Part shown: positions 1-64,000 of the stretch, in pieces | Layout of the letters: each line of letters starts with the position of its first letter | Position numbering within the stretch: the first letter of the stretch is position 1 | Source: Apostichopus japonicus | Lineage: Eukaryota; Echinodermata; Holothuroidea; Aspidochirotida; Stichopodidae | Length of the DNA: 64,000 nt | Direction of reading: 5' to 3' | Assembly: GCF_037975245.1 (NCBI RefSeq) | Contig: NC_092562.1 | Location: 18,878,054 to 18,942,053 of the forward strand | Made by a program: the position numbers and the translations under genes | The notes under the pieces: model-generated | What the model was told of the DNA's origin: nothing | Seen by the model: only the letters and a program-made list of their open reading frames with translations | The model's database searches: none

Positions 1-82
1 CAATAAAACAGATCAACATATCAACAAACCAAAAGTTTCAATCAACAAAACATATCATAGACTTGTATACGACTTGTATAGA

Positions 83-245
83 CTAGAACAAACCATTATG
101 GTACTCAGAGGCGAACACAGGCGGAGATTTAAAGTGGCCAAGGCAATTGACAGCACAGACAGTGACATAGTAGCGCATTGAAGAACTGTTCACTGTAATA
201 ACGGAATAACTACCATCATCGGGTACAATAGGATAGACTTCATTG
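83..245 (-). CDS. cytokine-receptor-like gene, exon 6 (receptor domain 1, second half)
   Basis: The acceptor is TTATCACATAG. The exon opens in phase 2 and encodes the last strands of the domain (RYYVTVCAVNCLGHFKSPP), with TAG at 85-83. A possible internal phase-1 donor at 93-92 would end the exon at 94 and exclude the last codons and the stop. Confidence 0.65.
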
Positions 246-3200
246 CTATGTGATAAACAAAAAAAGAAATAGGTAACACAAGATACGTACTCATTATTAA
301 CAGGAAGCTGGACAATTTATTCGGCCCTTTAAGTTTCTGTGGAAATTAGCGGTTTTGCAACAAATAACTTCTTATAGGCCATGAAAACGTCAAACAGCAA
401 TACATGCACAATTAATAACTGAACATCAGGTCTCATTATGTGTTTGTGTCAATAGCAAAGACAATCATGAAATAGTATGTATGTGTGTACATATGGGTGT
501 ATGTATGTCTTTCCGTCCTCCAATTTAATGACTTTCAAAGATTCTACTGCTTTACACTAATTAACCAAAATGAAAACTTCAATTGACTGCAATCTCAAGT
601 ATTTAGCCAGACATTTATGCATCAAAATGTTTCCCAAACACAAAAGACTAAATTGTTTGCTGTTTTTCTTATCTCATCTATAGGTATATCTTATCTACTG
701 TGCCAGAGGCCAGCATTTTAAAGAGTTTGGAAACCAATTTCAATTCCAGTGGAATATACTTAAAAAGATGATCAGGCATTATCATGCCATGCATTTCGTC
801 TTCTAATGTTATATGTCAGATCATGTTCCCTTTTAGTTTGACCATTTAATCTTTGCGCTAAGTTTCAGATTGTGATTGATTCGGACAATTTCCTCAATAT
901 CATGATGTCAGGCAGGAGGCAGTGAACAAATTTATCAGGTATCGAATTGCAAAATGCTGGTATGCAAAATGGGTCCAGTTGCAATAGAAGTGTAAAGATG
1001 TATATCAGTTTTTGTACACAGAACAACCATAGTCTTTCATATGAGACACAAAGTCCATAGCCTTCAAAAGTGGCATGCCAAGATTTTTACACTGACAAGT
1101 AGTTCCCTGAGAGGTACTACTTACATTGTCCCGTCATTGTCTGGGGTGAAGTGCCATTGGTATCTAGTTTGGAAGGCATCGTAGGTGACTATGCCATCTT
1201 CATCATTAGTTAACTCATGCCATGTACAGTTGTAGATGCCTCTTAGCCGTGTCCAACAATCTGGGGCTGGGAATTTCCATTTAGAAGTATCTGTTAACAT
1301 TGCAAAAAGAAGGTACCAAAAAAAAAGTCCAATTTATTGTGTGGGGGGTGTCAAGCTAGTGACTGCATGGGAGGGGGTCTAAACACAGAAATTTAGCGAC
1401 ATAGATCAGTTCACTGGACTCTTTCTTTGATTGAAAGTGCTTATAAGTGCTTAAATATAAAAGCAAAACTTAGAGCAACAATGATGCTAGAATCTCAAGA
1501 CTCTGATATACATTTAAGACAACACAGCGACGCTGATATCCTTACTACACAGTGGAGTTTGGGGTCTGTAGAGTTAAACGGTGTGACAAACCTATACAAA
1601 TTAGGCCTCCTTTCAAACTTAATGTAACCTAATACTGATCACAAAAACAGCAAGCAATGCATGCCTTCTCATATCCTATGCCAAACTAATTGACAATCTA
1701 TGACACACTGCATCTATAAACCTTGTAGAAAACAATACAGAAGAAGAGCATGATTTGAATTGCCCCTCTTTTTTAAATAAAAAAAAAGGGACACACTACA
1801 CAGATGAAACCGTTCCCCCCCCCACCCCCCCTTCCCGTATCTTGTGAAGACTGCATCGACTCTTTGTCACGTCTCTCAAAAACACGTTGCCTATCTGTCG
1901 TACCTTTTGAAGAAGTCGCTTCCATCACCATATCATATGTATTGAGCCCATCCACTCATCTGTTCCTTTGAATTTATTTTCTTTCTTTCTTGTTTTCTCT
2001 TTCTTGCCCATGGTTTGACCAATTAATGGATGACTCATGCATAGGCTAAAGCCTTATATGTATCCCCAATGTTTCCCAGTTTGAGCATAGTACCAGTGTC
2101 TTTAGCTAACCGTGGGTATAGTTAGGGCGTTGACAAATGACCAAGGAGGGGAGGGGGGTGGGGGTGGAATGAACATGGTAAAAGTTATAACAAACGAGCA
2201 GGAACTGTTTCAGAGAATCCAATCCAATCCTGTTTCTGTAGGGGATTCTGCAGTGCGACAAGGGTGTACCTTAATACAGAAGGTCATTCTCATTTGCTAA
2301 TAAATTGGAGCGATGGGCACATATACATGCTATGTTTCCCCATGATTTTTTTCCTTTTCTTTGTCCAATAATTATTGCAAAAAGGAACACTTGAGTGCTA
2401 GAAATATTTAAGTACAGTAGCTTTCTTGAACTATTTCAACAAGTTGTGAAATAAATTAAGTTAATACTGTCTTTTTTGCAAGTTTATTACTTTCTTCATG
2501 TCAGTGTAAAGATTAATCACTAAGAAAAAATATGGTAAAAAAACAATTATCAAAATTTGCATAATATCACTGAGCTCACCTTTGACCTGTACTAGCTGGC
2601 TTGGTGTACTTCTGCTGTTGAGTAGGCATGAATAATCTCCGCTAGAAGCCGTGCTAACATTTTCGATTGTCAAATTCAAGCTCCCGTTGCTAAGGAGGTT
2701 GCCATCTTTGTACCATGCGACAGATGACCCTTCCGAGAGAGGAGGATCCGGTGGAAACTCTCCACAGTGTAAAGTGACAGTCTCGCCTACCTCATGAATG
2801 GACGGATCGCAATCTTCAAAGAGAAGAAATTAAAAATGTGAAGCATATGTGCAAAGAAAGCAAAAACAGTGTGAATAATACAAAAATATTATAATTTTGC
2901 TGTGGCTGCATGGAAGTTGATCGTTCAACAAAATTACTGAGAATTCTCTGAATCGGCTATCTAGGTCTAAACAACAGCTCAATGGACTGATTTGGTACTA
3001 AGGCGTGTGAAGATGCCGCAATTTTTTTGTTCAAATCTGGGCGATATGTTACAGTGGTGAAACATTGAAAAGAGTAAGATGAATGTTGGATGCCATCATG
3101 GCAATTCAACTGGAAAAAAAAAATGTGCAACTTGCTTTTCCATTATAATGTTTGAATCATTTACACCCATGTGCAGCTGCAGTAAGTTAACACACTAAAT

Positions 3201-6200
3201 ATATCACAGTTAAAGAATAAATCAACAGGAAGACTAAAAATAAGTAAAGTCAAGTTTTCATAGAAAACCGACGGTGGCGGTTGATGACACCATCCAAACT
3301 AAACACATGTGTATCTATTATATCTTGGGCTCGAAACACATGTGCATATATTATATCTTGGGCTCGAAACACAAGTGTATCTATTTTATCTTGGGCTCGA
3401 AACACAAGTGTATCTATTTTATCTTGGGCTCGAAACACAAGTGTATCTATTTTATCTTGGGCTCGAAACACAAGTGTATCTATTTTATCTTGGGCTCAAA
3501 ACACATGTTTATCTACAGTTATAGTCAGTTGGGGTAAAAAAAAACAAGGGGGTAGTTGGGGTAAAAAAAAACAACCCCTTTTTATCTAAGGGGAATATTT
3601 AGCCAAAGTTCCAATTTATTTTGGGTGATAGTCCTATATGTCTAGTTTATTATTATATAATTTCTGGAACTCTATGTCACTTCGCTGCCAATCACCGCTT
3701 CATCGAATCAAGCTAATGCTAAAATAGCGAAATTTGAAGTTTGTACCACATATCCGAAACTTTCTCCTGCATACCCAGCTTATATGATGTGGAAATTATT
3801 CCAGCAGTTACAGCATAGCAGTTAGTGATATTACACTCCCCCATGGTAGAATTACTCCAACTTCATTCACGCTTCATGGGGGGGCCTTGTTTTTTTTTAC
3901 CCCCAATAAATGATGTGAATGGGGTAAAAAATAACAAGTACTTTCCGGCTCCAATGTACTCCCTATTTTACCCGAATTGATTTTAGAGGTTAGGCAAATA
4001 GTTTTCATGTCTGTCATGTGTCAAAAATGTTAAATAATTGGGCAGAAGTAACTGAAATTGGCTCTACTCTAATGTTTCTACTATATGACACCACATTTGT
4101 GTAGCATCATATACACACTGTACAGTATGAATACGGCTGAGCATGACATATGACACGAGCCATCCATAATTACGAATTAAGACAATTTCACAATTTTTTT
4201 CCTTTTTCATGTAAAGGTAGTAGCTCATACTTAGATATAATTATATGCAAACATGATTTTAAGATACATTCATGAAGAAAATAGCTGTTTTCTAGCATTG
4301 TTTTTTTTTACCCCTGCATTGTTTTTTTTTACCCCGAATTAAGCAAATTTTGGGGGTAAAAAAAAACAACATTTTTCGCAAAAAACGACACTTTCCCTTT
4401 ACAAAAAAGTTATTTTTGTTAGATTCTCTTTAAGAGAATCCCACTCCACACACTTGGACATTGGAACCGAAACAATACCTCTTACTCATCAATTTTTAGA
4501 GCAAACTTTAGGTAAATTGTTTTTTTTCTACCCCACTTGACTATACTACCTTTGTTACTTGTATAAACCCTGATAACAGTACAGGGGCAACAGACACAGG
4601 GTGCATACATGTACCCCTTCCCCTATAGATCCCAAATTCAGTGAAATGCATTAACGGTGTCCCTTTTGATGAAGGCTATATGATGATTCCTTGCCATATA
4701 ATTTGCTCAAAATTCCACTAAACTGACTGATGTAGAAGCCAGCGAGTCAAATTTGTCCAAGAATTAAATGAGTGAGGATTACCAGAAGATGATCAGAAGT
4801 TAATCACCTCTTATTTGTAGCTCACTCACCTGTGTGCATATCGACCAATTAATTCACTGACGAGGACTTTTACAATATTGCATGTTTATTCTAAAAAATG
4901 TATTACAAACCATCATATATAGGCTATATCTAGGCCTACATGCAGCTGATTGCAAAAGGCCAGTGGGTAGACATGCATTCAATGGAATACCATTATTGAA
5001 GAGCTATATATTATATACATATTAAGCTGTATATTACAGTTTAAGAAAAACAATCCAACTAGTGACGCAGCTAAATCCGGTTGAAGAATCATTGTTATTC
5101 GATCTGCTTGACTGAAACCATTGATTCTGCAGACAGTATTCTTGTTTTCAAGGGATGCATTCAAAACTTCCCTTTACCTCAGATAATAACAATCATGGGT
5201 TGAATACTTTGATAATCAATATTTTGACAAAGGTTGCAAAATGGTAACAGGCAGTTCCTTTTTTTTAAATTTTATTATCATGCATAGATTGGCTTATAAC
5301 TTTGCCTGTACCTTTTATACAAAGCATTGCTTGTATACTGCTAACGTTATGTTGTATTGTATTGCCTATTGCACAAGAATAGTGTGTTGACGACGCACAG
5401 AAACTATATTCACAACCAATGAGTGCTTGAATCAATCGGTCACGACTCATAACTTGTGGATCGTTGGCATTTAACTTTATTGGAGACTTTCTGTAACATA
5501 TCAGGTCAAAATGTACATCCTCAAGAAAGCTTTTGATACAGCCAAGATTTTATCATTTTATGGCTTTTACAATTTAGTAACTTACATGAAACTACCACTT
5601 GTAGGAAACTTGATTCAACAGTATTAATGTTGCAACGATATTGTTACTATCGACACTGGCCAAAAAGGGGAATTTTAAAATCCCACTATCCACCCATACC
5701 AGTAACTAAAAATGAAAAATATATCTAACATTAGCCCATGCATTTGTGAAGGCACTTCCTATCATCGTTGGTCGTTCAATGTTGCGTCTTACTACTACAC
5801 TCTTAACATGACTGACTTCTAATATTAATATGAAAGATTCAATGTTTTCAAACATTTGATTCTTTCATTAATTCTTATTGAGTTCTCATTTGAAGCAAGA
5901 CTGCACCACTTTGGTGGAAGGAGCTACACAATTATAGGCTACTGCATAGCCTACAGTACATGTTGTTCATGAGATACGAACCATTGGTTTACTAGTAATA
6001 TGGACTCTGTTTAGCAGTTCCATTCAAATACCACAGCGGAATGCGGGGTTGATTTCTATCAAAATATTTCAAGCCAGCTCTGACAATAGCACGTTTGTCT
6101 CTAGGAAGCAATATCTGTTGTGAACTATCCGTAAAATGACGTAGATTTTACCCAAGTTGGAATATTCGGCAGATACCAATATAAACAATGCTAACAATCA

Positions 6201-9200
6201 GTGAGACACTCTCTTCATGAAAAGTCAAGAAATATGTCAACCCAGATTCCTTACCTTCTATTTCCTCTTCATCAGCGCCAAGAACGTAACAGGAATCCAC
6301 ACGAGCTGTGACAATGGAAACAAGATTTTTTTAAATTACAGTTCAAATGTCTGTTTTTATATTAATGTCAAGAGAATGTTTTATTCTTATATTCATGGGA
6401 CCGTACATCAAATCTTAGGTCACTTTGTACATGAAATATTTTCTTTATACAAACTTTAGTACTAAATCAGTAAAATCTTGAGTTTTGTTGCAAAATGCCA
6501 CAGGGAGGGTTACAACTGACTAGGGCTGCTTATGCTAAACAGTTTAATGTGAGGTTAATTGATGTGAAATTGTGTTTTTCCATATCAATTCCTTTCGCTC
6601 TTTCCAATGCAGCAATGAGCTGAAGCAAGAAAAACATCTTCAGCTTCCTATGGCTTCATCATAGAAACCTAACTTCAACTTGGTTTCTTAGCTTGAAACG
6701 GAAAATGATTGCTTTGTTAAAGAGTTGTCTTTCCAATGATCTAACTTTTCTCACATTCAAAGACAATCAGACTTGGGAGGGGGAATTAGAGAGAAAGACT
6801 TATCCAATCCGTTTAATTAGACTTCCCCTTTTCAATTTGCACAATAAACTATGCTCAACTGTTTTATAGTGCAGTTTCAACAGCATATCATTCCTTCCCT
6901 TTAATACAATAATAGTGACTACCGATATCCTTGAAATGAATTTGGAGAGATGGAGAAGTGTTTTCCTCAGCAATGTTACAATGATTCTAATTCATTGAGA
7001 TTTGCCACCGGGCAAGGTGTTGGCAAATCATGATTTCCTTGAAGTAAATCACTCCAAGTCACATCTGTGTAGCACTAGTATAACATTACCATGTCATGTA
7101 TGTACGTCCACTAATTGCAGGTTTTACGTTCAGCTAATTTGTGCTTAAAGAATTGATAATGATACATATTGATTCAACAGCTGTCCTCCTTGTGTAGATT
7201 TGGTACTAAATTACCTTGCAATAATTGTAGCAGGAATTCGAACAGGCAAAACAAGTTGAAGAGGCACTGGCCCTAACTTAGCGTTGTGTAGCCTGCAAAT
7301 TAGGCTAGGTCGGCTAACGTTAGTCCAGGCCTAACTTAGGCTAGGCTAACTTAGGCCCCAATGTTACGCCGGCCGCATTTAAGTAGGCCGAACAGTAGGC
7401 CTAAACCTTTATAAGTACTGATGAGTTGACATGTTCGTTCTTTGCATAATATTGACGTATATTAATATTATGTAACACACAATATATAAGTGATGAAATT
7501 TTAATTACCTGCAGGAAAATAGGCAAGGTATTGGTCCACAGCCTAATGTTACTGTGGGACTGGGAGTCTAGAATTGAAAATTAATACTACTACTACGTGG
7601 CCTAGCGGTTAACTACTCGACATGTGACACCACAGGTATTAATTTATGTGTTTGACACTGGTTCTGGTTATACGTTAGTCGATCGATAGTGTATTTGGAG
7701 CATAGAAGTTACACATATGGAGCGCCAAAATTTATCGCAGCATTAGAAACATTTGAAGAATTAAAATGGAAAGTGGTTTGCTGAAGTGACCATTGGACCA
7801 TATTGGTTTTTTGAGTAATGCACATACTAAAAAATTTGTTTATTATTTAGAATCACGGAATATGCATGAACAAGTTTCTTGTTACGGTAAGTTTTCATAA
7901 CTTCTCGCTTGACAGTCATTTGCCCTTTATAATTCGGAGGTGGGGTATATATGAGGTACTTTTCGGTAATATTCAAATGCTTTTTCCCCTTGTCAATCGG
8001 TTGATTTTATGATTTGCTGCAGTGTTTTCTATTTATTGTAGGAGCCAGGCAAAACTTCAATTTAAATGATTTCTAGGTTATTCTCACCTTAATGGAATTG
8101 AAACAGAACAGCTTTGAAATTATACAGATATCTGGGGAAAAAAACGTTCATCTTACCATCCCGGCATCGTTACATGTATACAAGTCAAAATAATATGATA
8201 CATACCAGACGCAGTCACCGAGGTAACACAGCACCAGAGCACTATAACCCGACTCCACGTGGATAGACTTTCAAAGCTGTTTGGTTTCTGAAAATGTAGT
8301 AAAAAATATGAGATTTATTTTAACAAAGCAGCTTGTTAAAAGGCATGAACGTTTCCTTTCCTTCATAAAACTATGTCATAAGTTGCTCAATCATAGAGAA
8401 ACGAAAGTCACCCAAGAGCCCGGGGATCAAAAACCAACTGCAACTTGGCCCTTATTCAATCCCTGTCCCCTTACATCGTTACGGTTACCATGTGATCATG
8501 ACGGTGTACCGAGAAGGGGAATACAACGAATCCCTTCGAAAGGAATAGACAGTATAGGCTACAGGTTTACATAGCCTAGCTTTCAGATTTGAACAAGTAT
8601 TGTTGAATGAGATGAGGATTACGCGACGCTTTCTTGCTTCCGTGAAACCACAGACTGCGCCAGGCTCTGACCCTCTCTTTGCAAAAGAAACCCCTTACAA
8701 TATCCAACAGTGACATTATAAAAGACACTATAGAACGAAGTTTCAAATCTAAGTTTTCAAGTTGATGTATAACTACTTCAATTTGAAAGGAACACGTACA
8801 AGAGCAGTTCATAGTTAGTATATAGTCCATATATAATATCACAGGGTTTAATGAAGAGCAGTGCACTCTGTCATTCAAATGAAGTGCATAAAGGACATTT
8901 AATAAATGCTAAAAACAGAACGATCAATCTGGGGAGGTGGATCAACATACTATAGCAACGTCTATAGGCCTATATGTGTTTCACAAAAGAACTTCCCAAT
9001 TACGTCATTTGAACTGTTAAATGGATACAAAGTCTTCCTGGACCTGTTAAGAATGGGTGTCCACTGGGGCACAGCACCATTTATGTTATGGGCTGGGCCG
9101 GGGATCAGATGTTATTTCGTCTTTGGCGAGGGGTCTAAGGGGAGGTGGTTCTCTCTGAAAATATTTTGAGATAAAAAAATGGAGCCTGCTGTTTGGGTAA

Positions 9201-12200
9201 GGTATGTAGCATTACAAAATAGGTTTTTTTTTTTGCATTGGGGGGGGGTGGCTTATGTTTTTTTTACCAAATGTTGAAAAGGTCGAAGCTAGGCTCACGC
9301 AATTGAAAAGGAGTCACAAATTAAACAGCGTTTTTGTGACACATCAGGTCGCAAACGCTTTTGCCAAGTCAAGCCTGCCAGATATAACGAAGAATAAAAT
9401 TGCGATTGACCGAATCCCACGAGAACCAGCTTTGTCCGAAGTAATGGTAATTAATTACAACTAAGCCATTATAGTTTTGTGTAATTCATTCAAAGGATAT
9501 AAATGTATCGCCCATACCCTAACCGCACCGCAGACTTCCCGGCTGATCAGGACACTGATCAAAACGTGGCAATAGTTTTGAGTCGCGTCGGCTTCGGTAG
9601 GAACATGTAGCGTTTTTTTTTCGACAATGTGCGGTGATTCACGTCTAAACCGCGCAGTTTTAAAAATGTAACCAATCACAGGTCATAACATTTGCATGTG
9701 ACCTAAACGAACTCCGGTCGTGAACAGCAAACCAGTCATTTTTGTGCCAGGCCGGATCGGTCGATCAGTGGGGCGTGGTTCAGTTATGAGTCCATAGGTT
9801 TAGTCACGGCAGTTGAAAACTCGGGTCACGGCGGTCGAGTTGAGTCTAGTCATGCCGTGATTAGTCGAGCAGCGTCAATTAAACCACATGCATGCATAAC
9901 CGTACTTACAATAGGAACTTAAACTTTTCGACTCTTTCCTCGTTGTCGGAAATGAACGGACAAACAAATTGCTGTTGCTATGGAATCATAAAGTACTCGA
10001 GCGGACGAGAACACTTTACAACACAAAATGGCTTTATGATTAATAACTGAGAGGGGCTTACTGGGGCCTCGTATGTCTTGACAAGGATCACGTGACAGAC
10101 ATTTTCTTAGCGACTAAACATGAGATTCCCTCGAAAACATAAAGGAGTCGTAATCCTCGTGACTTACATATCGGTGAACATAACAATTATTAACTCGGCG
10201 CTGAGTATAGGCCTACTTGACACTTTACTACCACCTTCAAGCTCCTCGGTACAGTGTTATTGGTGGCTCGCGACAACCGGACTGCTGCCGTTGTCACGGT
10301 TACAACTAGTCAGTGTCCTACGGACAGGTTTTTGCTGAAGGATTCCTCGGAGTATCTATCCGTAAGGCTGTTTTTACTGGGAATACCGTCCTCGCATGTG
10401 GAATCAGTCCTATCGGGGCCAAGACTGCTCGCAACGATTTGCTATAGATCGCTCAATGCGAATTTATATAAATATTATAACCTCATATTATAACCTCTGT
10501 GAAGGGTCAGGAATAGTATACTTATTACTCTGCCATTTCAGTTGGGGAGGTGGGGAGGGGGGTGGCGGTCTCTCAAGTTTGTTTAGACGATGTTCGCAAT
10601 TTGGAGGTTTCTATGAATAAATTTGTGTAAATCAAGAATAGCTTAGGCTCGTTTTTCCCTTTTCCTTTACTCCATTAAGCAAACACGATAGGTCAGAAAA
10701 GATGCATGATATTTTTAATTATATTTTTGGTACATGCATGGCCTCATTTTGATAAAAAACAAGTTCAAAGAGTCAGTATAGTTTGAGGTCAACAGAGATC
10801 ATAATCTGAAGACCCATATAGTAAACACTATAAATTAAAAAGCATTGGCTCCATTGTGTTCATGACTAGTGCAAGGATCCACCTTGTAAACAGGGCGACA
10901 TAAATATTTATCTATCCATTCGACTTTATATATTTGGGTCTTGTTCACGTAAACTGACAAACATGTTGCGTAATCCCTAATTATGTAATCCCTATACATA
11001 TATGTATAGGTATTACAAAGTTAAAAGACGTTTCCATCTTTCGACTTTTTATTATTAGCCTGTTTTTTAGTTTAGAGCAATAAATATGCTATACGGACTT
11101 GCCATTGCGGTATCATTAAAGACAATGATTAAATAACCATGCCTTCTAAACACTCCGTGAATTTGGATTTCAAACCGATAGAAGGATTCCCGAAATTAAA
11201 CAAAATATAGTGAGACCTCGGAATATTGAAACATCTGTCGCAAAAATGGTAAATAAACGGTATGGATGTGTGAATGTGAGTGTGTGTACTCTGTGTGTGT
11301 GTGTTTGAGACTGTGAGGGGTGGGATTGGCACGGTAGGAGAGGGGAGGTGACAGGGTGATAAAGAAGCGGCAACTTTCCAAACTAATGCTTCGTAGGTGA
11401 TGTAAGTTTGAATGTGTTCTAAAGAAAGTTTTAGGCCTCAACGAATTTCAGTAAAGAAATATCCATAGGCCTCCCAGTAGGCCTTGCACCGTGCACGGTG
11501 GGAAGTTCCTGCTTCCATTAAACTTTCAAGAATGCCTCGAAACAGTTGTTAGAGACTCAATAATTCGCCGAGTTTGACGAAAAAGTCTTAAGATTAAGTT
11601 CGCTTTAACATTTTTTTTTAAAGGGACATGAGGCGGGGGGGGGGGGACGATCGTCCGAAGTCTTAAGTCAATCATTTGGACATTAACAATCGAAATTTCG
11701 AATTTGAATTTCAAAAATCATGACCTTTCATATCTACAGTTGAAATGTTGAGATTAGAAGTCGACATTTGGATTTAAAAGCCGAAACGTTGAGAATAATT
11801 AAAAGTGGATCATTTTAAAGGTTTTATTTTCGTTTTACCACGTCCGTTTATAATAAACCACCGTGTTTTACCCCTCAGGCTTTCATTGAGCATAATTTAT
11901 TTAAACAGATTATTGACTTATTTTGATTAAATATGTCTATTTCATGCTAATTAAATCCCTTAACAATTAATATCGGTCATAGCCAGACCTATATACATCT
12001 CCTTTCCAAATATCAGTTGACTTAAAAATGGGGTAATTTTCGAAATATAGTTTGCAATGTATGAAAAGGTATTTACAGCTAATATTAAAACTAGTCGGAC
12101 GAAAAATGCCAATGATTGAACGAGGCAAACTAATAACACTTGCTCGTAATATTGGTCATATAATTAATCTTCTCCCAATGTTACTCCATCATCTAGGATT

Positions 12201-12563
12201 TCATAATAAGAAACTCAGCGATCCTGTTAGAAAAACTGACTTCAGAGAGCGAATAATGATCAAAACGTTATCCTATTTCCTGCGAGGGTACGAATCTATT
12301 TCAGTCTACTTTGTTGCCAAAAATGAGTTGCATAAGGTAATATGATGTATTCGTTACAGGTGGCCAAGGCCTTCAGTGGCTTCCTTACTGGTTTCGAACC
12401 TCTGGACAGACAATCAGGCCATAGCCCATATAGTTGCTTAGGGGGTCCGCATATAAAGCGCGAGGCCCGTGTTCGAATCCAGGTGGAGGCTGGAAGTTTG
12501 TTTGCACTGTTCTGGATTTTCCCACTCATTGCAATTAATATATATATTTATATATGTATATAT

Positions 12564-12597
<34 letters not shown>

Positions 12598-13720
12598 ATC
12601 ACCACCGAATATCCTGTTTTATTTTATAAGTTTAATTCTTTTACTGCCATTTCATTTACACCAGGGTCTGTTCAAAGTATATCTCTTTCAAAATCCGGCT
12701 TTAGTTTTCATAAATGATTTCGATTTCTCTTTTCCAAGTATAATATTACCATTTCGAGGGAGAGGAAGTCATTAAACAACTTTAACAGCTCAGCTCTGTA
12801 TGACCATGGAGCTATAAACCTGGGACCCAGGTTTATAGCTCCATGGTATGACTGACTGACTGACAACAAGTGTGTGTTATAATAGTGTACCATTTGACAA
12901 GTAAAATGTTTTTTATGGTTTTTCTTTTAATAAAATGAAAGCGAGCACATGAATGAATCGAATTATTTGTCTTGAAACAAGTTTCCATGTCGGAAATTCA
13001 ATCACAAATATGATCTCAAATCTTGGACCTTGATTGTTTATCATTCGACCCCCCCCCCCACCCAAAAAAAAAAACACACTTAATGCGTTGTTAATTAAGA
13101 CTGAAGCCTATTGATCAGGCATTTTAATATCCAAACAACTGACTAAATTCGAGACAAAGAGGAGATGTTACCAATACATGTTAAAATTTCTAATTTTCAT
13201 GTTTTTTTCTACCACGTCATCTATCAAACTTGAAGGAAATTATAAACAAAATTTAAACGAAATGCTAATCATTTCATCAAGTTAAAGGTACTCTGTCGGT
13301 CCGAAAACATTTAGGCCCACTACCGAGACTTTTGACGTGAGGAGTATAAGTTCAATGTATAGCCACGACCTGCTAGACTCACCGCTGCCGATGCTCAGAA
13401 TGAAGTAAATCTATAAAGGGTTAGGCTATATAGACCTAATGCTTGAAGAAATAATCTGATCTTATTTTCGTCCCACGACCCAGCGAAATTTATTCCGCGA
13501 CCCACAGTTGGGACGGTTCCCAAGAATAGAGCGACGCTATATTGCAGAGCTATATAACCCATACCGTGCACCAATCCAAACTAAACTGTTTTTCTTACGA
13601 TCTATGGGGGAATAAACTTAATGACTCAGAAATTTGAGTCAAACAACAAATAAAACATACAGTTTATATTCTTATGTGCATATAATACATCACACTCACC
13701 ACCGAAAATGTTTTATCCAT
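83..13720 (-). CDS. Ig plus class I cytokine receptor-like protein (six exons)
   Basis: Coding exons in transcript order are 13720-13700, 8287-8206, 6305-6255, 2813-2580, 1290-1125 and 245-83. They total 717 nt, or 238 residues plus TAG. Residues 1-34 form a signal peptide with a hydrophobic core near VIVLWCC. Residues 52-129 are one Ig domain with the C, W, D-x-G-x-Y-x-C pattern. Residues 130-238 start a fibronectin-III-like domain with C141-x9-C151-x-W153, the signature of domain 1 of class I cytokine receptors, and end in a strand like YYVTVCAVNCLGH. The Ig-then-cytokine-receptor order and the residues around CTWHE and VNxLGH recall CNTFR and IL6RA by family knowledge. No WSXWS domain and no membrane segment are visible. 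A weak phase-1 donor (GTTTGT, 93-88) could splice to exons beyond the window, so the stop at 83 may be intronic read-through. Ligand and function are unknown. Confidence 0.72.
246..1124. other. intron 5 of the cytokine-receptor-like gene
   Basis: About 880 bases of AT-rich intron. I see no coding segment, tandem repeat or recognisable mobile element. Confidence 0.6.
1125..1290 (-). CDS. cytokine-receptor-like gene, exon 5 (receptor domain 1, first half)
   Basis: The acceptor is TGTTAACAG and the donor GTAAGTAG. The exon is 166 nt, phase 1 to 2. It encodes APDCWTRLRGIYNCTWHE, which holds the C-x9-C-x-W signature, followed by strands up to TPDNDGT. Confidence 0.75.
1291..2579. other. intron 4 of the cytokine-receptor-like gene
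   Basis: About 1.3 kb of intron. A C-run lies near 1815-1831, and a G-rich stretch (GGGGAGGGGGGTGGGGGTGG) near 2147-2166. Nothing coding is seen. Confidence 0.6.
2580..2813 (-). CDS. cytokine-receptor-like gene, exon 4 (Ig domain)
   Basis: A single 234-nt 1-1 exon encodes a whole Ig domain. It contains VTLHC, then VAWYKDG, then SGDYSC, followed by the donor GTGAGCTC. Symmetric phase-1 Ig exons are the standard shuffled module of animal extracellular proteins. Confidence 0.85.
3301..3515. repeat. 33-bp minisatellite, about 6.5 copies
   Basis: Head-to-tail copies of a 33-bp unit read ACACAAGTGTATCTATTTTATC then TTGGGCTCGAA. The central four copies are nearly identical, and the outer copies have ATG or ATA variants. 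It lies in intron 3 of the cytokine-receptor-like gene. Because 33 is a multiple of three it stays open in several frames on both strands, which explains the spurious reading frames here. Confidence 0.9.
3531..4534. repeat. cluster of GGGGTA9CAA / TTGT9ACCCC motifs
   Basis: Eight copies of a motif close to GGGGTAAAAAAAAACAA or its reverse complement occur within 1 kb, in both orientations. They lie near 3532, 3558, 3888 (inverted), 3921, 4299 (inverted), 4319 (inverted), 4355 and 4517 (inverted). Intervening sequence is unrelated. Opposite copies could pair as hairpins. The nature of the element is unknown. Confidence 0.7.
4535..6254. other. remainder of intron 3, no recognised feature
   Basis: AT-rich intron of the cytokine-receptor-like gene. 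I see no coding exon or clear repeat. Confidence 0.55.
6255..6305 (-). CDS. cytokine-receptor-like gene, exon 3 (acidic linker)
   Basis: A 51-nt symmetric 1-1 exon lies between acceptor TTGTCACAG and donor GTAAGGAAT. It encodes a short acidic linker (DSCYVLGADEEEIE) before the Ig domain and contains one cysteine. Because it is symmetric, skipping it would keep the frame. Confidence 0.6.
6306..8205. other. intron 2 of the cytokine-receptor-like gene
   Basis: About 1.9 kb. The stretch 7265-7405 is built from short TAGGCCTA / GGCTAGGC motifs (AGGCTAGG, AGGCCTAACTTAGG), a composition seen again at 56520-56830. Nothing else is recognised. Confidence 0.6.
8206..8287 (-). CDS. cytokine-receptor-like gene, exon 2 (signal peptide)
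   Basis: The acceptor is ACATTTTCAG and the donor GTATGTATC. The exon is 82 nt, phase 0 to 1. It encodes a hydrophobic run (VIVLWCCVTSVTAS) typical of a signal peptide core and cleavage region. Confidence 0.65.
12420..12545 (+). mobile_element. possible tRNA-derived SINE fragment
   Basis: A tRNA-like head contains AGTTGCTTAGGGGGT (A-box-like) and GTTCGAATCC (B-box-like) about 45 bases further on. It is followed by an unrelated body and then a TA-rich tail. A second TTCGAA loop in the opposite sense lies just upstream at about 12393, so the structure may be compound. Confidence 0.45.
12536..12600. repeat. TA-rich microsatellite
   Basis: Runs of TATATA with interspersed TGTATA, directly after the SINE-like segment. 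It may be that element's tail. Confidence 0.85.
12803..12847. repeat. 45-bp perfect palindrome
   Basis: Two 22-base arms, starting ACCATGGAGCTATAAACC and ending in its exact complement, flank a single A at 12825. A short TGAC repeat follows on the right. The direct repeat GTATGAC occurs at both edges. Confidence 0.9.
13700..13720 (-). CDS. cytokine-receptor-like gene, first coding exon
   Basis: Seven codons (MDKTFSV) are followed by the strong donor GTGAGTG in phase 0. The next exon opens in phase 0 and completes a signal peptide. This is the only ATG-donor combination I found upstream that joins in frame. The exon is tiny and the distance to exon 2 is 5.4 kb, so another first exon is possible. 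Confidence 0.5.
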
Positions 13721-14814
13721 ATTGACCAGTCGATTCACACAGTAAAAGGCAACTTGATCCTGTAGAGGCGCGGTGAATTCCTATAGCAGTCTATAATTCA
13801 AAGCTTAAACAATTGAGACAAGCTGCTAAATCTTTACATGCATATTTATACAAAAAGTTCACAGTCACTGTTGCATTTCAAATCAAACTTAAATGCTGCC
13901 GAAACTGGAAATCTTTCCCATAATAAAGACACAGATATTAAGCAAACATTATAGTCCAAAGTAAAAAGTTCTCCAATAATAAGATGACGACGTTATAGAG
14001 ACATCTACTTCCCAGAAGAAAAAAACACTTTGATAGCCATGTTCCATTTTGTCTTCTATATTTGGTATCATTTTTTTGGCTTTTGCTGCTGTCTCAGGTG
14101 TGCACGTTTTGTCGAGATACTGAATACATGCATGGCTGGTTTCTGCGGTTAAGTTTGCAGAGAGCGGAAGTTTGAATAGAGGGCAATGTATACTTTCATG
14201 TAAATTTTATCAATTTCAGACTCCATTTTAAACAGGGCCTTTATTGAAGAAAAAAAATTAGTGCATGGGTGGGCCATTTCCCAAAAGGGACCATCATGAC
14301 ACTATCTAAGCAGGAGCGCCACCATCAGTTGCCAACAGTTGCCTCCCAAATTGCCGGAAATGTCACTTCCCAGGCACTGTTAGTTGCATCTAAACATTCT
14401 TTATTTTGAGGTCTCATTGTTTAGACATTTACACTTCCAAAAATAATAAAAAAAAGTTAATTAGAAAAATTGTATTCGGTAAAGTTACTTTTGTAGGGAA
14501 AATATGTTACTTTATAGGCTCTGGTTTATTCCTTGTTTTACACAGGTAATTGAAGCCTTATGCAAGCACGCTAGGGCATTATAATGATGAGGGGAAGCCA
14601 TATGGGGAGTTTAGGTCTAAATTAATTGTTACTAGTTTTACATGCCACCTATACTGGGGTGGGGAGGGGGGATTGAGCTGATTAGGTGGGCCGTGTAGGG
14701 GACTGGGGGACCGCCCCCTGTTATTATGTTAAAAAAGGCCCTGCAATTTGATAATGTTATACTAACAGGTGCGTATCCAGGGGGGGCGTTGGGGGCGCGC
14801 GCCCCCCGGGTAAG

Positions 14815-14945
14815 AAAAAGAGGAGAGAAAAAAAGAGAAGAAAAAAGGAAAAAAGAGGGGAAAAAGAGGAGGAGGAGAGGAAGGAAGGGAAAAGAAAAAG
14901 AAGAAAGAGAGAAGAAGGAGAAAAGGAGGGAGTAAAAGAAAAACG
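14815..14945. repeat. purine-rich (GA/GGA) tract
   Basis: About 130 bases of almost pure purine on the plus strand (AGAGGAG, GAAAAAG and similar). It reads as a Lys/Glu/Arg-rich frame on one strand and a Ser/Phe/Leu-rich frame on the other. Neither is credible as coding. Confidence 0.85.
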
Positions 14946-15310
14946 CGAAGACACCGGGAAGAGAAAGAGGAACAGTGACATCATTACAGCGCTGAAGGGT
15001 AGCCAGTGACGGATCAATAATTTCGTAAAAGTGTGCCTCACCCTACCCCTTACACCGACAACTCCATTTTTTTGACGTTTCCATTTTCCTCTCTTTCTAA
15101 TGATCTATATATATACTATATATGGTCTATCATAACGCGTGTGTAGAATTGTGCTATGAAACCAACTGTGGCTGGTCTCGAACTCGACCGTGTCGTCGGG
15201 GAACATGACGCATTTTGGAATGGGGGCGAACGCCCCCCCCCCCCATTCAGCATTTTTTTTAAATGATATCGCTAAGTAATTTCAAAATAGAAAGTGCTTA
15301 GATGCAACTT

Positions 15311-15476
15311 ACAAGGCCTGGGAAGTGTCATTTCCAGCGATCTGGGAGACATTTTCGGCCAAAATTTGCTTGTACGCTTCGCGCTAACAAATGGTCCTGG
15401 GTAGTGCCATTTCCAGCGATCTGGGAGGCATTTTCGGCCAAAATCTTCTTGTACGCTTCGCGCCAACCTATGGTGG
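15311..15476. repeat. tandem pair of about 84-bp units
   Basis: Two adjacent copies share GTCATTTCCAGCGATCTGGG, then TTTTCGGCCAAAAT, CTTGTACGCTTCGCGC and ATGGT. The module recurs at 16110-16215, at 16800-16912, and inverted at 14300-14375, so it is a building block of this repeat family. Confidence 0.8.
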
Positions 15477-15889
15477 CGCTACGCTTAGATAATTTGCCTA
15501 CAGGCTTCGCCCCTCCCTTGGCAAATTCCTCGCTACGCGCCTGTTCGAATTAGTAACGCAAACAGCAGATATCACATCATACCAGTGAGCATGAAAAAGG
15601 CGTTCCAGGATGAAAATCCTCAAAACTGTCCGACTTGCCTGAAAAAATAACCAAAAATTTTCGCGCGCGTTCAACGTGTCAATGTCAATATCATATAAGC
15701 AAGCATCGGTTATTACATCGCATGCCATCATGTACCGTACGGTCCGTTAAAATTGCGCAGTATACCGCGGGATGCTAATGTAAACAACGACATGTCTCAT
15801 GTAGATGTATAAAAAGCATGGAGGTCCAATTATGTCAAAAGTTTCTTTTACATTAGTAATGGCGAATTAGGGGCTGCACCCCCGCCGCG

Positions 15890-16272
15890 CAGTGGCGGAG
15901 CGTCCATACGGTCAGGGGGGCGGATGCCCCCCCCCCCCTGACGGACTCAAATGGACTGCTGGCGCCTTTTTCAGCTCTTTACCACTTTTTACTTATTCTA
16001 GATTATTGACTTTTTTATTGCGCTCTCATCTACTTATTGACATTTCTCACATTTTGTTGGTGTAATTTGGCGATGACACCCTATTCTTCGTTTATCTGCA
16101 AATTAGCCAGGCCCTGAAAGGGTCATTTCCGGCGATCTAGGGAGTATCTTTACTCAAAAATTGTCTGTGCGCTACGCGCCAACCAGTGGTGGCGCTCCGC
16201 TTAGATAGTGTCGAAAGCGCCCCTACAGACCATTCTCGCCCCTCCTGACCAATACCCCTAGCTCCGCCACTG
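15890..16272. mobile_element. hAT-like MITE with 8-bp target duplication
   Basis: Terminal repeats CAGTGGCGGAGC (left) and GCTCCGCCACTG (right) are exact inverses. They are flanked by identical 8-bp CCGCCGCG at 15882-15889 and 16273-16280. An 8-bp duplication and CAGNGGCGG ends are hallmarks of hAT transposons. The element is 383 bp, has no coding capacity, and is nested inside the larger element. Confidence 0.85.
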
Positions 16273-17074
16273 CCGCCGCGCCTCCTACGCCTATGTGTGT
16301 AGTGTTCGGTTTCGGAAATATCTGCTATTTTTTCATTTCCTTCAACCGAGTTTTATAATAGCCGTTATAAGAGGTTTAATATTTCTACACCAATAAATTA
16401 ACTGTGTCTGAATTTTTGAAAATTTCTGACCAACATTCTGCATCACACTTCCCTCTACTCGTGCAATTTTGACCGGTCTGTTAGGGGTTGAAGGAAGTTT
16501 TTCTATATTGGTTGTCCATAGATGAAATTTTGTACAACATTATGGGTATGTTTTCAAGTGAGTTTATTCACGAGAAATGTGAATTTTCAAATTCTGAACA
16601 AATTTGGGGCTTAAAACCTTGAAAAGTGGGGCTGACGGGTATTGTGGGCCGCGACGTAGAATCACCTACAAAAGCAAAGACCCACAGGAGATGCGATCAG
16701 GTCGAACATGACGTGTGCCGGGTTGACAATCTTCAAAAAGGTTATGGATGGAAAAAAAACTATTAGGAAATACTTGGTTCTCAGGCAAAAAGTGTACATC
16801 TGGTTGGTCATTTCAAGCCCGAGAAGTGCCGTTTCCGGTGATCTGGGGGGTATCAAAACCAGAAATTTTCTTGTACGCTGCGCGGCAACTGATGGTGGCG
16901 CTCCGCTTAGATAGTAATTCGCGCCCCCCCCCCCCCCGGGTTAGAAAATCCTGGATACGCGCCTGACTAACACCGGTAAAGAAAATAGAAATGTTTCTAG
17001 ACATGGAGAGAATATAATGCATTCCTTGTATGACCAAGGATCACACACAGCGGGAGGCGAAACAACTTGCAAAG

Positions 17075-17290
17075 ATGGCAGGATTAGAAGAATTTTTGTA
17101 TGCCACCTTGATCTATACGAGTATAGGCCTATACGCTATGGTATACGGTATATATGGCACGTTCTTCTATTCGGCTGTAGAAAAGACGGTGTATAACGCG
17201 GGTGTTGGAAACGGGAAATATCCGGGGACACTTGTACCGGCCGACGGCTCCCGGATTACCCGCGGAAAGAAAAACAGCAAACTTAAATAA
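17075..17290 (+). CDS. candidate small membrane protein, 71 aa
   Basis: The start in the context AAAGATGGCA opens 71 residues ending at TAA 17288-17290. An upstream in-frame ATG at 17030 would add 15 residues. Residues about 5-30 (FLYATLIYTSIGLYAMVYGI and on) form one hydrophobic membrane segment. The tail is basic (RGKKNSKLK). Codon use looks balanced rather than random, and AATAAA (17286-17291) overlaps the stop codon. I do not recognise a family. It could be an intronless small gene, a terminal exon, or chance. It lies in repeat-rich intergenic DNA between two divergent genes. Confidence 0.35.
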   Translation: MAGLEEFLYATLIYTSIGLYAMVYGIYGTFFYSAVEKTVYNAGVGNGKYPGTLVPADGSRITRGKKNSKLK

Positions 17291-17299
17291 AGAAAAAGG

Positions 17300-18545
17300 A
17301 CTTAACGTTTACAAGATCTTTTTTCATGCTATTTAAAATAGGCTACATAACATATACTGTCCCGTGACCAGTCTAACTTTGGCTCAGCGCCAACCGGCCT
17401 AATTGGCGTCCGAGTGCCAATCATACATAAAATCAGCATCCTGGACGTGGCGCCGAAACGCATGCATGTCTATATAACAGTAGTACAACGCGCAGCCATT
17501 CGATATACAATAGAAGCTCAATCAAACTTTATCACCCAATCGGCATTTACGAGAGGAAAAAAGACATTCTGTAAGCGTTTAGTACAAACCAGTAAACTAA
17601 ATAGTACAAAGAGCGACCATTTAAACGACGACAATTGCTTGATTTTCACGTTACAATATTAGAGACGCCGATATCGCCATATATGAACATAATATGTTTT
17701 TTATGCGTTGTAGCATTTCTATATGGCAGCTTATCATTTTTTAATGTGTAATTACTGATTTATTTGAAACTACAAATTAATATTTCATATACAATGTTTT
17801 GTCGATATTGGAAGTTATTAAGTTTGTGATACAAATTAGTGTACGCACCTTTCATACCAATTTCATCCTACGGGTTTTCACGGTTCTATGTTCTACACAT
17901 ATACTAAAGGGAGTAATACCTAATTAAACTGGGTACAAACGCGGCGGCAGAGAGTTCAATATTGAAGGGTGGGGGTATATCAACTTCGAAGGCAGTGGGA
18001 CATGTGAATTTGAATTATAGGGCAAAACATGCACACAAAAAAAACAAACACAATAGTTTGCGAACCGTCGCTCTATAGCAGGTCAGAACGCATATACCCA
18101 TCAATCGACTAACCTAAATTAATGTTCCCTACGAAATATGAAAAAAAAATTGCAGATAAGAAAACATACAACAGAGTATATATTTTTCTCATTCGGATTT
18201 AACATAATGCATTCACCAACATAAACTTCTTACCTGTTTTTGACTTGCGCTGAATTCGTATACCGAAGTGGTAAAGGGCCAATAGCAAGCTGTGTTCACA
18301 TTCCGCGTAAGAAGCTTGGGTTGACTCCGTGGCAGTGCGGCCCAGCCAGCAGGGGGGCAGGGGCAGAGTGCCCCCCCCCCTCGGAAATTGTTGGGACGCG
18401 ATGGGCGACGGTGAAAAATCAAATGGAGCAACAACAAAAATCTAAATGTACTCGAACCTGGGGGATGGAGCCGATGATGGGGAATTACTCAAGAAACGGT
18501 CTCCTCAAAAATATGTGCGTTACGAGCGCGATTGCATTGTATGTA
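17300..18545. other. intergenic, mostly unrecognised
   Basis: No supported gene. A fragment around 18335-18395 (GGGGGGCAGGGG, then a C10 run) resembles the GC-rich ends of the hAT-like repeats nearby. The rest is AT-rich without visible structure. Confidence 0.5.
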
Positions 18546-18560
18546 TGTATGTATGTATAT
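18540..18560. repeat. GTAT microsatellite
   Basis: About five GTAT units, at the 3' end of the split SINE on the minus strand. Short microsatellite tails are common at SINE 3' ends. Confidence 0.7.
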
Positions 18561-19410
18561 GTGATCTTCCCGCAAGCAGGAACTCGCGAAAGAAGCCATG
18601 AAGGCTTATAGACTCGCAAGCTGACCGAAGCCAATCTCTCGGCACACATCCATTTAACGTCCATGTCAGGAAGTTGTTATTGAACAACACCCTTGCCAGA
18701 CGACACACATTGCTGTCGGCGGGGAATCGAACCGGGGATCTCATGACTGGGAGCAAGGGCGGCGGAAGCACTTTTAATCTGGGGGGGGGGGCACCGACGT
18801 CGAAGGGCACTTTGCAGAAATTCGATTGGACTGATGCAGCCTGATATTTAGTACCCTTCATAACTCTTATTGTATTATCTTATTTGCGTATACACATCAC
18901 TCCATCAACGCCACCCCCCCCCCCCTCAAGGAAACAATGCATACTAGCACTGCAGTATCTAATGTGCAAATTGGGAAACAAGGAAAACGACAAAATAAGG
19001 TGAAATCATTATAAAGGGTTATAACACGGCAAATGATTGTATGTTATTTGCATGCGATGTAATAACCAACGCATGCCTATATGATATGCACATTAACATG
19101 TTGAAGGCGCGCGTAGCGCGCGAAAAATTTTGGTAATATTTTTCGGGCAAGTCGTTACAGCCCCCCCCCCCCAATCAAATTCGGCTCCTACGCCTGTTGT
19201 AGTAAACATTTAAAACTTCCCGAAATATTTCATTCGACGTGGGTTTCCCTTTGTAAACTCTTTTCTTATTTAGAAATTTTTATATAGAAAAAGGGCACAT
19301 TTTTAATCTGAGGAAAAGTGGGGGGCACGTGCCCCCTGTGCCCCCCCGGTTCCGCCGCCCTTGACTGGGAGACGCCGGCGTTAACCACTAGGCTAACGTC
19401 TCTCTGAGTG
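18550..19410 (-). mobile_element. tRNA-derived SINE, split by an insertion
   Basis: Read on the minus strand, the tRNA-like head has the A box TAGCCTAGTGG (19395-19385) and the B box GGTTCGATTCC (18733-18723). A body with ACGTTAAATG and GCGAGTTCCTGCTTGC follows. The two boxes are separated by a 610-bp hAT-like element. Removing it restores a tRNA-like spacing. A second, uninterrupted copy lies at 25402-25641. Confidence 0.8.
18754..19363. mobile_element. hAT-like MITE inserted in a SINE
   Basis: Perfect 14-bp terminal inverted repeats, CAAGGGCGGCGGAA and TTCCGCCGCCCTTG, are flanked by the identical 8-bp ACTGGGAG (18746-18753 and 19364-19371). There is no coding capacity. Positions 19050-19160 match, inverted, the segment 15595-15735 inside the other composite element, which ties the two families together. 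Confidence 0.85.
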
Positions 19411-20225
19411 GCCATTGTCTCTCTGAGTGGCCATATATTTATATTAACATGCATGTTTTTTCCAATATGTGATATAACCGGATGGCTTTCGACCGCGCAG
19501 GCGCGCTGGCACATTAGTTTTCCGTTCCCCCCCCCCCCAAAAAAAATGGTAAAGTTTTTGTGGTGGGAAGAGAGTGCATCTCGGAGGGCAGTGGCATGTG
19601 TTAACTTGATTTGAGGGGCCAAACCACAAAATCACCTCAAAGTGGATCTTCTATACACTCTGAAATTCCATGTTTTGAATGTTTTTGCAAAAACGTTTTA
19701 ATTAGTATTTTTTCAACTTGATCAGGCACTGTATAATTATCTTGTCTACTAACTTACATCAGGGCACTTTTTAAATGACAAAAAAGTGCACTTTTTAGTT
19801 CCTAAAATGTAATACGGGAAAAAAGGGGGCTCTTCTCATTTATTGAAAGGGACACGAACTCATAGCAGTACTTTTACCACCCAGCGCGTACCGTTCAGCT
19901 GATTTCACTTTTTTTTTTACAAGGTTACGTAAAGTAGCCAATTTCTTTTAAAATTTTCTCGCGAACTACTAGGTTTTATGAAATAAAGTTATATTTTTGG
20001 AAAACAAATCCTCCAAATTAGCTATCCAATAACCTGGAATACCTCATGGCAGGACCACTTTAAGACAATGAAAGACACTGTCAAATACAGTATGTATATA
20101 CATGTAGGAAGAACAACATTAAGTTCAGACTGCCTCCCGTGAAGTTCACGTAAACAGTACCACTAGAGCTTCTCACACAGTCACTCTCACAGCTCGCAAC
20201 AATACTAGTCACTACAACTTTCAAG
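19411..20225. other. intergenic and likely TMEM8 5' UTR
   Basis: GTCTCTCTGAGTGGCCAT is tandemly duplicated at 19398-19434. A C-run then A-run lies at 19528-19548. The last 100 bases before 20226 are a plausible 5' leader. No clear TATA box was identified. Confidence 0.5.
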
Positions 20226-20295
20226 ATGGAAACGGAAAGGCTGATAATCGTTCTGGGAATTTTCCAACACTTTCTTGTGGCTGAAACTTTTACAG
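20226..20295 (+). CDS. TMEM8: TMEM8 exon 1 (signal peptide)
   Basis: It starts in the context TCAAGATGG and encodes METERLIIVLGIFQHFLVA and on, a signal peptide. The donor is GTTCGT, phase 1. Confidence 0.85.
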
Positions 20296-23200
20296 GTTCG
20301 TTACTCGCGTAAAATGTAACAAAGGCAGCAATTTACACTGCCGTACCGGACAAACGTGAATGAACGGAGGTTTTATTAATTAACAGAGATTGAAATTATG
20401 TGTAACTTGTAACAGTGATCGGTTTTCGCGTAACTACTACCCACTACATTCTCTGTACATAGTGTTCCGTAACATTCTTGCTACGTTCATGGGTTTACGT
20501 TAACTAACTGCGCGTGTTATAATATAAGTAATATAGGCTAGGCCTAGTTGCATTGATAGGTAGGCCTCCTATAGGTGCCGTGTTTTTTAGTCAAATAGTA
20601 TTATTTACATAGTTGTAATTTGACACAATTTCAAGGATTATTCCACCCATTAGCAGAATTATACCGGAAACTTAAGGTCATGGAGTCTATCGTTAAAAGG
20701 TCTAGATGGTCTGTCACTTCAGCAGTCAGTCTTTGATCAGAGAGTCTCAACATGGCTTTTGTCAAAAAAGGTCTTGTCTCACTAATATCCTTGAGTTTAT
20801 GGAAGATGTAACAAGTTCACTTAATAGGCAGAGGTCTGTAGATGTTGTGTTCCTGGATTTCCAGAAGGCCTTTGATAAAGTTCCCCACCAGCGTCTTTTA
20901 CTTAGGCTGAAGAGCATGGGTGTCATAGGGAATTAACTGTCTTGGATCGGGAATTGGCTTGGTAATAGGGAACAGGGGGTGGTACTTAAAGGCTGTGCTT
21001 CTTCTTGGCAGAACGTTACTAGTGGGGTTCCACAAGGGTCTGTATTAGGTCCCTTGTTGTTTGTTGCCTATATAAATGACATCGACGGAGATATTTTGTG
21101 TAAAGCTAAGAAGTTTGCTGATGACACCAAATTGTATTCTGAGGTCTCTTCCAAAAGCGATTCTGAGAAATTTCAAGCGGATTTGGATAAGATTTTTTCC
21201 TGGTCTCAGGGGTGGCAAATGCTTTTTAATATTGATAAATGTAAGGTAATGCACATTGGTAGTAGTAACCAAAAGTTTACATACAATCTTAATGGTGTGG
21301 AGTTACAGGAGGTCTCTGTTGAAAGACACCTAGGTATCTACATTGACTCATCTCTGCAAACTTCTAAACATTGTCTTGAAGCTGCTAAAAGAGGTAATAG
21401 GGTTTTAGGTATGATCAAGAGGAACTTCAGATTTCTGAAAGAGGACATCGTAGTTAGGCTTTATAAGCAGTTGTTTAGGCCTCATCTGGAGTATGCTGTG
21501 CAGGCTTGGAACCCTTACTTTGCTAAGGATAAGGAAGTACTTGAAAAGGTCCAGAGGAAGGCTACTAGGATGATTAGTTCCTTAAAGGGGGTTCCTTATT
21601 GTAGGCGGTACAACTGTTGAATCTCACCACACTGGAGCTTAGGAGGTTACGTGGGGACTTGATCCAGGTTTTCAAGATTGTGTATGGTTTCGACAATTTA
21701 TCCTTTACCGACTTTTTCTTGTTTGCTAACAGTAGTTGTACTAGAGGTCATTGTCTTAAACTCCAAAAGTCACATAGTAGGATTAATATTCGGCTTAACT
21801 TTTTTTCTAATAGGGTTGTGAATGAGTGGAATGGTTTGCCTGAGAAAGTTGTACTTGCAAGTAGTGTGAATGGGTTTAAGAATGCTTTGGACAAGCACTT
21901 TAAGCATTGTAATCGGGTCTGAGTGTCTGTGTCTTCAGTTTTTTTCTCTCTCTATAGGGTCCTTGATGGGGACTTAAGTGTCCCTCCTGATCCTTTTTTC
22001 TACTAAACTAAACTAAACTAACTTATAATTAATGTATCGCGAAACTGGGGAATTTTTCCTTGCTTTGAACAGTTTGACTCCCAACTTTCACAGACACAAG
22101 CATAGGCCTAATTCTTTCTATTTCTGGAGGAATCTGGTCAACCCATGATGAAATCATATAGCTGAATTGATAGAACTAAATCATAAGCAAAAGCAGCAAG
22201 ACCGTTGTCACCATTATCTTTTAAAATAACATTAATGCCCTTACTACTGTAATACTATTAATAGTTTACTGTATACCATCATACATGTAGTTGTCCATAT
22301 TATGTGACAATCTAGCCTCCTTTTGCCCATTCACATGTTAAATAAATCTTATACTTATATGCCCAGGGCCCTAAGCCTTTATGAACAACAGGTAGGACTA
22401 GTGGCTTAACCCACATTTTGGAGGCCGAATTGCAACATAAACTGAATCCTGCTTAAGTGCCATACTCTTAAAGTTAAAGTTCAGTTTAATAGTAGAAAGA
22501 AAGAATCAAGAAGAGGGACAAATAGGCCTAGGCTTATGTTAGACCCTAAGTTCAAGGTAGTCAGTATAGGCCCCAAATTATAGCATGCTATAATTGCTAG
22601 AAGTTTTCCCAAAAAATGGTTGAGAGTGCATCAGGTTGGTCGGTTTTCATGTCCAGGCTCAATCTTGGGTGACTTTTCTTACAAAGTATCCCTTTAAGAG
22701 TGTGTCCAGACAAAAGTTCATTCTCATTTTATAGGCAGACTTTTCTGGGGGTTTTATAGCCTGATCTTAATTCTCATTATCATCATCACATAACGGTAGA
22801 CCGTCCCTCACTGTGTAAGTTGTCTCTGTCAGTACAGGTAGATACAATAGCCTTCAATGTGTCGTTTTTTTTTCATTAACCGGCTGTCAAACTTTCAGAT
22901 TGGATGACGTTAACAAATTATTAGCTGGTACACGTTTTTAACCCTATCGTGTCGAATGAACCTACGACTGAAACAAGTAAACACATGTCGTTAAAAATGA
23001 TTATGCTTCTCTTTTTTTTCTCGATATAGTCGATTTCGGAGAGCAGTACAACTCCCTCTTGTATGTTTCGGAGTATGAGAACTACGGGAGCATCAGTCTC
23101 TTCCGTTTCCATATACCGGAGGCGGTCGAGGAGGCATGCTGGAGCTTCATGATGAACAAGACTGCATCATGTCCAGACCGAGATATCTACATGTAAGAAT

Positions 23201-26200
23201 ATAATATCTCCCAAGTTCTCGGATGTTCTGGTTTCCTTTTATGTTATTAAAAGTATTTTCTTAGCCTCCTCATTGTCCTCATCCCCCTCCCTCCCTCCCC
23301 CCCCCCCCTTATGAGAAAAAAATAAGTATAATGCGTCTGGGCTGTGGAGTTTACACGGTTGTAGTTGCAAAATTATTTCTGCCAAAGTTATCATCTAATT
23401 CAACCCAAGAAGATCTGAATGCCACACCAACTTAGCTTTTCTTTTCAACTGCACAAAATACAAAGAAGTGATATATATATGTGATAAATCAATGTCACAT
23501 GTAAACCTATAGAAGAAATTCCTTAATGGCAAGATGCCAGGTCATTTGAACTTTACCATTCAGAGACTTGAGTCAATTTCCAGCAAAAAAGTCCTAAAAT
23601 CAGGACTGGAGTTAAGTCCCTAGCTCGAGTCATCGGTCATTCGTCCTAAGCTGTGTATTAAACGTTATAGATGTATTGCCATACTTCAGTGATTAGTTTA
23701 TACTTTTGAATGAAATATTCCAGAATCATCATCTTTGATTAAAATCATAAATACTGTATATCTTGGAAAACAGAACAGAAAAATATCAATTGAATTCATA
23801 AAACAGATTACTCTTTGGGATGAAATTTGTATTAAGGAGCTCAATTTCTGATATTGGTGTTCAGGGCATTGAAGTATGGTATGCCCGAATATCTTCACGA
23901 CCTTATCCAAGAGCAAACAACGGATAGACCTACTCGTTCCCAATACCTCTATCAACTTACTGTTCCTGTGACACGCACGAGAACCTTTGGTGATCGCAGT
24001 TTCTGCTATTCCGGCCCCGCACTTATGGAATTCGCTGCCAGTCCATCTGCGGGAAATTGATTCACTTGAACAATTCAAACATGCTATTTAAACTTACTTA
24101 TTTTCTAAATGCTACACACATCTGTAAAGCGCATTGAGCAACCTTTAGGTTGGATTCTGCGCTATATAAGACTGATTATTATTATTATTATTAATTGTTT
24201 CGATGCCCCCATCTTCTCTGTGACTGCTTCCAAGTATTGCATCTAGTTACATCATTGTAGTCTAGTTTTCAGTGTTCAGTGTCAGAGCAGATCAGTGATA
24301 AAACCAGAACATTATCATCCATTGGGGGGGTGGGGGTCCACTGACTTGGGATCCATGCCTTCGTCCCATGTCCATCGACAGTCAATGAAAATGTTCCGTC
24401 GGGAGATTTTTTCCAAAAGTATTTACTAACATTTTGTAAGCCTGCACTTAGACCTAATTGAAGCCCTAATTTATAGTCTAAACTACGCCCTGGAATGCAC
24501 CACTTGATTCATGCCACCCCACCCCCCCCTTCCCTCACCTATTTCAAATGTTTCAAATTTCATTTGCATTTATTAGCATAACTTTGCATTTATAAATAAC
24601 TATGTAGACCTAATTTATAGTCTGAAGATGCTTCAGAATGTGCCATTTCATGTCTAATATCTGAAACTTTCGACTGAGGGGGGGGGGGGCATTGGCAGAA
24701 AAAACCTCTAGCCCTTCTACATTGGAGTCACATTCAAGGAACCCACAGTCCCACCACACCTAATATAATTTATAAAATTTATTAGCCACTTATAGCCATG
24801 AAGGTTCATGCAATCATGCTCATAACAAACTCAGACATTGAAATTTCTAATTTGGTCCTCCTCCTCCCCCCCTCCCCCTCTTCCCTATTTGAAATCCTCT
24901 CAACTTTTTTTTCTTGTCTACTATCTTCACTCTTCAGATCGCTACATCTTGGTGGCCTGCCAATTGTCAATCCTTACAACACATCTTTTCCGGACAGTAC
25001 CGAGTTGAGGCACGCTAGCGGTTACAACGTTACATTCAATACGTCCAGCACTCAGCTACTTCCCAAGGTCTCTGTACATGGTCCTCAGCCTGGGGACTGG
25101 TTCATTATTGCATACAGGTTAAAGGAAGACATGGACAAAATTGATCAGAAGGCAAGTGACCGACCTAAACAGATTGACAATGGGAGAAAATGTGTTCTTT
25201 TCCGAATCTTTTCCCGAAGTCTAGTCATGGCTGTTTGAAGGAGAGAAGGGGTGTGGGTGTAACTTACTTTCACCAGATAAGCTCTTTTTGGAAAATCAAG
25301 TTAGTGGTCTGAGTTATAGTCATGGCTATGTTCCCCAAACTTTACATCCTAGTATAATCTCCTTAATGATTTTTCAAAGCCTAAAGCATCATGTATGTTT
25401 GTATGTATTTTAGCTCCTCCTGCAAGCAGGAACTCGCGAAGAAGCCTCATTGGCTTATCAAAGCCACAGGCTGACCGAAATCAGTCTCTTACATTCATAT
25501 TTAACGTCCATGATGATGAATTGTCCATTGTCAACAACTCTGTAACTGGACGACATACATTAATCTGCGAGTTACTCGAACCTGGGACCTTATGATTGGA
25601 AGGCACCGGCGTTAACCACTGAGCCAGCACTCCACTCATCACTCCATCATGGGTACAGTGAAAGCAGAACTTACAAACCTTGCCCTTCACTTTGTTCTGA
25701 CCCATAGACATCGTGGTCTGAAAAGAATTTTGATCAAATTTTAGTGGCCACTTTCCCATTATCCTGTCCCTTCTTCATCCCACCACCCTAATATCCCATC
25801 TCACTGAATTACTATAAAATCTTACTTTTAACTTCTTGCCTCAAGGATTTTCATAGCATAGAAGTTTTTCATAGAAGTTGTCATAGAAGTTTGCCATAGA
25901 CATTATTCATAGAAGTTTTTTACATATAAGGTTTTCATAGAAGTTTTTTACATATAAGGTTTTCATAGAAGTTTCCCATAGAAGTTTTTGGTTCCTTGCT
26001 AAAAGCAAAGGAACCTATGTATTCAGGTTGGCGTGTGTGTGTGTGTATGTGTGTGTGTGTGTGACGCTTTAGCTTGTAAGCACGATAACTCAACAAGGGA
26101 TTGACTGATTATGATCAAACTTGGTGGGTGGGTGGCCCATAGTGAGTAGATGAACCCTATTGTTTTTGGTGCCCACAAAGGTCACCAAAGGTCAGTTATG

Positions 26201-29200
26201 GTCCAAAAACCCAAAATACTAAAACTGCAATAACTCCCAGTGCCAATGTGCGACAAGGTTGATATTTTGGGACAAGTTGTGAACTGGTTAGGGGAACATT
26301 TTGAAACTTAACGGTCATGTGATCCAAGGTCACCAAAGGTCAATTAATGATAAAAAAACTAGTATTTTTGTGATAACTTGAGAAGGAACTGTCCGTTAAG
26401 GTTGGGAGTTGCTTCAATGTAATCCAGTTGTCAACCCGCATCTGGGTGACCCTGACCTCCATTTGACCTCTGGTGACCTTTTCGTGTTTTGGGGATTTTT
26501 ACAGTTTCGTTGCTATTTTCAGATATCAAAGGTACCTTCTGATCATAAATGTCAATAGGTTGACCCCAGTGTGACCTTTGTGTGCAAAGTTATACGAGGT
26601 CAAAGTTAAAAAATATTAATGAGGTCACGGGTCAAACGTGAAAAACTCCCAAGTTGCAATAACTTGGCTACTATTTATTGGAATTTTGGTATGATGATAT
26701 TGGTAGATAGTCTCCACACACTGATGTGTGTTGCAATTGATATCATGCATGTTTATAAGGGGGGGGGGGCCTAGCATTATTTCGTTATGAAAAGTTTGTA
26801 TGCACAATAACTCAACAAGGGAATGACCAATCATTACCATACTTGGTGAGTGGGTGGCCCATAGTAAGTAGATTAATCCTGTTGATTTTGGTGCTCATTT
26901 CATGAATATTAATGAGGTCATGGGGTCAAACGTGAAATACTCGAAATTGCAATTACTTGGCTACTATTACTAGTCGGAATTTCGTCAAACTTGGTACGAT
27001 GATAATGGTAGATAGTCTTCACACACTGATGTGTGTTGCAATTGATATCAGGGCTTAGCATTACTTTGGCAACAAAAGTTTGTGAGCATAAATTACTGTT
27101 GTTGTATTAGGGCTTTGTTAGAAATTTCCCTATGAATGGAACTAATGAACAGCAGCAAGGAACCATGAAATGTTTTTATTCTGGTTCATAGAAGGTTTCC
27201 ATAGCAGTTTGTCATAGAATAATCAAGTCTGATATTTACTGATCATATACTTTTTATTTGTCTCGTGTAATCTGCAGGGTCTGGGCAAAGATTGCCGATA
27301 CACTATACAACCCACTCTGGTGTACAGTCAAGTTTTGGATATCCCGTTACTGAGTGAACTCTCTCATAATGCTTACGAATTACCAGAGGGTGCAGACTAT
27401 GCACTATTCAGGTACCTTTTTTTTAAAACCCTTGGAGGATTCTTTGATATATTTTTGCTCATACCAAACATGTACAATCTTTTTCTGCCAATTTGTAGGG
27501 ACGAATTAATCTTGTAGATTCAGGTTGTATGTGGTCCATTTCCTATTCTTTTCTTGTTTTTTTCATAATTAGTTATGATAATGATTATTGTTGGGGTGGA
27601 AAAGTCTTTAAAGTGGAATATCACAGTGTTTGAAAGGAACGAAGGCTAAATAATAGATTCAATTCACTATGAACCAGTTATAAAAATTTGAAATCATGCA
27701 ATTATATCGAGAACACGGCTGCTTTGGTCTCCGGTCACTGAACCATGTGGTTGTGCTTTTCTTGACTCTTGCATTTCTGAAACCCTTTTCATTTCCAGTT
27801 GTCTTTGCTACAATAGGTTTGTCTTGTTCATTCAGTCCAAGCGCTTTGAGGTCCTTCAGTCTTTGTGGCAATCCTCTATTTTCGATGTACAGAAACATAC
27901 CTGAAATATCTACCTATGATACCTCACAATATCTCATACACTGAGCAGATTTACTGACAGTATTTATTGTTCTGCTCTGAAGATATTCAATGCGCACCAA
28001 AACCGTTAAATAAATTTTATACTAAAATATTTTAATATTTTATGTACAATTACATACTTTGTAGACTTTATATTGGATATGAGGGCATTTATATATTTTT
28101 GTACGCTTTAATATTTTGTCTGTACATTTTATATTTTTGTTCATCTCATATTGTGAGTACATTTTCATATTTTTGTTCACTTTGTTGGAACGTTTTCATA
28201 TCTATGTATATTATATTACGTCTTATACTGTATGTTGTTTACAATTTTTAATGTTTTGAGCTCTTGTTATCAACCAATTTCCATTGTATTTTTATATGAT
28301 TGGCTGCCTACCTACCTACCTACCTACCTATCTACCTACCTATCTATCTATCTACCTACCTATCTACCTACCTATCTACCTACATCAGTAGTATTGAGGT
28401 TCTGCAGCTTTGCTGCTCCAGTTATTTGTCATTCCATACACATAACAAATTACTCTGATCAGCTCTGTGTGTGCAGTTATTTGTCATACCATACACATAA
28501 CAAATTACTCTGATCAGCTCTATGTGTGGGAATGTCAGCGATGTTGATTTTACACATGGTTCAATGAATTATTGCTCTAAAGACAGAAACACTGATGGTT
28601 ATATATGCTCTTGTCATTAAACAATTGTATCTCATAATATATCTCAATATATCTCCCCCCCAAAAATAGCCTGAGTGCCTACTCAGGCCTTATTTCATTA
28701 ATATCCTTTCACAGTCATCATCCAAAACCACAGCTCCCCACGATATTGTAACAATTTATAGATAACGATCATATGTAACAAATTCATTCAGCGTTGTTCT
28801 TTCCTTTGATTTGGGAGACTGAATTGATTATTCTCGGGCAGATTTAATCTGCGACATGGAATCATTGATAATGATGGCGTATAGGCATGTTGCAGATGGA
28901 CTAGGTGAAAAGTGCCCTGGAATATTTCTCATATTACATGTTTAGTCATAAGCTTTTAAGTAAGACTCTAATTTGAATCCATGTACATTGTTGATATTGT
29001 TTTCATCCTGTTCTGTTATTTTGCACCCGGTCTTCTTAACTACGTAGATACCAGACCAAATTGACAACTTCGCTCATAGATTTCCAAGTAAGCCAGTGTT
29101 CCGGCCAACTACAGAATAAGACCCTTCATGGGCAATGTCCTCTGAACATATCGTTGGGTGCAGGGAGCATCCCCATAACTCAGCCCCCTCACAGCTGTGA

Positions 29201-32200
29201 TGAGGGAGAAAAAAGCTGTCAAATAACCGTAGACAGTGCTCTCAGGGGCACTTGGTACTATTTAAAAATCGAGAAAGCCATCTCTGAAGATATCAAAGAC
29301 TTCAAGTTTGTTATAACAGTTGAGGAAGAAGGTAAGTTTTGAAGTTTTTGAGGATATGGAAGTTCTATTAAAGGAATAACCAAGGGCAGGGATTAAAGAC
29401 AATTTTTATTATTGAAAGACAATTTATATTATTCAGTAACCTCAAACTCTCTTTTATTTAATTATTAAGTTAACCCCTTCCTGTTTGACTGACTACACTC
29501 ACTTGAAAATCTGCTCCTAAAGCCTCACCACAATACACAGCGGGCCGCCATTAATTACGTAATACGCTTGAAATTTCGTATTGAGTTACCATCTGGACAA
29601 ATATTGGTCGTGCACCTTTTAGTTTTTGTCTCAAAATATCTGTTCTTGTAGTTGTGAGGAGGAAGTTAAGCCTGTTGCTTGCATTCGTAATTTCGTATAA
29701 ACCCAGTAAGTTGAGCAATAACTGATGTTTTTATTATCCTAAGGACGTCTGTAAAACCTTGTTTGAAACAATACTTATTGTATCTTAGTACCAGCCCTTT
29801 TTTAGCACTTTCATAGCAGATGAACCACATTTTATATTGCACCTCAGAATTTGGACTACAGGTTGCTATTGTCAACGGTTGAATCGGCTAGGGTCCGACG
29901 AACATCCATAAATTTACATATTGCTGTAAATATCTTTGTAAGTGAACCGTGAGGGAAGGGAAATAATTCTTGTATGTAAATTCCATAAAACAAAGAATGG
30001 CAGGCTGCCTTGAATTGGTATTAAATTGTGAACATAAAGTTACTAAGCAACGTCCCTACCTACATCTGCCCAAGGCTTTTACCTATTTCCCCTCTATTCA
30101 CCTCCCCCATAAAGATTGCACTAACAGCCGTTCACCTGCAACTTATGCCATCGGAGACCCCGAAGAGAGGCAAGTGGATTCTAACCAGGAGGATGACACT
30201 CTCACAATTTATGAGGATCTCTCGGACACTGACTGTGCTCCACTCTACCATCTCGTCTCTGTGAAGACCGCTTCAAGCTCAGCCAAGAAATTTGTGAAGA
30301 GGACAGAAAATGAGACTGATGTGTTCCCAGTGAAATCCCAGCAACCCATAGTCATGACCTTTGACCTAGACCCCATTGAAGACGTCGGTGGACTGTTTAT
30401 AGTGGAGGTCAATGCGTCCACACTTCCGGTGAGTAAACATGTCGGCATCGTGTAACAGTTATCTGTAAGCATGCTCGCCCTTCGAGTAGATTTGTACTCG
30501 ATCGTACTCTGAAATTTTTAAGAAATTTAGAATGGATAGTATAGTGTCAGATTGGGTACCCATACTCATGCTTAGAGCCATGTATTCATCATTGTACTCA
30601 CACCCAAAGGGGAATTCTATTTGTAGTCGTACTCACGCTTAGAGACATCTACTCATTCTTGTACTCACACCCACAGGGGACTCCTATATTTACTCGTACT
30701 CATGCTATTCTGTATAATCCTACAACAAGTCTGGTATGTTGTTGTTAGCTTCATCAAAATATGAATGTTAGAAACTAACTTGATACTTAAAGTTCTGGTG
30801 AAGACTCTGCAATATTTATTTTGTGATTCAGAAATGACATCGTATACAGCTGGTTCTTATTGGTGTGGGGGGGGGGGTTGTTTGTTCAAACCGAAGAGAA
30901 AGTATTAGAAAGAATTAAGAAATGTGTACATTCTCAAATGGAAGGGACATCGGTTAATGTTTGTGAATGTTGGCAACTTAACCAGTTGCTTGTGCGCATC
31001 AGGTAAAGATCGACAACATTAATGCAATAAGCTGCGATAATAACTTGCCATTTGCTTCCGATTTTACTTTCTTTCCCAGAATCCGTTAGTCTCGTTCTGC
31101 TTGCAAAAGATGGGTCCTGCCATCAAAGATAACGTCAAGTTTCACTGCGACAAGGATCGCCTCATTCAAAGCGATCTCTCTTCCCGCAAGAGGGAGCGTT
31201 GGATCATGCCATTTCCGGTCGTCGGTACTCTGTACTTAACGCTTCAAATGGAATGCTTTAATGATTCGTGAGCCATTTTATTTTTTTTATGATCATTAAT
31301 TATCAATGCTGTAGTCTTCTCAGAATGAAACAATTCAGTAAAATCATTGTATAAAGTTGGAATTGATGCCCTCAGTGTCCCTTTGTCATGAATGTTTTTG
31401 GGCTGTATGGTGCACATGTTCTTCTGTAGATCTGCTTTGTAGCACTGTGTTTGTATATTATGTTGTTGCCAGATATATTCAGGAAATTCCACCAAAAAAA
31501 TTCAGTTCTTTGTAAATGGAACATTCTTACAAGATTGGGCGCTTGAATTAATCTCAAATTTGGTCCAAACATTTTGAAACTTGTTCATATCCTCAACTAG
31601 CATGTGTTGCTTTTCATGGCCTTGCAGGCTTTTAAACAGAACTTCCATTGTGTGAAAATACTTGTTTTCAAGTGATTTGGGATTAATGTTTGAATCTTGT
31701 AAGGTGTATAGTTTCATGGACATCTCTGCATAGTTCAGAGTTGATCACCACGGCAACCCATGCATAACTTAATCCCTAGGCCGAACCAGTTTGGATTCTA
31801 AGTTTCCTATATTATATAATACCTGTAGAAAATTTATGTACTTGTCAAAAATAAAAATGAATATTTTACTCAAGGTAAAGATTAACCTTGGCTTATGTAT
31901 ACATCCTATCCTTTATTTTGAAGTTGGTCACAAGTTGCTCTTGTAATTATAGTAGGCTACATTCTTCTAAAAAAAAATTAAAAAAATAATAAACAAGGTA
32001 AAAATAATTTGGGGCATATTGTGCCTTTAGTAAAATAAAAATACATATATGGAACACTAGTAACTTCAAAAAAGATTTGTTAGCAAGTGGAAATTTATGA
32101 TTATGGAATTGCTCCAACCATCAATCACACAATATTCCATTCATGTTTGTGGCAATTTTCTTTCTTAGAAATCCAACTGAGTGTGGTGAAGAGGCAGAGA

Positions 32201-35200
32201 TTATTGTGAATTTATCGTTGGATCAGCAGTGTATTGGAGGCTGTGGAAAGAATGGCCTGTGCTCGGTCCGGTACAGGGCAGGCATACAATTCTTCTATTG
32301 TCGTTGTTACTATGGTAAGCACCAGCCAATAAAATGTGGTTGTTTTCTTTTGCTCTTTATTTTGTTCTAATCCACCCAGCCACATATAAAGGCCAGACCA
32401 AAAAGGATATCTAACGGAATAAATGTTCTTGCCACCCACGTTCCCTTTACCCTCCAACAAATCCCTCCACTCCATCTCTTCCCCCACAGATTTGACACCA
32501 GGTAGTTCTCCTTTAACTTTGAAGTGATACATACTCCAGTGTCTCAGAATTGATTGCTTAATAAAAAATGTTGGAAATTTTCTGCTAATTTAGGTTTAAA
32601 GATCTGCAATCTACTCCCTGGCAAAAATGGAACCTCAACCGGACAAAATACATTACATTCAACCGGCCGTATCTGGACGGTGTTTTCGACTCGCAGCGTA
32701 GAATATTTCTCTTACGATTTTCTCTTTACTCAGCCCGTCACCGTAAATTATAATTAGGTCCTCGTTAGGATAATTATTTCCAGCGACCAATCCCTGTCAA
32801 GTAAAACATTTTTGATATCGTGATACTCGTTTAATGCATGCAAATTAAAGCAAATCGAGGGACCTGAGGTATGGACACATCTATTGTGTTTCTCATGTTG
32901 AACATGTACATAGCGTATAAAGGAATGAAGTTAGTTTAAGACTGCGAGTTAAACCGTTCAGTTTGTTTCTATGTCACTGCTGGTCATCATCAATATTAGT
33001 TTTACCAATCAAGAGATCATTTGTGTCTGTTGCTAGGTTATACAGGCTTTGCCTGCACCGACAGTTCGGAGGCCTGGGCGAGGAGTTATTATCTGGTACA
33101 AGTACTGTTGTTGACCCTGAGTAACGTTGTGTTCCTGGTGGCTACCATCTTTGCCATCTACAGATATCACTTTGCAGAGTCAGTGTCATATTTTGCCACC
33201 ACAGTCTTTTCAACGGTGAGTACAGATTGTTCCCGTGACAGGGATTTGAAAGACTTCTCTGGGCTTTTTTCTTCTTTTTTTGGGGTAATGTCTTTTTGTC
33301 TTATTTTGAGACGTTGTATGATAATACATGATCTCTGTCGTAAGATTATGCCCTAGACTTATGAGTAATCTTTCTGCTTTGAGGGGTTGACAGCCTGCGT
33401 GGTATGCCTTAAGGTCATCAAAGAGTTTTAGTGAAAAATCCAATCCTAGGAAAAGTTTCTATTACCATGTTTTCAACTATATGGCATTCTCCAGGGTTGT
33501 GAAATATTCCCCCCACGTCTTTGTGTTCAGGTCAATGACACCATTTGATAAAAAAAAAGCCCCATCTCCACTCAATTCAATCGCAAATGGGATGTAATCT
33601 TCACATCTACATATGGTGTATGTCCTTTTCACTTAATGTTGAGTTGTTACATCCTCCCACTCTACGAAACACCGGCAAAATTTCATTCATATCAAAAATG
33701 CAACCAGTTGAAACCATTTCCAATTTTAATAAACTTTACTTAAGTCTGCAAACCTTTAAAGGTTCTCACATGAGTAATGTCACATGTTATCATTCGCTAA
33801 AAATTGAAAACTGCATGATATGATTGTAAAAACCCAAAAAAGCCTATTGTTATCTCCACTTGCTGGATTTGGTTATATTGTCAATCTTCATGATGCAGCC
33901 CTGGGATGAGTGTGTCTGTAGCATTGTTTTGTCTTATCGAGTTCTGATTTTCACGAAAGTGGTAATTTTTTCTTCACTCCTCTCTCACCTCACTCCATTC
34001 TACATTCAGAAGAGAGAGGAAGTGGAGATTGACCCTGAATAAAGGTCAATAGGGGCACGGTGCTAACACGTTACCCACTCTTTTAGGCTACATAGATTGG
34101 AGTGCATGTGTACAATGGAGACCAAAGTTATTATCATGGTTCGTAAATACCCAAACCAGTTAGTTTTGGGGGGAACCTTTTCAGGTACTCTTGTATTAAT
34201 GACCAGTTGTTGGAGAACAGCGCGTACACGTAACATCACACGCAGTAAGACCGATCAGTGACCACCCCGCTGGCACCCAACATGTGTATTACAGAGTATT
34301 GCAGGCCTGGACCTTATATCACTGGTTGAGCAGGGGGTGAGGGGGGGGGGGAACCCGGGAAAGAATGATCATGTGACACCTGAATTTTGACCATTTGACT
34401 TGGGTCGTTTCTTAGGGACTGTTTATAGGGGCAGTATGCTAAAAATGAGTTTGCCAATTAAATTATTTTTCTGTTTTTGCTGTTATCATTTCAGCTGTAC
34501 CATGCCTGTGACTCTAGCAGGGCCTGCGTGATGGACTATAGCACACTCCAGTTCTGCGATTTCTACTCTTCCTTCATGTCCGTATTCCTCACTCTGATAG
34601 CCATGGCGAAGCTGAACCCTACTCTGAAATCTACCGTCCATATGATAGGTATTTACTATACCACAGATCATCAAATTAATTATGAAATATTCATGATGTG
34701 ATCATCATTGTTTATCAGAGTAGCAATGAACAAGTGGATGGGGGGCACTGCATGAATCAACGAATCCTAAGCGTAGATCGGTTGTGCCTCCGGGCCAATG
34801 CTCTTTCGATAAACAAAGCCATCTGGTCGGGGAAGAGAAAACCCAACTTATTCAACATCAAAAGATGATGCATCTCGAGACACATTTGACACATATTGTC
34901 CAAAAAAAAGATGATACGGAATGTGTTCCATTTAATCTTCTCTTTATGTCTGAAAGGATTTTTTTTTTATTGGTCTGTATGCTTTCAGAATAAGCTGTCT
35001 GTGTATGCAATGTGCATACTCCAGCTATCGAAATGTTAAAATTTATCAGCCTTCAGTTTGTGCCGTAACAGAGGCAAAACATCCTAAGAACTGAACCAAA
35101 ATGTTAAACATGGAAATGTATCTTTCTTTGAAGTTAACACTGGTTTTCATAAAGTATATATATCCTCGTGAAATCTCACCAGCTGCTTCATTACAACCAT

Positions 35201-37311
35201 ACTTTTCATCAGTAAATGTCTGAAAAATTAGTCATTGTGTGAGGAATTGAAAAATAAAATAAACAAAAATAAAAAGACTGCTGGTTAAGTTTCAAGTAAG
35301 TAAGTAAGCCAGTCTGAAAATCCTCTACATTCTATATCCAGATAAAGCTTGCAATTGAACAATTTGAAAGAAAATAAGTTACGTTGTCAAAAGTGGACAA
35401 TTTTCAAACATTTTCGACAGAAACCTTACATTTCCATACTAGTAATGCAAGAAAACAGCTATACTCAACAGTACCAAAGGTCAGGAATTAACTTCTCAGC
35501 ACTACGTTGATTTTTACTGGGTTTTTTTCTTCTCCCGTTTCCTTTCGCAGGTGCCTTTTTCTGTGCCTTTGCGGCTCAGTACGATCGTTTCAGCCTCTGG
35601 GCCATCCTCGTTCCTGTTTTGTCTGGTCTAGCGGTTATGTCAGTCTCGTGGGTAAGATATTATCATACTGCTGTATTGGGGAAAAAACATTTAGCTTTTG
35701 ACAATATTCCAGCCTTTCTCACTCACTCAAAATATTCATTTAATTTTTTGAATTTTTTTTCTCTGTTTCATGATTTTCTAAGGAAAACAGATGTAAACTA
35801 TGTATTTTTTTCTTCTTAATATGGTAATTTATATTTTTCAAGCTGATGGTCATTTCCAGTCAGTGGATTACAGAAGTTGATAGGCATTTAATAAGTTTGT
35901 ACCGAAGCCATTCACCAAAGCTAAGCTGTAGTTACTTTTCGTGGAATCATCGACTTTTGCGTTTTGAGAAGGCGATCATTCATCAGAGAATGAAAATGGT
36001 GTTTCTAACCTTAAAAGTGAAATGATGGGAAATTGCAAACAGATTTCTGAAGATTGTCATTACTTGGTTTTTTTTTCATCTTTATTAATTTTTGAAGTCA
36101 AACCCTTGGACAAAAAAATGTTGTTCTAAATTAACATAAGGTTGGAGTAGTAAAGGATAAAAAAGGAAAACCAAGGTTTGCCAGATGTGAAGTTACCACT
36201 CACAGTGTACCACAGCATGTGAAGGATAAAAGATTAACGAAACTATTAAGTGAAGTAGAAAGAAGCGTAGCTTTACGGTACCAAGATTCAGTGCAAATTT
36301 ACAGTTCGTGTTGTGTCACCGTGAATACATTTAACCACAAATATTATCAGAAGCTTGTGAACATCTCGAGTAGAGAAAAATGTTCGAGAGTGCTTAAATT
36401 GTTTTGTAAGTGTCTGTATTATTTGCCCCTGTAAAACATTGTAGCGGTTCTTCAGAACAAAATGATGGTTCTTTTTTTATTCCTTTTTTATACTCATGCT
36501 TTTTTCCCTCTGTTTTGTACTATGATCCCATTTATGTTGTAGATACTGCCTCAGTTGCAGTTTCATGATAGTTTGTGTAATTAAGGAGTATTTTGAAGGG
36601 AGAAAAGGAATTGGACTGGTTGTATTTCTGAGATATTAGGATGCTAGGATTGCAGCCACTTTTATCACATCTAGCAATTTTGGTGTTATAGTCCCTGTAA
36701 AACATTGTATCGGTTCTTCGGAACAAATTGGATTTTTTTTTAGTTTTTTTTAAAATACTCACGCTCTTTTCCTCTGTTTTGTACTATGATTCCATTCATT
36801 TTGTAGATACAGCCTCAGTTGCAGTTTGAGATATTTTGTGTAATTTAGGAGTATTTTGAAAGGAAAAAGGATTGGATTGATTGTGTTTCTGAGATGTTAG
36901 ACTTGTAGCTATATAAATCAAGGGATTAGAAATTCAACCATTTTTTCCTCATTTTCCAAAAAACAACAAAAAAACTGTCTATGGCATTGTCTTTCTTCGC
37001 AGGGACACAAGATGTACCAGCGTAAGCAACTTTACCCCTCCAAAAAACGTTGGATAATCTTCATAATTCCAGGGATAATTCTAGCTCTCATAGGCTTGAT
37101 ATTCACCTCAGCTCTGGAAACCGATGCCAACTATTTTATCATGCATAGCATCTGGCACATCTGCATGGGACTCAGTGCGCTGTTCCTCCTCCCGCCGAAA
37201 CCGACGCAACTGAAGAGGCAGGACTCGGAAAGGGAGCTGTTGGACGTTAATTTAATACGAGGTCCAAACTCAGAGGAACCGGAACCCTATTCTTTCATGA
37301 CTGGAGAGTGA
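20226..37311 (+). CDS. TMEM8: post-GPI attachment to proteins factor 6 (TMEM8 family)
   Basis: Twelve exons (20226-20295, 23030-23192, 24938-25151, 27278-27411, 29048-29331, 30115-30428, 31080-31267, 32169-32314, 33037-33215, 34495-34648, 35551-35651, 37003-37311) give 2256 nt, 751 aa, close to the usual family length. In order: signal peptide (1-22), a large N-glycosylated ectodomain containing GDWF, an EGF-like Cys-rich segment (about 457-515), then a multi-pass CREST-type hydrolase domain. The putative active-site residues of that superfamily are present: Ser/Thr and His-Asp in FSTLYHACD (562-570), and two His in MHSIWH (697, 701). The family cleaves GPI anchors as a phospholipase A2 at the cell surface and sheds GPI-anchored proteins such as CRIPTO. 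Which vertebrate paralogue (A, B, C) it equals cannot be decided here. Intron 3 uses a GC donor. Confidence 0.93.
20296..23029. other. TMEM8 intron 1
   Basis: A 2.7-kb intron. Nearly half is a truncated LINE (20650-22021, listed separately). The remainder has no recognised element. Confidence 0.8.
20650..22021 (+). mobile_element. 5'-truncated non-LTR retrotransposon (LINE)
   Basis: The reverse transcriptase region is clear: SQHGF, then VFLDFQKAFDKVPH, GVPQGSVLGPLLF, then the catalytic FADDTKL, then the thumb region (HLEYAVQAWNPY) and a C-terminal RRLRGDLIQVFKI block. Upstream parts (endonuclease) are missing. An in-frame TAA at 20934 and a frameshift near 21610 make it dead. It ends in a short CTAAA repeat (22003-22021), a microsatellite-style 3' tail. 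The motifs suggest the CR1/L2/Jockey group. The exact clade needs alignment. Same strand as the host gene. Confidence 0.9.
23030..23192 (+). CDS. TMEM8: TMEM8 exon 2
   Basis: The acceptor is TCGATATAG and the donor GTAAGAAT, phase 1 to 2. It encodes the start of the ectodomain, including LFRFHIPEAVEEACWSF and an NKT glycosylation site. Confidence 0.9.
23846..24193 (+). mobile_element. LINE 3' fragment (L2/CR1-like) with ATT tail
   Basis: The translation resembles the C-terminal tail of L2/CR1 polymerases (VFRALKYGMPEYLHDLI, later RTRTFGDRSF and LMEF-SP). Then come GTAAAGCGCATTGAGC and CGCTATATAAGA, typical 3' UTR words, and an (ATT)n tail at 24175-24193. It carries frame breaks and lies in TMEM8 intron 2. 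Confidence 0.75.
24938..25151 (+). CDS. TMEM8: TMEM8 exon 3
   Basis: The acceptor is CTCTTCAG; the exon runs phase 2 to 0. It encodes LPIVNPYNTSFPDSTEL and PGDWFIIAY, strongly conserved family blocks. The donor is GCAAGT after AAG, a classical GC-type donor. No usable GT lies nearby in frame, and the next exon continues the family sequence directly (KIDQK, then GLGKDC). Confidence 0.9.
25402..25641 (-). mobile_element. tRNA-derived SINE
   Basis: On the minus strand the A box TGGCTCAGTGG (25626-25616) is followed by the B box GGTTCGAGTAA (25582-25572). A body shared with the split copy at 18550-19410 follows (ACGTTAAATATGAATG and GCGAGTTCCTGCTTGC). It lies in TMEM8 intron 3. Confidence 0.8.
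25850..25989. repeat. CATAGAAGTTT short tandem array
   Basis: About eight degenerate copies of TTTCATAGAAGTTTT, including two of TTTTACATATAAGGTTTTCATAGAAG. Related words (CATAGAAGGTTTCCATAGCAG) resume at 27187-27215 beyond an inserted element. Confidence 0.75.
25990..27164. mobile_element. element with GGTTCCTTGCT inverted ends
   Basis: The left end GGTTCCTTGCT (25990-26000) and right end AGCAAGGAACC (27154-27164) are exact inverses. The inside includes a GT microsatellite (26034-26062), several AAGGTCACCAAAGGTCA motifs, and an internal duplication: 26620-26750 and 26905-27050 share TTGGCTACTATT, GGTAGATAGTCT and CACACACTGATGTGTGTTGC. No protein is encoded. No target duplication was confirmed. 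Confidence 0.6.
27278..27411 (+). CDS. TMEM8: TMEM8 exon 4
   Basis: The acceptor is TAATCTGCAG and the donor GTACCTTT; phase 0 to 2. It encodes GLGKDCRYTIQPTLVYSQV, which matches the family's ectodomain after the GDWF block. Confidence 0.88.
28303..28385. repeat. TACC/TATC microsatellite
   Basis: About 20 four-base units, mostly CTAC with interspersed CTAT, within TMEM8 intron 4. Confidence 0.95.
28419..28527. repeat. 54-bp tandem duplication
   Basis: Two adjacent copies of CAGTTATTTGTCAT, then CCATACACATAACAAATTAC and TGATCAGCTCT, differ at two positions. This indicates a recent local duplication. Confidence 0.9.
29048..29331 (+). CDS. TMEM8: TMEM8 exon 5
   Basis: The acceptor is AACTACGTAG and the donor GTAAGTTT; phase 2 to 1. 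It encodes an ectodomain part rich in Cys and N-glycosylation sequons (NKT, NIS), ending DFKFVITVEEE. Confidence 0.88.
29332..30114. other. TMEM8 intron 5
   Basis: AT-rich intron. It ends in a good polypyrimidine tract (TTTCCCCTCTATTCACCTCCCCC) before the acceptor. An open frame runs in from 29970 but is intronic. No other feature is seen. Confidence 0.7.
30115..30428 (+). CDS. TMEM8: TMEM8 exon 6
   Basis: The acceptor CATAAAG fits phase 1. The nearby AACAG at 30127 would break the frame and is rejected. The donor is GTGAGTAA, phase 0. It encodes an acidic linker (DTLTIYEDLSDTDC), then VGGLFIVEVNAS. Confidence 0.85.
30429..31079. other. TMEM8 intron 6
   Basis: It includes a 67-bp degenerate tandem repeat (30564-30707; CTCATGCTTAGAG, then TTGTACTCACACCCA) and a G-run at 30868-30878. 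Confidence 0.7.
31080..31267 (+). CDS. TMEM8: TMEM8 exon 7
   Basis: The acceptor is CTTTCCCAG and the donor GTGAGCC; phase 0 to 2. It encodes NPLVSFCLQKMGP and PFPVVGTLYLTLQMEC, the last beta-rich part of the ectodomain. Confidence 0.88.
31268..32168. other. TMEM8 intron 7
   Basis: AT-rich intron. Several open frames exist on the minus strand, but none has splice or similarity support. I see nothing else. Confidence 0.65.
32169..32314 (+). CDS. TMEM8: TMEM8 exon 8 (EGF-like)
   Basis: The acceptor is TTTCTTAG and the donor GTAAGC; phase 2 to 1. It encodes NPTECGEEAEIIVNLSL, then a Cys-rich stretch (CIGGCGKNGLC and FYCRCYYG), the family's EGF-like segment. Confidence 0.88.
33037..33215 (+). 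CDS. TMEM8: TMEM8 exon 9 (first membrane segments)
   Basis: The acceptor is GTTGCTAG and the donor GTGAGTAC; phase 1 to 0. It encodes GYTGFACTDSSEAW, then a membrane helix LLLTLSNVVFLVATIFAIY and ends FATTVFST, leading into the active-site motif. Confidence 0.92.
33216..34494. other. TMEM8 intron 9
   Basis: About 1.3 kb. A G-run lies at 34340-34352. I see no element or exon. Confidence 0.65.
34495..34648 (+). CDS. TMEM8: TMEM8 exon 10 (active-site region)
   Basis: The acceptor is TCATTTCAG and the donor GTATTTAC; phase 0 to 1. It encodes LYHACDSSRACVMDYSTLQF and on through CDF. The His-Asp of YHACD is the signature of the CREST-like hydrolase core. Confidence 0.95.
34649..35550. other. TMEM8 intron 10
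   Basis: AT-rich intron with nothing recognised. Confidence 0.65.
35551..35651 (+). CDS. TMEM8: TMEM8 exon 11 (membrane helices)
   Basis: The acceptor is CCTTTCGCAG and the donor GTAAGATA; phase 1 to 0. It encodes GAFFCAFAAQYDRFSLWAI and LVPVLSGLAVMSVSW, two membrane segments. Confidence 0.9.
36430..36900. repeat. 265-bp tandem duplication in TMEM8 intron 11
   Basis: Two adjacent copies share CTGTAAAACATTGTA, CCTCTGTTTTGTACTATGAT, TGTAGATAC-GCCTCAGTTGC and AGGAGTATTTTGAA. Copies start near 36430 and 36695, with many substitutions and small gaps between them. Confidence 0.85.
37003..37311 (+). CDS. TMEM8: TMEM8 exon 12 (terminal)
   Basis: The acceptor is CTTTCTTCGCAG, phase 0. It encodes RWIIFIIPGIILALIGLIF, then the His pair in MHSIWHICMG, and an acidic cytosolic-type tail ending in TGE and TGA (37309-37311). 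Confidence 0.95.
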   Translation, partial: GHKMYQRKQLYPSKKRWIIFIIPGIILALIGLIFTSALETDANYFIMHSIWHICMGLSALFLLPPKPTQLKRQDSERELLDVNLIRGPNSEEPEPYSFMTGE

Positions 37312-40300
37312 CTGCCTCAAGTTGGAGGTCATCTCGTCAAAGAAGTTTGTCAGAGAAGTTTGAATTGAAGAGTGACGTAGCTGATCTCTGCTGCAGGTTT
37401 TTGTAATATCTTGTGATTGAAAACGTGCATCACCTGTGAGTCCGAGGCGATATCATCTGGAGCACAGCTGGAACATTCACGTCAATTCTGAAAGTCTGTC
37501 GGTCCGTAGACACGATAAACTCTTTCATGTGTTCTGTATGTTGCTCGAACTCTCCACAAACAAGACTTGCAGTGTCTGTTAGTAGGGAGCTGGACCCACA
37601 CCCAGGAATATAAACCTGTACTGGGGGATGGGGGGCAGGGTGGTCACACCCCCCTGTGCCTCAGCCTGGCTACGGGCCTGGAGTTGGGCCATTTGAAAAA
37701 ATGCCACCTTCTGTAGTTACCAGTAGGAAAATAGAAGATTTAGTCCAGTTTTCTGTGGAGCAGATGACATAAGCAAAGCGAAAACCTTCTCCCTCTTTCA
37801 AGAGTTGAAAAAAAAATGTATGATTTTCAGTGTAATATATTAATGTTTACATAAACCCAAACTACGAGCAGTACTGAATATTATGTGGAAGTATGGATAG
37901 TGTTAAGTTAATGATTAAGAATTAAAAATGGGAACTTGTGATAAATTTAGAAAAATCCAATATTTTTTGGTCTGACAATGTAATTAAAATACAAGGTTGG
38001 ATGAATAAATGTATTTTCCAATTTTTTTTTTTTTTTGTTTTTTTGTTTTTTTGTTTTTTTTTTTTGACTGACATACTGAGAGAAAAAATCTTTATCCATC
38101 TTCTTCTTCTTTTTTGTTGTTATTTTAATAACTGTGCAATAGCTTGATGAGTTGTACTATGAGAAACCTTATTTGAAGCCACAGTAGAAGTAGGAAGAGA
38201 GATCCAATGTTAACATCAATTAGCACTCTTCATTAAATACTATGATAGGATAGGAGTTACTCCCAGCAGGTGAAGGTGGGTTGTTGTTTTTGCTTTTTCT
38301 TTCATGGCGATGTTATTGCTGCCAAATATTTGAGAATTTTTCATCAAGGTCACTTTCTTTCAATCCATGCAGTAGCACTATGTGCTGAAATAAGTCATAA
38401 AATTGAGTTTATTGGAGTATCATCTAAAGTTAGGAATAGTTACAATTAAAAGACCAAATAGGGTCAAATATGAGGAATATAGTTGCACTTGTTAATGCGA
38501 TAACATAATAATGCTGTAATAAATAATAGTGAAAATGTAACGTAGGGAGCAGAAAATGTCAAAAATAAGGGAAGTCATCTTTTCACTCGTTCTCTACTGT
38601 AGAGTAAGATTTGCTTGGTGTGACTATACGATATACATATATATTTAGCTTACCCTTTTCAAGTATTTTTTCCTTGTCTTTTATCTCAGAGTTAGCTCCA
38701 AAACTGCTAGAATGTAAAGAGTATGTTTTATGATAGATTAAGCAATTGTTCTCTCAGCCTTCAAACATAATGCTACACATTGCCATGCACTAGCATTCTT
38801 AAGCTAACACTCGACAATTGCATTGTTAGGGTTTTCAGAATTTTCAGGGTCCCACCGGTTCAAAAGTGACAGCAGAGTTTCCTCTGCAATTACTGGATCC
38901 AAATTACACTCGACACTGAGCCACAAATGTTTAAAAAAAAGGCAAGGAAGTTCTGTTTGGCTATCTCACTTGACAGGCAGGTAAAATATTGCAAGCAATC
39001 TTAAAATGTTTGCATCTATTTGAGGTGCATTTGCAATGAAAATTTATCAACCTATTCCCTGACCAATCGAGATCTTTCTGACCTACTTTCCCAGCGATAA
39101 AAGAATAAGTTTCCATATCTCAAATTGTTTTGTAGCTTTTTTGTAACATCTGTTAATTCTGTCAGTTTCAAATGTGGTCAGATGGAAGACCAGAATATTT
39201 TTATGATTGAAAGTAGGACCAAATGTGTCCAGTGTCTTGTGTATATATATGGTTAGGATCTCTTGTTTAATAGAAGTTCTTGTTAAAGATGACCATTATT
39301 CTCCACGGGTATGCTGGAATAAGTGCAGGCAGTTCTTTTTTTGGTTTGTTTGTTATTGAACAATTCCTTATTGTATAGAATTAAGCATATCAGATCTTTC
39401 AGGAATGGCATTTGAAAACTTAAGGCAATGTTTGGGGCCCATGTCGATGGCCTTTCAACTGTTTGTTAATGTTTTGTAGCTTTTCTGCATGTTATTTTTG
39501 TTTTTGGAATGACTTAAAAGTAGCAACTTTTTTAATGTCGTTTCTTCAAAAAATATCGTTCAGGAATGTGAGTAGAATCATTAATTTATTACCAGTTTCA
39601 TAATAATCGAGTTTGGTCAAGTTTTGCATGGGCTTATGTTGTGTTTGTATTCACTAGTTAAATGTAATGTAGCTTTCTCAAATAGCTAACAGTTTTATAT
39701 TTAACATGCAAAGAGAATTACTTCGCAGTAGCATAAATTTAATCGAGAGATCTTGTAGTTAGTTAGATTTGTCAGTAGTAGTGGACAAGAATTATGATAT
39801 ATTTCATGTAAATAAATAATTTTTAAATGCCTTTGTGAGACAAGGTGGCCAATTTTCATCTGATACCTTGAATTCAATCGAGATTTTAAACCAAGTATTC
39901 TATATAATATGGGGATGAATATTCTCCCTGAAAGATATCAATATAATTTATAATTTTATTTTATTTTTGATACTTAATAGTATAACATGGCTCAATGATT
40001 AATGGCAATTTTCCAAGTTTCATTTTCTTATGTGGTGGGGGGTATGGGGGGAGAGATGGAAGATTGGGGGTCAAAGTAGAAAGTGAGTTATTTCAGTTTC
40101 ATTTGGCTTCAAGAATTATGCAAAGAAGCAAAAATACACTTATGTTGTTACAAACACTTACGACAATACAAATATATGTGGTATATATTCTCCACCGGCC
40201 CCAGTGCATTTTGCAACAAAAATGTAAAAAATGCAGACAAAATATTACTCCTGTTTACTCATTTCATGTTAACGTGTGTAACAGTTAGGTAGGCTCTTAA

Positions 40301-42849
40301 CTTAAACTCTATTATGGTTCCTGTGTGCAAGTTGCCCTTTGTTGCACAGCATTTAGCAATGTGATACCAGGACAAATCTAATTCCCTGTCAAATGATAAT
40401 TTATTTTGTTTGCTTATTTATTTATTTCATGGTTCAGCAAGTTAGAAGGGATATTCCAATGACGGGTAGAATTAAACTGATAAAAAAGAATCATTTTACG
40501 AAATATTCATTTTGATAGCTTGTTCTGCTTCTCAATGTATGTTTTTTGGTAAAAATTCAAACAATGTATTATCTCTAATTCTTTGATCTATGAGAGGAAG
40601 AAGCAGGAAGGGGGGTTATGTTGGTGAGTGGGGGGATGGGTAGGGGGAATGTGTGGGTGGTGTTTGCTAATTATTCATTACTTTTGTTTATTTCATCTTG
40701 GTGTGTACATTTTACCCAGTCAAAAGAAGGAAAAGTCAATCATTATAATAACAGAAATCATCGATAGTAAATATGACAACGACGGTAACAATCAATTTTA
40801 ATTCGCTCTTGTTATTTTATTGACTTGTTCTTCTGTTTATACATAACCTTGTCTTTGATTATTTTCCCTTCCATTAATCAAGGAAAAAAAACACAGAAGC
40901 AAACTAGAGAGCTTTCGACAACTTTTCAATAAATTAACCAAACTTTTCTTGTTTCTGTCGTAGGATTGATGACTGACGTCTTCATCAATGAGTGAGGTAG
41001 AACAGTTTCCTTTGCATCTAAATGGACACAATAAATAAATGTGATGAATAACAGGCCGACATTTCACACGGAATTGTTAGATTCTTAGTTGGTGCTCAAG
41101 TAGATAAAGCATGGTCCTTCAATTGGTCCACATCCCCTTCCCCCACCCCCCCCCCCACCTGACACACTCATTATTCCAATTATTTTCCAAGGTTGTATAA
41201 TCATTTCAAAACCAAAGGGGTTGTTTGGTGTAGCCCATAAGCGACATCACAGATAACTTCACTCATCCGAATAAAGTGAAATAAACTACAATATTAATAT
41301 ATCTCATCAACACAACAAGCTACGAAGTTGGATCAATGTGCTTTGTTTTTTCTCAAGTTCTCTATTTACATATTTTTGAAATCCAACACTTTGTTATTCC
41401 CCTCTTTAATAAGTCATTCACCTTTCCACATGACTTATTTGAGCAATACTTTCAGTTTCACGACACATTCTAATTTCTTCTTCTTTTTTCTTAATGCTAA
41501 AATGTCACATCATTTATATAACTTTCCTAAATATTGTTTTTATATACAAAATTCTACAAATAAGAATTATCTTGAAGTAAAATTAAAAACTGAAAACCAC
41601 ATTCACATGCTAACATCACTGTTAAAATAAATAAACCATAACATATTTATAGCCTCATCTTTTGACGATCTGATCATACATGAATGCAAACAGGCCACAC
41701 ACTATAATACTTTTTTTCTCTAGAAATGCTGCAAAGATTAATTACTAAACTAAACTTAGAAGACCAGTAGCGAAAAATTACAACATCTCAGATACAGGTG
41801 TCGATTTGTGTGGGACGCTCATGAAATTTGTATATATACTGGCCCCTTGCTATGCTAGTACAGAGGTACTGCTATATAGTGTCTGTCTGTTAGACAAGAC
41901 AGCAATTCTGTTAAAGCATTCAACTTCAGCCACTGGATCAGCCTTTAACGTTAAAGTCAAATCACATCATACCTTGTTCACGAATGCCATCGAGTCAATC
42001 TCATCCATGTTTGATGAGGAAGTTAATAATGAAACCAATCCGGTTTAAGTGATTGATGTGTGTTAATGATATTGCACATCTGTAGAGGGGTCTGGTATAA
42101 CATTATGCAATCCTCTACTTAACCCTCCCCCTCTTCTCCTCCTCCCAAAATCTAATACTCAGTTTCCTAATGTCTAACTTTAGCAGGGATGAGCCTGAGG
42201 TAAAAGATAAATCACGGATATTTGCAATAATTGCGGTATAGGCTCCAGTTTGCGTATGCTACAGTGTGTTAGGATAATAGCTTTTGTCCCCGAGGTAGAA
42301 AAGAAATCACGGATATTCCGCGAATTCGCGGAAAAAGCTCATGTCTGCTTTAGGCACCTGTGCTAGCAATTGAACCCTTTTAACTGGTCAACTGTTGTAT
42401 GATCATGGATTTTCCTTTTGCATTCACCCACTAGAAAGACTTCCAGAGTTAGTCAGACCTACCAATTTAGGGTAGGGTGGAGGAGGGGGAGGGTTAAAGG
42501 GAGGAAGATAGTAATGGTCAAAGAGAGGTCATTCTGGTTTGCCAGGTCATGGACAAGAGGTATCCCACCAAATTCACACAGTTACCTAAATATAGAAAAA
42601 TTTCAAAATTCTAAGGGTGAAAATGAAAGGAAACATCAGTTTACATAAATAATTTAATTAACTGCATACCACTGCAGGAAGATACTATGAAGACATATTA
42701 GACTTTAAATAAATTTAGATATACTATGAGGGATGTAGAATTCTAAAGTGATGAACAAACTGGTACAAATTATCATCCATCCGATGATATTAATGTATAA
42801 ATAACGACACGAGTAATAACCCCAGAGAATTTAAATACCGTGGTCGCAG
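37312..42849. other. TMEM8 3' UTR and convergent intergenic DNA
   Basis: Candidate polyadenylation signals AATAAA lie at 38004, 38518 and 39811; which is used cannot be told. A GC-rich repeat fragment (GGGGGGCAGGGTGG, then GGCTACGGGCCTG) lies at 37624-37681, and T-rich tracts at 38020-38065. An 18-bp palindrome TTCCGCGAATTCGCGGAA lies at 42316-42333. No gene is supported. Confidence 0.6.
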
Positions 42850-43002
42850 TCAAACGCTCCAATTCTTTGGCCTCCAGATTCCAATGGAGACATCTCCACC
42901 AGCGCTAGCCAGGACGTTATTCTGCATAGCTACGGCCGTCACGTCCGCCGCATGGTGGGCCAACGTCGTCAAGGTGTCTATGGGGTCTGTTGGTGCATGG
43001 AT
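42850..43002 (-). CDS. FBXW9: FBXW9 exon 9 (terminal)
   Basis: The acceptor is ATTTTCTCTAG or similar (TTCTCTAG), phase 0. It encodes TTLAHHAADVTAVAMQNNVL and SAGGDVSIGIWRPKNWSV with TGA at 42852-42850. Confidence 0.9.
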   Translation of the reverse strand: MHAPTDPIDTLTTLAHHAADVTAVAMQNNVLASAGGDVSIGIWRPKNWSV

Positions 43003-43742
43003 CTAGAGAAGAGTAGGGAATAAAATAGGGGGTGGGTATAAAGTTCTTGATAAGAACAAAAGGCTAATATGTTGTGAAAACCCTTACTGCATTAGTGGAT
43101 GGGTGATGGCGTATGCTAGATTTGATGAAATATGATGATGACATTTCAAAACAAAAATTGACTTGAAATTCAGATTAATTTAAAAAAAAATACTTTAATG
43201 CATGAGGTCAGAGAAGAATTTATCAAATTTATTTTTTATTATCAATCTTTCCAGATGTTGTCAAGGTAGAATCTGATAGTTGTGGGATAGGGATCATGTA
43301 ACAGGTAGCTCAAGCCAGTGGTCAATGTTGTGACTGTGCTGTACTAGTGATTGCTGGCATTCTCTGGCAGGCTGGGTGGATATACACAAACCTGAGGTTA
43401 TTCTTTTTATATTTTGGTCAAGAAACTCTTTAAAGATCTCTCGGACTTAATGAATTGCATTGTTTCTTGTTTTCTTTTCCTTTGAAGTGAATTATTGTTG
43501 CCATCGTTTGTAGCTATTCATGAAATTGACAAACATTTTTCATATTTTCATCTGCTTCACACTCAAATCAGAGAAGGGGATACCAAACCATTCTTAAGAA
43601 AGGGAAAGTGTGAGGGGAGGGGGGAGGGGGAAAGGCAGCACCAACCACTCATAGGAAGGCTACACAGTTGTCTAGGAGTGCCAGTGGGAGCACTGTATAT
43701 TACCTAGGCCAATGTATCAAGTTTTTCAAAAAGTCAATTTTT

Positions 43743-43775
<33 letters not shown>

Positions 43776-46700
43776 CAGCCCAAGGAACCGCTCATGGCGA
43801 CCCTTGACGCCCTGTCTTGATTCAACCCATATATTTATACACTTGTATTGTGTGTAGGGCTGTCATCACACATTTTACTTGTTCTCAAAGAAAGACCCAT
43901 CATCTTAAATACCGGGATAGAAACTTCAGGACATTTCCACTCTAAATTCACCTCAGAAAAATTGTGTCAGAGTTACGATGCTTTGAAATCACAAGCGAGC
44001 AAAAAATATTGATGCAAATGGGAGTTGTTAAGAAATGAACCGGGTAAACTCACTTTGATTTGTTTATCCGTAGCACAGGTACAGAGCCCTCCCAGATTAT
44101 GAACCACACCGGTCAGTTTGCCACTGTGCCCCGAGTCATAAGTCTGGAGGAAGAGAAATTTCAAACATGTAATCAGCTTTTAAGGTTGTTACTACACCAC
44201 TCACAAGCCGAATGGTTTGTAACTTACACTGCACGTTGGGTAACCACCCAATTTAGTTTAAGCTCATTTAGATATTACATTTCAGATGGGAAGACAGTGA
44301 ATTTCTCCTAGTTGAAATACCCCCCTCGCCCCTTCCCCCTACCCCCTCACTTTGGCTAGCCAATGGTTCAAATGCACGACCTCCTCCCAGATGCAAGGTT
44401 CAATTGCTTCAAACTCCACCTCCTTTTATCTACTGAGTCACTAGACCCGTAGCACTGGCAGTTACAGACAGATGAGGATTCAAACTACTCACCTTCACGA
44501 CATCAAAGAGACCGTCATTTGGATACGTCACCTTCAGCTGTCCACTCTTGTGGCCGGTCCACAATTGGTTATAACCATAGGAGAGAGACATTGGAAAACT
44601 TTTGAACTGTTCAATTAAAAAGAGAGGGGGAAAAACATGACTTTAAATAAATATTTGAATTTTTGTGTGAGAAACAGTCAACGTTGGAAAAAGAAAATAA
44701 TTGAGTAACAGGCTAACAGTACAGTTTGGCTGTCACATTGGTGAGAATTTGATAAATTGCATGGTAAAGGCTCATTGGTCGACAGAAGCAACTAGTTAGC
44801 TCCTCAGAAGCAACATTTTAATCAACAAGGACACTACTTTGCTCAAGCATTATAAAGCTGAGGCAAGACAAAAAACAAACTTAAAACATTTTATATAGTT
44901 ATAACTAATGAATCTTTCTTAGATTTAAAATTAATGTGTAAAAATGTTGTATTACCATTGATTGCCCGCCCAATACTTTTTTTTAAGTTTAATACTTGTA
45001 TACTATAGTTAGCTATTGTTATATCCCAGCATGCCCTTTGCACTTTCAATCAGTGCTTACCCGATGTTCAATCAACACTTTGTCAGCTCTGCGGTCGAAT
45101 ACTTTGAGAGACTGGTCTTCACTTCCCGAGATCATGTACTTGTCGTCTGCTGCCAGGCAGAGGACAGGGCCGCGATGTAGAAACCACTTGGTGACGCTTC
45201 TACAGCTATCTGTTGGTAGCGACAAAGACAGTAATAGCATATAGTAAAACCAAAATAAAATAAAACTGTTAGCAAACTGCTTATCCACTAAAGAGCCTGC
45301 GTAGGAGATGGAGAGAAGAAAGAAAGAAACCAACAGGGGAAGAGGAGAGGTAGGAGATACTAAATTTTCTTCTGTTCCCCCTCCTTCTCCCCTTGTCACC
45401 CCCCCCCCCCCCTTTCGCTCCTCTTCTCATAGCTCTCTTCCACCCTTTTTTCTCCACACCTTTCTGTCTGTCCTTCTCCAGTTTATTCCCTACCACCTTC
45501 CCTTAATCCTCTCTTTGTCCCTCCATTGTTTATCTCCTACCTCTCCTCTTGCTCTGTTGGTTTCTTTCTTTCTTCTCTCCATCCCTTGTCTACTAATCCC
45601 CTTACATCTATCTCTTTGTGTTCACCATGCTCATTAACCTGCCTGTTTTCTGTGCATGTTTTTGTCCCTTCTGTTACTGTTACTTGTCATTTAGCCTCTG
45701 AAGAAAGATCCTGCTAGGATCGAAACGTAAGGCCAACTTACTTTTACACATATAGTAAAACAACAGAACTGCATGGCAAAAGTGAGGGAGGGAGCATGGG
45801 AGGGAGGGAGTGAGCAGGGGAGGGAGGGAGTGAGCAGGGGAGGGAGGGAGTGAGCAGGGGAGGGAGGGAGTGAGCAGGGGAGGGAGGGAGTGAGCAGGGG
45901 AGGGAGGGAGTGAGCAGGGGAGGGAGGGAGTGAGCAGGGGAGGGAGGGAGTGAGCAGGGGAGGGAGGGAGTGAGCAGGGGAGGGAGGGAGTGAGCAGGGG
46001 AGGGAGGGAGTGAGCAGGGGAGGGAGGGAGTGAGCAGGGGAGGGAGTGAGCAGGGGAGGGAGGGAGTGAGCAGGGGAGGGAGGGAGTGAGCAGGGGAGGG
46101 AGGTGCTATAGTTCAGAAGTGAAGGCTCTATACAGATATTGATAATGATTCAACAGACTGACACTGCACAAGAAAAATCAACATGAAATTTGTTAATCGT
46201 TTGCGATATTCTCTCTGCGAGCAGTCTCACCCCTTGGATCATATGCATAGATCCTTTTATCATACGAGCCGGCGATGATGAGGTCGTCAAGAAAGACAGA
46301 ACAGAGGAAAGCAGATGGCCCCCTGATGAAGACGAACGAGAGAGACAAAGATGGAGAATTAAAACTTGTCATATTTATAGACAAAACCTATTCCTCAATA
46401 ATTTACTTAATATCTCTTAAAAACACTTAAAAGAACAAATCAACAAATCTGTATCATAGCGCTATGGAATGTGGTAACCAGCTGCGAGATTATTATCGAG
46501 AGTGTAAAATATATGACTGTTCAAAGATCAACAAAAATGATTGGCTAATCAAATTTGATAAGTTATAAAAGATGTGAATACCAAAGAGTCAGTAGAGTTG
46601 AAACCATTTGGGTAACCCTTGTCCTTCTGGCCCCACCCCCGCCTCCACCCCCGACATTCCCCCCTTTCTGTTTTAGTTACAGTGAAATTGGTTCTTGCTG

Positions 46701-49627
46701 GAAAATATGATGCCGATATCGACGTTGTGACCAGAAAACTGAGCAAGAAAACAGTACCCAGAACATGTGGAGCAGTAAAACTCAGTTAGTAGAGAGGATA
46801 GAACTTGTCGACCTGAGGGCGCTGGTAACATCTACACTATTTATAGAAGTTGTCTTTATCCTTTAAAGAAAGTAAGAAAGCAAAAAACATAATCCTCACT
46901 TGAGCTTATGGAGTTCCGTTAATTCGGTATTTATGTCCCAGATCTTGAGGTAGCAATCCCAGGAGGATGAGCAGAGTTTGTTTCCATTGGATGATATGTG
47001 CCATATCCAACCCTAGAATAGAACCAGAAAGCCAACAGGTTTTAGTGAGTTCCTCGCCAGATTTTATAGGAGAACCTTCAATGGGTAGATGCACGCATGA
47101 TTTTCAACTTTCGTTGATTTGCTACGAGCAAGGATACGAGCACTGATAAAGAACCTACATGTATCAAAATACAAAGTGCATCCAGATTTTATATTTTAGT
47201 GACCATATTTAGAAGGTTTGGGCCCATTATTGACCTCATATGACCTCAGAAAGGGGGTTCTACGTACATAACAAACCTGCAGTTCTTGAAGTTTGATTTC
47301 AGAAAACTGCTGCTATGGAGCTCACTAGATGGACTGCTTGTTATTAACCTAATTAGTCCAGTAATTTAGATTAATGAGCCTCAGATGTTAAACAGGTAAA
47401 TTTGTTTCTAAAGACCTGAAAAAGGATATTACAATGCAATCTGCACTGTTGATAGTTCTTTCATGACTGTCTGCACGGCCATAAAAAAAAATATAAAAAA
47501 AAGTGCTCAAAAAAACTACACTCTAGCAAATCATGATTTGATTGTCACACCTTATGAGCTATTGCAGAAGCAACTTTAGATGCATTGATGGACTCCTCCC
47601 GGTTTTCTGCATCAAGCTTGGCCAGGTCCCACATCTGGATGGAACGGTCCCTGGAGCCGGAATAACAATACCTTCCACCCTGTAAAGAGCGATACGGAAA
47701 AGACATGGCTTCTGAAGCTGATCAAACTTTTATCAAGTACAGGTGCAAATATTACATTATCAATAATCCAATACTTAAATCAGACTTCATCACAGTTAAT
47801 AGAAAACCAGCAACTTCAAAAACATTCATGTGCATATTTTGAGCAATGTATTGGCTATTCTGAACATAAAGCAATTTTGTCGGTTGCCAAAGAAAATGAT
47901 TGCCTGCATTCCAAACCAGTAGCACAAAAAAAAAACCACAGCATGTCACATGCGCTTCATTTATTGGACTTTAAGTCAAATGTAAATTATGAGACCATCT
48001 CTTTATACAGTCCCTGTGCGACAGAACTGGGGAACCTGTCTGCATTGAAAACCAAAGCGTACACCTAGGAATATGTATCTCAGCAATGGAGGCTCTACGT
48101 TATTTATTACAAAATTGATCACCCACATATATGATAGACCCCATTTAGTCAATCAAACCCCTTCAACTGACCTAATTATAAAGGTCAATATATGCCAAAA
48201 GAAATTGATGTAATTTTTGTAAATGTTGTTATTGTGCTTCCTGGATTGCAAGTTCTGCTTTTTTCCCAATGTTGTAAATGGTTTTGCATTTTGAAATTCT
48301 ATTTACGGTCAACAGAAATTCAAAACATTAAGAACACATTCAAAGATCATACAGGCAAAGTCAAACAGGCCAACAGCAAGATATTTTCATGTCATTGTAA
48401 CTCGGGATGGCATGTATATGCAGTGATTACTGGCACAATGTTCCCTTCTTTTTGATCAGGTAACATTCGTTTTACGTGCCTACTGTATTTCTCCACAACT
48501 TTGATTACAATTAGTTCTCACCTCTGTTAAATGTACACAATCCACAGCTGCATAATGAGCTTCAGTCAAGGTGAAATGTTCTACAGTTTCTGTGTTGGTC
48601 CATAGATTGTGAAATTCTTCCCTCTGAATGCATGCTAATGGCCAGTCTAGATCTTCATCCTCTGTGAAAAGAAGGAGAAGAAAAGAATATGAAAACTTAA
48701 AGAAATTACAACATCTCTTAAAGGAAACAATAAACACTGCAGAGTTCGAGGGTTTCGGAAATTGGGGAAGTTGCAAAATATCTAATACCGACTCAGAATT
48801 AACGCACTTCATAGTCATGAATATTCACGAATTCAGTATTTATCCAAAAAGAAAGGCCAAAGCTATTGCACAGTTGTATGAGCTCTTGGGGAAGAAAGAA
48901 AAACATTAAGAGTTTTCGACAGAGCTCATTCATACAGGTTTCAATATGAATGAGCTCTGTCGAAAACTCTTAATGTTTTTTGTTAAAACATTTAGTCAAA
49001 TCTAGATACTGTATTCCCATATTGTCAGAGTGCCTGGTCGAAAATTAATTATTAAATGCCTCAGTGAGGTCGAAAAGTGATGACGGTGACATGCAAGGTG
49101 CTGTACAGTCAATATTCAACAAAGGTTTATCCAATTTTGGGGTGTGGTCGTTTAACAGTGTTTATTCTCAGTCCATACTGTCCATAATATTCACCAAAAA
49201 AATAAAACCTGCCAAGTAGTAGATGAATTTTTCCTAGTCTCTTACCAGGAAATACTGGGTAACTTTTCTCTGATAGCTTCACAACCCTTAACCTCCATGT
49301 GGTGGTATCCTTCAAAAGGTGATAGAATGTTTTACAAACCAGGCTCAAACGGGTCAATACAAATCTTGCGTCTAGATATCCCAGTATGCAATGCACTATT
49401 TCTGGTGGTAGGTTGCTGAGCTGTCCTAGGTCGTACTCAAAACTTTCATAGTCGCTATGGTCGGACGAGCTGTTCAGATCCGAACATGTGGATACATCCT
49501 TAGAATTGTTGAGATCAATTCCCGCCGTTTTAGACGTAATCGGAGATAGGGAGTCACCAACCGAGGGTTCAGGAAGTTCAGAGGATGGGGATTTGTCGGT
49601 TGTTGCCATTTTCCCAGCTTCCTCCAT
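42850..49627 (-). CDS. FBXW9: F-box/WD repeat-containing protein 9
   Basis: Nine exons in transcript order (49627-49246, 48661-48522, 47679-47551, 47012-46900, 46322-46231, 45209-45061, 44606-44493, 44143-44054, 43002-42850) total 1362 nt, 453 aa, the usual FBXW9 length. Residues 1-68 are an acidic, Ser-rich leader. Residues 70-115 are an F-box (LSNLPPEIVHCILGYLDA and on). Then follow the FBXW9-type DWPLAC and HYAAVDCV blocks and WD repeats with ends SGSRDRSIQMWD, SSSWDCYLKIWD, AGSYDKRIYAYD, SGSEDQSLKVFD and a final SAGGDVSIGIW. By family it is a substrate adaptor: the F-box binds SKP1 in an SCF ubiquitin ligase and the propeller binds substrates, which are not known. All joins keep frame. 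Confidence 0.95.
43003..44053. other. FBXW9 intron 8
   Basis: About 1 kb. A homopolymer T/A tract (43748-43772) and a GGGGAGGGGGGAGGGGG stretch near 43613-43630 are present. No exon or mobile element is seen. Confidence 0.65.
44054..44143 (-). CDS. FBXW9: FBXW9 exon 8
   Basis: The acceptor is CTTCCTCCAG and the donor GTGAGTTT; symmetric phase 0. It encodes YDSGHSGKLTGVVHNLGGL and CTCATDKQIK. Confidence 0.9.
44493..44606 (-). CDS. FBXW9: FBXW9 exon 7
   Basis: The acceptor is AATTGAACAG and the donor GTGAGTAG; symmetric phase 0. It encodes SFPMSLSYGYNQLWTGHKSG, a degenerate propeller blade. Confidence 0.9.
44607..45060. other. FBXW9 intron 6
   Basis: AT-rich intron of about 450 bases, nothing recognised. 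Confidence 0.65.
45061..45209 (-). CDS. FBXW9: FBXW9 exon 6 (WD repeat)
   Basis: The acceptor is TACCAACAG and the donor GTAAGCAC; phase 1 to 0. It encodes HRGPVLCLAADDKYMISGSE and DQSLKVFDRRA. Confidence 0.92.
45251..45748. mobile_element. 498-bp insertion with 13-bp target duplication
   Basis: CATATAGTAAAAC occurs exactly at 45238-45250 and 45749-45761, flanking the segment. Inside, arms at 45306-45358 and 45534-45586 are near-perfect inverted repeats, separated by a pyrimidine-rich loop with a C14 run. One end has GATCCTGCTAGGATCGAAACG. A 13-bp duplication suggests retroposition rather than cut-and-paste. The family is unknown. It lies in FBXW9 intron 5. Confidence 0.7.
45783..46105. repeat. 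20-bp G-rich minisatellite, about 16 copies
   Basis: Head-to-tail copies of AGGGAGGGAGTGAGCAGGGG are almost without variation. One copy near 46041 is shortened by 4 bp, and the first copy is variant (GCATGGG). The repeated GGG runs could form G-quadruplexes on the plus strand, the template strand for FBXW9. It lies in FBXW9 intron 5, right after the 498-bp insertion. Confidence 0.95.
46231..46322 (-). CDS. FBXW9: FBXW9 exon 5 (WD repeat)
   Basis: The acceptor is TCTTCATCAG and the donor GTGAGACT; phase 2 to 1. It encodes GPSAFLCSVFLDDLIIAGSY and DKRIYAYDPR. Confidence 0.9.
46323..46899. other. FBXW9 intron 4
   Basis: About 580 bases, with a C-rich stretch at 46629-46664. No exon or repeat is recognised. 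Confidence 0.65.
46900..47012 (-). CDS. FBXW9: FBXW9 exon 4 (WD repeat)
   Basis: The acceptor is CTATTCTAG and the donor GTGAGGAT; phase 0 to 2. It encodes GWIWHISSNGNKLCSSSWD and on to KIWDINTEL. Confidence 0.92.
47013..47550. other. FBXW9 intron 3
   Basis: About 540 bases of AT-rich intron, nothing recognised. Confidence 0.65.
47551..47679 (-). CDS. FBXW9: FBXW9 exon 3 (WD repeat)
   Basis: The acceptor is CTTTACAG and the donor GTGTGACA; symmetric phase 0. It encodes GGRYCYSGSRDRSIQMWDL and a charged loop. Confidence 0.92.
47680..48521. other. FBXW9 intron 2
   Basis: About 840 bases of AT-rich intron. Short reading frames here are chance. Confidence 0.65.
48522..48661 (-). CDS. FBXW9: FBXW9 exon 2
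   Basis: The acceptor is TTTTCACAG and the donor GTGAGAAC; phase 1 to 0. It encodes DEDLDWPLACIQREEF and VEHFTLTEAHYAAVDCVHL, which links the F-box to the propeller. Confidence 0.92.
48899..48980. repeat. 82-bp hairpin, 36-bp perfect arms
   Basis: Arms 48899-48934 and 48945-48980 are exact inverse complements (inner part GAGTTTTCGACAGAGCTC), with a 10-base loop CAGGTTTCAA. It lies in FBXW9 intron 1. Transcribed, it would fold into a perfect stem. It may be the remnant of an inverted-repeat element. Confidence 0.95.
49246..49627 (-). CDS. FBXW9: FBXW9 exon 1 (F-box)
   Basis: It begins MEEAGKMATTDK; Met7 is an alternative start. It encodes the F-box and ends YPVFP at donor GTAAGAGA, phase 1. 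An acceptor-like TTTTGTCTTTCAG upstream (ending near 49817) hints at a spliced 5' UTR, possibly joined to a donor GTGAGTGG near 51107. Confidence 0.93.
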
Positions 49628-51562
49628 GTTTTAAAAATGAAAAAGTTGTCAAGCCTTCTTAGAAGTTGGTTTTTGTTGAGTGCAGTCTGTTTTTCATAGG
49701 CACCATAAGCAATAATTTTTGTATTCCATATGCAGTGTCGCTATGTTGACCTGCTGTATCAGTGTATTGGTCAGATGTCACAGGTTGGGTAACTTTACCA
49801 TCCCTCTTCCTCTACTGAATTTCAACTCTGAAAGACAAAACAAAAATTCATAGAAGAGCTCCAATCTTTGATTTGGGTTTAAAGGGTGTGAAGACTCGCG
49901 CAAAAAGAAACGTCTAATGCCCGTAATTTGACCTAGTTTCGAATGATGTGTTACAGAAGTGTTAGACACCACCATCGATCCCAGAAAATACACACACACA
50001 GCTTGCTACCATCCGTAATTAGACACAAGTGTACAGTCAGTACATACAGCTGCGGTCAATACCCACAGCACAGTGTACAAACAATACAGCGATGGACATC
50101 TCAGGTCCAGCTAAAGATATCAAGGTACCATTTTGTAGCGACACGAACAAAACGTCACTTGCAAGAAACGGAAAGTTAACTTTTTCAGATGGCCGCACGC
50201 GGTTTTGGGCGAGTCTTCAATGCCTTTAAATTTTGTGTGATTTTCAGGCCTCCAAATTTGGGCTAAATATTTACTGGCAACAATGCCAGTGGATTTAATC
50301 ACTTGCCGGAAGAGAAACGAGGAATTGGACAATTTCTGCTAGTAGACTTGATAAGTTGGTTAACATATCGAGTCAAAGATCAAAGTCATAAATCATAATG
50401 AAATTCTAGGCCTGATATTAACCAAAAACATGTAATATTCACACATAATGGGATAACCCTCAACCCTTCAATACAACTAAGAGATTCATGTGGTAATAAT
50501 AATTCTATTTAGTATTCCAAATGACAGAATTATCTAATACTGTTAAATCCAAGAAAGATTTTTTTTTAATTTAATGCAATGTTTTTGTTTCACTTGCAAA
50601 CCATTTGAGCATATTTTATCATTGTGTAATTTTGGTGGAAGAAATTAGCCTACAGGTAGGTCTATTTTCAAATGACACTGTCAGCTGGAATTTTTATGAT
50701 ATACTTGTTACCTAGGCCTATCCTTACATCATCGTTTCCCTAGGTTACATAATTTTGCAAGATGATTTCTTTTTGACTGAATATTGTGGAAATCACACCT
50801 ACTATGCGTTACAATGGTATTCCCTGCAGTCCCTGCATACATACTGTACCTGTATACTACATACCATCCAATTGTAGTATGATAGATAATACTAGTATTA
50901 CTAGCCTAGTAATAACTAATTCTAAGAAAGGCTTGACGACTAGATATAGGATTAGGAGACGACCAGCTAAGGCTAGGGTAAGGCCTCTACAGTCTTAGTC
51001 TCTTACACTAGAGAAGCCTTACGTTAGGCAGTTTCCAAAATCAAAATATCTAGACCAAATTCGTATTCGATGATGCATATCAAATTTGCCTACCACTCAC
51101 CTTGAATTACGATAGCTTGCTATATCTTCACAATCACCAGCTGATGATGTCCGTGCAGCGAAAGAGTTGTTTACTTGGACAGTTTGATCAGACCGCCAAC
51201 ACAAAGCTAAAAAATAATATGTAATATTGACCAGATACCTATATATATAAACTGTTGGATTATATCGGTCAGAATTTTCAAGAAATGTCATTATGTCGTA
51301 ACCAATCTGTGTGTCAATTAAACTTCTTTCATCGCTTTAGCAAACCCTCCCTTTCCTTTTCTCAAAGTTCCATCGCTTGAGATATATGGGAGATATTATT
51401 TGGACGGCCTTGCATTTGGCTAGCATTCTGCTAGTCTGGTCAGTCCATAAACCATCTAATTGCAGGGCGTCATATGCTATATTTAGTAACGAATATGATT
51501 CATAACTGACACGCTGTTTCAATTTTCGTGGAGGTTTACCAGGGTTGACTCTACTGTCATAT

Positions 51563-51590
51563 CAGGGAGTTGTTATGGAACAACTCCCTG
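51563..51590. repeat. CAGGGAGTTGTT hairpin, copy 1
   Basis: The 12-bp arms CAGGGAGTTGTT and AACAACTCCCTG flank an ATGG loop. The same hairpin with 14-bp arms recurs at 55920-55950. Confidence 0.9.
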
Positions 51591-52323
51591 GTCATAAACT
51601 GTCAGAAGAAAAAAAACGGGGGCAGTAACTCCAGAAAGGGAATTAACTCCTCTGATCAAACATGTCATATGTCCAATACCAATGCAAGCACATATATATT
51701 ATAGGCCTACTCCGAAATTTGTATTAAATACTTTTATCTGCCACATGTCCGATACCAAATAAGAGAAAATACTATTACTACGAACTGTTATAAATAAGTT
51801 TTATTTGCCAGATATCCGGTACCAAATAAAAGAAAAGGCTATTACACCAATATTGTATAAATTACAAACAGAACAACCAACACCAAAGTTAAAAACAACT
51901 CTCTCTTAGTAGTGGAATATGCCAACCAGGTATGAGAGAGTCGTTAATTCCTGGCCCAGTTATAATGGGATATTCCGGTTGCTGAAGTTCATTGTTTGTC
52001 ACATTTTGGGGGAATTTCCTGCATCTTCAGGTCACTACAACATCCTATAATAATGACATATGTTAAATGCATCTGGCAACGGCAGATAAGTGGAGGGGCT
52101 CTGTCATGATGACATCACAGACTCGCCTATGCTAGATATAATCCACTGTCTGGGGTAAGGTATAGTTTATAAATACATTCAAACAACCAAATATTGGGAA
52201 TCGAAGCACGTTAGCTTCCAACTACTAAGATTGCAGGTAGTGTATACCTCGTCCATATACAATACAGTGTGTTATCATTCATACCGGAATGACATTGTAG
52301 GACGGATCGTTGTGTGTTCTGGA

Positions 52324-52575
52324 CAGTGGCAAACCTAGGATAGTTAGGGGCCCAAGCGGATCCTTCGTCACCCCGTGCAGGGGATGCCGTTCTGGGGTGG
52401 GGTCCATGGGAATTCGACCGGTGTCCCCCTCCTCTTTGATAAATTTTCGTTTATATGTAAAGTGGCTAAGATGCAAAGCAAAAAGCAAAGCTTTGAACTG
52501 ATTAGTTGTTTAGGAATGGTACACGAGGAGGACTGGACTCCCCCCCCCCCCCGGCCTCCCATTAGTACGCTACTG
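52324..52575. mobile_element. possible degraded hAT-like MITE
   Basis: The ends CAGTGGCAAACCTA and its imperfect inverse GTACGCTACTG are flanked by GTTCTGGA (52316-52323) and GTTCTGAT (52576-52583), a 6 of 8 match. A C13-14 run is near the right end, as in other repeats of this window. It is non-coding. Confidence 0.45.
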
Positions 52576-54749
52576 GTTCTGATTCAAACTACTCTTTTGA
52601 TACTATACATTGGCCCAGTTGCCAACTTGGGCGAATCTAGACGTGGAAAACCGGTTACCAGCTCCTCGAAAGGTTTCGCACCAAAAATTTAGCCACAAAA
52701 TAGAATTTCTTCAACAGAAGCATCCATCACCCTGTAAATAAAGTCATTGAAGTTGCAAGAAATGATTTTATTAGAATTGCAAAGAATATATATATAATTG
52801 TAGAAAGCTCATCTCCCTTATTCTAATAAGCCAACCGCTATCAGCCTCTTTGCAAGTAACACAAAGAGCCATCTTTAAGACATCCTGCTATACAACCAGT
52901 TTCACCTGAATGCTCCTTTTGTTTTTAAATTCATTTTTATAATCGCTGCTTTTTTGTTATCAAATTCGCTGAAGAATTACAATCTTTGTTATGATATTTC
53001 TACCGTCCTTTCAATCATTCTCTAGCCGATGTTTCCTCATTTGTTTCTTCTTTTTTAACATTACTAGCAAGGACTTCCGACCTGCTCAATTTTTATATCG
53101 ATATTAATCGCTTGAATGTATACTGCAATAAACTGAGACAGATTCAAGCAACTCCCTGATAGACGGTATACAAATACATATAGTCGGAAATTTTAGCACT
53201 GACTTCTATCGAGCCGCGCGCGGACATATAAGTTCCTTACATTTTCAAAGTTGGAGTTATACGCACCGCCGCTAGAAATTTCCGAGGGCTTCTATAGTAA
53301 TGATGTCCCAGGCCGCCTTTTCTGTGAAATCCTGGATTCTTCACTGTCTGGCAAACTCGTTTACAACATTCGTAGTGGGCTTTTTTGGGGTATTACCCAT
53401 ATCTCACATCGATATTAATGATAACTCAATACTTAATCCTTACAGAATCAAATGTCAAGTAAAAGTACCTGCTCCTGAAAAAAAATCATTATCATGATGT
53501 GTGAAATTGTCACGAAACTAAAATCAATTTTCGTGACAATAATTAGTCCACAGCTATGGTTTGCACCACAGACTTAGCAAGTTTCGGAAGTATACGAGGA
53601 GTTTGCATTACCAATTCCTCGTCTCATTTCAACACTGGTGTTACTCCTGAACACCTTAGGTGATTAACTGAGTTTACAATGAACTTGGTCATCTTGAGGG
53701 TGAACCAAATTGAAAGATATTCCTGGACCGTCACGATAATCTTCATGTCGGTTTATAATATTGATACTTCTTAAGAAATTAAGTTAATTAACAGTAATCT
53801 CCGAAATTGAGCCGTTTAATTAACACGATGTTCATATTAACATGAAGGTCACGATCAGGCTATACCACGTAATACGGTGGATGAGGTTTGCACGAGCAAC
53901 GAACGTCTCCCACAGGCAGGGGCGGACTCGGTCTTAAAACCGGCTCTGGCATTTTTCATCTAGACCGGCCCATTATTCATTGATGTGTTACTTACATAGT
54001 GATCATGCACCGTCCTGTGGGAGGGGTCTAAGGGGGTGTATCCCTCCCTATTGAGATATTTGTGAAGTTGAGGAATGCCTAGATTCAAAATGGTGCTATA
54101 TTTCTCAGTTTTGTAGGTTACAATAATCCTTTAAAAAAGACCCAAAAATAATTTTCCAGAAGCAACACTTAATTGATTAAACTGAGAAAAGTTAAAAACG
54201 TTAACAAAAATAGACAAATATATATGTTTTAGACTGGATTTTATTTAGTTTTTCAAGCATTTTGTGACAACATGAAAACTATGGAAGTGTCAAGTTTGGC
54301 CAAGATCATTTTTTTTTCCACATACATCAACATGAACACCTCAAGATGTTCGTCGACGAGTAACATTCGTCTAATTTGATAACCAAACACCCTACTGTAT
54401 GTGGGTCATTTTTATTCATACATAATCTCTCAAGAATTAGCTTCTGAGTGATATCCAAATAAACTAAAAAGATTTTAATTTTTATACTTCTTTTTCTAGA
54501 GGACGAGGTGATACATAAAATCTGTATTCTCTGCCAATCCTATGTATATGTCGGAATGCATTGGTCACCAATCTTGTATACCTTGTCATTAAAATATTAG
54601 CACGGACGGGTTGCGAATAGCACGTTCTTTTGTTACGAACTAACCGACTAACTAACATGGTGATTTCATGAGCTGATTCCTACAGTTGAAAATATATTTC
54701 TACACAGCCCGTCTGTATTTTATTAACTACTGTGAAAATGGGAAAAATA

Positions 54750-55590
54750 GAATTTCAGATATCTCGAATTCAATTTCAGATATCTGCAATAGAATTTTAG
54801 ATATCTCGAATTCAATTTCGGATATCTCGAATTCAATTACAGATATCTGAAATTTACCGATTAAATGTTAAAATGGCTTTCCATACGTGCCATTTTAACA
54901 TTTAATCGGGAATTTATGCATATGCATTTCAGATATCTCGAATTCAATTTCAGATATCTCGAATTCAATTTCAGATATCTCGAATTCAATTTCAGATATC
55001 TGAAATAGAATTTCAGATATCTCGAATGCAATTTCAGATATCTGCAATAGAATTTTAGATATCTCGAATTCAATTTCGGATATCTCGAATTCAATTACAG
55101 ATATCTGAAATTTACCGATTAAATGTTAAAATGGCTTTCCATACGTGCCATTTTAACATTTAATCGGGAATTTATGCATATGCATTTCAGATATCTCGAA
55201 TTCAATTGCAGATATCTCGAATTCAATTTCAGATATCTCGAATTAGAATTGCAGATATCTTGAATTCAATTTCAGATATCTCGAATGCAATTTCAGATAT
55301 CTCGAATTAAATTTAAGATATCTGAAATAGAATTTCAGATATCTCGAATTCAATTTCGGATATCTCGAATTGAATTTCAGATATCTCGAATTGAATTTCA
55401 GATATCTGAATTAGAATTTCAGATATCTCGAAATCTATTTTAGATATCTCGAATTCAATTTCAGATATCTCGAATTCAATTTCAGATATCTGAATTAGAA
55501 TTTCAGATATCTCGAAATCTATTTTAGATATCTCGAATTCAATTTCAGATATCTGAAAAAAAGAAACAATTTCAGATATCTAAAATTCCC
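54750..55590. repeat. 21-bp GATATC/GAATTC tandem array with higher-order unit
   Basis: About 30 copies of a 21-bp unit close to TTCAGATATCTCGAATTCAAT. Variants replace CTCGAATTC with CTGAAATAGAATT. Twice the array is interrupted by a block with TACCGATTAAATGTTAAAATGG, a 13-base loop, and its inverse complement. These blocks are about 258 bp apart (54856 and 55114), which shows a higher-order duplication. A half block ends the array near 55585-55618. Confidence 0.95.
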
Positions 55591-55618
55591 GATTAAATGT
55601 TAAAATGGCTTTCCATAC

Positions 55619-56057
55619 GATCGTTTGTCCCACCTTGGATTAACTTCAAAATGATTGCAGGAGATTGGGTAAATGATTATAAATTACCCAAGAATCTGAA
55701 TAATGGCGTTTGGTCGCAATCTAAGTTCTTGAATCAGGCTGTCCGAGTCCTTCACTGCCAGGTCAGAATTTGGGTTGTTGCACACTCGAGTCATAGTCCT
55801 TGAAAAACGGACTCGTAAGATACATCACAAATAGAAACCAATGTCTTAACGTGAAGGAAATTTACAGCTTTTTCTAAGTTTGATGTTCAGTCGTAATTTC
55901 GTATGTTTTTTCCTGAAACCAGGGAGTTGTTATGGAATAACAACTCCCTGCTGAAATACCAAACAACGTGCGTTATAACCTATCTACCCGCCATTTAGTT
56001 TGAACCATTGATGGCGCCCTTCATTTTCGAGTGAAAAATTTGTCATTACATTATAAT
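55619..56057. promoter_or_regulatory. TNPO1 upstream region
   Basis: The 440 bases before the TNPO1 start contain a CAGGGAGTTGTTAT hairpin (55920-55950) and an AT-rich leader just before ATG. A promoter should lie in this stretch, but I see no TATA box or named factor site. Confidence 0.35.
55920..55950. repeat. CAGGGAGTTGTT hairpin, copy 2
   Basis: The 14-bp perfect arms CAGGGAGTTGTTAT and ATAACAACTCCCTG flank a GGA loop. It is a second occurrence of the hairpin at 51563. Confidence 0.9.
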
Positions 56058-56162
56058 ATGGCTTTCTCGTGGCAGCCAGATCAAGCAGGGCTCCAACAAA
56101 TTCTGCAATTATTGCGAGAATCTCAAAGTCCAGACACCGAAACTCAGCGTGCAGTACAGCAG
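56058..56162 (+). CDS. TNPO1: TNPO1 exon 1
   Basis: The start ATG is followed by 35 codons and the donor GTATATTT, phase 0. The [17 protein letters not shown] block is diagnostic. Confidence 0.92.
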
Positions 56163-59100
56163 GTATATTTTTGACTTAATTTGATAAGTTTTATTGTTAT
56201 AACTCACCACAAATACGAAATAATATATGTTTCGCCACCACCCTCAATTGATTTAAGCCAACGTAGGATTGCTATCCTAACAGTATGTTCAATGGCAAAG
56301 CTTATGTCGTATATAGCGAGACGTTGTCACGCCAATTATCGTCTCGCCTAACCCATAATTACTAGTCACGAAATGTTAATGTTCGTTAACGTTAGGTTCG
56401 TTTACTCCTGTACCACTGATATTTTAGTATTACCGTTTGTTTTAAACGTACTGGGCCTAGTCTGTATGGTTTCAGACTGCGGAAAAAAAGCCTTCGGCCT
56501 GTACTAAATTTGTAACGTTAATACAGTAGGCTAGGAAAATCAACTATTTCGAACAAGACACATGTAGCCTAGGCCTAACCTAGACTTAATATGATTGAAA
56601 CCAAGCTAGTGTTAGCATAGGCTAGCTGAATGTTAAGTACGGGCCTCAGAATATATTATGCTATGTTACTAGTTTTGAGTATAGTGTCATGCCTTGGAGA
56701 GGTCTTAGGGCCTAGCTCATTTAAAATTCAACTTCTAGTAGGCAAGCTTAGCAAAGGGGGTCAAGTATGACCTTGAGTTAGTGTAACTTATAGTTATACT
56801 AGGCCTTAAGTTAGGCTAGGCTTTGGCAGCATTTCCTTGATGGCTTCTAATGTTCGGCCTATAGTTTGGCATATCAAGGTAAAGTTAGGTGCAGGCTATG
56901 CTTAACTTTTCCTGAATTTTCGATGAAAATACAAATAGCAACCTTCCTTAAAGCCTTTTTTTTATAGAAAATATTGTCAACGCTGCTGACCTCAAAGAAT
57001 TGCCTAAAACAATTTATAATCACAAGCCTAGATATTCAATGTAAACCAAGGAACTGCTTAACTAAGTTTGGAGTAATTGCAAACTACCAGGCAACCCGCA
57101 AACAACACCTTACGAAATGGTCGCTTCGCTGTCACTTTAGGCTAGGCAAACTTTTGAGCAACATCACTCATTGACAAATTGCTTTTGAGAACAACTCAAC
57201 ATACATGGTTTACAGCTTTCATTTGGCTTCATTGCCAGGGTTAATTTTCGTGTATTGGCATTTTGTACAGGATTTTTTTTAAAATGTTAGCAAGCCCTGT
57301 AGCTCTGCTGGCTACGTTATTGGATTTAGCATTTCAGCCAAATATGCTAGATACATGAATCAGAAAAATTATGCAAAGTTTGCAATTTCGTTTGCAAAAA
57401 CTTTTAGGTAAAATCGTCAGTCCTAGGAAGTTATATTTACTATTATAACTAGACAATTGAAAGCCTAAAGACAAACTATTCAAACTTGCTGTATCTCAGT
57501 AATCAGTTCTCTGCCATTAAACTGGTTACCTACCATCAAAGCACATCAATGTTGTTTCATCATGAAAGGTAAATTTCTCATTTGTTGAATGGTAGGGTAA
57601 TTAAATTAATAGTGAATGATAGATTGAAACAAGGTCTTATGTTGTTTTGGTGGTTTACACATTCATCATAGACATACAAAATACATACACTGTAAAAATT
57701 TAAATAACTTAAATACCTAGTACTTTCAGTTGATTATGATTGAAGCTAACTATTTTTTTGTTTGGACGGACATACTGCATATTCTGTAGCTAAAATGTAG
57801 GACATTTGCAAATATACCACAAATCCAAAAATAGATATATGAAGAAACATAATGAGAGATATGAACTACCAGAGGCAGTTTGTGTGACAGATACCTGAAC
57901 CCCTGAATAGGCCTGTAACAATAGGCAAAGCCTTTGGAATGAAATCAGCCGGAAAAATTACCCCAGAGTAAAAACTCTTCGAAATATTTGAATACTTCAT
58001 GATCCGAAGCAATTCATTTTGCAAATAGAAATGACAATTCATGTGAATTAACAAAATCCATGAGAGCAAACTTCTGCTAAGCATAGTTGGTTGATGGAAA
58101 TCACATTTTTGTTTTAATTATGGTATGGAAGAGCACGGCACATTTTTAAGAAAATGTTTATGATTGTCCATAGGATTTTTGGTTGTATAAACGAAAGCAA
58201 AACTGAGGTATCCCCGCTTTTTAAAGCAACAAAATCTGGGCAATTAGGTGTTTTGGTTTCAATGATGATCATAACATTTGCATTCATGATGGCTTATGTG
58301 TTAATGTATAAGTGTGTGCGTTTGTAACACCCAGCTTGTAAACAAAATATCTGAAGAAGTGAAATGTCGGCCCAATTTCATATTTGGTGTGTAGAGATTA
58401 CCACATTGAGTTAAAGAAGTTTATTGTTTTTGTGGAGGTCAAGGCCTTTGGGGTCAAAACGGGTCAAATTGTAAAAACCTTGTAATCATGATATCTCCAG
58501 AAGGTAAGCTTGGGCTGATCTCATATTTGGTGTGTAGAAGTATCACATTGAGTCCAAAGAGCTTTTGATTTTGGTGGAGGTCAAAGGTCATTTGGGGACA
58601 ACAGGTCAAATTGGTTTTTTTTATTTTTTTTAAAGAATAGATATTTTTCCAAGTTTGGTTTCAAGTGTTGAACACTTACGGCATATTTATAAGCTGTTCG
58701 TCCATCAGACAACCTAAGCAGGGTTTTAGGTTGTCCGACATGTCCGACAACTGTTAAATTTGAGCCCCGTAGAGTGAAGTGCTACGTTTATGAGGGTAAT
58801 GTCGCTTGTAAAGTTTTGTCCAATGCCCGCATTCTTTGGAATGAATTCAGTTTGAATTTATGGTCTGACAGACAAACTTTTTTATTCAGACTATGGTAAA
58901 ACCCTAAAAGACAGCAAATATGTATAAGGTTACTACACTCACTTGTGTTTGCCAGAGACAAACGCAGGATTCTGCTTCCTATACACAAGATTTTAGCCAG
59001 GGAAACAAAATCTTCAAACGACTTTTTCTTTTCGAGAAACAAACCCCTTCTTTTCTTCCAATCCTACAGATATATTGTTTGCAAAATCAAACCAACCAAT

Positions 59101-61202
59101 CGCAAGTTGTTAAGAATTGGTAACAACAGCATATTGCATCTTTTAGCCCACCCTGCCCCTCTTTCATCCGCCCTTGTAGCTCCATGCTTGACCTTACAGC
59201 AATTTCACCAATAACCAACTCTTCAAAAGTCCCTGTACCTACAGTGTGCAGATCTCACGCTAAATTCCATGCAGTTCATTACTGCATTTACATAGGCCGG
59301 TTTGAGCCACAGTTTCAACTGCACATGCACAAATCGTCAAAACCTGATCCAACATTTACCCGGGGTGTTTTGCAATGTTTTCAAACAACCAGGTCCACGA
59401 AAAATTATTGGTAGGTGCGGGGCTGGCCACCCCGCCCCTGTAAATTAGCGAAGCTAGGGCAATGGGCGATCTGCCCTATGTATTGTGTATAACATGCACA
59501 CAGTATAGGCAAAGATACGATCGCATCTTTACAACTGCACTAGTAAGAGTAGGTCATATCATAAACGCAATTGGTGTTCAATCGGGACGCAAGCTTTTTT
59601 TACAGGACGCAAACTTTTTTGGGGACTAACATCCATGGGACGCAAAGTTTTTTCTCTAGTAAAATTACTGCCATTCAGTTAGTTTATGATATAACTTAAT
59701 ATCGAAGACCTTAATCAAATCCATATGGTCTTTTCTATCAATTACATGAGTTTCATAAATTGCAGTCTGTCAGTCTTCGATAAACCTGTAGGCATTATAG
59801 AATTTACGAGATACATGAACTCAAATAACAGACATGATCTTATGACTAGTGCCAAAATATTGGGAATCCCCTTTCTAAGTTTGGATCTCATGGGCAGATA
59901 CCACCATGCATCTACTGTACTAGTGTATGTTTACGTACAGTAGCCCCATTTACATGGGTATCTAGTTTGAATGTAATAGTGTGCGCATAACTAACAGTGT
60001 TACTCAATAGAAGATGTCTGCTATGCAGTGTATGCATGCTTGTTGGTTTAGGGTTCTCTGTATATTTGCTACAGAATGTCAGCTCCAGTCAAGTAGCTCT
60101 TCTTGAATCGTCCAAGTTGACGTGGAGAATAGGTTAATGTATATATATGCATTTTATCAAATTAATAAACTGCCGAAAGAGACAAGTCATCAGGCAACAG
60201 GATTCCTTCATAACGTAATAAACTTATGTGAGAGATTTCAAGTTTAGGCCTACAGGTACATAGAATATCATCCTACTGTATTTGTACAGCACCGGTGTAA
60301 AGTCTAAAACAACATTATGTCAACATTAGCCCAGGGAAATCAGCCCTTAATGAATGTCTAGATACAGATGTCTTGTGCAAATAAATGATGTATTCTACCG
60401 CACTTACTGTGTTAACTGCTGAGAGAGGAAGTAGTCAATTCTGGCGCCTGGACTTCTCACATCGGTTTAATTTTGTGTCAACATTGGTGGGAGATTCCAA
60501 ATCAAAGTCTAGTGTTGTCCTACATGCACTTTGTTATTGTCGGTTGACAACTGCATCATCTTGACGTAAGCCCACCGAAATGGGTCTCTTTGAAATCTGG
60601 CCAGATGTATTCTATCACCAAACCCCGATGTACTGTACTCTATTACATTTGTTATTGAACGGAACATGTCGTTATGCATACATGTTTTCAATGTTACCAG
60701 CACCTACCGTACAGTACCATGTTGTTCACTGCTCTTCTGACAGCACATGAAAAGTATGTCGCAAGAAGAAGATCAAGCTGTAAGGCATTTGAATCATGTC
60801 TACTCTCAAATGAAAAATATCAGTTCAAACTCAATTTGGGTTCACTTTGCCTATTGCTTATTCCTGTAGCCTGGATGCTGGCAAGAAATATGAAAGGTAT
60901 TCCATTCTTCTTGTACATGGGTAAGTTATTATTTGGTAACCTCTGTGATGCAGTTTGGCATATTGGTTTTTAATGCCTGTCCATAAATTGTGGCCATTGT
61001 TAAAGTAAAGAACCAACAGATCCAAATCCTGATCTGCATCTATATAGTCCATTTGCATGTTTAAGTTACATGTCAGATGTCATAACATACTTTTTTTTTG
61101 TTTTTGTTTCCTGCACTCATTCACAGAAACTTGAAGATCTCAATCAGTTTCCTGACTTCAACAACTACCTTATATTTGTTTTAACAAAGTTAAAAAATGA
61201 TG
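56058..61202 (+). CDS. TNPO1: transportin-1, 5' part (two exons, runs off the window)
   Basis: Exon 1 (56058-56162) encodes [19 protein letters not shown] and [16 protein letters not shown]. Exon 2 (61127-61202) encodes [20 protein letters not shown] and KLKND, ending in phase 1. This is the conserved N-terminus of transportin-1 / karyopherin beta-2: the first HEAT repeat and the start of the importin-beta N-terminal domain that binds Ran. Transportin imports cargoes with PY-type signals, such as hnRNP proteins, into the nucleus. No third exon was found up to 64000, so intron 2 is longer than 2.8 kb. It could also be the only transportin of the organism, equal to both TNPO1 and TNPO2 of vertebrates. 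Confidence 0.93.
56163..61126. other. TNPO1 intron 1
   Basis: A 5-kb intron. TAGGCCTA-type words are dense at 56450-56830. A diverged tandem pair lies at 58320-58620. A triple GGACGCAA-CTTTTTT repeat lies at 59584-59655. No other gene is supported. Confidence 0.6.
58325..58620. repeat. diverged tandem pair, about 150 bp each
   Basis: The two halves share TCATATTTGGTGTGTAGA, ATCACATTGAGT, TTTTGGTGGAGGTCAA and GGTCAAATTG. The style (GGTCAAAGGTCA words) resembles the element at 25990-27164. Confidence 0.75.
61127..61202 (+). CDS. TNPO1: TNPO1 exon 2
   Basis: The acceptor is ACTCATTCACAG and the donor GTAAGTGT; phase 0 to 1. [16 protein letters not shown] is a hallmark of the first HEAT repeat. 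Confidence 0.93.
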
Positions 61203-64000
61203 GTAAGTGTATACTTTCTATTTTTGAGACGTGTCCTGTATGTCACATTCGGTACAGTACCTAGTAGAAATATCGAAATAGTTTTTTTTTTCTTTTGATG
61301 TCCCTTTTAGTATAATTTGACTTTGTAAATGTTATGCAACCAAGTTATCTTAGATACATCGAAGATGTTATTAAGTTGACTGTTGTTGGGAGATAGAAAG
61401 GCTTTAGAAGCCCAATGCATAGCTTGAACTTCATAATAATACAAAGAAAGTGTGTTTTGGGGGTTGGCTCATCGTCAGTACAATTTAAATACACATACCG
61501 GTTCTGTGGCCGAGTGGATAAAGGCGGTGGCATTTGAAACAATGAGGCTTAGCTATCGGGAGGTTCCCAGTTTGATACCCGGCCGGGTCGTAGTACGGTG
61601 GGTTTTTCATCCAAGAGCAATTGATCTACAGTTTTCCCATCTGAAATGGCTTTCTAAAATTGAGAAGATTCCAAATTTGAGTTAAAATGTTGAATTGGAA
61701 GCCGACAGACATGTAAGTTGTAATCCATAAGCCCTTTCGGGTTCCTCCCACATTTTAGGTCGCTTAAACGTCCTAAAAATAACTGCTGATTATTATTATT
61801 ATTAATAATGTTGTTGAAATATGTATTTTTCCTCAGTCATGCCCCCCCTGTGTAGCAGAAATGTACAGTATGCCAAAAGAGGATGGCTTGGCCAGTTGAC
61901 TGTCCAGCCATAGAGTAGACTGCCAGACAATAGGCAGAATGATTATAAATAAAAAATGAAACTATTTTAGCCAGTGATGAAGTTTTTGACACTTTTTCAT
62001 GCTTGCTTCTAGGACACTCATAAGGTGCAACAGAAAGGTGATATTTGTTGAGAAAAATGGGGGGAAATCTCCATGCTGTACTGTACATACTCGTCCGCTT
62101 AAAAAAACTAACATATTGCCAGCGAATTACATACGTATTCTGTACAGTGGTCTCAGTTAAAGCAGGTTCGCCAGGAGGATGCTAGCATCAGTAACGATCT
62201 CTTGGCAAAGTACAGTATATTGTTTGTACAGTATACACTATGTACAGGCTGTACAGTATACAGTCTTAGTTTGATCATGGAGCTATTACCATGGTTTGAT
62301 TAATTGCACTCTTGTTGTACATTACTTACACTCCATAAGGTTTTTACCAAATCAGCCAGTTGGGGGGTCAGGTTTCCTACTGCTAATACCATCGTGTACT
62401 GTCCGCCCATGGCATGCTTCAAAGCACTCAAACTAACAGTATGAACAGTTCCTAACGGTTATTTGAAAGAAACTTGACAGTTATACCGTACTGATGATAG
62501 TGTCAGTGCAAGTGCGTTGAAGCAGGACATCAAAAGTGTCCCGAAAGGGTAAAACTGGTCCAGTCCAAATTCTGCTAAAACCTGCACAAAGCCTATAGAA
62601 TTGTGTGAATAATAAGCATATACACATATACACTTACCCTGTACTATACAGTCTACTGTTTACCGTACATACATGTTGGAGAAGAAATGCTTTTGTCCAA
62701 GCAGGTACACATTGTACATACAGTACTACAGTATGTAAGTGTATTTATAACTGTCAATTTACAGTCTCTATAATATACAAACATTGAATTCTAATAGTCA
62801 GGAATACCAAGTTTTCTCTTATTTTTTTAAAATTTTCAATGTTACCTCTTCTACACAAAAACATTTTGTATTTAAGTACAGAAATATTGGCTGATAAATC
62901 CTATGGTGGAGATATAAATCTGTTATTAAGATTGTACAGTAGTTGGCAGTATAAATTATGCCTGAGCAGTATCACGTCCGCACTACTGTAAAAATTACAG
63001 CATTTCCATGCATTCAAGGGAAGTCGATTGGCTGTAATGTTTTTGATATCATCCACAGTATTACAGTACACCTCTAGACATATCAGGAAATAAAAGTTCA
63101 AAGTTTGAAATCCTTTATTGATAAGACTCCATGCACAATAGTTTGAGAACATGTCTCCCTGTCTGGCAGATTACATCAAAGATTTATATCAAAAACTTGT
63201 TAGGAACGGTGAATGTCATAATCACAAAAAAATACAGATACAGTAGTTTGCATTGTCATCAGGATTGTGATTATTATCAGCTGTGTTGAACATTGCCCTT
63301 GTAGACAGTGAATTAACCTTGAAGGATGTTAAAATTCCTAGATTCTTAATGAACCGTTTGAAAAGCTTTTCTGGTCTGCTATGAATAACGTACAGTATAC
63401 TGTACATTGTGGTGCCAAGCTATTTCTTTATGTATATATTGACAATCAGGCCTTAAAGTTGCAAAAGGAGCTGGATGTGCGAGTTTGGGAAGATTTGTGG
63501 TCAAGATTTGACCAGTTGGAAAAATGATCTGTAATATTTTCACGAGCATCGTAATCATAATAAAATTACAATTTTGTAGTATCCTACGATACACCAGACA
63601 AGTAGACCGAAACAATTATTAATGAGTTAATGAGTAATTAATTTCAGCTGTGTGTACACAAATGTTTGTTTACTTCCCAAAGAAACTCAGCTGACTCATA
63701 CTTTGCAAAATGTTAACATTACCTTGGTGTACAATATATTATCTGAACACAGGAATTTAATTTACTGTTCATATCTTGGAGTAGTTTCTCATAGCTCAAG
63801 AATAATTGAACAATGTCCACATTTTGTTAGCCCTTTTGTGGTTTGTATGATTGTATCTACATCATTCCTCTTGTACCCGTCTCATATATATACTATTGTG
63901 GTCCGATCTACACTTGGTACAATTCTTGCCATACACCCCCCCCCCACACCCCCATTACCCACTTGAGGTCACTGTCCTCTTCCTTCCAAGCCTACCATTT
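61203..64000. other. TNPO1 intron 2 (open at the right edge)
   Basis: It contains the SINE at 61497-61806 and many GTACAGTA/TACTGTAC words (see findings). C-runs lie near 63937-63957. No third TNPO1 exon was found. Confidence 0.6.
61497..61806 (+). mobile_element. tRNA-derived SINE with ATT tail
   Basis: The tRNA(Leu/Ser)-like head has a perfect A box TGGCCGAGTGG (61507-61517) and a degenerate B box near 61569-61579 (AGTTTGATACC). Then come a body with CCCTTTCGGGTTCCTCCCAC and a 3' (ATT)n tail at 61789-61803. It lies in TNPO1 intron 2. The head differs from that of the SINEs at 18550 and 25402. Confidence 0.8.

Follow-up and report, generated by a model that had tools for sequence, protein, structure and literature searches.

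Receptors built like vertebrate gp130 (IL6ST) are the closest described systems. In gp130 an Ig domain is followed by D1, D2, FN3 domains, a membrane span, Box 1 and a tail with tyrosines, and the gene described here, from the sea cucumber Apostichopus japonicus, encodes the same succession. The number of FN3 domains differs, being three in gp130 according to the available portion of PMC2914635 and one in the present gene. Unlike gp130, this gene lacks the second D1 cysteine pair, the WSXWS motif and YxxQ, and it has repeats in its tail. The Drosophila receptors Domeless and Latran (PMC2914635, same portion) are, like it, invertebrate signalling receptors of gp130 type; Dome has three FN3 domains and a STAT site in that source, in contrast to the single FN3 and missing YxxQ found here, and its CHD is contained in one exon, as stated in the accessible part of PMC1963337, as against four exons in our gene. 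The gp130-like gene of Ciona, as presented in the same part of PMC1963337, shares with ours the Ig-CHD-FBN-TM-Box 1 plan and a CHD composed of several exons; it was reported with the signature CHD motifs, two of which are missing in our gene. In the accessible text of that paper the CHD is defined by C-x9/10-C-x-W-x26/32-C-x10/15-C plus WSXWS, and WSXWS is described as variable in GHR.

The purple sea urchin was stated in 2012 to have no apparent cytokine receptor signalling system (PMC3296744, available part), and gp130 has been dated to molluscs (PMC8226699, likewise in part). A Strongylocentrotus purpuratus 'IL6R' appears in a tree, near deuterostome IL6R, in the accessible portion of PMC13203501. 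Because this echinoderm receptor has been published, the kind is already known, and the gene studied here is a divergent form of a receptor kind already in print. The two are set side by side by description only, and the S. purpuratus 'IL6R' may correspond to R3, one of two relatives described below, rather than to our gene. No published account of the gene in A. japonicus was found among the papers listed in a literature search conducted mostly outside subscription journals.

Exon structure of the receptor gene

The DNA analysed (the window) is a stretch of 64,000 nucleotides, C2:18878054-18942053, where C2 denotes the contig holding it; the genome that was scanned comprised 671,581,487 bases in 35 contigs. 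The receptor gene lies at the left edge of the window and will be called the window gene. The initial annotation had joined six exons by hand, and this observation is confirmed as a predicted model: all six are present on the minus strand, and the five junctions and the sixth donor have AG/GT borders with matching phases. The phases proposed (1-1 for Ig, 1-2 and 2-x for D1) were borne out by these borders, and the proposed signal peptide and single Ig domain, followed by D1, were found in the joined exons. The extent needs a small correction: the exon said to reach position 83 exists, but it stops at 94, with the weak donor GTTTGT.

The gene is longer than these six exons, which make up its front half, and it crosses the left edge of the window. 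The sixth ends 94 bases from the edge, and beyond it lie seven more in-phase exons, located in a 40 kb flank of which about 15 kb of the minus strand was inspected as frames. From the window and the flanking genome together, 13 exons were predicted on the minus strand, which join in phase to encode 988 residues. All junctions (12/12) of this predicted model have AG/GT borders and matching phases, and the model runs without a stop or frame break. The exons are as follows (window positions for exons 1 to 6, contig positions for the others).

Exon 1, 13700..13720, minus strand: start codon and first 7 residues, MDKTFSV; phase 0 donor GTGAGT; tiny, the least certain exon
Exon 2, 8206..8287, minus strand: signal peptide, hydrophobic at about residues 19-33 by hydropathy; phases 0 to 1, AG/GT
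Exon 3, 6255..6305, minus strand: short linker ahead of the Ig domain; phases 1 to 1
Exon 4, 2580..2813, minus strand: Ig domain, residues 52-129; phases 1 to 1
Exon 5, 1125..1290, minus strand: first half of D1 with C-x9-C-x-W, residues 130-184; phases 1 to 2
Exon 6, 94..245, minus strand: second half of D1 (YYVTVCAVNCLGHF), residues 185-235; phases 2 to 1; weak donor GTTTGT
Exon 7, C2:18877347-18877498, minus strand: D2a
Exon 8, C2:18875745-18875898, minus strand: D2b
Exons 9-11, C2:18874265-18874344, 18871959-18872091 and 18871388-18871489, minus strand: FN3
Exon 12, C2:18870569-18870711, minus strand: membrane span and Box 1
Exon 13, C2:18868304-18869800, minus strand: tail and stop

The weakest borders are those of the exon 6 donor and of the tiny exon 1. 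GC content was 0.448 in the exons vs 0.367 in the introns. It is because of the seven in-phase exons outside the window that the finding rises above chance, the C-x9-C-x-W signature being weak alone.

Two minor features were noticed by eye within the gene. One is a tandem repeat with a unit of about 33 bases in an intron (window about 3300-3510). The other, located between FN3 exons 9 and 10, is a frame with NIGNYICYSYDC (C2:18873188-18873436, minus strand), which looks like the last part of an Ig domain and might be a relic, an exon not in use or a chance occurrence.

Domains and motifs of the predicted protein

Read from its N-terminus, the predicted protein has a signal peptide, then Ig, D1, D2 and a single FN3; a membrane span comes next, with a Box 1-like motif and the tail behind it. 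In Pfam searches the fn3 model matched with an E-value of 1.8e-13 and Ig_3 with 9.6e-6, the latter under the cut-off; within E up to 10, neither D1 nor D2 was matched by a class I receptor model, and the gene had no match in NCBIfam, a prokaryote library. The FN3 is a single domain spread over three exons, and no further one was seen by eye to the left of the window among minus-strand frames of at least 40 aa, introns included.

The first cysteine pair of D1 is kept: CWTRLRGIYNCTW (residues 141-153) has the exact C-x9-C-x-W spacing that had been claimed for it. The pattern C-x9/10-C-x-W occurs in 4 of the 726 stop-free frames of at least 40 aa in the window, CWTRLRGIYNCTW included, thus the motif alone proves little. 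The second pair (W-x26-32-C-x10-15-C) is absent from the window gene; the first cysteines past W153 are C215, 61 residues further along, and C219, the two lying 3 apart. WSXWS is also absent at the end of D2, where LYSEDTS stands in its place. Having the first pair only and LYSEDT for WSXWS, the protein is not a full class I member by strict motifs; judged from its sequence it appears to depart from class I, and it is described here as a putative receptor of gp130/Domeless type. The loss of the second pair and of WSXWS, taken with the single FN3, suggests that the lineage is divergent and may have a ligand of its own.

The membrane span shows up in 19-residue hydropathy windows, with starts at residues 447-454. 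Just past it lies the proline-rich, Box 1-like motif KKKLFPDVPEPS (residues 473-484), whose PxVPxP we take to resemble that of gp130. Shuffling the tail of the window gene 100,000 times gave a hydrophobic residue followed by PxVPxP within 40 aa past the membrane 7 times; a looser proline pattern turned up in 56 of 20,000 shuffles. The window gene also has the motif EIFDEL, which is EIFDDL in R3.

The tail has 498 residues, 20 of them tyrosines. Its motifs include YMTM, presumably of PI3-kinase type, YLSL and YVDL, which we assume to be STAT5-like, and three copies of GYVPNK; in both the window gene and R3, YMTM is followed by S/A-P. No YxxQ STAT docking motif occurs in the 988 residues. Three repeats of 78-79 residues each extend from residue 715 to about 940, every one with D[CS]Y[VI] and GYVPNK, and pairwise dN/dS values between them were 0.43, 0.51 and 0.79.

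Relatives on the same contig and matches to solved structures

A query made of the ectodomain and the membrane-Box stretch found 40 places in the genome at E up to 10, ten of which are within the window gene. Since the best of the other 30 had an E-value of 0.025, no close copy of the gene was found. Two weak leads were neighbours: one of the 30 places, C2:4486865-4487164 (E 1.49), and a PF09240 match at C2:4457158 (0.776, below cut-off). Another PF09240 candidate, on contig C9 (1.84, below cut-off), was rejected after nothing receptor-like was seen in the surrounding minus-strand frames of at least 48 aa. Inspection around the two neighbouring leads revealed two further receptors, R2 and R3, in a tail-to-tail arrangement (C2:4.45-4.49 Mb).

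R3, C2:4474949-4487166 (from the Ig exon), minus strand: Ig, D1, D2, two FN3, membrane span, tail with YVRQ and PYMTMAP
R2, C2:4454586-4468824, plus strand: complete four-cysteine D1 motif, WSNWS

When D1-D2 of R3 was compared with the PDB set (177,635 sequences), gp130 accounted for the ten best of 101 rows (best 5.3e-17), and CRLF1 and the prolactin receptor came after it among the best 60 of the 101. In Pfam, D1 of R3 stayed under every class I cut-off and D2 exceeded the cut-off of Interfer-bind; the cysteines of D1, counted by eye, follow C-x9-C-x-W-x28-C-x8-C. By these matches R3 appears to be a clear gp130 relative, and it is unlike the window gene in its two FN3 domains, the YVRQ in its tail and the clear gp130 match itself. 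D1 of R2 matched the prolactin receptor (2.3e-11) and CRLF1 (4.9e-10) in the PDB, exceeded the Pfam cut-offs of EpoR_lig-bind, IL6Ra-bind and LIFR_D4, and has the same phases as D1 of the window gene. Its D2 exon is frame-broken in the assembly and a signalling tail could not be made out, so R2 may be decayed, a pseudogene, or misassembled. Genome queries with R3 and R2 yielded no more members at E < 0.05, and the receptor counts given here are lower bounds.

Gene structure is a stronger link between the window gene and R3 than the direct comparison of their D1-D2 sequences. In both genes the phases are 1-2-1-0-1 across D1-D2, the membrane exon running from 1 to 0, and overall the phases of R3 equal those of the window gene for the Ig, D1, D2, first FN3 and membrane exons. 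The splice borders of R3 were partly picked to fit the window-gene pattern, although the scan offered a single choice for each of the D1 and D2 donors. Class I receptor genes presumably have the same 1-2-1-0-1-0 ladder. The ladder of the window gene and R3 also equals the one (1-2-1-0-1-0) that the available part of PMC8863823 gives for IFN-upsilon-R1, a class II receptor gene, and the splice pattern of the Ciona gp130-like gene, according to the accessible text of PMC1963337, resembles that of GP130 and is kept, in large part, across class I.

Direct alignment of D1-D2 between the window gene and R3 scored 2.6 bits, with 58 of 2000 shuffles as good, and 1.9 bits in the reverse direction (101 of 2000), which is not significant. 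With the Ig domain included, 15.8 bits were obtained in both directions and no shuffle was as good (0/2000); Ig-D1 against R2 gave a comparable result (15.7 bits, 0/2000). The membrane-Box-EIFDEL stretch scored 9.6 bits against R3, and again none of 2000 shuffles reached that score; this control is weak, as shuffling breaks the hydrophobic run. The scores against R3 and R2 may thus come partly from generic Ig likeness and from this run. A two-sequence BLASTP comparison of the window gene with R3 extended over 354 columns at 23.7% identity (E 4e-6).

Comparison of D1-D2 of the window gene with the PDB returned 25 rows at E up to 10. Chains of the class I receptor family ranked first and made up 18 of them: two of IL-27 beta (best 1.1e-4), 13 of IL-12 beta (best 4.9e-4), and one each of IL-12 receptor beta 2, the thrombopoietin receptor and the leptin receptor, IL-27 beta and IL-12 beta being, as we assume, members of this family. 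The remaining rows were five generic FN3 proteins and two unrelated ones. Coverage was partial: IL-27 beta aligned at query positions 64-154 of 208, and for IL-12 beta the aligned part was about 40-55 residues long and confined to D2. No gp130 row appeared at E up to 10. As the 18 rows represent five molecules with partial coverage and do not include gp130, the support from D1-D2 is real but modest. The membrane-Box stretch found no receptor in the PDB, its matches being three rows of cytochrome oxidase at E of about 6, and a query with more of the tail had no match.

The Ig and FN3 domains of the window gene look generic. Ig plus D1 matched VEGFR2 and Fc receptors best, via the Ig domain, and the whole ectodomain matched receptor phosphatase F best (8.9e-12) and then ROBO3 (5.3e-8). 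These matches could be taken to indicate an ordinary Ig/FN3 adhesion or guidance receptor in which the D1-like motif is coincidental, a reading with which the four frames carrying C-x9/10-C-x-W, the absent second cysteine pair and WSXWS, and the non-significant D1-D2 likeness to R3 would also agree. However, the whole-ectodomain match is due to FN3 similarity, D1-D2 alone ranks class I-family chains first, and the intron phases in D1/D2, the proline-rich box past the membrane and EIFD(E/D)L are common to the gp130 relative R3, so that we consider such a receptor unlikely. A best match to ordinary Ig/FN3 proteins without the cytokine-receptor disulfide pattern had been named in the initial annotation as an outcome that would speak against its reading; this outcome half holds, such matches being best for Ig plus D1 and for the whole ectodomain and the second cysteine pair being absent.

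It is very improbable that the model mixes two genes or describes a decaying pseudogene. The model was predicted from sequence, its weak points are exon 1 and the donor of exon 6, and R2, elsewhere on the contig, has a frame break in its D2 exon; against this stand 13 exons without a stop or frame break, junctions that are in phase throughout, and dN/dS values below 1 in the tail repeats.

Proposed identity, signalling partners and neighbouring loci

Alpha receptors (CNTFR, IL6RA, IL11RA) are defined by the absence of a signalling tail. The initial annotation had proposed, for an invertebrate-looking genome, a gene like class I cytokine receptors, with Ig followed by D1, and this part of it stands; the likeness to the alpha receptors does not. 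A binding-only receptor of that type would accord with the Ig-D1-D2 order and could take the form of a short or soluble splice product, but this order is common to gp130 and is therefore no pointer to alpha chains, and the in-phase membrane exon with its Box 1-like motif, followed by the 498-residue tyrosine-rich tail, leaves that reading hardly any chance.

In our view the window gene probably encodes a single-pass signal-transducing receptor of gp130/Domeless type, in divergent form. Our confidence is lowered by the partial PDB matches of D1-D2 and by the weak shuffle control for the membrane stretch. Ligand binding, JAK/STAT coupling and the dimer partner are what we infer beyond the observed gene structure, domains, motifs and relatives. 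An extracellular helical cytokine would bind to Ig-D1-D2, and the receptor would work as a homodimer or as a heterodimer with R3. Box 1 would hold a JAK, which would phosphorylate the tail, and the phosphotyrosines, if the motifs have their usual meanings, might recruit a STAT5-like factor (YLSL, YVDL), PI3-kinase (YMTM) and others (the three GYVPNK).

As regards candidate partners, exons of a STAT gene were found at C4:25122506-25122601 (25.12 Mb), with matches to STAT_alpha (6.7e-10) and STAT_bind (5.7e-6), both over the cut-off; its DNA-binding stretch presumably is STAT5-like. A search for JAK with PF17887 found nothing in the genome, and all controls were silent too. A JAK2 kinase query matched 24 places, and 63 residues of it, used as a query of their own, matched 62; nine loci were inspected (seven places) and none was a JAK.

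With at least three such receptors on one contig (R3 matching gp130 at 5e-17) and a STAT gene in the genome, the origin of IL-6-type signalling can be tested outside chordates, and the window gene, R2 and R3 bear on the age of this cytokine-receptor family of immune signalling. The window gene itself is a natural experiment, in that its receptor has the gp130 plan but lacks both WSXWS and the second cysteine pair of D1. A tentative proposal, which we hold to be possible and somewhat doubtful, is that class I receptors split into several lineages before chordates, with at least three represented in this genome: the window gene, the gp130-like R3, and R2, whose D1 is nearest to the prolactin receptor and CRLF1 in the PDB. 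The window gene would then combine a simplified ectodomain with a multiplied tyrosine module and would serve a lineage-specific cytokine.

Several other features were observed in the window and elsewhere in the genome. Three frames of a gene at window positions of about 20225-37308 on the plus strand contain DUF3522, which exceeds the Pfam cut-off in one of the three; the gene presumably resembles TMEM8/PGAP6. Its likely start, located by eye, is about 6.5 kb from the first exon of the receptor gene, on the opposite strand. A LINE-like element with reverse transcriptase fragments lies at 20706-21919 on the plus strand (RVT_1, 1.1e-13, at 20937-21617). On the minus strand, 45049-49630 contains an F-box frame (over the cut-off) and a WD40 frame (below it), and is likely an FBXW-type gene. 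On another contig, C23:15071571-15108623 (plus strand) contains many similar FN3-like units in a row, partly about 510 bases apart, with weak matches to the FN3 of the window gene.
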